A stretch of 48,806 bases of DNA from Fidelibacterota bacterium (lineage in GTDB: Bacteria; Fidelibacterota; UBA8477; JABMPR01), in the NCBI GenBank assembly GCA_021734325.1, contig JAIPJF010000025.1, positions 1 through 48,806 on the forward strand, given 5' to 3'. Below the pieces are notes generated by a model that was not told where the DNA came from, made no database searches, and worked only from the letters and a program-made list of their open reading frames with translations. The number at the start of each line of letters is the position of its first letter. Position 1 is the stretch's first letter. Of the stretch, positions 1-48,806 are shown piece after piece. Position numbers and translations under genes: made by a program.

Positions 1-52
1 CAGTGCAGATGCATGCACAAAAGAGGATGACAATCAAAACATGGCGAAATGG

Positions 53-91
53 AAAAGCCCCACGAAATCGGGTGATCTCGTGAGGCTTTTT
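53..91 (+). terminator. Rho-independent terminator of an upstream gene
   Basis: The arms AAAAGCC and GGCTTTTT, extended inward by CACGA/TCGTG with one C/A mismatch, enclose a short loop and end in a T run. The gene it serves lies off the left edge; the first 52 bases contain no reading frame that can be assigned. The A run on the other side could let it act on both strands. Confidence 0.75.
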
Positions 92-161
92 ACTGTATCT
101 TCTCGCCTGAAACCTGTCAACCTATATCAGGACGAGACATATGCCCATCAATGCTTTAAAC

Positions 162-190
162 TTGGTCAACCCAAATCAATATCTTAGTAT
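162..190 (+). promoter_or_regulatory. Weak candidate promoter for the DUF92 fusion gene
   Basis: TTGGTC (162-167) and TAGTAT (185-190) are separated by 17 bp and end about 30 bp before the GTG start at 223. Each box matches the sigma-70 consensus only partly (3/6 and 4/6), so this is a tentative call. Confidence 0.25.
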
Positions 191-222
191 GTATGCCAAG
201 CAAAGTTTGAAAGGAAAACCCA

Positions 223-1737
223 GTGCCTCTTTTTATTAACTTCCCCAACGAATGGATCGCATTTCTGTGCTTCTTCGTGATCATCCTGAGTTTTATTGGT
301 ATGGCTGAAATTGCCCGCAAAGTGTTCGCCCTCTCACCTGAGCTTTCCCGAAAATTTGTACATGTTATGGTGGGTGTACTGGTCTCATTTGCACCCTTTT
401 TCCTGAAGACCAGTCTTCCAGTCATACTCCTCGGTTTGATTTTTGCCATACTCAACTATGTTGCCCTGAAAAATGACAGTTTGAAGGGTATGCATACCAC
501 AGAGCGGGTCTCTTACGGGACGGTCTATTTTCCCATCGCTTTTCTTCTGCTCGTGCTCATGTTCTGGGAACGGAATATTGTCATATTTATTGTTGCCATG
601 CTCATACTTGCATTTGCCGATACGGCAGCTACGGTTATCGGTGAGGGGGTAAATTCGACCCGTACTTTCGTACTCTGGCGTGACAAGAAAAGCTGGCCTG
701 GAAGTATTGCTTTTTTTATCACGACCTTCATTGTCATTTTAATTGCCTATCCCCTCTACGCCTCCCTGTCTTCCGCCGATATGCTATCAGGGAAACATCT
801 TCTTCTGATGGCCCTTTTTGTTGGAGCCATGACCAGTATCGCTGAAGCCGTATCCAAGAGAGGCAGCGACAATCTTTCCCTGACCTTGACTGCAGCCTTG
901 GGGATGGACTTGTATATTTACAACATGAATGCAGACACCCTGCTCATTCTTGCCGGTTGGACCGGATTTTCAATTCTACTTGGTTATGGTGCCTATAAAC
1001 TGAAATCGCTTAGTGTAAGTGGCGGTTTTGGCGCATTTCTCCTGGGTGTATTCATGTTTGGGACCGGTGGCTGGCATACGATGATGCCCCTGATCGGTTT
1101 TTTTGTCCTATCGAGCCTGCTTTCCAAAGTCGCTGATCGTAAATCCGAACGAGAATCCATTTCATCAAAAGGGTCAAAACGGGATATTGTACAAGTATAT
1201 GCCAATGGCGGCATCCCACTCATATTTGCAGTCCTGTGGTATCTCAACAATTTTCAATCAGAATGGCTTTATTGGGCTTTTCTGGCCTCTCTGGCAGCAG
1301 CCACAGCTGACACTTGGGAAACTGAGATCGGCAGTTTCAGTAAAATGGATCCGGTGAACATACTCAATGGGCAGCGCGTCAGCCCGGGGTATTCCGGAGG
1401 CGTTTCGCTGATCGGAACTTTTGGCGGCCTTCTCGGGGCCAGTATCATACCACTTATTGCGCTACTTACCGGCTCCCTTGGAATGGATCTGATACCTATT
1501 CTGCTTATCAGTCTTTCAGGTTTCCTCGGTAGTGTCATCGATAGCCTTCTCGGGGCTAGCGTGCAGGCAAAATTCACATGTTCTGTTTGTGGAAAACCGA
1601 CGGAAAAACTGAGTCACTGCGGTGAGGTGACAATCCATGCCTCCGGCTATTCATGGCTGGACAATGACTGGGTGAATGTGGCAGGGACCTTGTCAGGGGC
1701 CTGTATATTCATGCTGGGATATTATCTGTTTTTCTGA
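223..1737 (+). CDS. Membrane fusion protein: polyprenol/phytol kinase-like domain plus DUF92 (TMEM19/VTE6-like) domain
   Basis: This 504-residue polytopic inner-membrane protein joins two families. The N-terminal half (about 1-230) resembles CTP-dependent dolichol/phytol kinases: SRKFVHV near residue 42 and the ADTAATVIGE then KKSWPGS pair near 130-155. The C-terminal half (about 255-504) is DUF92, with ADTWETEIG near 361, NGQRVSPGYSGGVSLIGT near 380 and a CxxC plus a third Cys near 452-466. In plants the two families are VTE5 (phytol kinase) and VTE6 (phytyl-phosphate kinase). By inference the fusion could phosphorylate an isoprenoid alcohol twice to the diphosphate; the substrate is unknown. 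The GTG start is chosen for the AAAGGA ribosome site at 210-216 and the hydrophobic segment that follows. The gene stands alone on the plus strand. Confidence 0.8.
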   Translation: MPLFINFPNEWIAFLCFFVIILSFIGMAEIARKVFALSPELSRKFVHVMVGVLVSFAPFFLKTSLPVILLGLIFAILNYVALKNDSLKGMHTTERVSYGTVYFPIAFLLLVLMFWERNIVIFIVAMLILAFADTAATVIGEGVNSTRTFVLWRDKKSWPGSIAFFITTFIVILIAYPLYASLSSADMLSGKHLLLMALFVGAMTSIAEAVSKRGSDNLSLTLTAALGMDLYIYNMNADTLLILAGWTGFSILLGYGAYKLKSLSVSGGFGAFLLGVFMFGTGGWHTMMPLIGFFVLSSLLSKVADRKSERESISSKGSKRDIVQVYANGGIPLIFAVLWYLNNFQSEWLYWAFLASLAAATADTWETEIGSFSKMDPVNILNGQRVSPGYSGGVSLIGTFGGLLGASIIPLIALLTGSLGMDLIPILLISLSGFLGSVIDSLLGASVQAKFTCSVCGKPTEKLSHCGEVTIHASGYSWLDNDWVNVAGTLSGACIFMLGYYLFF

Positions 1738-2012
1738 AATAATGTAGGATGGTAAAACCGGTAAAATGTTTTGCTTTGTCATAAGTTGTCTGATCGGCAT
1801 CTATGTACCACTACTTCACAAACACTTAACTCATCTCGGCTCGTATTGAGAATTGGCTACTCAAATTGATATCCTCAATAGCGGGTGGTGAACAGCGTTT
1901 CTCTGTAGCACATGACTTGAAGACTGAATCCCTGAAAAATGCGACGGCAATCAGGTGTCATGCTGTATCAAGCAATTGGTGTTCTACCATTTTAAAGGTT
2001 TCTCGATAAGGG

Positions 2013-3860
2013 CTACTTGAGGAGCAACATCCTCTTGACCTTGCTACCCATTTCAGTTTCAAGTCTGACGAGATAGACACCAGCCTCCAATCGACCTCCA
2101 TCAGCTGCATGGCTGTCAAAATTAAACTGATACTGACCGGCAGCCACAAACCCAGAGAAGACATCGCGAATGTGAGCTCCCCTGATATCAAAAACGTTTA
2201 ATTCTATCTCCTGAGACTGATTGATTGAAAAGCTTAGCACTGTTGAAGGATTGAACGGGTTGGGAAAATTGGGATACAGGATGATCTCCTCAGGAATTGT
2301 GGCAATTTCATCGACGGAGACAATTCCCTGAGCAGCATCACTTTCATTTTTAAGCCTGTCCAGTGCAGTAATGGCATAATAGTCGCTACTACCACTCGCA
2401 TCCACATAGCTGGTCACCGTGGCTGGAATAATATCCAGAATATTGGACACCAGGTTTATGTCCACTGGGCCAGTTCCAGAGCGATAGATTACGTATTGAA
2501 AGGCCGTATCCCCATCTGCAGCCACGTCTGGTCGATCCCAACTTATCGTATTACTGGTGCCAGCGATCACAGAGATATGTTTTGGTGGATTTGGCATAAT
2601 GTCATCCTTCCAGGGCATGGCCGGAGGGATCGCAGGATAACGATACAGATCATTTTTGAGTGAATCCAGAAAACCTTTTGGGTTATCAAGAATCCCCCAC
2701 CCTAACCGGAACAATACGCTTCCAAGACTTCCTTCTGTTTTTCTGTTCAGCCTGATCTGATTCGGTAATTCATTGTTTGGCCAATCATGATAGTCAGTTA
2801 TTCGATAGGGCGAATGTCCAACATAGAGATGACGACCGTAAGAGGACGTCTGATCAGCCCACCAGGGCATGAGCAAGGCATAATCTTGACCCTCCTGATC
2901 AAAAGGCCAGTATAATTGAGGAGTTATATAATCCACAGTGCCATCATTCAACCAGGCGATTGGATCGCAATAAATCTTACTATATGAACTCGTCCCGGAT
3001 ATCCCTGTGGGAATTCCACTTTTCCAGATACCAAATGGTGAGATGCCCAGTTTCACCCAGGGTTTTACACTCTGGATACTATCATACAATGCTGCGATGA
3101 ATCGATTTATGTTATCTCTGCGCCAATCACCCATATCCGAAAACCCTCTTTGGTCGGCAGTAAAGGACTCAATATCCTCCTGGGCCATACCTGCATATGG
3201 GTAGAAATAATCGTCCATATGAACTGCATCAATGTCGTACCGGTTTACCACATCCATGAAGACGTCAACTGTATAATTACGTACTGCCGGGATACCTGGA
3301 TCCAACATGAGCGTACTGTGGTTCAATTTCCATTCTGGATGTTCTTTATAAATATGTGAAGCTGGCAACGCCTCGAGATTGCTTGTCGTTGATAGTCGAA
3401 AAGGATTGAACCACGCGTGCAGTTCCATTCCTCTTTTATGTGCTTCCTGGATCATGAATTGAAGCGGATCATAGAAGGGAGCAGGTGCTGCCCCCGTTGT
3501 ATTTCCAGTCAGGTGTCGTGACCAGGGTTCATAGCTGGATTCATAAAAGGCATCACACTCAGGCCGTATCTGAAAGACAACGGCATTGAATTCAGCCTCC
3601 TGCAAATTATCCAGCATATCGACGATGTCGGCTTGTTGCTCACTACTTGTCATCCTGGTGGGATCAGGGAAGTCCAGTTGGAGAACCGTCGCAACCCAGG
3701 CTGCCCGGAGTTCATGCTTCGGTACATCCGAACACCAGACTGTTGACATGAGTGTGATGAGTAGAACTGCTAATGATATGAATACTTTCTTCCTGTAAGA
3801 CCTTGCTTGCTTTTTCAATTTACTGCCTTGTGTATAAAATTGATGGGCTATCAAAACCAT
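2013..3860 (-). CDS. Secreted GHL10 (DUF187) glycosidase-like protein with T9SS sorting domain
   Basis: 615 residues. After a basic stretch and a hydrophobic signal segment comes a GH10-like (GHL10/DUF187) TIM-barrel domain, about 50-360. It is recognised by ELRAAWVATV, the AWFNPFR motif and the VHMDDYFYPY motif. A fibronectin-III-like module (about 440-510) and a C-terminal sorting domain with NFPNPFNPST and final RMLLLK follow. The family includes E. coli DigH, which cleaves denuded peptidoglycan glycan strands, so a role in cell-wall or other glycan hydrolysis is likely but unproven. The ATG at 3860 lacks a ribosome site. A TTG at 3818 preceded by AAGG gives a more normal signal peptide (MKKQARSYRKK) and may be the true start. 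The protein lies downstream of the larger GHL10 gene. Confidence 0.85.
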   Translation of the reverse strand: MVLIAHQFYTQGSKLKKQARSYRKKVFISLAVLLITLMSTVWCSDVPKHELRAAWVATVLQLDFPDPTRMTSSEQQADIVDMLDNLQEAEFNAVVFQIRPECDAFYESSYEPWSRHLTGNTTGAAPAPFYDPLQFMIQEAHKRGMELHAWFNPFRLSTTSNLEALPASHIYKEHPEWKLNHSTLMLDPGIPAVRNYTVDVFMDVVNRYDIDAVHMDDYFYPYAGMAQEDIESFTADQRGFSDMGDWRRDNINRFIAALYDSIQSVKPWVKLGISPFGIWKSGIPTGISGTSSYSKIYCDPIAWLNDGTVDYITPQLYWPFDQEGQDYALLMPWWADQTSSYGRHLYVGHSPYRITDYHDWPNNELPNQIRLNRKTEGSLGSVLFRLGWGILDNPKGFLDSLKNDLYRYPAIPPAMPWKDDIMPNPPKHISVIAGTSNTISWDRPDVAADGDTAFQYVIYRSGTGPVDINLVSNILDIIPATVTSYVDASGSSDYYAITALDRLKNESDAAQGIVSVDEIATIPEEIILYPNFPNPFNPSTVLSFSINQSQEIELNVFDIRGAHIRDVFSGFVAAGQYQFNFDSHAADGGRLEAGVYLVRLETEMGSKVKRMLLLK

Positions 3861-3890
3861 TGAAACGCATAGAGTATTGAACTGATAAAA

Positions 3891-3930
3891 TATGTTGTAG
3901 CACCTGATTGTCGTCAGGTGCTACAACATA
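3891..3930 (-). terminator. Strong hairpin terminator between the two GHL10 genes
   Basis: A perfect 17-bp inverted repeat (3891-3907 with 3914-3930) encloses the 6-nt loop TTGTCG. On the minus strand it is followed by TTTTATC and sits just past the stop of the upstream GHL10 gene, so it probably ends that transcript. The downstream GHL10 gene would then need its own promoter; none is clear. Confidence 0.7.
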
Positions 3931-3953
3931 TTTAACGCTCATTTGTGGGCATA

Positions 3954-6900
3954 CTACTTGAGGAGCAACATTCTCCGCACCTGCGTGGCTGATTTTGTTT
4001 CCATCCTGAGCAGGTAAACGCCTGCGGCTAGATCACTTCCATCGAAGTTCACATGATGTTGACCGGCTGCCAAGTGCTGATCAATCAGCGTGGCGACTTC
4101 CCGACCCCTGATATCATAAATTGCCAATCTTGCCTCCATGCTCTCAGGCAGGGAGAAATTGATCTGGGTCTCGGGATTAAAAGGATTCGGGTAATTTTGG
4201 GAAAGGTGGACCTCTGATGGTGTCTGATCCACAATCTCCTCGTCAGTAGCAACTGCGGACACCCTCTTAATAACCCGGATCTGATCGAGATAGATCTTTC
4301 CCTCTACCGCACCATTCTCAGGATCCCAGGTCATCTGGAAACTATCGATTCTGAATTCCGGTCCTTCCAAGACCTGGTTGCCGATCCAGCTCCCCACTGT
4401 GGTTGGATCGCTTAGATCCCACTGCACCAGTCTCCAGCCGACCCAGTCAAGGGTCACCCAATTCGAGACTTCACCGGTCGTGAAAGAGGTACCACTCCCC
4501 TCATCAAGACAGATCCGAAATTTGTTCATACTGCCATCACCATAGATATAGCACTGGAAAATGTAAGAATTATCAAAATGTACAGCAGGTTGTGGGTTGA
4601 CCGTACCCATGACAACATCAGGGATATACTCCCGAAGCAAGTGTGCCGGCGCAGTTGTATCCCATTTATATTTCAGATAGGCACCCTTTTTACCCTGGGT
4701 ATAAATATTTGAGCCGGGGACATAAACACTTGACGTATAGCCAAATACTGTTGAGGCGCCCACAGTGCCCACTGTGGAGCCACTACCCTCTGGATCCCAC
4801 CACTGCCCTGTATAGATGAATTCATCAATATACCTGATCTCTGAGTAGGCTTTTTCAAAGGCTGTCAGGGAAAGTTGAACCGGCTGACCCATCATATTCC
4901 CAAGGGTATCGGCAATGGTTTCTGCCAGGGTGATCGTATAACTATTGCCTGGCCAGAGTGGTTCATACAATCCTATATCAAGCACTGATTTTCCATCTGC
5001 AGTCGTGAGCAGATAATCAAACTCCAGTTCACGGTCAGATCTGCGAAAGCTAATTGCATCACCTGTGAGTGATAGCGGATCTAGTTCTTCGTCAAAAACG
5101 AAGGAAATAGTTTCACCAATATCAAAATTTTCAGTGTTAGCCCCAAGTGGCGGATAACTGGAAATGATGATGGGGCCGGCTTCATCTGCAGCATTCGTTT
5201 TGAAAGTCATATTGAAGGCCCCGCCCTCAGTTCCGTCGCCATCCCCATCCAGGGCTCTTCCATTCACATCCTGGGCAGCATCGCTGATCGTCACCGTATA
5301 ACTGTTATCATAGTCAAGTTTTTCCTGTGGATAAACATCCAGGATACGATCATCGTCAGACCAGGAAAGTGCATCCAGCGCTATGGTCGGACTGACTGTC
5401 AGAGCTGCTTCTGTGGACGCTGTGTTCATTGACTTGGAAAATTCAAAGTGGAGAACAGTACTTGCTTCAACAGTATCCCCACTGGTTGGATAAGTACTTA
5501 ACAATACCGGGGCAAGGGATTCCAGGACAGGCGATTCAACACTTTCTGCCAAGGGGGACTCATTCCAGTAGCGGTCCAGCATGGTTGCAGAGTAGAAGTA
5601 GCTCCCTGCGTGATTTTGCGTTCCATCAAAGGCCTGTCTTACGGTGAATGGATCCGAGCCAAAATGCGTGTCTATAATTTCGCTGGTATTCACATCGATA
5701 TCATCGGCAGCAGATCGATAAACGGCCCACCATTGATCCTCCGAATTGGACCCATCTGGTGTAATGGTTATATCAAAGGTGAATGGATCGATGGTTGATA
5801 GCTGAACAGTGGGAGCTGGAGGTACAGTATTATTAATCAGACCTGATCCCCTGATTTTTGTTTTCTGTCCAAAAAAGCTCGCCCCTGCTTCATCCCAATA
5901 ATCATAATCCTTCCAATCTCCATAGGAAAAGAATTGAAATCCATCAACCCAGCTGACAGTCCTGCAGGCATTGACGATACTTGATTGTCGGGTCCAGATA
6001 TTATCCACGCCAAATTTCCAGGAGTACGGACCCACTGAGAACAGTCGACCGGCAGCAATACCGGCCTGAATATTTGGTCCCCAATCTGTTGCTAACATAT
6101 CTGTGAATCCAGTGGTGGTTGTCCAATGATAGTGCATCGGTGTCAATTGCTCCACCGATCCCTCGTTGAACCAAAGTGCAGCATCCTGGAAAACCACATA
6201 ATAGCCGTTCCAGCCGCCTTCCCCTCCCGCTTTGTATTTGCCCAGGGCAGCCGCAGAGAGCCGTACCCAGGGCTTCACTGTCTGAATTGAATCGTGGAGA
6301 GCCTCAACAAAGGTAGTAACGGATGCTCTCCAATAATCCTCCCATGTGGAAAATCCAGATGGTACGCCGTCAGCATACGGATGCTCTACATCATAAAGGT
6401 AGCGATTCGAACTGGCCACTTTCTTGAGGGAGGATTCATTTTCCATATGATAGCCATCCAGTTCCAGAAGACGGGAATCCATTTCACTAAGAGCGGAAGA
6501 AGTTGAAATATTATCGGTATTGTATTCATTCCAGCGGATATAATCGAGATGGAGTCCATCTATATCGTAATTATTCACAATCTCCATGGCCACATTAAGT
6601 GTATAATCCCTTACCGCTTCAAGACCTGGGGAAAGGGCGATACTACTTGGCATGGGATTGCCATTCCCATCACGACAGATCCATTCTGGATGTTCCTGTG
6701 CAGGTGTGCCATTTACAGTGGATGAGGCATGAAAAGTGTTGAACCAGGCATGCAATTCCATCCCCCTTGCGTGGGCTTGTTCAATTGCATACTGCAGTGG
6801 ATCATACCCTGGATCGCTGCTGCCTGCATATGAGCCCCATGGTTCAAAGGATGAATTGTAATATGCTGTTCCGCTCTGGCGAACCTGCCACAGGACCGCA

Positions 6901-7088
6901 TTCATATTTGCAGCTTTATGTTCATCCATGATCCTGCGAACATTTGCCTTGTTCGCTTCAACGGTATTGCTGGCACTGATATGATCCCATGTGATCACCC
7001 AGGTTGCCCGGAATTCCTGATTATCTGTTTGTGCACTGAGCAGACCTGTTCCGATCAACACTATCAGAGCAATAAGACACCTTTTCAT
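3954..7088 (-). CDS. Large secreted multidomain GHL10 (DUF187) protein with SbsA Ig-like domains and T9SS sorting domain
   Basis: 1044 residues from the ATG at 7088. That start is chosen over the upstream in-frame ATG at 7118 because AAGGAGAG sits 4 nt before it and MKRCLIALIVLIGTG is a clean signal peptide. Domain order: GHL10 barrel (about 25-390; FRATWVITWD, AWFNTFH, LHLDYIRWNEY), an FN3-like linker (about 425-510), two SbsA-type Ig-like domains (about 530-620 and 625-740, the first beginning LLSTYPTSGDTV), and a beta-rich module of unknown type with a carbohydrate-binding look (about 745-945). The C-terminal sorting domain has NYPNPFNPET and ends RMLLLK. It is a likely surface glycan hydrolase related to, but not a duplicate of, the next gene, which has the alternative VHMDDYFYPY active-site motif. 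Substrate unknown. Confidence 0.85.
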   Translation of the reverse strand: MKRCLIALIVLIGTGLLSAQTDNQEFRATWVITWDHISASNTVEANKANVRRIMDEHKAANMNAVLWQVRQSGTAYYNSSFEPWGSYAGSSDPGYDPLQYAIEQAHARGMELHAWFNTFHASSTVNGTPAQEHPEWICRDGNGNPMPSSIALSPGLEAVRDYTLNVAMEIVNNYDIDGLHLDYIRWNEYNTDNISTSSALSEMDSRLLELDGYHMENESSLKKVASSNRYLYDVEHPYADGVPSGFSTWEDYWRASVTTFVEALHDSIQTVKPWVRLSAAALGKYKAGGEGGWNGYYVVFQDAALWFNEGSVEQLTPMHYHWTTTTGFTDMLATDWGPNIQAGIAAGRLFSVGPYSWKFGVDNIWTRQSSIVNACRTVSWVDGFQFFSYGDWKDYDYWDEAGASFFGQKTKIRGSGLINNTVPPAPTVQLSTIDPFTFDITITPDGSNSEDQWWAVYRSAADDIDVNTSEIIDTHFGSDPFTVRQAFDGTQNHAGSYFYSATMLDRYWNESPLAESVESPVLESLAPVLLSTYPTSGDTVEASTVLHFEFSKSMNTASTEAALTVSPTIALDALSWSDDDRILDVYPQEKLDYDNSYTVTISDAAQDVNGRALDGDGDGTEGGAFNMTFKTNAADEAGPIIISSYPPLGANTENFDIGETISFVFDEELDPLSLTGDAISFRRSDRELEFDYLLTTADGKSVLDIGLYEPLWPGNSYTITLAETIADTLGNMMGQPVQLSLTAFEKAYSEIRYIDEFIYTGQWWDPEGSGSTVGTVGASTVFGYTSSVYVPGSNIYTQGKKGAYLKYKWDTTAPAHLLREYIPDVVMGTVNPQPAVHFDNSYIFQCYIYGDGSMNKFRICLDEGSGTSFTTGEVSNWVTLDWVGWRLVQWDLSDPTTVGSWIGNQVLEGPEFRIDSFQMTWDPENGAVEGKIYLDQIRVIKRVSAVATDEEIVDQTPSEVHLSQNYPNPFNPETQINFSLPESMEARLAIYDIRGREVATLIDQHLAAGQHHVNFDGSDLAAGVYLLRMETKSATQVRRMLLLK

Positions 7089-7234
7089 GCTACTCTCCTT
7101 AATAAATGAATCCACCATTCAAGTTAAACTTAATGCATCGACTAGTAAGTATCTTTGACCCTGCTCACAAATCTTTTTTAACAAATTATGGTGTATGCAA
7201 CAAAAATGATATTTGTTTATTCTGCTGAAAAAAT

Positions 7235-7262
7235 AAAAAGGCGAGTGTTAGCTCGCCTTTTT
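7235..7262. terminator. Bidirectional intrinsic terminator
   Basis: AAAAAGGCGAG (7235-7245) pairs with CTCGCCTTTTT (7252-7262) around the loop TGTTAG. It lies just after the stop of the minus-strand beta-propeller gene, and the A/T runs allow termination in either direction. Confidence 0.85.
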
Positions 7263-7284
7263 ATTAAAGTCATATAGCTTGATC

Positions 7285-8601
7285 TTATTTGATCAGCATC
7301 ATGTTCTTGGCAGATACCTGGCCATTGAATGAGAGCTGATAAATATACAGACCTGAACTCAGGTTTGAACCATCGAAGGAAGCAACATGGTTGCCAGCTG
7401 TCAATTGTTCATTCACCAATGTGGCAACTTCACGACCTTTAACATCAAAAACCGTCAAATTCACTAAACCATCCTGGTGTAGTTCATAAGCAATCGTTGT
7501 TGATGGGTTGAAAGGATTCGGGAAGTTCTGTTTGAGCTCAAATGATGTTGGAAGGGTAATTGGTCTTTCCACACCATCGGGAACTTGATTCCATATCGTT
7601 ACACAATTGTAACCAAAATCAGCCATATACATGATTGTACCATCAGGACTCCAGGCACAACCACGCCCATTCCAAATACCACCCTGCGTGTAATCACCAA
7701 GGGGGGCTCCAAATGAGTATTTCTCTGTTCCATCTGTACCATACACCCAGTAACGTGAACCATGCGCTTCATCACCGGTAAAACCGATCTGCGTATTGGC
7801 CGCGTAGAGATTACCATCAGGACCTAAGCTGACGGCTTCTGGCCACAGGTTCTGGAAAGTTGTGTCATTGATCTGCCATCCACCGATCGTGCTTGCAGAA
7901 TCATGGGGGAAAGTACCTGGAAGATCACTATGAAAATGACGAATACCAATACCATTCCATGTGCTTCCAAAGTATAATTCTTTTCCATCTCCAGAAACAG
8001 CGATTGAACGGGTATATGCGCCCCTAAATTCGGCAATAGCATTGCCAGTCTCAACTAAACTTGAGTTAAGGATCTTCACCGGATTACCAGGACCAACAGT
8101 ACCGATGTAAACGTTGCCTGCATCGTCAACTGCGGGGCAAGTCAATGAGCCGGTGACATCTGGAAAATCATACATGGCCATACCGGCACCAGTAGTGCCG
8201 TTGATTTTGTAAAGTTTACCGGCTATTGAGTAAAGGATGTTACCATCATTATCCGTTGCCATACCACGACAAGCACTTACCAGGGTATCTGTAACACTGC
8301 CATAAGTCAATGTTGATATGGGTGAAAATGAGAGTGGGACTCCTGCAGGTGTCACAGCGAAAATCTGATACACATCCAATGTATCACCAACTGCAGTACC
8401 CCTGTATAATTCAGCAGTAGGATGACCTAACATTGCATACCAGATGTTTCCTGCATTATCGACAGTTACTCCATGCATTCCCCATGAGTCGGAAACGGTC
8501 AGTTCTGGAAAATCTGCAAGTACACCATCAAACTCCCAGCCTCCCATGGCAAAACTACCCAATACGAGTGTTGCCAAAATAATAGATAGCATTTTTTTCA
8601 T
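7285..8601 (-). CDS. Secreted beta-propeller (NHL/SMP-30-like) protein with T9SS sorting domain
   Basis: 438 residues. A signal peptide (MKKMLSIILATLVLGSFAMG) precedes repeated blades such as DNAGNIWYAMLG, DNDGNILYSIAGKLYKI and DDAGNVYIGTVG, typical of NHL-type six-bladed propellers (about 25-345). The C-terminal sorting domain (about 358-438) has NFPNPFNPSTTI and ends NMMLIK. The start is supported by AAGGAGA upstream of the ATG. It is preceded by its own near-consensus promoter (8652-8680) and followed by a strong terminator, so it is probably a single-gene unit. Function unknown; propellers of this kind bind ligands or proteins, and the nearby NHL-TIG lipoprotein (8720-9991) suggests a related surface role. 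Confidence 0.8.
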   Translation of the reverse strand: MKKMLSIILATLVLGSFAMGGWEFDGVLADFPELTVSDSWGMHGVTVDNAGNIWYAMLGHPTAELYRGTAVGDTLDVYQIFAVTPAGVPLSFSPISTLTYGSVTDTLVSACRGMATDNDGNILYSIAGKLYKINGTTGAGMAMYDFPDVTGSLTCPAVDDAGNVYIGTVGPGNPVKILNSSLVETGNAIAEFRGAYTRSIAVSGDGKELYFGSTWNGIGIRHFHSDLPGTFPHDSASTIGGWQINDTTFQNLWPEAVSLGPDGNLYAANTQIGFTGDEAHGSRYWVYGTDGTEKYSFGAPLGDYTQGGIWNGRGCAWSPDGTIMYMADFGYNCVTIWNQVPDGVERPITLPTSFELKQNFPNPFNPSTTIAYELHQDGLVNLTVFDVKGREVATLVNEQLTAGNHVASFDGSNLSSGLYIYQLSFNGQVSAKNMMLIK

Positions 8602-8651
8602 TCTCTTCTCCTTGTATTATGTTTCTGTTAAGTATATGCTAATAGCGCGAT

Positions 8652-8680
8652 ATTATACAACGAATTTTCCGCTATGTCAC
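8652..8680 (-). promoter_or_regulatory. Near-consensus sigma-70 promoter of the beta-propeller gene
   Basis: Read on the minus strand: GTGACA (8675-8680), a 17-bp spacer and a perfect TATAAT (8652-8657), about 50 bp upstream of the ATG at 8601. It is one of the best promoter matches in the window and separates this gene from the seven-gene locus upstream. Confidence 0.75.
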
Positions 8681-8695
8681 ATGATTTTCCAGCGT

Positions 8696-8716
8696 TTTGT
8701 AAATTATTTTTACAAA
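8696..8716 (-). terminator. Possible weak terminator hairpin at the end of the seven-gene locus
   Basis: TTTGTAAA (8696-8703) pairs with TTTACAAA (8709-8716) around a 5-nt loop, directly after the stop of the TIG-NHL lipoprotein gene. The stem is A/T-rich and lacks a following U run, so termination strength is doubtful. Confidence 0.35.
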
Positions 8717-8719
8717 CCA

Positions 8720-9991
8720 TCAATAGCGGCCTCCGTATGGAGCACCTGCTTCTACCATATTAATTTTGTTAAGACGAGTCGTCTTCAATTGGTATAAATA
8801 GTCGCCATTTCCCCAGGTCAGATCAGCCGTAGGCGGACTGAGTATCGGGTCATAAAAGGGTGCCAGTATTCCATTGTCGTACACAAGTATCGCTGAAACA
8901 GAATTGAGACCCAAATACATTTTACCATCTGCCGAGAATGTAACTGCTGTGATCTGAGCGCTTGCATAATCCGGATAATCCCCAAGATCCACAACCAGCT
9001 CTTTGGTTCCAAGAGTGGTTCCGGAAATGGAGTTTTTCCATACTGTGCCTGCCTGACTCACGCCATCAATCTTGTACGAGCCAGCAACATATAGATCATT
9101 ATCGAAAATCCTGACCGCTGCAATTGACAAAGAATCATAGGCATAGGCCGTATCAATGGTTGTGTTTTCGAGATCGAGACTCATGACATATCCAAGTCCT
9201 GAGGCCTTATTCATCCCCAGAAAAGCCTGAGTAGAATCCACAAAATCCAAGTCCTTGGTAAGATCTGTAGATCCAAATATAAACCAATCCGTTACTGCAT
9301 ATGTCCCGTCCAATCGATTCATACTGTACACCAGAGCGCCACCCGTCATATAGAGCATGTCATTCCCGCCATATTTAAGCGCGGTGGAAGAGACGGTAAG
9401 TGTCGAAAACAGCACATCTTTCAGACTATCTGGTTGAACCTCGAGGATCTTGATCTTTGGTGAGCCAAAGGAAGATACGTATAGGTTCTCTGATGTATCA
9501 CAGGCAAGCGAATAAAGTTGGTCAAGATCATCGAAACCACCAATCTCCTTCACTGCCGGTGTAAGCTTATACGGCAAAGCATAATCTCCAAAATGGAATG
9601 AACCCTGCACGGCAACTCGTACTTCGATCGAATCCCCGACAACATCAGGGACTCGGACCCGGAGCTCAGTTGCAGAAGCACTTATCACTTCTCCAGGCAA
9701 GCCATCAAAAAAGACATTGTTATAATCTGGTGTAGCTGAGAAATTCTCCCCTGTAATCCGTACAACACCAACGCCACTGAATGTGATATTGCTGGCATTA
9801 TAATTACTATCTGGTACAACGGTCGTTACGACAGGTGTCGCATTCCCTGTAACATCTGGATCATAAATGCTAACAGGGTCTTCGGTTTCACAGCTGCTCA
9901 TTATCATTGTAAAAACCAGTATACCCATAACAGTCAGTACGGTGGAAATATTTTTTAATGTTTTCATTTTGCCTTGTCCTGTATTTTTCAT
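8720..9991 (-). CDS. Outer-membrane or surface lipoprotein with IPT/TIG and NHL-like propeller domains
   Basis: 423 residues. A signal ending in IMSSCET supplies a lipobox Cys, followed by a TIG/IPT Ig-like domain (about 50-140: VRITGENFSATPDYNNVFFDG, then LRVRVPD) and an NHL-like propeller (about 150-415: LACDTSENLYVSSFG, FSADGKMYLGLN). TIG plus NHL is an architecture also found in surface glycan-binding lipoproteins downstream of SusC/SusD in Bacteroides; here it follows a SusC-like receptor but no SusD. The start at 9991 has GGAGG 9 nt upstream; a second ATG at 9967 is also possible. Last gene of the seven-gene locus, 19 bp after the preceding stop. The ligand is unknown. Confidence 0.8.
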   Translation of the reverse strand: MKNTGQGKMKTLKNISTVLTVMGILVFTMIMSSCETEDPVSIYDPDVTGNATPVVTTVVPDSNYNASNITFSGVGVVRITGENFSATPDYNNVFFDGLPGEVISASATELRVRVPDVVGDSIEVRVAVQGSFHFGDYALPYKLTPAVKEIGGFDDLDQLYSLACDTSENLYVSSFGSPKIKILEVQPDSLKDVLFSTLTVSSTALKYGGNDMLYMTGGALVYSMNRLDGTYAVTDWFIFGSTDLTKDLDFVDSTQAFLGMNKASGLGYVMSLDLENTTIDTAYAYDSLSIAAVRIFDNDLYVAGSYKIDGVSQAGTVWKNSISGTTLGTKELVVDLGDYPDYASAQITAVTFSADGKMYLGLNSVSAILVYDNGILAPFYDPILSPPTADLTWGNGDYLYQLKTTRLNKINMVEAGAPYGGRY

Positions 9992-10010
9992 ATAACGCTA
10001 CCTCCAGTAT

Positions 10011-12134
10011 CTAGCGTACAACAATAAATTTTTTATAGGTGGATCGTCCGTCAGCAGCCTCAAAATGGGCGATATATATTCCGCTGACAAGCACCTGACG
10101 CTTATCAGTGTTTAGCAGCCACGTCTCATCCCCGCTACCGTCTGTATGTTCGATTGTCTTTACCAAATCGCCACGTTCAGTAAATATTCTGATGGTGCAC
10201 TGACCGGGAATATCATAAAAAGCCAATTTATCGGGCTGTCCCACAAAAGCAGTGCTGCGAATATTAAAAGGATTAGGGACGATCCGGATCTGATCCATGG
10301 TTTCCCCTGCTTTTCTTTTAAGGTTAGCAGCTTCGCTTGTCTTTGTATAGAATCTGCTGCTATGCAGGGGACCTGTCGGGTTCAGGTCAGTGTTGTTCTC
10401 GCTGCCATCATTGAAGGCAACTATATAATAAAAGTAGTCCTGTCCACGTACAGGCGTTGTATCATCATATTGATACTGTAATGCCGGATAATCCGTCCCG
10501 TCTCCGCAAGCAAAAATCTCTTCATATGTCGTATCAGGTTTTCCTATGGCCCTATACAATCTGTATCCACCAAAATCCGGATCTGATTCTGAGGGGCTGG
10601 CTACCCAATCCAAATAAATTCGGTCCCCACCAGATGCCACATTAAAACTCTCTGGAGGTAAGGGTGGCTGGGGAATACCGAAATCAGAATCATAGTTGCG
10701 CTTTGCTCTTCCAAAGGTCAACATGATCGAGTCTGCACCAGTGTATACCCAGCTGTTCTTATAGAAATTCAAGTCCGATGTTTGACTGTTATCTGGCAGA
10801 TCAAAGGGACCATTATCGCTGGGAGTGTCATAAGCGCGTTTCCACCTGGCGCCGATCAATTCACACATTTCACGACTCAGACCATTGATTCCTTCAGCTT
10901 CCACGATGGTAATACTTTCACCTGGAGCCAGATCAAATGGTCCATAGGTCATCATAACATTCGTACCCGCACCATCATTGTGAATTTTCCAGGGATCAAC
11001 GGGATCTGTGATGCTGCTGGTGTTGTCTTCATAAAATCTGTTTGTTCCACCCTTACTCGGTCCGCCATATGGATTTCCACTCAGCATATCATAGAGATCG
11101 GCCATTTTAGGGGCATCCTCCGCTCGCTGATCCCCAATCCCCGGGTAGGTATCCCCCGCATGCCAGCCAAGGAATGTCGGTTGGGAGATCCAATCACTCT
11201 TTACTGCAGCGGATTGATCCACATGCAAAACAACTGATCCCGTATGATGGGGTGAGGTCAGCCTGCCGTTCGATGTGATGTCAGGGCCTCCAATATTGTC
11301 AAAGGCATTATTTTCCCCTTGACCAGCCCAGGAAAATCCAGCACGAAGCCAATCCACAATGGGATCTTCTGGTTTAATCGCATTCTGATAATGGGAACTG
11401 TAATCTTCTCCGCGGCGGGTAACCCAAGTATGTTTTCCCCAGCTCTGCCCATCTGCGATGGTCCAGTTTGCTTCACGTCCCATGGAGTATCGTGTTCCCC
11501 ATCCTATCCGAACACCCCTCAAACTGTCATGAAGCTCTATTTCTGCATCCCAGTCCGCATTTCCTGTATTGGTAAAAGTGAACTCCTTGATGAAGTAGTT
11601 GTCATGATACTGCTGACTGAAAGCATATATCTTCCGGGTCATGGTCAAACCAGTTGAGGTATTCACCACATTGGTGATGATCCGATCAGCAATTTGATTT
11701 GCATCGATGGTATCAATTTCACCGGCAAATATCGCTTTCAGATCAGTCCCGTCAACATAGACATCAGGTGGTTTGAATTTTGCCGACTGCTTTAATTCCA
11801 TGGGGTACAGACCGATTCCTTCGGCATTTTGATTAAAATTAACTCCATAATAAGGCCAAAAAGCACCATTCTTATCGGTAAAATTACGCATGCCGATCCA
11901 GGCCCGCTTAATCACGGCATTATCCTGATAGGGATAATCTGCCGGCCAAATTAATCCTTCATAATAAATATTATTCCAGGCTCGCTCTGAACCGTAGGCC
12001 GAGAAATGACTCTGGAGACTCCCAATGCGAACATAGCGTCTTTCAGAAGCATCAATTTTCGCATAGAGTGTCGAAATTGATGTCAGCAGCGTTAGCATTG
12101 CGATAAACTGAATTGTTCTTGTTGTATTCTTCAT
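10011..12134 (-). CDS. Secreted FN3-containing protein with variant T9SS-type C-terminal domain, partner of receptor 2
   Basis: 707 residues: signal peptide, a large family domain of unknown fold (about 30-500), an FN3 domain (about 510-600; RIYLDWVASPSESDPDFGGYRLYRA) and a C-terminal domain beginning VPNPFNI and ending KKFIVVR. It is paralogous to 17143-19251: both share a GLxWPAxY..QD segment near the N-terminus, SxGxTMTRxI, an AEGxxGLSREMC motif and the FN3-CTD tail. Its ATG overlaps the stop of the TonB-dependent receptor gene (TAATG), implying translational coupling and a joint function. It may be a surface partner of that receptor, taking the place that SusD has in Bacteroidota; that is inference from position only. 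No enzyme signature is visible. Confidence 0.75.
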   Translation of the reverse strand: MKNTTRTIQFIAMLTLLTSISTLYAKIDASERRYVRIGSLQSHFSAYGSERAWNNIYYEGLIWPADYPYQDNAVIKRAWIGMRNFTDKNGAFWPYYGVNFNQNAEGIGLYPMELKQSAKFKPPDVYVDGTDLKAIFAGEIDTIDANQIADRIITNVVNTSTGLTMTRKIYAFSQQYHDNYFIKEFTFTNTGNADWDAEIELHDSLRGVRIGWGTRYSMGREANWTIADGQSWGKHTWVTRRGEDYSSHYQNAIKPEDPIVDWLRAGFSWAGQGENNAFDNIGGPDITSNGRLTSPHHTGSVVLHVDQSAAVKSDWISQPTFLGWHAGDTYPGIGDQRAEDAPKMADLYDMLSGNPYGGPSKGGTNRFYEDNTSSITDPVDPWKIHNDGAGTNVMMTYGPFDLAPGESITIVEAEGINGLSREMCELIGARWKRAYDTPSDNGPFDLPDNSQTSDLNFYKNSWVYTGADSIMLTFGRAKRNYDSDFGIPQPPLPPESFNVASGGDRIYLDWVASPSESDPDFGGYRLYRAIGKPDTTYEEIFACGDGTDYPALQYQYDDTTPVRGQDYFYYIVAFNDGSENNTDLNPTGPLHSSRFYTKTSEAANLKRKAGETMDQIRIVPNPFNIRSTAFVGQPDKLAFYDIPGQCTIRIFTERGDLVKTIEHTDGSGDETWLLNTDKRQVLVSGIYIAHFEAADGRSTYKKFIVVR

Positions 12135-15064
12135 TAGAATTTAAACCTCAACCCAAACGTAAACTTTCGGGGATCCAGAAAAGTTAAGGATTGATAGTTG
12201 GGCATATCGATATAAGATTTTGTATCGAGACGCTTCTGGTTTTCCTTCTCAATCGTCGGATCATTTTCAGGATTGGCTACCATTGGGTCGTATGCCACAT
12301 CATATTCACGATAGGTGCCGACATAATCATCACCTTTCTCCAGACCCTCCTCGTAGGCAAAGTGCAGGGATTGGAGATAATCGATATAATCGTATTGGTC
12401 AGAAAAACCACTGTAACTCAGGTATTTCTGGTCAAACAAATTGGCAACATCGCAAAATATTTCAAGGGATGTATTACCAACATTGATCGATTTCTGAGCA
12501 CGGAGATCTGCCGAGAATGAGGGTGCCCATTGGACATATTCATCAATAAACAAGAGGGAGGATAAATTGAACTGGCTTCCAGTTTTATACTGGCCAAGCA
12601 AGCTGAGTTTGATGCCCCCAAGGGGATTGAGCCCCAGTAAACCGGGGCCAAAATCATCTGGTGTTCTCAAAGCGAGATTTGCTCTAAAATAGGGCTGCGG
12701 TCTCGGTTTTGAATCACGAACATTTATACTCTCATAGTCACGCTGATCCTGGGAATTTTGATAATAGCGCAGTAATCCAAAATAGCCGCTTGTTTTCACC
12801 ATGTAAGTGTAATTTACAAAACCTGTGAATATGCGTCCCTGAGGTTTGCTCAGGGTAATCTCAATCCCTCTAATGTCCTGGTAATTATTACTTTCTGCCT
12901 TGCTATAGTTTACAGATCCGTTTGCGTTTCTGTAGACTACCCAACCAGGCTGACCGGTAATGTCTTTATAATACGTTGCCAGGTCCAAAAGATAGGTATT
13001 TAAAAACCCATGGGAGTATCCCAATTCATAGGCGATCGTACGTTCCTGGTCCAACTCAGGATTTCCAAGATTGGTGACAAGACCATTGGATTCTCGCTGC
13101 AGTCTGAATCTGTACGTGGATTGAGCCTCAGAAAAGAAATGGCCATAATTGAAATACAGCTTTGAGTGATCTGTAATCGGATGGGATATGCCAAGTCTGG
13201 GACTGAGCGTAAATGTTGACTCGGATTTTTCCTTCTCCGCTAGTGAATCCAGGTAGCTACCCAAACCCTGTTTGAAAAGATCATCAAAGGGATCCAGGAG
13301 ATAAACATCTGTATTGGCGTCGGCGTATTCTGCACGTAGACCTAAATTCGCGACAAATCCCTCAAATTCAAGTTTGTCCTGAACATAGGCACTGACACGA
13401 TAGGGAGAAACATCGTAATTCATTTCCCGTCGCCAGGTATCCTTGGCACTCTCCATATAGGACCTGACTTTGAATATATCCCACGAGCCCTGCAATCCGA
13501 CCTTCACCTGATTGTGATTATTGATCTGATTGGTATAATCAAACTTCAGCAAATTTGAGAATGTGCGACTGGTGTCTCTTCCTATATTCATCCAGGCACC
13601 TGAATCATATCCATAGGGAGCTTCATCATCATAGAATCCCGGGAAAATCTCGTGCTTCGTCGTATCCCGTGCATCCAGTTCATAGGTCTGATAACGAGTA
13701 ATACCCGATTGTGCAATAATTTCGTAATAGGAGTCCGAAGTGAGCATATGATTAAAGCTTACATTGAATCGCGTCCGGAAGATGGAATAGGGGCTAAAAT
13801 ATCCAGGAGTGAACAATACTGCATCATCGGCTAGATTTGCCACACTGTAGGTCCCCCTTAACAGATTCCCTTCTGGGACTGTGGTCCAGTTATAGGGATT
13901 GATTGAATGCTCCTCAGAATAGAGGGTGGTTGCGACGAGCTTTTTGTTATTGCTGATATTATAGTTCAACTTCAAGCGTGTTGAGTTCGAGCTGTAACCG
14001 TCTCGTGAAAGGGGGAAAATGAACATTTCCTCTTCGTTACGATAAGAAAGATAAAATCTCAGCTTGGAGATCAGAGGCACAGGTCCTCCGAATCCAATAT
14101 CCAGGGTCTGATCAGGTTTGGTGATCTCACCAGTACGTCGATGCTCATAGATCCATTGCTGCTGGGCAGCAGACGCAGTCATACCAGTTTCTGCATCATA
14201 GCGTTCATTCCACCCGGCAAAGTTTATGTATTGACGTTGGGTGTACTCATCCCAGGCCCCATTGTCTGTCCCGGACCAGGCTACATCATCATCCAGATAG
14301 GGACGAAGAAAGTAGGAATTCTTGTCATAAGGAGAAATACCGTAATGTTTGGGGGCTGCCGGGCTCACCTGATAATAGAAGGAGGCAACATATTTGTCGG
14401 CAGGACCTTCAGCCGTTGTCACGTTAACAATACCTGATCGGATATTTCCATATTCTGCGTTAAATCCACCGGATTGGACCTGTATCTCTTCTACAGAACT
14501 TAGACTGATCGTTGTAACAGGTGCATTGGAACGGTTATCACTCAAAATAAAACCATCCATGATCACCGCTGTTTGGGCTGAACTCCCCCCCCGCACCTGC
14601 ATATTCTCAACACCGGCCTGAACACCGAGGATGGAGCTCACAGAAGAAATCGGAAGTTGCTCAATTGAGGTCTGACTCATATTCAGTTGACTACCAGACA
14701 GATCCTTTTTGACAATGGGCCGCTCACTATATACTGTGACGGTTTCCAGTCCCAATACTTCCAGTTGGAGTTTAAAGTCAATCTCGGTGGTCAAGCCAAT
14801 AATGACATCAACATTTGCTATGCTTAGTGTGCTATACCCCATCATCGATGCCTGAAGCGTGTATCTGCCTGGTCTGATATTCAGGATGCTATAGAAGCCA
14901 TCCATATCGCTTGCAGCGCCTACTCCCAGTTCAGGAATAATCACATTCACACCTATCAATCTCTCACCGGTGGAACCATCGCTTATATAACCACTGATCT
15001 TACCAGTCGGTGAAGACCAGGCAAAGCTGATTATCATTAAGCTTAAAAGAGAGCCTCTGATCAT
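12134..15064 (-). CDS. SusC-like TonB-dependent receptor 2
   Basis: 976 residues from ATG 15064 (a TTG at 15073 in frame is an alternative; neither has a clear ribosome site). Signal peptide, a carboxypeptidase-D-like regulatory beta-sandwich (about 20-100: GKISGYISDGSTGERLIGVN), a plug domain (about 125-220: NMQVRGGSSAQTAVIMDGF, GGFNAEYGNIRSGIVNV) and a 22-strand-type outer-membrane barrel ending in the aromatic terminus FGLRFKF. The family imports large ligands with TonB energy. It is a paralogue of 19287-22547 but lacks the calcium-loop insertion. It is coupled to the following FN3 protein by a one-base stop/start overlap. No TonB, ExbB or ExbD gene lies in the window. Substrate unknown. 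Confidence 0.85.
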   Translation of the reverse strand: MIRGSLLSLMIISFAWSSPTGKISGYISDGSTGERLIGVNVIIPELGVGAASDMDGFYSILNIRPGRYTLQASMMGYSTLSIANVDVIIGLTTEIDFKLQLEVLGLETVTVYSERPIVKKDLSGSQLNMSQTSIEQLPISSVSSILGVQAGVENMQVRGGSSAQTAVIMDGFILSDNRSNAPVTTISLSSVEEIQVQSGGFNAEYGNIRSGIVNVTTAEGPADKYVASFYYQVSPAAPKHYGISPYDKNSYFLRPYLDDDVAWSGTDNGAWDEYTQRQYINFAGWNERYDAETGMTASAAQQQWIYEHRRTGEITKPDQTLDIGFGGPVPLISKLRFYLSYRNEEEMFIFPLSRDGYSSNSTRLKLNYNISNNKKLVATTLYSEEHSINPYNWTTVPEGNLLRGTYSVANLADDAVLFTPGYFSPYSIFRTRFNVSFNHMLTSDSYYEIIAQSGITRYQTYELDARDTTKHEIFPGFYDDEAPYGYDSGAWMNIGRDTSRTFSNLLKFDYTNQINNHNQVKVGLQGSWDIFKVRSYMESAKDTWRREMNYDVSPYRVSAYVQDKLEFEGFVANLGLRAEYADANTDVYLLDPFDDLFKQGLGSYLDSLAEKEKSESTFTLSPRLGISHPITDHSKLYFNYGHFFSEAQSTYRFRLQRESNGLVTNLGNPELDQERTIAYELGYSHGFLNTYLLDLATYYKDITGQPGWVVYRNANGSVNYSKAESNNYQDIRGIEITLSKPQGRIFTGFVNYTYMVKTSGYFGLLRYYQNSQDQRDYESINVRDSKPRPQPYFRANLALRTPDDFGPGLLGLNPLGGIKLSLLGQYKTGSQFNLSSLLFIDEYVQWAPSFSADLRAQKSINVGNTSLEIFCDVANLFDQKYLSYSGFSDQYDYIDYLQSLHFAYEEGLEKGDDYVGTYREYDVAYDPMVANPENDPTIEKENQKRLDTKSYIDMPNYQSLTFLDPRKFTFGLRFKF

Positions 15065-15084
15065 TTTGTACAATAGTCTATCTC

Positions 15085-15113
15085 ACTATACTGAATTAAA
15101 TTGAAAATCTCAC
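15085..15113 (-). promoter_or_regulatory. Possible internal promoter before receptor 2
   Basis: Minus-strand GTGAGA (15108-15113), 17-bp spacer, TATAGT (15085-15090). It overlaps the end of the PorV-like gene and would give the receptor gene a very short leader. It could let the second receptor/FN3 pair be expressed apart from the first. Confidence 0.35.
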
Positions 15114-16112
15114 AGTCATGCGCTGGACAGCATCAAAATGGGCAAAGGGTTCATAGGCATAATCAAACATCAGTCCAATTGCTTTCACTCCCACGCCAAA
15201 TGAAATATCATTTTCATCGTTTGAGGACATATAACCAGTCCTGAATGCGACCATCTCAATTGGTTTGTATTCCAGACCTACCCTGATTTGTTCAGCATGG
15301 GAGCGGTAATGGAGGGCATCTATGCTCACCAACAGCTTCTGATTACCCAGCATTTCACGTTTCAAATCAAAGACATCCATGGATATACCCAGTGTAAAGG
15401 TAAGGGGTAATTGAAATCCCTCAGATTCAAAGGTCACTTCATTGGAAAAATTACGCACGGACATGCCAAAAGCCAGACTGTTCCAGCCTGTTCGGTAAAT
15501 GGTTCCAAAATCAAAGGCACTAGAGAATGCCAGATGTGACTTTACCGTATCGGGAGTCGCATTATCATCCTCTGCAGGATACACGCTCTTTCCATAGTTA
15601 AGACCTACATATTTTACATGGGCACCCACAGCAAATTTATCACTCAGGGCTTTGGCATAACCAAACCCCATAGCATATGCAGAAGGCGTTAAAATCTCTG
15701 TATCGATATAACCCGGTTCATTGTTCCATCGCTGTGTACCCTGGATGTCACCATAGTCAACCGACACCAGAGAGGCGGCAAACACGCCCCATGCACCCTG
15801 ATTTGGATTAAACGCAAAGGAAAACGAATTGTAAGCGATGTCAGCAATCCACTGATTCTGGCTTGCCATGGCATCGATCTTTGCATTCATTCTGGCCATA
15901 CCGGCGGGATTAAAAAAGAGTGATGCGGAATTCATCTCGACAGTTGTCAATGCGCCTCCCATACCTCCTGCTCTTGCATCAGAGTCAACACTCAGGAACT
16001 GGGCACCTGTTTGGGCCAGTTTCACCTGGGAGAAAACAACACTCAGGGATACCAGGAAAAACACCAGGAATCGACTGCTTTGTTTCATAAAAATATATTT
16101 TTTCATAAGCAT
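15096..16112 (-). CDS. PorV/PorQ-family (UPF0164) outer-membrane protein
   Basis: 338 residues. After a signal peptide (FLVFFLVSLSVVFSQ) the mature start (LAQTGAQFLSVDSDARAGGMGGA, here split over the N-terminal region) and ASLFFNPAGMA are hallmarks of the PorV/UPF0164 family. The rest is an amphipathic beta-barrel ending in VRFSI. PorV is the T9SS outer-membrane shuttle that receives cargo C-terminal domains. Here it lies among two T9SS-type cargos, so a dedicated export or docking role is plausible. Several starts are possible: GTG 16121, ATG 16112, ATG 16106 and ATG 16088. 16112 is chosen because AAAGGG lies 8 nt upstream, inside the end of the previous gene, whose stop is at 16114-16116. 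Confidence 0.75.
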   Translation of the reverse strand: MLMKKYIFMKQSSRFLVFFLVSLSVVFSQVKLAQTGAQFLSVDSDARAGGMGGALTTVEMNSASLFFNPAGMARMNAKIDAMASQNQWIADIAYNSFSFAFNPNQGAWGVFAASLVSVDYGDIQGTQRWNNEPGYIDTEILTPSAYAMGFGYAKALSDKFAVGAHVKYVGLNYGKSVYPAEDDNATPDTVKSHLAFSSAFDFGTIYRTGWNSLAFGMSVRNFSNEVTFESEGFQLPLTFTLGISMDVFDLKREMLGNQKLLVSIDALHYRSHAEQIRVGLEYKPIEMVAFRTGYMSSNDENDISFGVGVKAIGLMFDYAYEPFAHFDAVQRMTVRFSI

Positions 16113-16113
16113 A

Positions 16114-17130
16114 TTATTCACCCTTTACCATTACGAGACTAAAATTCTGCTCTTCCATTTCCTCATCTGGGAGAAACTGGATGAGATAGGATTTATTCTC
16201 AAGTGCATAAACCGCTTTTGTTTTTACATCCGGGCAATACGCGACTACCTGCATTGAGATTGTTTTATCAACTGGTTCAAGTTGCAGTCCGTTGGCGTCC
16301 CAAATGGCAATTGTCAGGTAATCAGTTACGTTGAAAACAATTTCAGCAGTCGCTTCACCTGACCTGTCAAACAGCAGATATCCTGCATCGGTTTTGGATT
16401 CCAGTTTTATGGCAAGGAGGGAATCAGTGCTTGGCAGGTAGACTGAGTCAGAGCTCAAATAGTCAACAGCTACCTCAAAACCAGCAATATCAGCAGCATA
16501 ATATTCTGATGGTGCTTTTTTGAACGTTGCGAGAGAACCTCCTGCAATGCGGTAGACCTTGCTATCTGCAGACTGCTTAATGGCTCCATCTTCTATGGAA
16601 ATGGTCCAATTGTCAGACTCCCCCACCAGCCCCTGACTGAAATCAATGAATGCAGTGGCCGTATAGGTGTTTGGAATCAGCAGTGTATCTTTGGACAGCC
16701 CAGTAAAATTAGGCGTGCCAAGCGGGTTATAAATATAGGCTATTTTAATATCCTCGGCCTGGCCGCTCGTCTCATTATAGTTAAACTCGATGATCTTCAT
16801 GGCTGCAAGCGTATCGGTATCATCGATAAACACGTAAACGTCTGGTACCAATTCGAACTCTTCTGTATACCAACTCGCATCGATCCGAACCGTGCCCTCA
16901 AAAGCTGAAGAAATATTATCCCCTGTCCATGCCGGTCCAAACAAAAAGAGGTCTGCCGCAGTCACGGCAATATCCAATGAGTCGTTGAGACGGTTACAAA
17001 TAAATTCCTCCTGGTCAGACATGAGATAGGTTTTATCCTCAAAATCTTCACAGCTTATAAAAGAAATGATGGGCAACAGGATCATCATCCATAGCAGAGG
17101 ACGCTGAGTATATTTTTTAATTCCGGACAT
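16114..17130 (-). CDS. Predicted lipoprotein of unknown function
   Basis: 338 residues. The N-terminal signal ends ISFISCED, a plausible lipobox with Cys27. The mature protein is acidic and beta-rich with no domain I recognise; tandem Ig-like segments are possible (about 55-160 and 240-338). The ATG has AAGGGG 8 nt upstream and lies 12 bp after the preceding stop. It sits between the first FN3 partner protein and the PorV-like gene and ends only a base from the PorV start. It may be a periplasmic or surface accessory of the receptor/T9SS locus. Function not assigned. Confidence 0.7.
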   Translation of the reverse strand: MSGIKKYTQRPLLWMMILLPIISFISCEDFEDKTYLMSDQEEFICNRLNDSLDIAVTAADLFLFGPAWTGDNISSAFEGTVRIDASWYTEEFELVPDVYVFIDDTDTLAAMKIIEFNYNETSGQAEDIKIAYIYNPLGTPNFTGLSKDTLLIPNTYTATAFIDFSQGLVGESDNWTISIEDGAIKQSADSKVYRIAGGSLATFKKAPSEYYAADIAGFEVAVDYLSSDSVYLPSTDSLLAIKLESKTDAGYLLFDRSGEATAEIVFNVTDYLTIAIWDANGLQLEPVDKTISMQVVAYCPDVKTKAVYALENKSYLIQFLPDEEMEEQNFSLVMVKGE

Positions 17131-17142
17131 ATTTGTATCCCC

Positions 17143-19251
17143 TTATCGTATAACTATGAATTTTCGGAAAGTGGATTCGCCTTCCGGTGTTTCAAAATGG
17201 GCTATGTAAATACCACTGACAATAAGCTGTCGGTATTCAGTAATCGAATCCCAGGACTCATCACCACTGTTGTCAGTGTGTTCGATTGTGTAGATCAGGT
17301 CACCCCGCTCGGTGTAAATTCTGATGGTACAAACCGGTGGGACATCATAAAAATACAGCCTGTCCGGATTTCCCGGGCCAAATTGCAGTTCACCTCCACT
17401 GGCTTTGATATTGAAGGGGTTGGGCACGATTCTAATATCATCCAGACTCTTTCCCGGTGGTCTTTTCAGCTTGGCTCCCTTGCTGGTCATCGTGTAAAAT
17501 TTGCTGCTGTACAGGGGCGCTCCCAAATCGACCTGGTTGCTATTCCCGTCATCATAGCTGACGATATAGTAATAATATTCAAATCCACGTTTTGCCTTAA
17601 CATCAGCAAATTCATTGGTCAAATTACTCAGATCACAGGAGAAGATTTCCTCATAGGTCGTATCTGGCTGATGAATGGCGCGGAATACTTTATACCCGGC
17701 AAAACCAGGGAAATCCTCAGCCGAATTAGACCAGACTAATTTGATCTGATCTCCCCCGGAAATAACCTCAAATTTATCAGGTGGTGGTGGCGGTGTTGGA
17801 ATTGCATAATCTGCCTCAAATGCATCTATAGCCCGATTGAAGGTACGTAGCAGTGAATCTTCACCGGTAAACACCCAATTATTTTTATATTCATCCTTGG
17901 ATGCAGGTGTCGAACCATCAGGGTTACTTAGACCGCCCAAGGCAACAGTGGCATCATACCAGTTACCTCCAACCTCATAGCACATCTCACGACTTAATCC
18001 CGAGACACCCTCGGCCAATACGATATGTATTTTTTGCCCGGGAGCAATATCGTAGGGTCCAAAAGCCTGGGCCTGTGAATACCCACCAGGATCATTACCC
18101 CAGTTATCAGCAGTACTTGCAAATTTCCAATCTGTTGCTGTATAACCAATCTCTTCAGCTTGTGATTTGGCTGGATGACCGAGCATCATGTGAGCATAGC
18201 GTCCCTGCATTTTTGAGGGATTGTACTGGTCATTATTATAGGTAATAGGATCATCAGATCCAATATACCAGGTCGTAGATGGTTGACTGAGATCATCGGT
18301 ATGATCAGTTGTGGATTTATCTGCGTGCAAAGTGACTATTCCCATAAAATGCTGTGCGCTCAGATGACCATCTCCACCCTCCCCATAATAGGGAGCGCCA
18401 ATATTGTCATGACCGTCCGCAGCCTGTGAATGCAATCCATGCCATGAATATTGGGCACGAATTTCACCGTCTGCCGGATACTCCCCAAGCACTTCATTCA
18501 CCGTATTTCGACCCCAGGCTGTGTTCTGGGGAAGCCAATACCCGCCACTACCATAAGGACCACCCTCACGACTGGCAGCATATCGATACTGGAACATGAA
18601 GTAGACTCCGGTTAGAGTTTTACTAAATGAATCCCCTGCCTCGTTGTAGATACCTGTGTTTTCAAACACATAATCAGTGATGTGGTAATTGTTATGATTC
18701 TGATTTGAAAAACCGATGATATTACGGGTCATGGTAATACCCATGGACGTGTTGACCACGTTTAGAATCCGGCGATCCGGAAGCATATTGACATCCACAC
18801 TGTCGACCAGATCCATAAACTCAAGGGTGCTCGCCGGCTCACCATCAACACTCACATTCGGATGATCATATTTGGCATACATTTTAAATTTCTGGGTCAT
18901 GATCTCAGCTTTACTGTCTACCGGACCCCTGGGACCAATATGAGCAACCTTATAATCGAAAGTCTTTCCAGCAACAGGATCGGCGTAATTGGTTGAGCCA
19001 ATCCATAAGCCTTTGGCTGCCTGGACATCCTGAAAACTATACTGGGCAGGCCAGCGTAATCCATCCTGCTGGTCCCGAACCTGGCCAGTGCGACCGACTT
19101 CAATCTCGAAACCCTGTTCAGAGTACCAGTTATGGAGATCACCGATTGCGATCCACTTGCTCTCCGCAGCTGAAATGTCAGAAATAAATGTGAAGGCAAA
19201 TAGTGTTATAAGTAATGTTGTGAGTCGTGTATTTTTATCAAAATTTATCAT
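17143..19251 (-). CDS. Secreted FN3-containing protein with variant T9SS-type C-terminal domain, partner of receptor 1
   Basis: 702 residues: signal peptide (LLITLFAFTFISDISAAES), a large unassigned family domain (about 30-500), an FN3 domain (about 505-600) and a C-terminal domain beginning VPNPFNI and ending RKFIVIR. It is a paralogue of 10011-12134, with the same GLRWPAQYSFQD, AEGVSGLSREMC and ERGDLIYTIEHTD-type motifs in the same order. ATG supported by AAGGA 9 nt upstream. It follows the receptor stop by 35 bp and precedes the unknown lipoprotein by 12 bp. The repeated pairing of receptor and this protein type suggests they work as a complex at the surface. No catalytic motif recognised. 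Confidence 0.75.
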   Translation of the reverse strand: MINFDKNTRLTTLLITLFAFTFISDISAAESKWIAIGDLHNWYSEQGFEIEVGRTGQVRDQQDGLRWPAQYSFQDVQAAKGLWIGSTNYADPVAGKTFDYKVAHIGPRGPVDSKAEIMTQKFKMYAKYDHPNVSVDGEPASTLEFMDLVDSVDVNMLPDRRILNVVNTSMGITMTRNIIGFSNQNHNNYHITDYVFENTGIYNEAGDSFSKTLTGVYFMFQYRYAASREGGPYGSGGYWLPQNTAWGRNTVNEVLGEYPADGEIRAQYSWHGLHSQAADGHDNIGAPYYGEGGDGHLSAQHFMGIVTLHADKSTTDHTDDLSQPSTTWYIGSDDPITYNNDQYNPSKMQGRYAHMMLGHPAKSQAEEIGYTATDWKFASTADNWGNDPGGYSQAQAFGPYDIAPGQKIHIVLAEGVSGLSREMCYEVGGNWYDATVALGGLSNPDGSTPASKDEYKNNWVFTGEDSLLRTFNRAIDAFEADYAIPTPPPPPDKFEVISGGDQIKLVWSNSAEDFPGFAGYKVFRAIHQPDTTYEEIFSCDLSNLTNEFADVKAKRGFEYYYYIVSYDDGNSNQVDLGAPLYSSKFYTMTSKGAKLKRPPGKSLDDIRIVPNPFNIKASGGELQFGPGNPDRLYFYDVPPVCTIRIYTERGDLIYTIEHTDNSGDESWDSITEYRQLIVSGIYIAHFETPEGESTFRKFIVIR

Positions 19252-19286
19252 AGATCAGATTCCTTATCGCTTACATCCACTATGTA

Positions 19287-22200
19287 TTAAAAGTCATATG
19301 AGATATTAATGCCAAAGAAAATATCCCGCGGAGCAAGAAAAATGAATGAGCTCTGATTCGGCATATCGATATAAGCCTTATCTTCAACAACCTTATCCAG
19401 ATAGGCCTGGTCTACTTCACTCCAACCAGAGTTGTGATCGTACTGAACGTAGGATTCAGTTGCCGAGTCAAAGTAGATAGGTCTTTCTTCAGGAGCTGCA
19501 ATCTTAGTCACATCACCGACCCATTCGATGGGAACAAATTCGACCCCATCGGCACGTATATCACCGGGATTGTCATCATGGGCAATACCGGGGAGGACAT
19601 TCAATCCAGCTTCTGACAATTTGTCCTCTGGCAAAAGCAGGGAACGCATGTAGAAATTATAATCGTGAATGTCATAGAATCCGTAGGTGCTGAAGGTTTT
19701 AATATTGAGTGCATTATTCACATCGGCAAAAAATTTGATCTTCATTTTTCCGACATCGAATACTTTAGATAATTTTAGATCCACAGACTTATTGTCCTGC
19801 CATCTGAAATTATAGATCAATCCTTCAATTCCATTTGGATTGTATGTGAACCAGCTCCCTGCACGCCAACTGCTTAACACATTCAAGTGCCAATCAGCAA
19901 GAAGGTTCTGCCCCATAACTTTTGGACCAAAATTCCTCGGTGTATGCAGGTCTATCACAGATTTAACCCGCGGGGTGGGTCTGGGTTTTGATTGCTTGGA
20001 GATATTGGCCAGATAATCACGCTGTGCTTTCGAATCTTCGTAATAGGATTTGATGCCAAAATATCCAGATGTATTTACCCGATATTCATAATTGATATTA
20101 CCCGTGATCCAGTCACCAACCATTTTGGAGATATCGGCCTCAAAACCACGAATATCTTCATAGCTGTTTGCCGTAAGTTGACTGTAGTTCACACTACCGC
20201 TTGCACTGATATAGGTGGTCCAATCCTGTTGATCCGAAATGTCCTTATAATATGCTGCAATATGCAGGAGGTACATATCCAACAAGGCATGGTCATATCC
20301 AAGTTCGTAGGCGATGGTCCTTGCCTGGTCCAGGGTGGGATCGCCGATTGTAGAGAGCTGGGTCAAATCGCCAACATCCCTGTTTTCATCAAGCACTGCT
20401 TTTCTCTGCATCCGGAACAGACTTTCAGCTGTGGGAACCTGACGATAGTGACCATAATTGAAGTACAATTTAGAGTTTATGGTAATCGGATGTGAAATCG
20501 CCAATCTCGGGCTGAGATAAAAACGGGGATCAACTTTTACCTTTTCAAATTCCCCATCTTTACTGAGCGAGTAATTCGATGAGTAAAAATCATTGTCGTA
20601 TACATCCACTTGGTACCATTCCGTATTGGGATTAATGAGTTCAGCATTCACACCAATGGAAGCGATAAAGCCCTCAAATTCCAACTTGTCCTGTATATAA
20701 GCACTCAATCGATATGGATTATAGGACATGCTTGTCCAGTAATTTCCCTCAGGTAAAAAGTAGTTGAGGGAGCCAAACTCCATGCTCAGATCATCATAAA
20801 TAAATTCAAGACCTGTTTTTATTTGATTGTTGCTGTTAATCTGATTTACGTAATCACCCTTGATGGAAGTTGTATTGACCACACTTTCATCTCGAGAGGT
20901 GCTGACAGCTCCCCCCATGGTCAGTTTTCCTTCGATACTCGTTACAGGTGTGCCATAGAAACCAACAGGGGCTTCATCAGCAAAATATCCATCAAATATT
21001 TCGTAGAGGGTTTCAGTATCCCGAGCTTTTCCCGGTTCAGTGTTATATTTTTTGTTAATGTGCTTAACGAGTATCTCATAATAGCTGGAGGAACTTAGCA
21101 AATTTGTAAATTTTGCAGATATGGTGCTATGAGAGACTGTTGTTGGTGACCAGTATTCATTGGAATAAAGACGCCAGGGCATGGTGAAACCGGCCATGTT
21201 CACCTCAGATGCAAGATCCCATACATTTGACATTGTGCTTGTTAATCCACTGCGAGAGGAGGTTGTCGCTTCCAAATCGCCAGCCATATAGGTAATGTTT
21301 ATTTTTTTACTTCTGGATATGTCAGAGGTCATTTTCAGCAGGGTGGTCCTGGAGAAGCTCCCAGTTCGTGAAACAGGGTACAGATATTCACTATTATCCT
21401 GCCGATAGGACAAGAAAAAGCGAAGATTTCCTAAAGCAGGTCCAATTATCGGGACAGGTCCACCGAAACCGGCATCTATGTTCAAATCAGGATTTATAAT
21501 ATTCCCAGCTTTCCGATATTGCCACTCAAAAACTCGCCGTGCAGCTGCAGGTGAAAGATCATCTGACGGATCTGCATTCGCTAATGTCGCCTCAGATAGC
21601 GTATTCCAACCCTCGAATAATGGGAATTGTCGTTGCTCGTATTTATCCCAGGCCGTGTACTTTCCATCATTGTTAAAGTCAGTGTAGGGTTCGCCTTCAT
21701 CCCAATAACCATTGCCGTCAACATCGGAGTAGGTTTCCCCTGCTTCAGTTCCAGTCCAGGCAACGGCATCATCGAGGTATGGTCTCAAATAATATGAATC
21801 TGCATCATAAGGTGATATTCCGAAATGTTTGGGTTCAGCCGGACTATATTTCACGGATACTGTCCCGCTATACCCACCGCTTCCATCCTTGGTCACCACA
21901 TTCACGACACCTGATCTCACATTTCCATATTCAGCGCTAAAACCTCCAGTTTGGACTGAGATTTCCTGCACTGCACTTAATGGAACACCAGTAATCGGTT
22001 GATTGGTGCGTTGGTCTTTCAGCTCAATCCCATCAATCATGAGGGAAGTTTCATCTGTCCCCCCTCCTCTGACAGAAAATCCACTTACACCAGCCTGCAA
22101 GCCGAGAACCTCGCTTACACTGGCAACAGGTAATTGATCGATCCCTTCTGAACTCATGCTGCGCTGACTAGCGGCAACATCCATCTTGATCACCTTACGC

Positions 22201-22547
22201 TCAGCTGTAATTATGACCGATTCACCCTCTATCACTTGTTCAGACATCGCAATATTCAAAGTTTTTGTTCGGTCGATCTCAACTCTAACCTCCCGGATTT
22301 CGTAATTCGAGTAGCCGATCATGCTGGCCCTGACGGTACGATTTCCTGGGGGAACATTTAAGATGACATAATAGCCATCAAGATTTGTGGTCGATCCCAG
22401 ATTGGTGCCATCAATAATGATATTGACACCGATCAGTGGCTCACCACTTTCCCCATCGGTCACCATTCCAGAAATTTTTCCCGTCGTTCCTGCTATCGCA
22501 TAAGATGAAATGGCAAGTAGAATAGTAAATAGTTTAACTCTTCGCAT
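19287..22547 (-). CDS. SusC-like TonB-dependent receptor 1 with EF-hand-like calcium loops
   Basis: 1086 residues. Signal peptide, carboxypeptidase-D-like regulatory domain (about 22-105), plug domain (about 130-225: GFSVRGGGTDETSLMIDGIE; GGFSAEYGNVRSGVVNV) and a long barrel ending FGINISYDF. Between PYLDDAVAWTG and QRQFPLFEGW it carries an insertion with two 12-residue EF-hand-type loops, DVDGNGYWDEGE (275-286) and DFNNDGKYTAWD (290-301), absent from receptor 2. These probably bind calcium in an extracellular segment. The ATG has GAGGG 8 nt upstream. It is the first gene of the seven-gene locus, with about 240 bp between it and polA. Ligand unknown. Confidence 0.87.
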   Translation of the reverse strand: MRRVKLFTILLAISSYAIAGTTGKISGMVTDGESGEPLIGVNIIIDGTNLGSTTNLDGYYVILNVPPGNRTVRASMIGYSNYEIREVRVEIDRTKTLNIAMSEQVIEGESVIITAERKVIKMDVAASQRSMSSEGIDQLPVASVSEVLGLQAGVSGFSVRGGGTDETSLMIDGIELKDQRTNQPITGVPLSAVQEISVQTGGFSAEYGNVRSGVVNVVTKDGSGGYSGTVSVKYSPAEPKHFGISPYDADSYYLRPYLDDAVAWTGTEAGETYSDVDGNGYWDEGEPYTDFNNDGKYTAWDKYEQRQFPLFEGWNTLSEATLANADPSDDLSPAAARRVFEWQYRKAGNIINPDLNIDAGFGGPVPIIGPALGNLRFFLSYRQDNSEYLYPVSRTGSFSRTTLLKMTSDISRSKKINITYMAGDLEATTSSRSGLTSTMSNVWDLASEVNMAGFTMPWRLYSNEYWSPTTVSHSTISAKFTNLLSSSSYYEILVKHINKKYNTEPGKARDTETLYEIFDGYFADEAPVGFYGTPVTSIEGKLTMGGAVSTSRDESVVNTTSIKGDYVNQINSNNQIKTGLEFIYDDLSMEFGSLNYFLPEGNYWTSMSYNPYRLSAYIQDKLEFEGFIASIGVNAELINPNTEWYQVDVYDNDFYSSNYSLSKDGEFEKVKVDPRFYLSPRLAISHPITINSKLYFNYGHYRQVPTAESLFRMQRKAVLDENRDVGDLTQLSTIGDPTLDQARTIAYELGYDHALLDMYLLHIAAYYKDISDQQDWTTYISASGSVNYSQLTANSYEDIRGFEADISKMVGDWITGNINYEYRVNTSGYFGIKSYYEDSKAQRDYLANISKQSKPRPTPRVKSVIDLHTPRNFGPKVMGQNLLADWHLNVLSSWRAGSWFTYNPNGIEGLIYNFRWQDNKSVDLKLSKVFDVGKMKIKFFADVNNALNIKTFSTYGFYDIHDYNFYMRSLLLPEDKLSEAGLNVLPGIAHDDNPGDIRADGVEFVPIEWVGDVTKIAAPEERPIYFDSATESYVQYDHNSGWSEVDQAYLDKVVEDKAYIDMPNQSSFIFLAPRDIFFGINISYDF

Positions 22548-22627
22548 TTGCTAATCCCTCAAATATGTTTGCTTTGGCAATTGTAATAATCTCACAATAC
22601 GCTTTCCCTTGATAAAAAAGCATACAA

Positions 22628-22657
22628 TTATTAGCGTTTTCTAAACATGCAAGTCAA
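22628..22657 (-). promoter_or_regulatory. Candidate promoter of the seven-gene receptor locus
   Basis: Minus-strand TTGACT (22652-22657), an 18-bp spacer and TAATAA (22628-22633), about 80 bp upstream of the receptor ATG. The -35 is good and the -10 weak. It lies in a very A/T-rich stretch, where such matches arise by chance. Confidence 0.35.
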
Positions 22658-22786
22658 TTTAAAATATCTTTATGATCACTTAGTTGTAATATATTTACCG
22701 AACGAGTTAATACTATTTCTTTATTAACTAAATCTGAGCATTTCTGCTGAATAAAACATGATGAATTAATTTTTGAAGCATGTGCC

Positions 22787-25513
22787 TTAATGAGCCTCAA
22801 GCCAGTTATCCCCAACACCAATATCAACTGTGAGTGGTATATCCAGTTGTACAGATCCTTCCATGGTTTGCCTGACCAGATCCGACATCTGCTGGATCTC
22901 AGAATCATGGACTTCAAAGACTAATTCATCATGGACCTGAAGGATCATTTTGCTTTGGAATCCCTCCTCCAGCATCCGCTTGTGAACCTGGATCATGGCG
23001 AGTTTGATAATATCAGCTGCTGTTCCCTGAATGGGCATGTTTGTGGCTACGCGCTCCGCTCCTTCCCGACTCATTCGATTTGAGGCATCGATATCGGGAA
23101 TGGGACGCTTCCGACCAAAAAGGGTCTGCACAAATTTATGTTTTCTCGCAAAATCAAGGGTCTCATCGATATAGCTCCTGATTCCAGGATAGGTTTTAAA
23201 ATAATCGCTGATCAGTTGCGCTGCTTCAGATCTGGAAATATCCAACTCATTGGACATTCTAAACGGACCTGCTCCGTACATGATACCAAAGTTAACAACC
23301 TTGGCACGTCGACGCTGATCATCAGTGACCCCAAAGAGGTTTGTCCCAAATACGTGGGCTGCTGTTGCTGTGTGGATGTCTTCCCCATTTTTGAATGCTT
23401 CAATGAGTCGTTTATCCTTTGAATACTGGGCCATTAATCTCAATTCGATCTGAGAATAATCGGCTGCCATGATCTTCCAGCCAGATTGTTGGGGCCGAAA
23501 TGCTTTCCGAATGTCACGGCCCAGCTCTGTACGGACTGGAATGTTCTGGAAATTTGGGTTGGTAGAACTCAGCCGTCCGGTTGCAGCGATGGTCTGGTTA
23601 AAACTGGTATGAATGCGACCGGTCTGTTCGTGAATGAGCAGGGGCAGTGTATCCGTATATGTCGATTTTAATTTTGCTATTTGGCGATAATCCAGCATAT
23701 AGCGCGGGATTGGGTGGTCTTTGGCCAGAATCTGGAGCACATTCACATCCGTTGAGTAGCCGGTTTTGGTCTTTCTGATCGGTTTGATCCCTTTTTTTTC
23801 AAAAAGGATGTGGGCCACCTGCTGGGGTGAGGCGACATTAAACTCCTCCCCTGCTTCCTCGTAAATGGCCTTTTCAAGGCGGATGAGTTCCAGACCCAGA
23901 CTTTCCGACATCTCATTCAATATTTCGGCATCTACAAAAGTACCGTCTCGCTCCATATCCATGAGGACAGGAATCAGGGGCAAGTCTATCTCTTCAAGAA
24001 CGGAGTTGAGCTTGTCCTTCTCAATCTTCCTGGAAAGGATTTCATAAAGCTGGTAAGCAATATCTGCATCTTCTGCGGCGTATTCACTGATGACATCCAA
24101 GGCAACCAAATCCATGGTTATCTGATCCTTCCCCTTCCCGATCAAAGTTTCAATGTGAATGGGATCTATACCCAGATACTGAACGCTTAAATCATTCATG
24201 CCATAACCCCGGCCACCAGGATTTACCAGATACCCAGCAATCTGGGAATCAAAGCCCACGCCTTTTACAGCAATATCATAGCTTCGCAGAACTGATAGAT
24301 CGAACTTCAGATTATGTCCCGTCTTCTTGATGCTTTCTGACTCCCAGAAAGGTTTAAGTTCTCGGAGAACAATATCAATATCTTCAGAAGTAAAACAACC
24401 ATCAGGGGGATTTGGATATTTCACAGCCACATAAACGGCGCTATGCGCTTCCCAGGCAAAGGATAAGCCCACAATTTCTGTGGTGAGCACATCGAGGCTG
24501 GTGGTTTCAAGGTCAAATGCTACCATTTCCTTGGTTTTTAATTTCTCTACCAATTCGATAAGCTCTGGAATATGTCTGACCACTGTGTAGTTACGAGCGA
24601 TCGCTTGCCTGACACTGGTGTCACCTGCCTGGTAAAGTGCTCGAACATCATCCAGTGGTTTCATCAAGTTGAACAACTCAAATTCTTGAAACACACTTCT
24701 GGCAGCATCGATATCCATGGATTCGATGCGAATGTCATCCCAGCTCGGCATATCTTCCATATCTGTCTTTATGGTAACCAGCTCTCTGGATAGCAGGGCT
24801 TTTTCCCTGTTCTCCTCCAGTTTGAGCTTCAGCTTTGGATTTTTGATATCATTGAGGTGCTCAAATAATTCAAGCATGCTGCCATGCTCTTGAATCAGTT
24901 TTAAAGCTGTTTTTGGGCCGACTCCCGGCACACCCGGGACATTGTCAGATGCATCACCCATGAGACCCAGCAAATCGATTATTTTCTCTGGAGGTACTCC
25001 CCACTTCTCTTCCACATATGCTTCAGTCCAGACTGCGTTATCTTTAGGATTCACGATTTGGACATGTTTGTTGACCAACTGGGCAAAGTCCTTGTCTCCT
25101 GAAAGCACTTTCACTTCAAATCCCTGCTCGGCACCCAATTTTGAGAGTGTTCCGATAATATCATCCGCTTCAAAACCTTCCCGCTTTACATAAGGGATAT
25201 TTAATTTGGTGACCAAATCATCAATGACGGGTAGCTGCGCGGCCAGTTCATCAGGCATTTTTTCCCGGGTAGCTTTGTATTCAGGATATTGTTTATGGCG
25301 AAAAGTCTTTGCCTTCGTATCCATGATAACTGCCAGATATTCTGGATTTTCACGAGTCATCAGTCTCAGCATGGCATTCATAAAACCATAAATGGCACTA
25401 ACCAGCTGACCTTTTGAATTGATCAAGGGATTTCGAATGAAAGCGAAATGTGATCGATAAACCAGGGCGGAGCCATCGATCAGATATATAATTTTTGGCT
25501 TTTTATCGGTCAT
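22787..25513 (-). CDS. polA: DNA polymerase I
   Basis: 908 residues, the usual full length. The 5'-nuclease domain (about 1-300) begins IYLIDGSALVYRSHFAF and contains the acidic GYEADDIIGT-type motif as GFEADDIIGT. The proofreading domain (about 315-510) keeps its acidic residues: FDLETTSLD, HNLKFD and YAAEDAD, so 3'-5' exonuclease activity is expected. The polymerase domain (about 530-908) has DYSQIELR near 685, RRRAKVVNFGIMYG and QVHDELVFEV near 858. It repairs gaps and removes Okazaki primers. AAAGGATG precedes the ATG. It lies 40 bp after rimO and is probably co-transcribed with it. Confidence 0.97.
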   Translation of the reverse strand: MTDKKPKIIYLIDGSALVYRSHFAFIRNPLINSKGQLVSAIYGFMNAMLRLMTRENPEYLAVIMDTKAKTFRHKQYPEYKATREKMPDELAAQLPVIDDLVTKLNIPYVKREGFEADDIIGTLSKLGAEQGFEVKVLSGDKDFAQLVNKHVQIVNPKDNAVWTEAYVEEKWGVPPEKIIDLLGLMGDASDNVPGVPGVGPKTALKLIQEHGSMLELFEHLNDIKNPKLKLKLEENREKALLSRELVTIKTDMEDMPSWDDIRIESMDIDAARSVFQEFELFNLMKPLDDVRALYQAGDTSVRQAIARNYTVVRHIPELIELVEKLKTKEMVAFDLETTSLDVLTTEIVGLSFAWEAHSAVYVAVKYPNPPDGCFTSEDIDIVLRELKPFWESESIKKTGHNLKFDLSVLRSYDIAVKGVGFDSQIAGYLVNPGGRGYGMNDLSVQYLGIDPIHIETLIGKGKDQITMDLVALDVISEYAAEDADIAYQLYEILSRKIEKDKLNSVLEEIDLPLIPVLMDMERDGTFVDAEILNEMSESLGLELIRLEKAIYEEAGEEFNVASPQQVAHILFEKKGIKPIRKTKTGYSTDVNVLQILAKDHPIPRYMLDYRQIAKLKSTYTDTLPLLIHEQTGRIHTSFNQTIAATGRLSSTNPNFQNIPVRTELGRDIRKAFRPQQSGWKIMAADYSQIELRLMAQYSKDKRLIEAFKNGEDIHTATAAHVFGTNLFGVTDDQRRRAKVVNFGIMYGAGPFRMSNELDISRSEAAQLISDYFKTYPGIRSYIDETLDFARKHKFVQTLFGRKRPIPDIDASNRMSREGAERVATNMPIQGTAADIIKLAMIQVHKRMLEEGFQSKMILQVHDELVFEVHDSEIQQMSDLVRQTMEGSVQLDIPLTVDIGVGDNWLEAH

Positions 25514-25553
25514 GATACATCCTTTATCACCCCCGGGAGTGAACGATTATCGA

Positions 25554-26864
25554 TCATATTTTAGCTGAAGCATAAAGTTCATAGGGACCAGCATCTTCTA
25601 TGACCGCCTTCACAATACTTCCTGGGTCCAGACTGCCTGACACATAGACGACCTGGTCAATTTCCGGTGCATCCCAAACCGTTCGTCCGATCATTTGGTC
25701 ATCATTTTCAGGATCCTTCGCATCGATGATAACATCCAGACTTTGTCCGATTAGTGCCTGATTTTTTTCAAATGAAATTCCATGTTGCAGTTGCATGACA
25801 GCATCCATTCGGTCCACTTTTTGCCCCTGTGTAACATCGTCCTTCAGCAAAGCCCCACTGGTGTCCTCTTCTTCCGAATAGGTAAATACACCAAGTCGGT
25901 CAAATTTGATCTCATCCAGGAAATTCATCAAGGTTTCAAAATCTTCCTCGGTCTCTCCCGGGAAGCCAACGATGATGGATGTGCGTAGTTTAAGATTCGG
26001 AATCTCTTCACGGAGATTTAAAAGAAGTCTACGGAGTCCATCAGCGTCCAAGCCACGCTTCATAGCTGACAGCATATTGGATGAAGCATGCTGAACCGGA
26101 ATATCAAGGTAAGGGACAATCCTTTTGGCATTTTTTAAGACTGGGATAAGCTTCCTGGAAAAATGGGAAGGGTGGGCGTAATGCAGTCTGATCCAATCCA
26201 GACCTTCGATTTTATCCAGTTCGGTCAATAGTTCATGCAGATACCTTTTTGGTTTTAGATCCCAACCGTAGGTGGTACTATCCTGGGCAATAACCATCAG
26301 TTCACGAACCCCTCGTGCCACAAGGGAGTGGGCCTCTTTCACCAAGCTTTCAATATCTCGACTGCGTTGTTTCCCACGCATCAATGGGATCGCGCAAAAG
26401 CTACAGACATTATCGCAGCCTTCACTGATTTTCAGATAGGCATAGTGCCTGCGAGTAAGGAGTTTCCGGCGATGATCGGGATCATCGGCTAAATGAGGCT
26501 TTGCTGCAATATGTTTGAAGATTCTGCGGAAATCCTCTGTTACAAAGAACTTATCAACCTCTGGCATTTCCAGGGTTAACTGTTTCTTGTAACGCGCTGA
26601 TAGACAGCCTGCTACAAGAAGTTCTTCAAGTTGACCATCTTTTTTTAACTGGGCAGCCTCGAGGATGACATCCACTGATTCCTGTTTGGCGTCCCCAATA
26701 AACCCACAGGTATTTACTATAATGGTGTTGGCCTGATTGGGATCATCAGTGAGTTCGATCCCCGCTGATTCCAGTCCCCCGGCAATGATCTCACTGTCCA
26801 CTGTATTTTTCACACAGCCAAGACTGATGATATGAACTTTTTTATTTGTGTTCTGGCTTGCCAT
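25554..26864 (-). CDS. rimO: Ribosomal protein S12 methylthiotransferase RimO
   Basis: 436 residues from ATG 26864; the upstream in-frame TTG at 26888 lies inside the CGCAGAG repeat and is less likely. Order: UPF0004 domain (SLGCVKNTVDSE, NTCGFIG and AGCLSARY supply the three Cys of the auxiliary cluster), radical-SAM core with CDNVCSFC near residue 150, SIIVGFPGETEEDF, and a C-terminal TRAM domain. The SLGCVKN and CxxxCxxC spacing favour RimO over MiaB. It adds a methylthio group to an Asp of ribosomal protein S12. It is downstream of ftsY with a GxxExxY gene in between, and 40 bp upstream of polA. Confidence 0.95.
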   Translation of the reverse strand: MASQNTNKKVHIISLGCVKNTVDSEIIAGGLESAGIELTDDPNQANTIIVNTCGFIGDAKQESVDVILEAAQLKKDGQLEELLVAGCLSARYKKQLTLEMPEVDKFFVTEDFRRIFKHIAAKPHLADDPDHRRKLLTRRHYAYLKISEGCDNVCSFCAIPLMRGKQRSRDIESLVKEAHSLVARGVRELMVIAQDSTTYGWDLKPKRYLHELLTELDKIEGLDWIRLHYAHPSHFSRKLIPVLKNAKRIVPYLDIPVQHASSNMLSAMKRGLDADGLRRLLLNLREEIPNLKLRTSIIVGFPGETEEDFETLMNFLDEIKFDRLGVFTYSEEEDTSGALLKDDVTQGQKVDRMDAVMQLQHGISFEKNQALIGQSLDVIIDAKDPENDDQMIGRTVWDAPEIDQVVYVSGSLDPGSIVKAVIEDAGPYELYASAKI

Positions 26865-26884
26865 ATTCAAATACTTTTCCTCTC

Positions 26885-26906
26885 GCAAGGGCGCAGAGAC
26901 GCAGAG
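26885..26906. repeat. Left CGCAGAG repeat flanking the GxxExxY gene
   Basis: It holds two copies of CGCAGAG (26892-26898 and 26900-26906) and shares CGCAGAGACGC with the right-hand repeat in inverted orientation. It lies between the GxxExxY stop and rimO. Confidence 0.6.
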
Positions 26907-26923
26907 CTTTTATTATTTTAATT

Positions 26924-27316
26924 CTATGCATCCGGTTCCTTCAGATTGTTAACCACTCGATGGAACCCATTTCTAATGAGCTTCTCATTGAAATTGATTA
27001 GAAGTCCTAGTTTGATGTCTGTCAACTTTAGGTAGGTCAGCACCTGTTTTTTGTGAATATCTGTTATTTTTTCAACAGATTTTAATTCAACTAGTACTAT
27101 ATCGTTGACTATGACATCTGCCCTGAAGCCCTTTTCGAATAATCTTCCATCATAGCTCACTGGAATTTCTACTTGAGCTCGAACTGCCAGCCCCGCCTTC
27201 ACTAATCCATAACAAAAAATACTCTCATAGACGGACTCAAAGAGACCAGGACCTAAAGTTTTATGTATCTTGATACTTAAATCAAGAATAATCTTTGAGA
27301 TATCGTTTTCATGCAT
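26924..27316 (-). CDS. GxxExxY family protein
   Basis: 130 residues, the normal size of the family. It has the naming motif as GLFESVY (about 23-29) and the conserved segments GFRADVIV and VLVELKSVE, which resemble a PD-(D/E)xK-like nuclease core (D, then ExK). The biochemical function of the family is not established. It sits between ftsY and rimO and is bracketed by inverted CGCAGAG repeats (26885-26906 and 27338-27368), as if inserted as a small cassette. No clear ribosome site precedes its ATG. No transposase is nearby. Confidence 0.85.
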   Translation of the reverse strand: MHENDISKIILDLSIKIHKTLGPGLFESVYESIFCYGLVKAGLAVRAQVEIPVSYDGRLFEKGFRADVIVNDIVLVELKSVEKITDIHKKQVLTYLKLTDIKLGLLINFNEKLIRNGFHRVVNNLKEPDA

Positions 27317-27337
27317 GTGATAATGGACCTTTTTTCC

Positions 27338-27368
27338 ACTCTGCGACTCGGCGTCTCTGCGTGAGCTT
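27338..27368. repeat. Right CTCTGCG repeat flanking the GxxExxY gene
   Basis: It holds two copies of CTCTGCG (27339-27345 and 27355-27361), the inverse of the left repeat; GCGTCTCTGCG here is the complement of CGCAGAGACGC there. It overlaps the last codon of ftsY. Confidence 0.6.
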
Positions 27369-28293
27369 AATTCTCGTCCACCTCGAATAAGGCGTTGACA
27401 TAACTCACCGGATCAAAATTCTGGATATCATCCATCTGCTCGCCAATCCCAATATATTTTACCGGAATATCCAGTTTATGCTGAATGGCGATCGCTATTC
27501 CCCCTTTTGCCGTCCCATCCAGTTTGGTCAGAAAGAGATGATCGACAGGTGTCACCATTGAGAACTGTTGAGCCTGGATCAATCCATTTTGACCTGTCGT
27601 CGCATCAATAGTAAGTACGGTCTCATGGGGAGCTTCTGGAATCAATTTTTTCACAATCCGTCGTATTTTCCCCAGCTCCTCCATCAGATTTTTTTGCGTA
27701 TGCAGGCGTCCTGCAGTATCAATGATAACCACATCTATCTCCCGCTGGATGGCACTTTGAAGTGCATCATACACCACGGCACTTGGATCCAGGGCTTCTT
27801 TGCGCATTATCTCAGCACCAGTCCGTTCTGACCAGATGGCCAACTGTTGAATTGCTGCAGCACGAAAAGTATCACCAGCTACAAGGAGCACTTTCTTACC
27901 CTGCTTGTGATAGTGATGGGCCAGTTTCCCAATGGAAGTGGTTTTTCCCGTCCCATTCACACCAACGACAAGTATCACATGTGGTTTGTTTTCAAGCGTC
28001 TGATGGAAGGTTCTCGAACCCATTCTGGCGATGATATTATGTTTCAGAAAATCTATGACCGATTCCATTTCAACTACCTGATTAAGGGGGAAATTCTTTC
28101 TTAGGTCTGCGATGATCTCCATGGAAAGATCCACACCGATGTCCGCTGAGATCAATGTTTCCTCGATTTGGTCAAGCATAATGTCGGTCAGGGGTACTGA
28201 ACCGGTAAAAAGTTTGCTTATCCGGTTATTAAGCTGGGTTCTGGATCGACTCAGACCCTGTTTTAATCGATTAAATGCGGAAGAAAATATCAT
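27367..28293 (-). CDS. ftsY: Signal recognition particle receptor FtsY
   Basis: 308 residues. The N domain (about 1-90) is followed by the G domain with GVNGTGKTTS (G1, near 110), DTFRAAAIQQL, DTAGR (G3), TKLDGTAKGG (G4) and a C-terminal GIGEQMDD..F motif. There is no long acidic A region, as in many non-proteobacterial FtsY proteins. It is the membrane GTPase that docks SRP-ribosome complexes at the Sec translocon. ATG at 28293 without an evident ribosome site, 35 bp after the phosphatidyltransferase gene. Confidence 0.96.
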   Translation of the reverse strand: MIFSSAFNRLKQGLSRSRTQLNNRISKLFTGSVPLTDIMLDQIEETLISADIGVDLSMEIIADLRKNFPLNQVVEMESVIDFLKHNIIARMGSRTFHQTLENKPHVILVVGVNGTGKTTSIGKLAHHYHKQGKKVLLVAGDTFRAAAIQQLAIWSERTGAEIMRKEALDPSAVVYDALQSAIQREIDVVIIDTAGRLHTQKNLMEELGKIRRIVKKLIPEAPHETVLTIDATTGQNGLIQAQQFSMVTPVDHLFLTKLDGTAKGGIAIAIQHKLDIPVKYIGIGEQMDDIQNFDPVSYVNALFEVDEN

Positions 28294-28328
28294 GGTATTT
28301 TAGGTGCTCTGTTTGAATTATCTGAGGA

Positions 28329-28886
28329 TCACTGTGATTTCACGTCGACCTGGTAGAGATGATAATAATGCTTCATATAGAAAAATAAAGATAGTGAAGC
28401 GAAAACCAGAGTCAGATAAAGCAGATAATCCGCCCATGGATAGAGTTTAAAGATCATTAGAATAAATGTAATACTGGTCAGGAAAATGGACCATTTCCCT
28501 GTCCGGTTGGCCTGCATTTCTCGTTTGGAATTTTTACTGACCAGATAACCCAGACCGAAGATTAAAGCTTCCCGCAAGACACTGAAGATAACAAACCAGA
28601 TGGGAATGGCAGATGAAACCGGTTTGGCAAAGAATAAAACACCAAATATCACGATCTTGTCGGCAAGGGGATCAAGAAATTTGCCAAATCGACTGACCTC
28701 ATGGTACGATCGAGCAAACCACCCATCCAGATAATCTGAGACAAGGCTCATGATGATCCAGAAAACCGCCCACATGGGGAAATTTATCAGGTTCCCATCC
28801 CATCCGTTCAGAAGATAGACAATTGGAAATACCATAAATCCTCTGGCAACAGATGTCATATTTGCGGCTGTAACTAACTTATTCAA
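28329..28886 (-). CDS. CDP-alcohol phosphatidyltransferase (PgsA-like)
   Basis: 185 residues with about five membrane segments. The family signature is complete: DYLDGWFAR, then G and DPLAD at the expected spacing (residues about 49-74). Members join CDP-diacylglycerol to an alcohol; PgsA (glycerol-3-phosphate) is the likeliest by length, but other headgroups cannot be excluded. The start is a TTG at 28886, 8 bp after the ABC ATPase stop; the sequence around it (NKLVTAANMTSVARGFMV) aligns with the usual N-terminus of the family. Confidence 0.85.
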   Translation of the reverse strand: MNKLVTAANMTSVARGFMVFPIVYLLNGWDGNLINFPMWAVFWIIMSLVSDYLDGWFARSYHEVSRFGKFLDPLADKIVIFGVLFFAKPVSSAIPIWFVIFSVLREALIFGLGYLVSKNSKREMQANRTGKWSIFLTSITFILMIFKLYPWADYLLYLTLVFASLSLFFYMKHYYHLYQVDVKSQ

Positions 28887-28894
28887 TGGGTCAT

Positions 28895-29566
28895 TTACTT
28901 CTTTCCTGCCTGAAATCTGACTCCGTAATCACTCAGGTCAAAGTCAGCTTCGTTCAATAGATCATTGGTCTTTCCAATCCTGTCAACTGTTCCGGCTTTC
29001 AAACAGATCAAATCGGTGGAGCCAGAGACAAATTCATAGTTGTGGGAGATAAGGATTATCCTCGTCTCATTAGCTTTTAAATTACCTATTATCCTTAGAA
29101 GCACCACGTTTTCTTTTTCAGTAATGCCAATATCAGGCTCATCCAATATTAAAAATTCGGGTTGCAGATAGAAGATGCAAACCAGGGCGATTCTTCTGCG
29201 CTCTCCCCCGCTCATCAGAATAAAGGGGAAATCTAAAATCTGTTTCGCATTTTTGAATCCGAGCTCATTCATCATGTGCAACAACAATTCTGTATCAATC
29301 CTTTTGGAAAGCATGATGCTGAGTTGGTCGATTACATTTTCCGCAAACAAAAATCGATCTGGATATTGCGGCAGATAGTACCATTGGGCGGTGTTGGCAT
29401 GTGAGGGTTTCGTTGCAAGTGCCTCTCCAAACGTACTTTTTCCACTTCCATTCTCGCCAATGATACAGGTATAACCAGTAGCACTCAGGCTCAATTCAGG
29501 TGTATTAAGCAGAAAATCCTTATTCCCCTGATAACGATGGGATAGTGCGGGAAGAATGAAACTCAT
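28895..29566 (-). CDS. ABC transporter ATPase, ECF/EcfA-like (first of a pair)
   Basis: 223 residues. Walker A GENGSGKST near 40, Q-loop PQYPDRFLF, signature MSGGERRRIAL, Walker B FLILDEPD and switch His in ISHN. The Q-loop context resembles EcfA energising subunits of ECF vitamin or metal transporters. The D-loop is unusual (DIGITEKEN instead of SGLD). Its ATG overlaps the stop of the other ATPase gene (ATGA), so the two are translationally coupled. No EcfT or substrate-binding membrane gene is in the window. Confidence 0.8.
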   Translation of the reverse strand: MSFILPALSHRYQGNKDFLLNTPELSLSATGYTCIIGENGSGKSTFGEALATKPSHANTAQWYYLPQYPDRFLFAENVIDQLSIMLSKRIDTELLLHMMNELGFKNAKQILDFPFILMSGGERRRIALVCIFYLQPEFLILDEPDIGITEKENVVLLRIIGNLKANETRIILISHNYEFVSGSTDLICLKAGTVDRIGKTNDLLNEADFDLSDYGVRFQAGKK

Positions 29567-30216
29567 AGGGCTTTTAGTTCAGGTTGTGACTGGTCGAGGT
29601 CGATCAGGTGTGTACCCCAGTCCAGTTCAGAAGTATATTGAGTAACGTGGAGAATGGTTTTTCCTGCAGCATGCGTTTCCTTGAGATATTTCCTGAGAAT
29701 GCGGGCATTATTTCGATCCAGATAGGAGCTTGGTTCATCCAGTATGATTAGTGGAGCCGAATTCCCCATGAGCTGGGCCAAAGCGAGACCTTGCTTCTCC
29801 CCACCGGATAGACTTTCCACAGATCTTTCAAGCAAGGATTCCATTCCCAGGTCCTGGATGAGCTGCATGTATTGTGGTGTCAATTCTTCTGTCTCATAGG
29901 AAAGCTCCTCAATGACTGTCTCCCCATAGAAAAGATCCTCAATCTGTTGGCCCATATAGACGATTTTGCCATTTCTCACTGCTTCTGGATACCCGGCATG
30001 GACAGCCTCACCATTGACCATGATCTCCCCGGAGTCGGGTTTAATCAAACCTAGGATCAATTTTATCAGGCTGCTCTTTCCACTCCCATTACTACCCTTG
30101 ATAGACACATAAGTGCCCTCTGGGATACAAAGATTTAGATTTTGAAAAATGGACTTTTCAAAGGTCTTCCAGCGGTAGCTTAGAAACAGCTCCTTGACCT
30201 GGACGTGACAGCCCAT
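29563..30216 (-). CDS. ABC transporter ATPase, ECF/EcfA-like (second of a pair)
   Basis: 217 residues. Walker A GSNGSGKSS near 40, Q-loop YMGQQIEDLF, signature LSGGEKQGLAL and Walker B LIILDEPSSYLD are present. The switch position reads HVTQY, so the usual His is Gln, which may make one ATP site of a heterodimer weak or regulatory. It lies 4 bp after the polyprenyl synthase stop and overlaps the next ATPase by 4 bp. It probably pairs with that protein; the transported substrate is unknown. Confidence 0.8.
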   Translation of the reverse strand: MGCHVQVKELFLSYRWKTFEKSIFQNLNLCIPEGTYVSIKGSNGSGKSSLIKLILGLIKPDSGEIMVNGEAVHAGYPEAVRNGKIVYMGQQIEDLFYGETVIEELSYETEELTPQYMQLIQDLGMESLLERSVESLSGGEKQGLALAQLMGNSAPLIILDEPSSYLDRNNARILRKYLKETHAAGKTILHVTQYTSELDWGTHLIDLDQSQPELKAL

Positions 30217-30220
30217 CCTA

Positions 30221-31198
30221 CTATTTCTCGCGTTGAATATTGAAATCGATAAACTGGATCATTGAATATTTGATCGGTCCATCCGGGAAACGGTCCAGGT
30301 TTGTTTTGGCCTGATCAGAATAATATTGGAGTCTCTGCTTGGTATATTCAAGACCTCCGTAGGTATTGATAAACTCTAGAACATATTTTTGAATGGCCTT
30401 ATCTCCACCCTTTTTACTCATTCTCTTGAATTCTCGGGTTTTCTCTTTTCCAGCATGCTGAAGAGCATAAATAATAGGGAGCGTGACCATGTTATGCTTG
30501 ACATCCAAACCAATGGGTTTACCCACTGAGGCGGCCCTTCCTTCAAAATCAAAGAGGTCATCCTTGATCTGAAATGCAATCCCAAAGCAGCGTCCGTATT
30601 CGTAGAGTGCATTCCAAGCTTCATGGTCATCCGTGGTGGTCATTGCACCCAGTTTACACCCCGTAGCCAACAGGGACGCCGTCTTGTCCTCGATCATATC
30701 ATAATAGGCTTCCTCAGTCATCGTATCCGAGCGGGCTCTGTCGATCTGGTCTATCTCTCCTGTAACCAGCTTATCAGCCGTTGTGGCCAGCAAGTCAAGC
30801 ATTTCAGGGTGCTTGAGTTTTACCATTTTTACCAGAGCCTTTGAAAAAAGATAATCACCGATCAGAACACTGATCTTGTTGCGCCAGATGGAATTGATAC
30901 TGGGCAGTCCCCGACGTGTCTCAGCCTCGTCGACCACATCATCATGAACCAGGGTAGCTGTGTGGAGCACTTCGATCAGGGATGCGGCTGAATAGGTTTG
31001 CTCTGTACACTCTCCATTTAATTTTGCCGACAGAATGAGCAGCATGGGCCGCATTTTCTTGCCCTTTTGGGCGATAACGTATTTCATTACCTGATTAATC
31101 AGGAAAACATGTGATTTGAGCGAGTCCTCAAAGTAGTGCTGAAAACTATTGAGTTCAGCCTGAACCGGACGTAACAGATCATCCAAGGAAATCTTCAA
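30221..31198 (-). CDS. Trans-isoprenyl diphosphate synthase (polyprenyl synthetase)
   Basis: 325 residues of the IspA/IspB family. The first Asp-rich motif is HDDVVDEAETRRG near 88, the second KDDLFDFEG near 216; GKKMRP and the KT then GxxxG pattern are also in place. It condenses isopentenyl diphosphate onto an allylic primer; bulky residues before the first motif are not decisive, so chain length (octaprenyl or longer for quinones) is inferred from family habit only. Its start overlaps the end of tatC by 20 bp, so the two are coupled. Confidence 0.9.
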   Translation of the reverse strand: MKISLDDLLRPVQAELNSFQHYFEDSLKSHVFLINQVMKYVIAQKGKKMRPMLLILSAKLNGECTEQTYSAASLIEVLHTATLVHDDVVDEAETRRGLPSINSIWRNKISVLIGDYLFSKALVKMVKLKHPEMLDLLATTADKLVTGEIDQIDRARSDTMTEEAYYDMIEDKTASLLATGCKLGAMTTTDDHEAWNALYEYGRCFGIAFQIKDDLFDFEGRAASVGKPIGLDVKHNMVTLPIIYALQHAGKEKTREFKRMSKKGGDKAIQKYVLEFINTYGGLEYTKQRLQYYSDQAKTNLDRFPDGPIKYSMIQFIDFNIQREK

Positions 31199-31982
31199 GC
31201 AGCGCGTCCTCTTTGATTATTCCCTCAGACTTCAATTCATCGTCATCTGTAGGTTTCTTTTGTTTTACCAGCTTGGACACCCAAATACTCACCTCATAAA
31301 GCAAGATCATGGGCATGGCTACCCCAAGCATGGTGAAGGGGTCTGCAGGTGTAAATACGGCTGAGAGGACCAGAATAACGAGATAGGCAAATCGTCTGAC
31401 CTTTTTTAATATTCCTGGATTTACCAGGCCAATTTTTGCCAATAAGAAGATGACGACTGGTAGTTCAAATGCCATACCAGTGAACATGATGAGAATCGTG
31501 ATATAGTTCAAATAATCTGTTATTGTTACATAGTTCACCAGGCCTGGAAGACCGTGATTCAGAACTGCAAAAAACTTCAGGGACCAGGGAATCATAATAA
31601 AATAGGAGAATAGGGATCCCATGACAAAACTAAGGATTGTAACGATGATCAACATGGGTGCAAAAGCCCGCTCGTCATCCAGCAATCCAGGGGCGATAAA
31701 TTTCCAAATCTGATGGATAATGACTGGCAGTGAAAATATGACACCCAGAACAATGGCTACTCTCATTTTCGCCAGGAAAACACCTAATATGGTTGTATTC
31801 AATAATTCCAGTCGCGGTTCTGTACTCTCGATCGGAAGGCTTAGAATCTGTATCAGTTGATTTGAAAAAATAAAACCAACTATGGCGAATACCAGAACAC
31901 TGCTGAAGGCTTTAACGATTCTCCATCGCAATTCCTCCAGATGGTCCAATAAGGGCATTTCACTTTTTGGCAGGGCTTTCAT
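31179..31982 (-). CDS. tatC: Twin-arginine translocase subunit TatC
   Basis: 267 residues with six predicted membrane segments. Hallmarks: the N-terminal HLEELRWRI, the periplasmic loop with PLLDDERAF-type sequence (APGLLDDERA), YITILIMFTGMAFELPV and the FTPADPFTML motif. TatC binds twin-arginine signal peptides. TatA and TatB are not in the window. The C-terminal tail (about 235-267) is unusually long and charged. It starts a run of tightly spaced genes through ftsY. Confidence 0.96.
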   Translation of the reverse strand: MKALPKSEMPLLDHLEELRWRIVKAFSSVLVFAIVGFIFSNQLIQILSLPIESTEPRLELLNTTILGVFLAKMRVAIVLGVIFSLPVIIHQIWKFIAPGLLDDERAFAPMLIIVTILSFVMGSLFSYFIMIPWSLKFFAVLNHGLPGLVNYVTITDYLNYITILIMFTGMAFELPVVIFLLAKIGLVNPGILKKVRRFAYLVILVLSAVFTPADPFTMLGVAMPMILLYEVSIWVSKLVKQKKPTDDDELKSEGIIKEDALLEDFLG

Positions 31983-31998
31983 AGTCAGTTAAGATAAA

Positions 31999-32021
31999 AG
32001 GTTTCACAGAGAGTGAAACCT
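31999..32021 (-). terminator. Intrinsic terminator after meaB
   Basis: AGGTTTCAC (31999-32007) pairs with GTGAAACCT (32013-32021) around AGAGA. On the minus strand it is followed by a U-rich run (TTTTATCTT). It lies between the meaB stop and tatC. Confidence 0.65.
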
Positions 32022-32031
32022 CAATAATTGT

Positions 32032-32964
32032 TTAGCGGTTTAATAAGTTATTGACCAGTTCAACCAGGCCAAGTTTTCTGTAGTCCTCAGATTTCAGCGA
32101 CTTTTCAAGTGAATTTATTTTCTCCACCGACCAAAAGTCGCTCTGAATCTTTCTATTGATGTGAGAGAGTATCTTTGCCTGGATTCGCTGCTGAAAATTT
32201 TTCCGAATTATCCCTGTTTCGCTAAGAAATGCCTGATGCTTGACAAGGGTTTCCATCATTTCAGAGATACCCGTACCTGCGAGGGCATTCGTTTTGACTA
32301 CCTGCGGATGCCATTCACCTTCAGCATATGAACGCATCTCAAGCATGGACTGGATCTGAGCAGCTGCCTGATTAGCTCCCTGGCGATCAGATTTGTTAAT
32401 AATAAAAAGATCAGCAATCTCCATGAGCCCTGCCTTCATGGCTTGAATATCGTCTCCGGATTCAGGGACCAGAACAACAATGGTGGTATCGGCAGCATCA
32501 GCTACATCCAGCTCGACCTGCCCAACACCGACCGTTTCATATATAATTATTTCATACCCAGCAGCGTCAAATATATCAGCAGCATCCTGCGCCCTCAGAG
32601 CAAGTCCCCCTCTGCTTCCCCTAGTCGCCATGGAGCGGATGAAAACGCCCTTGTCGCTATAATGTCTACCCATTCTAACCCGGTCACCAAGGATTGCTCC
32701 TCCAGTAAAGGGGGAGCTTGGGTCCACAGAAATAACCGCAACCTTTTTATCCTGGGTACGCCAATATTCGATCATTCGATCCAGAAGTGAACTCTTCCCG
32801 GCACCAGGTGGTCCGGTTACACCTATCCGGTAGGCTTGACCAAGGTGCTGAACCAGAAGATCTGTGATACTGAGGTCCAAATCCTCGGCATTTTCCACAA
32901 ATGAAAGCGCCCGGGTTATTGCCAGGCGCTCTGAATTCAGGATTCCTTCAACATGAACGTTCAT
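32032..32964 (-). CDS. meaB: Methylmalonyl-CoA mutase-associated GTPase MeaB (ArgK family)
   Basis: 310 residues from ATG 32964, which lies 7 bp after the crp-family stop; a longer frame to 33039 overlaps that gene and is disfavoured. G1 GVTGPPGAGKSSL near 45, DPSSPFTGGAILGDRVRM, ETVGVGQVE and G4 NKSD are all present. MeaB is a G-protein chaperone that protects and reloads adenosylcobalamin-dependent acyl-CoA mutases. No mutase or cobalamin gene is in the window, so its partner must be elsewhere. Its end is marked by a terminator. Confidence 0.92.
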   Translation of the reverse strand: MNVHVEGILNSERLAITRALSFVENAEDLDLSITDLLVQHLGQAYRIGVTGPPGAGKSSLLDRMIEYWRTQDKKVAVISVDPSSPFTGGAILGDRVRMGRHYSDKGVFIRSMATRGSRGGLALRAQDAADIFDAAGYEIIIYETVGVGQVELDVADAADTTIVVLVPESGDDIQAMKAGLMEIADLFIINKSDRQGANQAAAQIQSMLEMRSYAEGEWHPQVVKTNALAGTGISEMMETLVKHQAFLSETGIIRKNFQQRIQAKILSHINRKIQSDFWSVEKINSLEKSLKSEDYRKLGLVELVNNLLNR

Positions 32965-32971
32965 GGGATTC

Positions 32972-33676
32972 TTAAAATTTAATCTGGTACATTTCCTTGA
33001 ATTTACTGTACTGGCGAATAATGATCTTTTGTCCGTCACGAATAAGCCAGTTTTTCTCTTCCAGCTTTTTCATCATGCGCGAGACTGTTTCTCTGGTCGT
33101 TCCGGCCATGTTGGCAATATCCTGCTGCATGGGCATCTGTCCCAGGGTCACATCACCCATTTTGTATGTGCCGTTCTCTTCTGCGAGGCTGATCAGGATC
33201 GAGGCAATTTTTCCCTCAGCATCGCTCAGGGTTAAATATTCCAAATGCATATCGGTTTTTCGAAGTCTTGAAGCAAGCTCCATCAAGAGCGCCGTCGCCA
33301 CACTGGGGTGATGCTCAAGCAGATCAATAAATTCACCGCGATTAATGGTCTGTATCTTACAAGTCGATAATGTAATAATATTTGCTGATCGCGTTTCCCC
33401 GTCCAGGATTGCCAGCTCACCAAAAAAATCCCCTTCACCTAAAAAAGCCAGGACTGCTTCACGTCCGTCCTCTGCGAGTCGGGTAACCTTCACTGAGCCT
33501 GATTCAATAATAAAAAAATTGTCACCCGCTTGCTCCTGGTGAAGAATATGCTGATCCTTGTCATATGTTTTCTCTTGGGCAACACTTGCCAGGTGAGCAA
33601 GAACTTTCTCACTCAATTCAGAAAATAACGGGACCAATCGTAAAGTGTCTATCAAATGTTCAATTCGCTCTGTCAT
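32972..33676 (-). CDS. Crp/Fnr-family transcriptional regulator
   Basis: 234 residues from ATG 33676, chosen because GAGGAG lies 6 nt upstream; the frame extends to 33754 without such a site. A cyclic-nucleotide-binding beta-roll (about 12-125) contains FFGELAILDGETRSA, whose Glu and Arg-Ser match the cAMP-phosphate pocket of CRP. It has no Fnr-type Cys cluster. A winged helix-turn-helix follows (about 160-225: QQDIANMAGTTRETVSRMMKKL). It is probably a nucleotide-responsive regulator and possibly co-transcribed with meaB; target genes cannot be told from the sequence. Confidence 0.88.
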   Translation of the reverse strand: MTERIEHLIDTLRLVPLFSELSEKVLAHLASVAQEKTYDKDQHILHQEQAGDNFFIIESGSVKVTRLAEDGREAVLAFLGEGDFFGELAILDGETRSANIITLSTCKIQTINRGEFIDLLEHHPSVATALLMELASRLRKTDMHLEYLTLSDAEGKIASILISLAEENGTYKMGDVTLGQMPMQQDIANMAGTTRETVSRMMKKLEEKNWLIRDGQKIIIRQYSKFKEMYQIKF

Positions 33677-33890
33677 CCCTATCTCCTCGTAACCTTCATA
33701 CAAACTGATCATCGCTTCATTCAGTCCGTCCCCCACGATCTTTTTTCCAAACAATTTTCTCTGGTGGGATCGTTAAATTAGTCTAAAAAGGCTCAAAGCA
33801 AAAACACAAATTAGGAGCCAGCTATATATTTGTGTTCACTTTGAATTCATACTGCAAACTCTAATATAAGTTTTATTTCGACTTAAAGCG

Positions 33891-33919
33891 TTGACAGAGG
33901 TATGTTGGGCATATATATT
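33891..33919 (+). promoter_or_regulatory. Strong promoter of rpsT
   Basis: A perfect TTGACA (33891-33896), 17-bp spacer and TATATT (33914-33919) lie 30 bp before the rpsT ATG. Confidence 0.8.
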
Positions 33920-33949
33920 CGCGGGCATTTTTGAGGAGAAAAAAGAAAT

Positions 33950-34204
33950 ATGCCTGTAAAGAAAACGATTGCCAAACGTATCCGCCAAGCCGAAAAATCC
34001 CGGATACGCAACAAACATTATAATTCGATGATGAAGACTGCTATTAAAAAAGCACTGGCCACAGAGGATGCAGAGAATGCAAACAATCTGGGTCGTTCTG
34101 CCATCTCAATGATTGATAAAGTTGCAAGTAATGGTGTTATTCACAAGAATAAAGCGGACAATCAAAAATCTCGAATTGCGAAGCATATAGCCAGCTTTTC
34201 CTGA
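33950..34204 (+). CDS. rpsT: 30S ribosomal protein S20
   Basis: 84 residues, the usual size. It is basic and helical with the S20 pattern AKRIRQAEKSRIRNKHYNS, MKTAIKKAL and a late IHKNKADNQKSRIAKHI. It binds 16S rRNA early in 30S assembly. GAGGAG precedes the ATG; it has a strong promoter and its own terminator, so it is a single-gene unit. Confidence 0.97.
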   Translation: MPVKKTIAKRIRQAEKSRIRNKHYNSMMKTAIKKALATEDAENANNLGRSAISMIDKVASNGVIHKNKADNQKSRIAKHIASFS

Positions 34205-34233
34205 GAACCTATTTTAGTCAATCATGACCTTTT

Positions 34234-34267
34234 AAGACCTCGACAGTATAGCCGGGGTCTTTTTTTT
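34234..34267 (+). terminator. rpsT terminator
   Basis: AAGACC pairs with GGTCTT, extended by imperfect TCG/CGG, and is followed by eight T. The T run contains the stop codon of the converging DDAH-like gene, so the two 3' ends are packed together. Confidence 0.85.
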
Positions 34268-35204
34268 AGTATATCTCGTTCGTCAGACAATGGACAGAGC
34301 CGCCGGCATAACGAAAACTGCTTAAGGGAGTTATGAAGCGCTGTATTCCCAGATCACTCAATAATTCCTCCACACCAGGGGTCATGAAGTGACTGCTGTT
34401 TACCATGATTCCCGGAGCGATAAGTGCATTGACCGCATAATTCCCCAATTCTTCAGCTTCACCAGATGAGTCGATGGGATCAATTTCAATCAGCTTCACT
34501 CTCAGTGACTGAATAGACTTCATGCTGGCCTGACTTAGCTTGTTTGCCGTGACGATTAAGGCAGCCAGACAGTTATCCCTGCTCAATACCGGAGTAAGGA
34601 CAGTGTCCAGATGATATCCTTCCGATTTGATCAGGATATAATGGTCTGGCCGAATGATCTCACGCACAAAATCATGACCCTGCCTGTTCGAGCGGGAAAG
34701 ACCGCCGAAATAAAAGCTGCCCTTGCACGTTTCGACGTAATTAATATCACCACCTTCCAGAAATGCACCTTCGGGCAGGCTAACAACCGTTTTTCCTAAC
34801 TTTGATTCGATTAAACGTGTATGGTATTCACCTTCTAACATTCTATCCTTAACGCTAAATCGACTTTTGATCCAGATACCACGAAAAACAATCCCTGAAT
34901 CCCGAATAAAAACTGCGTCGTGATACAAGCTGTCAGGTTGGTTCAACTCTTCAGGGAATGGGACAATATGAAGGTGGAAGCCAGCTTTTAAGAGGGTGTC
35001 AATAAAATTAAGCCACTCCTGTCGAAGAAGGGATTGGTCTGGGACGATGCCTCGTGAGTTTGCATATACGGTGGCATAATTGAGGCTGGACTCTGATTCA
35101 CCCTGATGAACTGGATACCCCTTGTGCCACATACCAAGGACCTCTTCTGTGACGGGTGCGAGACCCATCAGAATTATCTCTTTATTTTGCGTGTGTGATT
35201 TCAT
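34266..35204 (-). CDS. Dimethylarginine dimethylaminohydrolase-like (amidinotransferase/guanidine-modifying) enzyme
   Basis: 312 residues of the arginine-deiminase/DDAH superfamily. Visible active-site elements: HDAVFIRDSG near 94, EGGD near 157, HLDTVLTP near 200 and GGSVHC with the nucleophilic Cys306. Members attack the guanidinium carbon of arginine derivatives; dimethylarginine, ornithine-forming or other substrates cannot be separated by eye. The first ATG has only a weak ribosome site; an ATG 12 codons in is possible. It converges on rpsT and is divergent from the UVR-motif gene. Confidence 0.85.
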   Translation of the reverse strand: MKSHTQNKEIILMGLAPVTEEVLGMWHKGYPVHQGESESSLNYATVYANSRGIVPDQSLLRQEWLNFIDTLLKAGFHLHIVPFPEELNQPDSLYHDAVFIRDSGIVFRGIWIKSRFSVKDRMLEGEYHTRLIESKLGKTVVSLPEGAFLEGGDINYVETCKGSFYFGGLSRSNRQGHDFVREIIRPDHYILIKSEGYHLDTVLTPVLSRDNCLAALIVTANKLSQASMKSIQSLRVKLIEIDPIDSSGEAEELGNYAVNALIAPGIMVNSSHFMTPGVEELLSDLGIQRFITPLSSFRYAGGSVHCLTNEIY

Positions 35205-35347
35205 GGCTTCAATTTACTCTCTGCGGCCCAGCGCGGAAGCAACTTATCCCTGAATTCCTAAGGATCTCCCTTTTCATTAAAACTAATTTATCCCTTCACC
35301 CATCTATTCATTGGAGAACCTCATGATTCTGATTTAATTAAGTTGTG

Positions 35348-36079
35348 ATGGATATTGGCAAAATACTGAATGACTGGCCCTTCGATCCACTGACGGTGAA
35401 TGCTCGAGTGATCGAGGGTGAAGACGGCAGAAAAAAAATTCAAATGCGGATTGACCTGGGACTTATCCAGATGGAATATATGGGTCGTCCTGATGGCCTC
35501 CTACCATACGGTTTTGAATCCTACCTGCATTATTATCAGTCCCTGGCGGCATCTGAAACTGATTTCGCACTTAACTCGAGACAACTTTTCGATCTGAGAC
35601 AGGAAGGGCTACAGTATTATCACAGATATTTGAGTTTGCACCAGCTAAAGGATTATAGGGCTGTCGTCAAGGACACACGTCATAATCTGGACATCTTGAA
35701 CCTGATAGCCAACTATGCTGGATCAGTCGAAAGTTATAGCAGCCAGCAGCACCGTCCCTATGCCCTGATGATGAATAGCAGTGCCAAAGTGATGCTCAAA
35801 TTGGAAGAAAATAATAAAGTTGAAGCTCTAAAGATACTGAGTGCTGGGATTCGACAGATTAAAAATGTATATGAGAACGTTTTAAATGATCCACAACCGG
35901 ACCTCAGTCCGGAGATATATCAAATGAAGGAACTCCAGCATCGGATTACTGATGACGGAATTCCCAGTGAATTACCTCCCCTTGAAAAGCTTGAGATCGA
36001 ACTGCAGATGGCCCTGTTATCAGAGAATTATGAGCAGGCAGCCTCGCTTAGGGACCAGATCGCAAAATCCTCTAAATAA
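35348..36079 (+). CDS. UVR-motif (UvrB/UvrC domain) protein of unknown function
   Basis: 243 residues from ATG 35348 (a GTG at 35345 is in frame). The N-terminal part (about 1-60) and a helical central region (about 85-200, NLDILNLIANYA; LEENNKVEALKIL) match no family I recognise. The C-terminus (about 207-240) is a UVR motif, LQMALLSENYEQAASLRDQI, the protein-protein contact found in UvrB, UvrC and McsA/ClpC. It could be an adaptor. Ribosome site weak. It converges with the ROK gene, 22 bp apart. Confidence 0.75.
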   Translation: MDIGKILNDWPFDPLTVNARVIEGEDGRKKIQMRIDLGLIQMEYMGRPDGLLPYGFESYLHYYQSLAASETDFALNSRQLFDLRQEGLQYYHRYLSLHQLKDYRAVVKDTRHNLDILNLIANYAGSVESYSSQQHRPYALMMNSSAKVMLKLEENNKVEALKILSAGIRQIKNVYENVLNDPQPDLSPEIYQMKELQHRITDDGIPSELPPLEKLEIELQMALLSENYEQAASLRDQIAKSSK

Positions 36080-36101
36080 AATTGCTTCTACCCGGTTTTT
36101 C

Positions 36102-37385
36102 TTAATCGTAAAGTTGCTCCTGCGAAGCCGTGGATTTCTCTGGCAGAATCAGTGATCGATAGGTTGCCAAATTTACGATCGGAGGTTTAAACAGGTCCTG
36201 AAGCACCATGCCCACTGCGCCTAAAGTTCCAGCTCTATCTTTCAGGGAACCTGCTTTTATCTGAACGATATCGGCAGGGATGTGCAAATCATCCGCTTTC
36301 GCCTTCTTAGAGGCTTCAGCCAGAACAGTTGGACAAAGATCAATTACGGGTCCACCAAGAATAATAAGTTCAGGATTGAAAAAATTGATCACATTAATGG
36401 TGAGGGCTCCCAGGATTTGACCAAATTCTTTCAGAGCGAGGTTGGAAAGATTATCACCCTCCCTGGCAGCTTTTGAAATACTTTCCAGATTTATTTCCTC
36501 ACCAGGGGAGTAGCTTGATTCACCATTCAAACTTACAGCTTTCTCCATGCACTTCTCTAAATTTGTAATGGAGAGAATTTCTCCAAATCGATCCTGCCCC
36601 TGATATAGGATGGGATAACTACCCTCATTGATTCCCTTTACCGCAATCATCGTGTACCCAACTTCACCGGCAGAAGCCGTAATGCCTCTATAAATTTCAC
36701 CATTGATGATTATTCCGGCTCCGATACCTTCCCCCAGCCAGATGTAAACCACATTCTTGGTATCCAAACCGGCCCCCCAGTGAAATTCACCAAGGGTAAT
36801 GGCCTTGACATCATTTTCTATATAAACCGTCGTATCCAGAGCATCTTCAAAATATTTCTTAATGGGAAATCCCTCCCATGATTTCAAGGAGTGACTCGTG
36901 GATATAGAACCATCTTCATAATTAATCAAGCCAGGTAATGCAAGACCGACACCCAGAATCGATAATATCTTTTCGTTGTCACTGACCAACCTCTGAATCG
37001 CCTTGACGATCCTGGACAGAATTGCCTCAGGATTTGAGTTATCTTGAAATTTTACTGCTCGTTCATGCAAAATCTCAGCATTCATATTCGTGATCAGAAT
37101 ATTTGCACGGTGCAAGTGTACTTCAATCCCGATGGCCAGCCCGGCGTCTGCATTGAACTCAAGCATGACTGGTCGCCTTCCTCCCTGGGTCGTAGATTGA
37201 CCTTTTCCAATCTCGAAAAGTATGTTCGTTTCAAGCAGTCTTTTTACAATTCCACCAATGATAACCTTCGAGACGCCCATTTCCCTGGCTACATCAGATC
37301 TGGAGATGGGTCCTTGATCGCGAATGATTCTAAGAACAGAGATTTCATTGATTTGTCGAACAAAATGGAAGTTGGATCTTTTCAT
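36102..37385 (-). CDS. ROK-family transcriptional regulator
   Basis: 427 residues. An N-terminal winged helix (about 10-70: RIIRDQGPISRSDVAREMGVSK, here cited in part) is followed by a sugar-kinase-like ROK domain (about 85-400) with the phosphate loop around GIEVHLHRAN, the catalytic-type Asp in ENDVKAITLGE and GEGIGAGIIING. The usual zinc cluster (GEIGH then CxCGxxGC) is missing: the sequence reads GEVGYTM and has no Cys-rich loop. NagC, Mlc and XylR are relatives that bind sugars and repress transport and catabolism. It is divergent from the GlmU-like and NagZ-type genes, with a perfect palindrome between, so it probably controls them and itself. Confidence 0.85.
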   Translation of the reverse strand: MKRSNFHFVRQINEISVLRIIRDQGPISRSDVAREMGVSKVIIGGIVKRLLETNILFEIGKGQSTTQGGRRPVMLEFNADAGLAIGIEVHLHRANILITNMNAEILHERAVKFQDNSNPEAILSRIVKAIQRLVSDNEKILSILGVGLALPGLINYEDGSISTSHSLKSWEGFPIKKYFEDALDTTVYIENDVKAITLGEFHWGAGLDTKNVVYIWLGEGIGAGIIINGEIYRGITASAGEVGYTMIAVKGINEGSYPILYQGQDRFGEILSITNLEKCMEKAVSLNGESSYSPGEEINLESISKAAREGDNLSNLALKEFGQILGALTINVINFFNPELIILGGPVIDLCPTVLAEASKKAKADDLHIPADIVQIKAGSLKDRAGTLGAVGMVLQDLFKPPIVNLATYRSLILPEKSTASQEQLYD

Positions 37386-37487
37386 GGACTACCCCGGAAT
37401 TAAGTGGCGAATTCCTAACGTCTCGACACTAATAGTAGTTTGTTAATGAATACTTAATAATCTCAATATTCTGTATAAAAATTGGCG

Positions 37488-37512
37488 AGTAAGTTAATTA
37501 AATTAACTTACT
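37488..37512. promoter_or_regulatory. Perfect palindrome, likely ROK operator
   Basis: AGTAAGTTAATT (37488-37499), one central A, and AATTAACTTACT (37501-37512). It lies in the divergent interval about 100 bp from the ROK start and 160 bp from the GlmU-like start. The AGTTxxTTAA form resembles known XylR/ROK operators. A related half site, AGTTTGTTAATG, is at 37437-37448. Confidence 0.65.
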
Positions 37513-37673
37513 TTGACCAGAGCTTTGTGCATTGATTCATTGGAGTGTCAGTTTACATTGATGATCGGGAATGACAACTAAGATCCCTATCCCATTTACC
37601 CTTATATTTTATGGGATTGCATGGTCACATTGAACACTTTTTGGAAATGATTCACACTAAGATAGGACCCAAA

Positions 37674-38897
37674 ATGTCTACCCTAATATTATTTGAGCCA
37701 GAAAATCTGGCCTCTTTTGGTCCGATGACATTACTCAGATCCGTTGGCGATTTGAGATACGGCATTTACTCCAATATTGAACGTGCTCAAAGAATGTTCC
37801 CGGATGCCACCCTTCATCAATGGATCCGACCTGTTCTTGCCGCTGATCAACACACGAGGTATCCTGAAATCGCTGTTAACCAGGATATTGGTACGGACGG
37901 TGGAATATTTCTGAATGCGGCAATTCCGGCGTGGATGTATCCCCTTGCACTTGAACTCCTGGAAAATGAATCCCAGGCTGCAGTGATTAAAAATGGCATT
38001 TTAATTGCCGCCAAGTCAAATTCCACAAGCACATTTACCCGCTCCTTTCACAAGGAATTGAAGCAACTAAAATCAATTAAAATAGATGAGGATGAGTTTC
38101 TGGACCTACCCTCATGGATCTGGGATTATCTGGATCAAATCAGAGGGGCCATCGAATTTGATCTTCAATACTGGAATGCTGAAAATGAATCCCTATCCAG
38201 GATAAATTCCGGAATTTCTACTCTCGGTGAAAAACATATCTATGTCCATAATACGGCCCAAATCAGTAATTTTGTCCAACTGGACGCCAGCCAGGGCCCC
38301 ATTGTCATCGGGAAGGATTGTCAAATTGGTCCATTTTGTACCCTGGAAGGTCCACTTTTTATTGGGAATCGGAGTACGATCAAACCCTCGACGTCAATTA
38401 GGACCTCGGTGATCGGCGGCGTGTGTAATCTCGGGGGCGAGATCAAGGGATCGATCATTCATCCCTATTCAAATAAAAGTCACTCAGGGTTTCTCGGGGA
38501 TTCCATACTGGGATCATGGGTAAATCTTGGTGCAGACAGCTCCTGCAGCAACCTGAAAAACAATTATCAACCGATCAAGGTCTCATGGGACGGGAATAAC
38601 TATGATACAAATCGTCAGTTTCTTGGTGCTATCATCGGAGATCATAGCAAGACAGCCATTGGTGTACGTCTGAATACTGGAACCCTGGTGGGACCTTTCT
38701 GTAATATCTTTGAAGCTGATTTCCCTCCCCGGGCATTACCCTCCTTCTCCTGGGGTAACGGGACCCACGATCTTGATAAAGCCATCCAAACGGCACAAAG
38801 GGTAATGAATCGTAGAGGTCACACACTCTCCCCAGAACATGAAACTCTGATCAGAGAGCTTGCCAGAGACAACTCTCGATTTATCCGCTTCAAATGA
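37674..38897 (+). CDS. GlmU-like protein: degenerate nucleotidyltransferase domain plus left-handed beta-helix acyltransferase
   Basis: 407 residues from ATG 37674 (AGGA 8 nt upstream; the frame opens at 37611). The N-terminal part (about 1-180) resembles the NTP_transf_4 family, LILFEPENL then LLRSVGDLRYGI, and lacks the GlmU LxxGxGTRM loop. The C-terminal part (about 205-375) is a hexapeptide left-handed helix; SHSGFLGDSILGSWVNLGAD aligns with the GlmU segment that holds the acetyl-transfer His, here His270. Such genes are annotated as putative sugar nucleotidyltransferases in Bacteroidota. It is likely involved in amino-sugar activation; it lies upstream of the NagZ-type gene, 39 bp apart, divergent from the ROK regulator. 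Confidence 0.8.
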   Translation: MSTLILFEPENLASFGPMTLLRSVGDLRYGIYSNIERAQRMFPDATLHQWIRPVLAADQHTRYPEIAVNQDIGTDGGIFLNAAIPAWMYPLALELLENESQAAVIKNGILIAAKSNSTSTFTRSFHKELKQLKSIKIDEDEFLDLPSWIWDYLDQIRGAIEFDLQYWNAENESLSRINSGISTLGEKHIYVHNTAQISNFVQLDASQGPIVIGKDCQIGPFCTLEGPLFIGNRSTIKPSTSIRTSVIGGVCNLGGEIKGSIIHPYSNKSHSGFLGDSILGSWVNLGADSSCSNLKNNYQPIKVSWDGNNYDTNRQFLGAIIGDHSKTAIGVRLNTGTLVGPFCNIFEADFPPRALPSFSWGNGTHDLDKAIQTAQRVMNRRGHTLSPEHETLIRELARDNSRFIRFK

Positions 38898-38936
38898 TCA
38901 GAATAATATCAACCACATCAATACGAAGACCCTGAT

Positions 38937-41900
38937 ATGCGACGTTCACCTCCTCGAATGATTACATTCACATTTTTCATCAGCCTGATTCTGAGTGCAT
39001 GTGCAGTACAAACCCCTGAAATCCAATCCTCCACCTGGGCTCGAGCCACTTTAAAAAAACTTACCCTGCGTGAAAAGATCGCGCAGATGATGGTGTACCA
39101 CATGCAATTGGATTATTTATCAGCTGATAGTCCAAAGTGGCAGGAAATCAATGATCTGCTCAACAGTGATGGAATTGGCTCCCTTCACGTCTGGGGAGGT
39201 GATGTGAGCTCAGCCTATGCCATTCTGAATGAGATGCAGGACCGTTCCCAAGTTCCCATTTTGGTGCAAGCTGATCTTGAATATGGTCTTCGAGGCAGGT
39301 TTGTTGAAGGAACAGCCCTGCCCTGGCCCATGGCCCTGACAGCTACCGGTGACCCGGATCTGGCATACCAGGCCGGACGAATTACTGCTGAAGAAGGTCG
39401 GGCCATCGGCATTCATCTTGCCCTGGCACCCACCATTGATGTCAATAACAATCCTGACAACCCAATTATCAACATCCGATCATTTGGTGAGGACCCGGAT
39501 CAGGTTATTGAATATGCAACGCGTTTCATGGAGGGTCTTCAGTCAAATAACATGCTGGCCACAGCAAAACACTTCCCGGGACATGGAGACACTCAGACAG
39601 ACTCCCACAGTTCGCTGGCAAAAATCCCGGAGGACCCTGAACGCCTGTGGTCGGTTGAGTTGAAGCCGTTTCAGGCTCTGGTGGACTCAGGAGTGGATTT
39701 GGTAATGGTTGGTCATCTGGATGCCGGGTCATTCCAAATGGAACCAGGTGTACCCGCTTCCCTCTCCCCCTTTTGGCTACAGGATATATTGAGAAAACAG
39801 ATGGGGTTTAAAGGGACAATCATTACTGATGCCATGGCCATGGGTGGGATTACCAATAATTATTCGGATCGCTATGCCCTTATAGAGACCATCAAAGCTG
39901 GATCTGATATCATTATCCAGAATTATGATTTCAAACGCTCCGTTGACTACGTGGAGAAAGCCGTAATGGATGGACTTATTAGTGAGGAGCGTATTGATCA
40001 GTCCGTATTGAGAATTCTGACACTGAAGTCAAAGCTTGGATTGGATAAACAAAAGAACACCAAATTGAATACCCTGCAGACGGTATTGGGATCAGAGCAG
40101 AATCAGAAAATATCACGAGAGATCATGAAAAGGGCATTGACCCTTGTTCGTGATAGCTCCCAGGCATTCTTTCCTCTCACCCGATCAGGTGGTGAGACGC
40201 TTTATATCATTGACATCAAAGACACTCAACGTGATCGAACACCGACTCAAGTCAGCGTAGGTCTGATAAATCGCACAGAAGCGGTTAAGACCTTCTTAGT
40301 CAATAACTCAGATCCACAGAGCAGTTATGATACCATCCTGGCGTCAATTCCGGATTCTGGTCTGGTTATCGTAAATGTTACCAGTTCTGTTCAGATGAAT
40401 AAAAATCGGGTCATGTTGCTTGATCAGCAGATTGAGCTCATAAAGGCTTTGACCGAAAAGACGGAACGTTTACTGGTCATCAGTTTGGGATCTCCCTACT
40501 TGATTCGTGCTTTCCCTGATATCCCGACATATCTCTGCGCCTACAGTACCCAAAAAGAGATGCAGCAAAGTGTTGTGAATGCACTCCTGGGGAAAGAACC
40601 TGTAACCGGAATTCTGCCTGTCACAATTCCAGGAATTGCCAAGCGGGGGTCTGGTCTAAAGCGAGAAGCGAAGCCCGGGCTCTATCCTGATCCAGCATCA
40701 AAGGGACTTGAAAAAAAGATTGAACCAGAAAAAAAAGAACCACTTCTGCACCACGTTGCTCCAGAAGAAGTTGGCGGCGATCCAGGCAAGGTCATGCCTC
40801 TCGTACACGAAGCAATGAAAGAACATGCCTGGCCAGGTGGGGTTCTCCTGGCAGCAAAGGATGGAAAAATATTCCTTCACGAATATTTTGGTACCCACAC
40901 CTATACAGGGGAACGATATACCTACCGCGGTGATATCTTTGATCTGGCCTCTGTGACCAAGGTGATCGCAACGACCTCCGCAGCCATGAAGCTTTACGAA
41001 GAAGGAAAATTAGACCTGGACACGACAGTGGTATCCTATTTACCAGAATTTACCGGTCCAGACTCAATGACAACAGCCTTGAAGCTGGGGATCACGATCA
41101 AGCAATTACTTACCCATACAGCCGGACTGAAGCCATTCAAACGCTTCTATCAAATGGAGGCACCAACTCCTGAGGCCTTGTTGGACAGTGTTTTCCAATC
41201 TGAACTGGATACCTTACCAGGAACAAAATATGCTTACTCCGATATTGGTTTGATCACACTTGGTAAGGTGATCGAACGGATAAGTGGAACAGATTTAAAA
41301 TCATTCACAGATAGTGTAATCTTTAGACCCCTTTCCATGTCTGCCACAGGATATCTGCCAACTCAGGTGAATGATCAGATCGTACCAACAGAGTATAGTG
41401 AGATGGATAGCGGCTTTATACATGGTTACGTCCACGATGAAAATTCCCACTCATTGGGAGGCGTTACCGGACATGCAGGACTCTTCTCCAATGCACTTGA
41501 TCTAGCGCGCTTTGCCCAGATGATGCTCGACAAGGGACGTTTAGGGGACACGATTATCTTCAAGCCGGAAACCGTAGCATTATTCACCAAACGGGCAAAC
41601 ATGCTGGAAGAAGAAAACTCGCGCTGTCTCGGCTGGGACAGTCCTTCTGAGAACTGTTCAGGTGGTGTCTATCTGAGCCCCAACAGTTTTGGCCATACAG
41701 GATTCACAGGAACGTCACTTTGGATTGATCCTGATAATCAGATCTTCGTTATCTTACTGACCAATGCGGTGCATCCAGAGCGGAAGTATAAATATCCAAA
41801 TTATTTTGACTGGCGCCAACGGATCCACGCTGCCGTCTATGAGAGCCTGGGATATACAGAGATTACACAAGGTCTGGAGTGGCGAGACCGCTGGCTCAAG

Positions 41901-41945
41901 GAGGAGCGCCATCGGAATTCATGGTGGTACAAATTATTTCATTGA
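38937..41945 (+). CDS. Exported lipoprotein fusing GH3 beta-N-acetylglucosaminidase (NagZ-like) and class C beta-lactamase-like domains
   Basis: 1002 residues. The signal ends ILSACAV (lipobox Cys22), so it is anchored outside the cytoplasm. The GH3 domain (about 40-360) has the NagZ signature KHFPGHG (211-217) followed by DSH with acid/base His224, and the nucleophile Asp298 in TIITDAMAMGG. A GH3 C-terminal-like region (about 370-590) and a charged linker follow. The serine beta-lactamase/penicillin-binding domain (about 610-975) has Ser672-Val-Thr-Lys675, Tyr767-Ser-Asp and His920-Thr-Gly. NagZ removes GlcNAc from muropeptides; the second domain could be an esterase or D-amino-acid peptidase. 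The same fusion is known in Bacteroidota. It suggests cell-wall fragment trimming outside the inner membrane. Confidence 0.9.
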   Translation: MRRSPPRMITFTFFISLILSACAVQTPEIQSSTWARATLKKLTLREKIAQMMVYHMQLDYLSADSPKWQEINDLLNSDGIGSLHVWGGDVSSAYAILNEMQDRSQVPILVQADLEYGLRGRFVEGTALPWPMALTATGDPDLAYQAGRITAEEGRAIGIHLALAPTIDVNNNPDNPIINIRSFGEDPDQVIEYATRFMEGLQSNNMLATAKHFPGHGDTQTDSHSSLAKIPEDPERLWSVELKPFQALVDSGVDLVMVGHLDAGSFQMEPGVPASLSPFWLQDILRKQMGFKGTIITDAMAMGGITNNYSDRYALIETIKAGSDIIIQNYDFKRSVDYVEKAVMDGLISEERIDQSVLRILTLKSKLGLDKQKNTKLNTLQTVLGSEQNQKISREIMKRALTLVRDSSQAFFPLTRSGGETLYIIDIKDTQRDRTPTQVSVGLINRTEAVKTFLVNNSDPQSSYDTILASIPDSGLVIVNVTSSVQMNKNRVMLLDQQIELIKALTEKTERLLVISLGSPYLIRAFPDIPTYLCAYSTQKEMQQSVVNALLGKEPVTGILPVTIPGIAKRGSGLKREAKPGLYPDPASKGLEKKIEPEKKEPLLHHVAPEEVGGDPGKVMPLVHEAMKEHAWPGGVLLAAKDGKIFLHEYFGTHTYTGERYTYRGDIFDLASVTKVIATTSAAMKLYEEGKLDLDTTVVSYLPEFTGPDSMTTALKLGITIKQLLTHTAGLKPFKRFYQMEAPTPEALLDSVFQSELDTLPGTKYAYSDIGLITLGKVIERISGTDLKSFTDSVIFRPLSMSATGYLPTQVNDQIVPTEYSEMDSGFIHGYVHDENSHSLGGVTGHAGLFSNALDLARFAQMMLDKGRLGDTIIFKPETVALFTKRANMLEEENSRCLGWDSPSENCSGGVYLSPNSFGHTGFTGTSLWIDPDNQIFVILLTNAVHPERKYKYPNYFDWRQRIHAAVYESLGYTEITQGLEWRDRWLKEERHRNSWWYKLFH

Positions 41946-41989
41946 GAAATTATCCGGTAACTAAATAAAAACTGCGCGTAGGAGCATCC

Positions 41990-42427
41990 ATGCACATAAA
42001 AATCAGACCCCATACAGATGAAGCACGAAAATATTATGAAAATCATGGTCATTATCATGCTGGTGATGCAGGTCTTGATTTATTTATACTTGAAGAAATA
42101 ACGATTCAAGCAGGTGAGACCTGTCCCCTAAAATTACAGATCTCATGTGAAACGACCACAGGACAGCCCTATTATCTTATCCCCCGTTCAAGCATATCCA
42201 AAACTCCATTAAGAATTTCGAATTCTATCGGTCTCATAGATGGCGGTTATCGCGGCGAGATCATAGCCATGGTGGATAATATCAAAAACAAAGCGTACAC
42301 GGTGAACCCTGGTGATCGTCTGTTCCAGTTGGTAGCCATGGATGGTTCAGCGATCACTTTTGAACTGGTAGAAGTACTGAGCGAAACAACCCGTGGTACA
42401 GGTGGCTTTGGCAGTACGGGCAGTTAA
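41990..42427 (+). CDS. dut: Deoxyuridine 5'-triphosphate nucleotidohydrolase
   Basis: 145 residues with all five trimeric dUTPase motifs: GDAGLDLF, PRSS, GLIDGGYRGEI, GDRLFQLV and the C-terminal RGTGGFGSTG. It cleaves dUTP to dUMP, keeping uracil out of DNA. The usual acidic or small residue in motif 3 (IDSDYRG) is GG here; the Tyr that discriminates deoxyribose is kept. TAGGAG lies 6 nt before the ATG. Confidence 0.95.
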   Translation: MHIKIRPHTDEARKYYENHGHYHAGDAGLDLFILEEITIQAGETCPLKLQISCETTTGQPYYLIPRSSISKTPLRISNSIGLIDGGYRGEIIAMVDNIKNKAYTVNPGDRLFQLVAMDGSAITFELVEVLSETTRGTGGFGSTGS

Positions 42428-42449
42428 GTAATTTACTCCACTTGAATTA

Positions 42450-42475
42450 GCAGATGCCTTTGGGTCGGTGTCTGC
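42450..42475 (+). terminator. Hairpin after dut, possible terminator
   Basis: GCAGATGCC (42450-42458) pairs with GGTGTCTGC (42467-42475), including two G-T pairs. There is no U run after it, so termination is uncertain. The rest of the 297-bp gap to groL holds the promoter and CIRCE element. Confidence 0.35.
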
Positions 42476-42598
42476 CATTGATGGGATTGGATTAATCACG
42501 CTCCCTGATCCCAACATACTGCTTTGACTTATACATAATACATTGTTTATATTGTATATAGGTTCATATTAACCTACATTCGGAAACCTGATTTTTTC

Positions 42599-42627
42599 TT
42601 GTGGACAGCATGTAACCAGAATATAAT
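42599..42627 (+). promoter_or_regulatory. groL promoter
   Basis: A perfect TATAAT (42622-42627) has TTGTGG (42599-42604) 17 bp upstream. The CIRCE operator begins at the next base, so a bound repressor would block transcription start. Confidence 0.65.
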
Positions 42628-42654
42628 TTGGCGCTCTAAAGCTGAGAGTGCTAA
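42628..42654 (+). promoter_or_regulatory. CIRCE element (HrcA operator)
   Basis: TTGGCGCTC, 9-bp spacer, GAGTGCTAA. The right arm is a perfect CIRCE half (consensus TTAGCACTC-N9-GAGTGCTAA) and the left matches at 7 of 9. Repression by HrcA with heat induction is expected; hrcA is not in the window. Confidence 0.88.
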
Positions 42655-42712
42655 ATGTGTGTATATTGAAAATTTTAAGTCAGCTTAAGCTGGCATTCCT
42701 AAAAAGAAATGA

Positions 42713-44356
<1,644 letters not shown>

Positions 44357-44378
44357 AGTCACCCTTGTATTGACACTC

Positions 44379-44409
44379 AAAAGGCCGATCGATTGATCGG
44401 CCTTTTTTT
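44379..44409 (+). terminator. groL terminator
   Basis: AAAAGGCCGATC pairs with GATCGGCCTTTT around GATT (12-bp perfect stem) and is followed by a T run. Confidence 0.92.
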
Positions 44410-44435
44410 ATTTATTCTTCCCTGGATGCAATGGT

Positions 44436-44464
44436 TTGACATGGGTTTTATGTACGACTATATT
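44436..44464 (+). promoter_or_regulatory. tRNA-Cys promoter
   Basis: Perfect TTGACA (44436-44441), 17-bp spacer, TATATT (44459-44464), 17 bp before the tRNA. Confidence 0.8.
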
Positions 44465-44481
44465 GGCGCGCTTTATGAAAA

Positions 44482-44555
44482 GGCGTGGTGCCCAAGTGGT
44501 CTAAGGGAGTGGTTTGCAAAACCATCATTCGCCGGTTCGAATCCGACCCACGCCT
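44482..44555 (+). tRNA. tRNA-Cys (GCA)
   Basis: Acceptor arms GGCGTGG and CCACGCC with discriminator T. Short D stem CCC/GGG. Anticodon arm GTGGT-TTGCAAA-ACCAT gives GCA. T arm GCCGG-TTCGAAT-CCGAC has one C-A mismatch. The CCA end is not encoded. Confidence 0.9.
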
Positions 44556-44568
44556 CTCTTTGAAATGC

Positions 44569-44663
44569 GAATAATGAATATCGAACAAGGAATTTCGATT
44601 TGAGAACGAACCTAGACTTTCGTCCTTCAGCATTCTGAGTTCCATATTCGATATTCATTATTC
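44569..44663. repeat. Palindromic intergenic repeat after tRNA-Cys
   Basis: A perfect 17-bp inverted repeat (GAATAATGAATATCGAA at 44569-44585 and its complement at 44647-44663) frames 61 bp with no gene. Repeats with the words AATGAATATCGAA are common between genes in environmental bacteria; it looks like a small non-coding mobile repeat. Confidence 0.6.
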
Positions 44664-44674
44664 AATAGCGTTTT

Positions 44675-44759
44675 GCCCGGGTGGTGGAATTGCCCGCCCA
44701 GGCGACGCTGGTCGGATGGGCCTGTCCGACTGACATCGGTCAGGCGGAGTAGACACAAG
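44675..44759 (+). pseudogene. Broken tRNA-Leu 5' half with a 56-nt structured insert
   Basis: Bases 44675-44692 and 44749-44759 equal the first 29 bases of the intact tRNA-Leu at 44805. Between them, in the D loop, are 56 GC-rich bases (44693-44748). The insert can fold as an outer stem CCGCC/GGCGG (44694-44698 with 44743-44747) closing three hairpins: 44699-44710 (weak), 44711-44730 (GTCGGA/TCCGAC) and 44731-44742 (TGAC/GTCA). No anticodon arm or 3' half follows; instead there is the hairpin GTTGGC/GCCAAC (44759-44778). It cannot be a working tRNA. Confidence 0.7.
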
Positions 44760-44780
44760 TTGGCGCCTTTTTGCCAACGT

Positions 44781-44786
44781 TATGAT
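44781..44786 (+). promoter_or_regulatory. Possible -10 box of tRNA-Leu
   Basis: TATGAT lies 18 bp before the intact tRNA-Leu, just after the GTTGGC/GCCAAC hairpin. No good -35 is visible at 16-18 bp, so the promoter may instead lie before the broken copy. Confidence 0.3.
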
Positions 44787-44804
44787 TTTTGAGGAATCAC
44801 CCAT

Positions 44805-44888
44805 GCCCGGGTGGTGGAATTGGTAGACACAAGGGACTTAAAATCCCTCGGTAGCAATACTGTGACGGTTCGACTCCGTCCCCGGGTA
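44805..44888 (+). tRNA. tRNA-Leu (UAA)
   Basis: Acceptor GCCCGGG with CCCGGGT (terminal G-T pair) and discriminator A. D arm GTG/CAC. Anticodon arm AGGGA-CTTAAAA-TCCCT gives TAA. A class II variable arm CGGTA-GCAA-TACTG and T arm GACGG-TTCGACT-CCGTC are intact. CCA is not encoded. Confidence 0.95.
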
Positions 44889-44892
44889 CGAA

Positions 44893-44945
44893 TCTAAGCG
44901 CCTTGCGCTTAGACCTTAGCAGATCATTCCTGCGGTATGATCTGC
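44893..44945. terminator. Tandem hairpins between converging tRNA-Leu and the beta-helix gene
   Basis: TCTAAGCGC/GCGCTTAGA (44893-44901 with 44905-44913) and GCAGATCAT/ATGATCTGC (44919-44927 with 44937-44945) are both perfect 9-bp stems. Neither has a U run; they may separate the converging transcripts or process the tRNA 3' end. Confidence 0.5.
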
Positions 44946-44955
44946 ACAACTTGCC

Positions 44956-47900
44956 CTACTTCAGGTATACCATCTTTATAACTTTGCTAAATTTGCCAGC
45001 CTGAATCTTCGCTAGGTATACGCTAGTCGGAATGGTCTGTCCATTTTTATCATTACCTTCCCAAGTGATCTCGTACCAGCCTGCTAGTTGATTATCGGAC
45101 ACTAGTGTTTTGATCTCATTCCCCTGGAGATCATAAACCACAAGCGAGACATTCGCTGCTTCAGGCAAACCATACTGAATTGTTGTCGAAGGATTGAATG
45201 GATTTGGGTAATTTTGCTGCAATTCATAATTTATGGGTATCTCAACTAAGTCGATACCTGTATGAGAACCTACGTCAAAACTGTTGATAGCCCCGCTATC
45301 ATTCGAGACAACAAATCCATCTAAATCCATAACCATAACCTGCCATTCGTATTGATGTCCCATCTCAAGGACCAGACTCATTGTTGAATCACTTTTAGCA
45401 TCATGTTCATGCCAGACCAGACTGTCGACGTGTTTTGATTTGATACGAACCAGATATTCCAAGATTTCCATGGGATCAGGATCAATTGCAGGCTCCCAAC
45501 TGAGCAGAACATTTTCGCTTTCTAGCACTTCACCTGATTGTGGTGATACCAAAGAAAAACTGCCTGGAGGTTCCGGGAAGGAGTCAGTCCAAAAATGAGC
45601 TTTTTCAGACTTACTGGATGCATCGTGAGAGTCGACCGCCTTCACAAACCAAGAGTAAATTGTGTTGTCGTTCAAAGCAGTATCCAATAAACAACTATCT
45701 GTTTTAGAGATTTTATATTTGTAAAACGAATCACTCCAGAGATGAATTTCATAAAATATACTGTCACTTGGATCAGGATCACTAGCTGAGCTCCAGGACA
45801 AAACAGGATGTAGTGATTCAGTTTGAATCGAGTCGGGATAAATCGGAGTTGCCACAGATGGTGCCTCATTAATTGCATCAATAAAAAAGGTACTAACTCT
45901 GGACTGTGAAGATCCCCCGAAATGATCTTCTGCTAATACCTGCCAGTAGTAGAATGCATCCTCAAGACCATTGAGAACAAATGTTGTGTCGGATCCGGTA
46001 TAGACGTCAGCTAATGCGCTCTCGTTTCGACCAAAAAGAAGGTAATACTGAATACTGGCTTCCTGAAAGACAGGTTGAATAGAATTCCAACGAAACTCCA
46101 GCTCACTATACTCAAGTATTGTTTTATCTTCGGGGTACATCAATTCTGATTGTGAGAGTGTCTCCTCCAAATTCAGAACGAACTCCTGGACATCGTTGCT
46201 ATTAAATATGCTATTACCACGCAAGTCAGTAGCTTCAACTTGCCATTGGTATCTCTGCAAGTCCAGAATATCTGGAGGAAAGGCAATTATTGTATCAGTC
46301 AATTCCTGCACAAAACTATATGATGAGTCGATAGAGTTAATATTAATTGTATATTTTATCGAGTCTCGCGGATCAACAGCATCTGACCAACTCCACACAA
46401 ACTGCTCTTCTAAGGAGCGTATAATTTGACCCCCTTTAGGATGTAGCAGTTGAAATGGCGCAGGGGGTTCTTCAAGAAGATTAAAATATATAGCAATTGT
46501 ATCTGAATTATCGCTCTGCCCATAGTCATCGAATGCTGAAAATGTGAGATAGTACTTTTCATTTTCTTCGAAACAAGAATTCCAATACTGATAATTAAAT
46601 CTCACTGTGTCCACATTGCTGCCGACTTTATCGGTAAAACCACAAAGGTTCATGCTAAAATCAGAATTTAGAGGCATCGTATAGATATAAACTGGAATAC
46701 TATCATTAGCCTGCGGGACTTTTAGGAGAACGCTTATAATCGAATCGGTGTAAACATGTCCATCTCTCGGAAAAAGTACATTTGGCACATCAAGTGATTT
46801 GTACATTTTAAAATTGTAGAGTTTCCAATCCGAGTATTGACCATCGTAATTTACTCTGAGACGAGCATGATAACTCTCCCCTTCTATAAGTGGATGGCCT
46901 GAATAATGGATCATTGTATCGGCAGCTGAATAACTTTCAAAATCCCAAAGATCTACGGTTGAGAAGGAGGAGTCAGAGGAGACCTCGAATTCGAATCCAT
47001 CTTTTTCCATACCCCAACTATCGAATGAGGAAAAAGAAAAAATAGGGTTCTCTGATACGACCGCGTTGGAATCTTCATTGATAATTTGGAGGTTATTAAC
47101 CATTACTACCCGGCTACTGATTCTAATGAACTCGGAATACCAGCTGTGATTCCCATGAGAATCATAACTTATTACCGCCACATCATAGTACGTGTTCATT
47201 TCAATGGGTAGATTGTAGGAGGTATTATCCCCGATATCAATGGTATCATCCATGAACAGAGCATTAGTATCTTTTGTAGAACATATCTTATACCCTTCGA
47301 TACCTAGATCATTAAACATTTTCCAACTCAGCTTGACAGTTTGATTGTCTAACACTTCAAAAGTTAGGCCATAATCTTCCACAATTTGGGGAGGTGGTGA
47401 CAAGGGAGGGGCGACAGTATCTGGTTGTGTTAGAAAGGGAACATATGATATACTGTCCAAGCCATCTAGTGCATCACCGAACCAAGCCCAATAATATTCG
47501 TTTATGAATCCATAAGCTGCAGGTCCAGTAGGAAGATGATACCAATTGTTTGTTGCTTGTACCCACTCAGGGGCATCCCATGTATGAGAAATAGCATACC
47601 TATTACATTCAAAATTATTATTTGTATAGGATTGCGTACTCCAGGAACGGGATGATAGTATTCCAATATCATTCCTTGAAAATGTGCAATGTTCAACAGA
47701 ACCAGTGATGATTCGATGGTGAATTCCAATAGCATTTCTATTGAAAGTTGTTTTTGATATGCTAATGCTACTTATATCCGACCCACTATAGAATATTGAG
47801 GACGAAGCATATACGCCCTCGCCTTCGTTGCCAATGATTGCGCAACCTTCTACAATCAATGATTCGTGCCAGATCTGAGAGATAAAGCATATTCCCGCAC

Positions 47901-48645
47901 CATACCTGTCCGCTTTATTTTCGATAATTATCATATTCTCAATGGATGAATTTATCTCACCCTCTATGTATACTCCCCCTCCGTCATTGGCTGAATTTTT
48001 CCCGATGACAGTGGTTTGTGGTACCAAAACTTTAGATCCGGTGGATAAGTAAATCCCTCCTCCTGCATATGCATTATTGCTTATTAGGTTACACTGGCGT
48101 AGATCAACACTTGCTCCATTTGTTATCTGAATACCACCGCCCACGTTTTTTGCTCTATTTAATTTCAGAATGGAGTTGATTATTGTTGGTGAACTGCTAT
48201 CCCCACAGAAAATACCACCACCGTCAAATGCACTATTCTCTGTAATAGTTAGATTAATCAATTGAGGGGAAGCCTTATTGCTAAGGTAAATACCACCGCC
48301 TAACATGGTGTTCCCACCTCCTCGAAGAGTAAAATTTTCTATCTTCGTGGTTGTGTCAATCACAGCTTTGAGGCAGAACATTTTCAAAACACTAGCTTGA
48401 TTTTTACCGTCAATGATAACGTTGTCTGGATGACCATTTCCTAGGAGGGTAATACCTGATGTTTCAGGCCACAATAAATTCTCATGATAGACCCCAGCCT
48501 CTACCAGTATCGAATCATTCTTCATGGCTGCATTTAGCGCAGATTGAATGCTCGGATAGTCATTCGGAACTGCGATAATGCCAGCGTCTAATGCAGTAGC
48601 TAGCAAAAACAGAATACAGAATATTTTTAAGAGTGATTTAATCAA
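44956..48645 (-). CDS. Large secreted parallel beta-helix protein with Ig/FN3-like modules and T9SS sorting domain
   Basis: 1229 residues. Signal peptide (LLKIFCILFLLATALDA), then a right-handed beta-helix (about 22-370) built of PbH1-type turns such as GGGIYLSN, DGGGIFCGDSSSPTIINS and AGGGIYLSTGSKV. Its opening, VPNDYPSIQSALNAA, is typical of the pectate-lyase-like fold. FN3/Ig-like modules fill about 410-1130, including four repeats with an SW..A.DP-type core. The sorting domain has NYPNPFNPSTTI and ends KMVYLK. It is probably a surface polysaccharide-binding or lyase-like protein, or an adhesin; no catalytic residues can be assigned. The start is TTG with no ribosome site. The gene looks more A/T-rich than its neighbours and lies beside the rearranged tRNA-Leu region. 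Confidence 0.8.
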   Translation of the reverse strand: MIKSLLKIFCILFLLATALDAGIIAVPNDYPSIQSALNAAMKNDSILVEAGVYHENLLWPETSGITLLGNGHPDNVIIDGKNQASVLKMFCLKAVIDTTTKIENFTLRGGGNTMLGGGIYLSNKASPQLINLTITENSAFDGGGIFCGDSSSPTIINSILKLNRAKNVGGGIQITNGASVDLRQCNLISNNAYAGGGIYLSTGSKVLVPQTTVIGKNSANDGGGVYIEGEINSSIENMIIIENKADRYGAGICFISQIWHESLIVEGCAIIGNEGEGVYASSSIFYSGSDISSISISKTTFNRNAIGIHHRIITGSVEHCTFSRNDIGILSSRSWSTQSYTNNNFECNRYAISHTWDAPEWVQATNNWYHLPTGPAAYGFINEYYWAWFGDALDGLDSISYVPFLTQPDTVAPPLSPPPQIVEDYGLTFEVLDNQTVKLSWKMFNDLGIEGYKICSTKDTNALFMDDTIDIGDNTSYNLPIEMNTYYDVAVISYDSHGNHSWYSEFIRISSRVVMVNNLQIINEDSNAVVSENPIFSFSSFDSWGMEKDGFEFEVSSDSSFSTVDLWDFESYSAADTMIHYSGHPLIEGESYHARLRVNYDGQYSDWKLYNFKMYKSLDVPNVLFPRDGHVYTDSIISVLLKVPQANDSIPVYIYTMPLNSDFSMNLCGFTDKVGSNVDTVRFNYQYWNSCFEENEKYYLTFSAFDDYGQSDNSDTIAIYFNLLEEPPAPFQLLHPKGGQIIRSLEEQFVWSWSDAVDPRDSIKYTININSIDSSYSFVQELTDTIIAFPPDILDLQRYQWQVEATDLRGNSIFNSNDVQEFVLNLEETLSQSELMYPEDKTILEYSELEFRWNSIQPVFQEASIQYYLLFGRNESALADVYTGSDTTFVLNGLEDAFYYWQVLAEDHFGGSSQSRVSTFFIDAINEAPSVATPIYPDSIQTESLHPVLSWSSASDPDPSDSIFYEIHLWSDSFYKYKISKTDSCLLDTALNDNTIYSWFVKAVDSHDASSKSEKAHFWTDSFPEPPGSFSLVSPQSGEVLESENVLLSWEPAIDPDPMEILEYLVRIKSKHVDSLVWHEHDAKSDSTMSLVLEMGHQYEWQVMVMDLDGFVVSNDSGAINSFDVGSHTGIDLVEIPINYELQQNYPNPFNPSTTIQYGLPEAANVSLVVYDLQGNEIKTLVSDNQLAGWYEITWEGNDKNGQTIPTSVYLAKIQAGKFSKVIKMVYLK

Positions 48646-48743
48646 TTGGTTAGCGCCAAATCATTATAGTTTTATTTTTAGTTAGTATCATATGACACCA
48701 AAGGAAAACGGCAGTAATTTATCTGCCAGAACCCGGAGGTATC

Positions 48744-48806
48744 ATGGACCAACAACTTGGCAAAAGACTTAAATCAAAGTCTGTAAAGAATGCCATCATT
48801 AATCAG
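48744..48806 (+). CDS. Start of an unidentified gene, cut by the window edge
   Basis: Twenty-one codons are visible, beginning MDQQLGKRLKSK. GGAGG lies 5 nt before the ATG, which makes a real start likely. The visible part is basic and polar and not enough to name a family. It is divergent from the beta-helix gene with about 100 bp between them. Confidence 0.6.
   Translation, partial: MDQQLGKRLKSKSVKNAIINQ

Follow-up and report, generated by a model that had tools for sequence, protein, structure and literature searches.

The window is a stretch of 48,806 nucleotides from a contig of a Fidelibacterota bacterium. Its locus of interest is a row of seven closely packed genes, all on the minus strand as the sequence-only reading had claimed, and their open reading frames match the coordinates in Table 1 exactly. 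The genes are separated by 35 bp (receptor 1 to FN protein 1), 12 bp (FN protein 1 to LPx), 22 bp (PorV to receptor 2), and 19 bp (FN protein 2 to the TIG protein). LPx and PorV overlap by 8 bp, provided that PorV begins at the listed GTG, and the coupling of receptor 2 to FN protein 2 by a TAATG overlap is confirmed in the sequence. The two receptor/FN3 pairs are paralogous, as had been proposed, the receptors being 39% identical over 1084 columns and the FN proteins 39% over 738. The seven genes stand, but the same-strand row continues beyond the proposed extent of the locus with a propeller-like protein and two GHL10 proteins, all three with canonical T9SS tails. In the GHL10 protein at 2013..3860, the tail scores 31 bits with TIGR04183 (cut-off 23) and falls just below the cut-off of the Pfam tail model. 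A homologue of the N-terminal part of the propeller-like protein is present in 41 of 79 loci, and one of each GHL10 protein in 22 of 79. A scan of the window for promoters and terminators gave 28 and 11 sites respectively, where shuffled sequences averaged 32.3 and 11.1.

Table 1. Genes of the locus and of the row that continues downstream
Feature	Coordinates	Strand	Description
Receptor 1 (TBa), 1086 aa	19287..22547	(-)	CarboxypepD-regulatory N-terminal domain, TonB-box-like segment, plug, predicted barrel
FN3/vCTD protein 1 (FNa), 702 aa	17143..19251	(-)	Directly behind TBa; predicted T9SS-delivered partner of receptor 1
LPx, 338 aa	16114..17130	(-)	Predicted surface lipoprotein; acidic stretch after lipobox-like cysteine
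PorV/PorQ-family barrel	15096..16121	(-)	Predicted dedicated shuttle/anchor of vCTD
Receptor 2 (TBb), 979 aa	12134..15073	(-)	PF13715 and PF07715
FN3/vCTD protein 2 (FNb), 707 aa	10011..12134	(-)	Predicted partner of receptor 2
TIG lipoprotein, 423 aa	8720..9991	(-)	PF01833 E 1.3e-7; candidate surface binding protein or alternative lid
Propeller-like protein	7285..8601	(-)	Canonical T9SS tail, Por_Secre_tail E 1e-8; SGL sub-threshold; frequent neighbour
GHL10 glycosyl-hydrolase-like protein	3954..7118	(-)	PF02638 E 1.3e-33; Big_5 domains; canonical T9SS tail
GHL10 glycosyl-hydrolase-like protein	2013..3860	(-)	PF02638 E 1.2e-70; canonical-type T9SS tail

Both receptors match CarbopepD_reg_2 (PF13715; E 7e-20 in TBa and 2.5e-16 in TBb) and the plug domain (PF07715; E 5e-9 and 2.8e-6), the latter above cut-off in each. 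The name SusC-like, given to them earlier, applies only loosely: neither receptor reaches the cut-off of the SusC model TIGR04056 (368.25 bits), TBa scoring 79.7 and TBb not being listed. The S-layer model NF052345 matches the N-terminal parts of both receptors (E 3e-13 and 6e-14), far under its cut-off. This match, and the CarboxypepD-type receptor Oar of Myxococcus, which has a role in secretion (Oar/PopC), would suit receptors that serve export or surface assembly, helping in the placement of the FN3 protein or of a surface layer and importing no nutrient. Such a role is quite improbable, since the plug is kept and a TonB-box-like segment is present in the consensus of 60 receptors (a simple pattern matched just 4 of the 13 printed ones). 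Moreover, the multiple diversified copies per genome suit substrate specialization, and starch-, beta-glucan- and sugar-ABC-type genes adjoin some of the related gene cassettes described below.

SusD is the lipoprotein partner of SusC, and its gene usually lies directly behind the receptor gene. That the locus has no SusD was seen earlier; the absence extends to the whole genome, the SusD_RagB family (PF07980) giving no match in it or in any of six other genomes, with a positive Bacteroides control. A receptor that has merely lost its SusD locally is thereby ruled out. The related search with PF14322 found nothing in the genome of the window and gave matches in 3 of the 60 genomes searched, G060-G063 lying outside that set.

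No Pfam match to an FN3 domain was obtained in the window proteins. The profile of the FN family nevertheless matches a solved FN3-type domain over residues 488-575 (E 3e-4, PDB profile search); its N-terminal 450 residues gave no convincing PDB profile match. The T9SS-type tails claimed for these proteins hold in terms of homology to canonical tails (hhalign probability 98), but score below the TIGR04183 cut-off (19.5 and 17.5 versus 23). With a profile of their own they reach 103 bits (FNa) and 98.7 bits (FNb), and the PorZ model NF052228 also matches FNb, over residues 608-707 only (E 7e-4, far under the model cut-off). The FN3 proteins carry a distinct type of T9SS tail, here called vCTD, that is under-scored by the standard model. 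Searched against the PDB, the vCTD profile matches PorZ best (5m11, E 1.7e-4) and PorU next (2e-3); because PorU matches the canonical-tail profile too (E 6e-4), the two tail types are told apart there by the PorZ entry alone. Counted from the PNP motif, the median length is 97 for vCTD versus 83 for canonical tails. Tail lengths given in one study, counted from other start points, are 96 for PorZ, 108 for PorU and 67-88 for cleaved tails (PMC11285876), and according to a review the PorU and PorZ tails remain bound to PorV and PorQ (PMC10202324). Judged by length and best PDB match, vCTD resembles the uncleaved T9SS tails that dock on a PorV-like barrel.

The barrel encoded between the two pairs belongs to the PorV family (NF033709, 181.9 bits versus a cut-off of 90), and its PDB match is PorV (6h3i, E 3.7e-5). 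It does not reach the equivalog cut-offs for PorV, PorQ or PorV2 (76.7 versus 250 and 79.7 versus 220 for housekeeping PorV/PorQ), and PorP/SprF is not among the five NCBIfam families listed for it. The sequence-only reading had named a PorV-like barrel and assigned it no role. The SprA translocon is encoded in the same genome (TIGR04189 above cut-off), and the model has matches in 59 of 60 genomes, 58 of them above cut-off.

Two lipoproteins complete the unit. LPx gave no match in Pfam or NCBIfam, and its C27 is invariant in an alignment of nine homologues. For 32 of 125 FN genes, a single unlabelled ORF separates FN from PorV, and 24 of the 32 fit a loose lipobox pattern. By eye, the TIG protein begins with a lipobox-like segment, and in many loci its homologues lie near where the unit ends. 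The NHL repeats assigned to it earlier are not borne out: a Pfam scan of the window protein and eight relatives found neither these nor a beta-propeller, apart from one sub-threshold match to Reg_prop among the relatives.

The arrangement recurs well beyond the window. Gene order was read around every above-cut-off NF033709 match in seven genomes, namely that of the window and six from several FCB lineages. PorV genes were scored with our own profile at 60 bits or more, and removal of one overlap duplicate (L259/L260) gave 98 genes; the scoring left out four genes below 60 bits and frames of at least 700 aa (NF033709 matches in such frames at L226 and L246). The first loci served as the training set for the receptor and PorV HMMs, the places being located with the public models NF033709 and PF07715. 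The order TonB receptor, FN3/vCTD protein (the cargo), PorV was found for 59 of the 98 genes, in 53 cases directly, in five with a single intervening gene after the cargo, and in one with two cargos. Median gaps in these cassettes are 17 bp from receptor to FN3 protein (n=59) and 13 bp from FN3 protein to PorV (n=54 direct), and the receptors measure 868-1195 aa (n=59). The remaining 39 PorV genes, which count against a dedicated three-part system, comprise five receptor-PorV cases, four vCTD-PorV cases at a contig edge, one vCTD-x-PorV, nine with a canonical tail before PorV, 19 others and one at an edge. In four of the five receptor-PorV cases the receptor has a vCTD gene three genes upstream, and in the fifth (L233) a vCTD directly follows PorV. 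Recurrence across loci and genomes excludes an oddity local to one genome. Chance gene order is also rejected: in the closed genome G036, assuming 2500 genes, about 0.1 pairs of receptor and PorV on the same strand within two genes are expected and nine are seen (12 within three genes).

Homologues of the FN3 proteins, rather than lying mostly away from receptors, stand directly behind one in 109 of 116 cases (125 FN-family ORFs in 79 loci, nine of them at a locus edge). Cargos outside the window family (n=48) match the tail in 48 of 48 and the FN3 region in 47 of 48, partially in some; only nine of the 48 show a window-family match before residue 420, and single-linkage joining of 66 cargo N-terminal parts proceeds mostly via the FN3 domain. 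Patristic distances correlate between receptor and cargo (0.92), receptor and PorV (0.89), and cargo and PorV (0.86), and none of 1000 within-genome shuffles reaches these values (maximum 0.29). Such co-phylogeny is expected for any stable operon. Recurrence across genomes and the distinct tail type lay beyond what the sequence-only reading could see.

The vCTD profile (A3, which includes sequences from the genomes searched with it) gave 32 matches of at least 80 bits in three whole genomes, the next scoring 46.5, and all 32 lie within receptor/PorV clusters; TIGR04183 matches in the same genomes number 75, 79 and 80. In the genome of the window, eight of nine vCTDs but none of 14 canonical tails are behind a receptor (Fisher p 2e-5), with subtypes assigned by eye when neighbours had already been seen, one odd tail (L167:9659) omitted, and two of the 14 having no upstream neighbour in view. 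Since the tail-classifying HMMs were built from sets from that genome, their independence is limited to the six others. These distributions bear on whether the genes are simply transcribed together and form no complex, the PorV paralogues being general T9SS shuttles and vCTD a divergent type A tail. The homology of vCTD to canonical tails would fit, as would the single PorV that serves all type A tails of F. johnsoniae (PMC12618676). We hold this to be very improbable, given the exclusive clustering of strong vCTDs with receptor and PorV, the three-way co-phylogeny, and the nine canonical tails directly before PorV, none of which has a receptor in the next two upstream genes (two of the nine end at a contig edge).

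The cassette probably encodes a TonB importer with an outer partner that the T9SS delivers, that a PorV of its own holds in place and that takes the role of SusD. This reading draws on gene order, tail type, the clustering of tail, receptor and PorV, co-phylogeny, SprA in the genome of the window, and the absence of PF07980. The FN3 protein would be exported via Sec and then SprA, and not the housekeeping PorV but the cognate PorV-family barrel would pick up its vCTD. Because this tail would be left uncleaved, PorV and cargo would remain joined, and PorV would position the cargo above or beside the receptor. There the cargo would capture substrate and aid its loading for TonB-driven import. 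The FN3 protein would thus fill the job of SusD, with protein docking replacing the lipid anchor, and it is a candidate lid or other surface binding protein. Docking of vCTD on PorV, retention of the tail, contact with the receptor, lid action and the substrate are what we infer beyond the gene data. Of the earlier suggestion, a relation of receptor and partner is supported by gene order, co-phylogeny and glycan-type contexts; SusC-likeness and NHL repeats had been over-read. Against a dedicated PorV, FNb has none directly behind it, so the two FN proteins of the window would share one.

The lid itself may be sought elsewhere, since the two lipoproteins of the window unit, and others beside some other cassettes (L161, L162 and L164 among them), are alternative candidates. 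Receptor, FN3 protein and PorV would then still form one complex, with the FN3 protein as a glycan-binding or scaffold subunit at the surface and the TIG or LPx lipoprotein as lid. The TIG lipoprotein and the LPx position do recur in the window-type unit, and published work describes BtuG as a non-SusD lid on BtuB (PMC10404256), XusB as handing siderophores to XusA (PMC13142918), and utilisomes as carrying additional surface proteins on SusCD (PMC7618045). We nonetheless think a lipoprotein lid unlikely: the TIG label is limited to window-type loci and the cassette-less locus L266, the propeller fold of the TIG proteins is unconfirmed by Pfam, and a gene separates cargo from PorV in just five of the 59 cassettes. 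The place behind the receptor, where SusD normally sits, is constantly taken by the FN3/vCTD gene.

The T9SS-delivered importer shares features with several known systems. Like SusC/SusD and utilisomes, the cassette has a CarboxypepD/plug TonB receptor followed directly by a large partner gene, in some cases near starch- or beta-glucan-type genes; unlike them, it occurs in genomes that gave no match to PF07980 (7/7), its partner ends in a T9SS tail, the set includes a PorV-family barrel, and the window receptors miss the cut-off of the SusC model. BtuB/BtuG and XusA/XusB also pair a receptor with a non-SusD surface partner, but those partners are surface lipoproteins, and no PorV is named in the abstracts. 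In SprB/SprF and PG1035/PorP, T9SS cargo with a type B CTD is paired with its own barrel, often from the adjacent gene; the tail is apparently retained, with the PorP/SprF barrel as anchor (PMC9143113, PMC12618676). The cassette differs in having a PorV-family barrel, a TIGR04183-related tail and a TonB receptor. PorQ-PorZ and PorV-PorU share with what is proposed here an uncleaved CTD protein sitting on a PorV-like barrel (PMC10202324), but they serve sortase-like processing, whereas the cargo of the cassette is an FN3 protein whose gene follows that of a receptor. Finally, in BamG/BamH of the Bacteroidota BAM a FadL-type barrel binds a surface protein; that pair is part of an OMP assembly machine, and its authors judge a PorV-like function unlikely (PMC12578637). 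No description of a cassette of receptor, T9SS cargo and PorV was found in the open-licence PMC literature among the matches listed (titles and starts of abstracts), subscription journals and preprints being outside that search.

It is conceivable, though we put it forward tentatively, that in the non-Bacteroidota FCB a superfamily of T9SS-delivered FN3 proteins stands in genome-wide for the SusD-type partner, each fixed next to its receptor by a dedicated PorV-family barrel via a retained vCTD, a tail class of its own, and that the T9SS builds nutrient importers besides secreting enzymes. If true, several little-studied lineages would import large nutrients through receptors whose partner is placed by a secretion system and has no lipid anchor. 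Many PorV paralogues would gain a function, the T9SS would be tied to nutrient import, and vCTD would be a T9SS tail class under-called by the current model. Glycan-type neighbours, which occur at only some cassettes, a point against the importer reading, were recorded in a PUL-type census of 73 proteins of at least 200 aa encoded within two genes of a cassette, for 37 cassettes other than those of the window type or the genome of the window, which took the first 25 of 66 families. The cassettes would offer testable sets of receptor, partner and anchor with hints of substrate such as starch or beta-glucan: starch-binding modules and an alpha-amylase adjoin the cassette at L164, two GH16 proteins that at L162, and LacI, PfkB and a sugar ABC system that at L166.

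The locus is, as the sequence-only reading had described, a tight unit of seven minus-strand genes; its gaps are at most 35 bp, and two junctions overlap. The order is a TonB receptor (TBa), an FN3 protein (FNa), a predicted surface lipoprotein (LPx), a PorV-family barrel, a second receptor (TBb), a second FN3 protein (FNb) and a TIG lipoprotein. The two receptor/FN3 pairs are indeed paralogous: TBa and TBb share 39% identity, as do FNa and FNb. By Pfam and NCBIfam, each receptor has a CarboxypepD-regulatory domain and a plug, the barrel exceeds the cut-off of the PorV family model (PorV_fam, NF033709) without reaching the PorV and PorQ equivalogs, and the last protein has a TIG domain. FNa and FNb match no family above cut-off in these two collections; a profile of their family (117 sequences) does hit FN3-type domains of PDB entries. 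The same strand carries, farther downstream, genes for a propeller-like protein and two GHL10 proteins, all three ending in canonical T9SS tails. A 2.93 Mb genome (37 contigs, 84% complete) contains the window as its contig C37; the nearest named homologues of the window are in Neomarinimicrobiota MAGs. Immediately upstream of the locus is polA, which is upstream of this gene family in loci L044-L047 too. The NCBIfam model of an anammox S-layer glycoprotein, NF052345, matches the N-terminal CarboxypepD and plug region of both receptors near the model's own C-terminal end, and may include a receptor-like segment.

Coordinates of the features discussed
Feature	Source	Position	Strand
Seven-gene locus	window	8720-22547	minus
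Receptors matched by NF052345	window	12134-22547	minus
polA	window	22787-25513	
Sub-threshold Rotamase_2 match	own genome, locus L164	13013-14662	
Thirteenth receptor outside clusters	own genome, contig C32	11853	
Open frame (616 aa) with tandem PorV matches	genome G030, contig C2	235602-237293	

The FN3 proteins had been expected beside receptors, and this is where their homologues are found. In 79 loci retrieved via the FN protein (labelled Neomarinimicrobiota, Calditrichota, KSB1, Melioribacteraceae, Ignavibacteria, Delongbacteria, 'Bacteroidetes' and others), 125 FN-family ORFs of at least 250 aa were counted. Nine sit at the edge of a locus; of the 116 that do not, 109 lie directly behind a receptor. 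The seven exceptions comprise two with one intervening gene, a tandem FN, two that follow canonical-tail genes and two others. PorV follows the FN gene directly in 27/125 cases and after one unlabelled ORF in 32/125; a loose lipobox pattern fits 24 of these 32 ORFs, which are in the LPx position. Many of the remaining FN ORFs run into an edge or have TIG or a second receptor as the next gene. Of 60 genomes, the own one included, 41 have FN matches at E 1e-50 or better, 18 have weaker ones and one has none.

The arrangement extends well beyond this family. In the own genome, 22 plug receptors and nine PorV_fam loci above cut-off were counted, and the regions read contain six more triplets of receptor, T9SS-tail protein and PorV besides the window's. 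In the other PorV_fam loci, PorV is directly behind a receptor (L161) or has no receptor (L167). Among the 13 receptors outside clusters, the 12 read (L168-L179) have no adjoining PorV or T9SS-tail protein, the downstream side being cut by the contig end at L169 and L172; a canonical-tail frame is close to the thirteenth. With six added genomes, the region round every PorV_fam match above cut-off was read, and 98 PorV genes were scored after one overlap duplicate was dropped. The order receptor, cargo protein(s) with a distinct tail (vCTD), PorV holds for 59 of the 98: 7/9 in the own genome, 11/13 in G036 (closed) and 8/14 in G030, both of the window's phylum, 8/20 in G060 (Calditrichaeota, L100), 3/6 in G061 (Melioribacteraceae, L107), 8/15 in G062 (Delongbacteria, L087) and 14/21 in G063 ('Bacteroidetes', L081). 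Median gaps are 17 bp between receptor and cargo (n=59) and 13 bp between cargo and PorV (the 54 directly adjacent pairs). Protein lengths are 868-1195 aa for receptors, 609-1590 aa for cargos and 305-390 aa for PorV. In the 48 cargos that do not belong to the window family, the tail matches that family's in every case and the FN3 region in 47, some matches being partial. Four genomes (L161, L189, L201, L249) show a variant of this order: vCTD, canonical-tail protein, lipoprotein or ORF of ~500 aa, receptor, PorV. In five genomes (L167, L181, L198, L227, L247) a PorV-family gene (355-451 aa), perhaps the housekeeping PorV, adjoins a T9SS-tail protein (912-1047 aa) in a region where no receptor is seen. 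An open frame of G030 with two PorV matches in tandem is perhaps a fusion; the ORF reading gives two ORFs there (L210).

The cargo tail has the consensus VVPNPY ... LPxxCTIRIYT ... GKFAxIK. The remaining T9SS-tail proteins that were read in the own genome carry variants of NPFNPSTTI ... KMxLLK instead. The two tails are homologous (hhalign 98) yet separable by profile score. Searching the own genome, G036 and G030 with the vCTD profile yields 32 matches of at least 80 bits (9, 13 and 10), the next being at 46.5 bits; the standard tail model TIGR04183 yields 75, 79 and 80 matches there. By reading of gene lists, each of the 32 strong vCTDs shares its cluster with a receptor and PorV_fam. Twenty-seven precede PorV, immediately or at a distance of one gene; three have the variant order, with a lipoprotein of ~500 aa; one is FNb, closing its operon with TIG; and one is an FN gene of G030 that the contig edge truncates, its receptor and a PorV being upstream. 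The vCTDs of FNa and FNb score below the TIGR04183 cut-off, so T9SS cargo counts by this model may be too low in these lineages.

The cassettes are largely inherited as units across lineages, as indicated by tree-distance correlations over 59 cassettes (receptor-cargo 0.92, receptor-PorV 0.89, cargo-PorV 0.86) and by a nearest relative shared by both partners (41/59, 39/59 and 37/59, respectively). With partners shuffled within genomes (1000 trials each), the mean correlation is 0.03-0.05 and the maximum 0.29. The same pattern is expected of any stable operon.

How the cassette might work is suggested by comparison with known T9SS components. In the PDB, the vCTD profile matches PorZ best and PorU second; the hits of the canonical profile are FlgD, PorU and, at weak scores, gingipains, and PorZ reaches just E 0.6. 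The span from PNP to the end has a median of 97 residues in vCTDs (n=59, 57-106) and 83 in canonical tails (n=14, 78-86); in PMC11285876, the tails of PorZ and PorU, which are not cleaved, measure 96 and 108 residues and cleaved tails 67-88, with start points that differ from PNP. PorU and PorZ tails remain bound to PorV and PorQ, and a cognate PorV-like barrel handling a tail is suggested to shield it from cleavage (review, PMC10202324, in part). By analogy, the vCTD would remain docked on its PorV. In type B systems also, the cargo has its own barrel, through which it is secreted and anchored (excerpts of PMC12618676 and PMC9143113), but of the SprF/PorP type, not the PorV family. SprA is present. 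The cassette joins two known kinds, a TonB receptor with a surface partner and a T9SS cargo with its own barrel, a combination that we have not seen described among the listed titles and abstract starts of open-access literature, where the receptor-T9SS cargo-PorV cassette does not appear.

The lack of a SusD lid noted earlier extends to all seven genomes: SusD_RagB (PF07980) was found in none of them, with a positive Bacteroides control. SusD-like_3 (PF14322) was not found in the own genome, G030 and G036, and is present in 3/60 genomes. In the favored reading, the FN3 protein would take the place of SusD and capture the substrate in a complex that takes in the receptor as well as PorV. The main alternative is that a lipoprotein of the locus would be the lid over the receptor, as is BtuG, a lipoprotein-lid precedent (PMC10404256, in part). 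The glycan-type neighbors of cassettes make nutrient import, of glycans in part, the likely function of the class. In the own genome, one cassette (L164) adjoins a protein with several starch-binding modules and has an alpha-amylase near; two GH16 genes adjoin another (L162); and a LacI regulator, a PfkB kinase and a sugar ABC transporter are near a third (L166). In the other genomes, 73 neighbors of 37 cassettes were surveyed; among the families listed, GH94, GH9, glucoamylase, GHL10, ABC-transporter and LacI each recur with 2-4 members. For the window unit, the only hint of a substrate is GHL10 neighbors in 22/79 loci. Rotamase_2, a PPIC-type PPIase, is found in 6 of the 73 neighbors, and once below threshold in the own genome.
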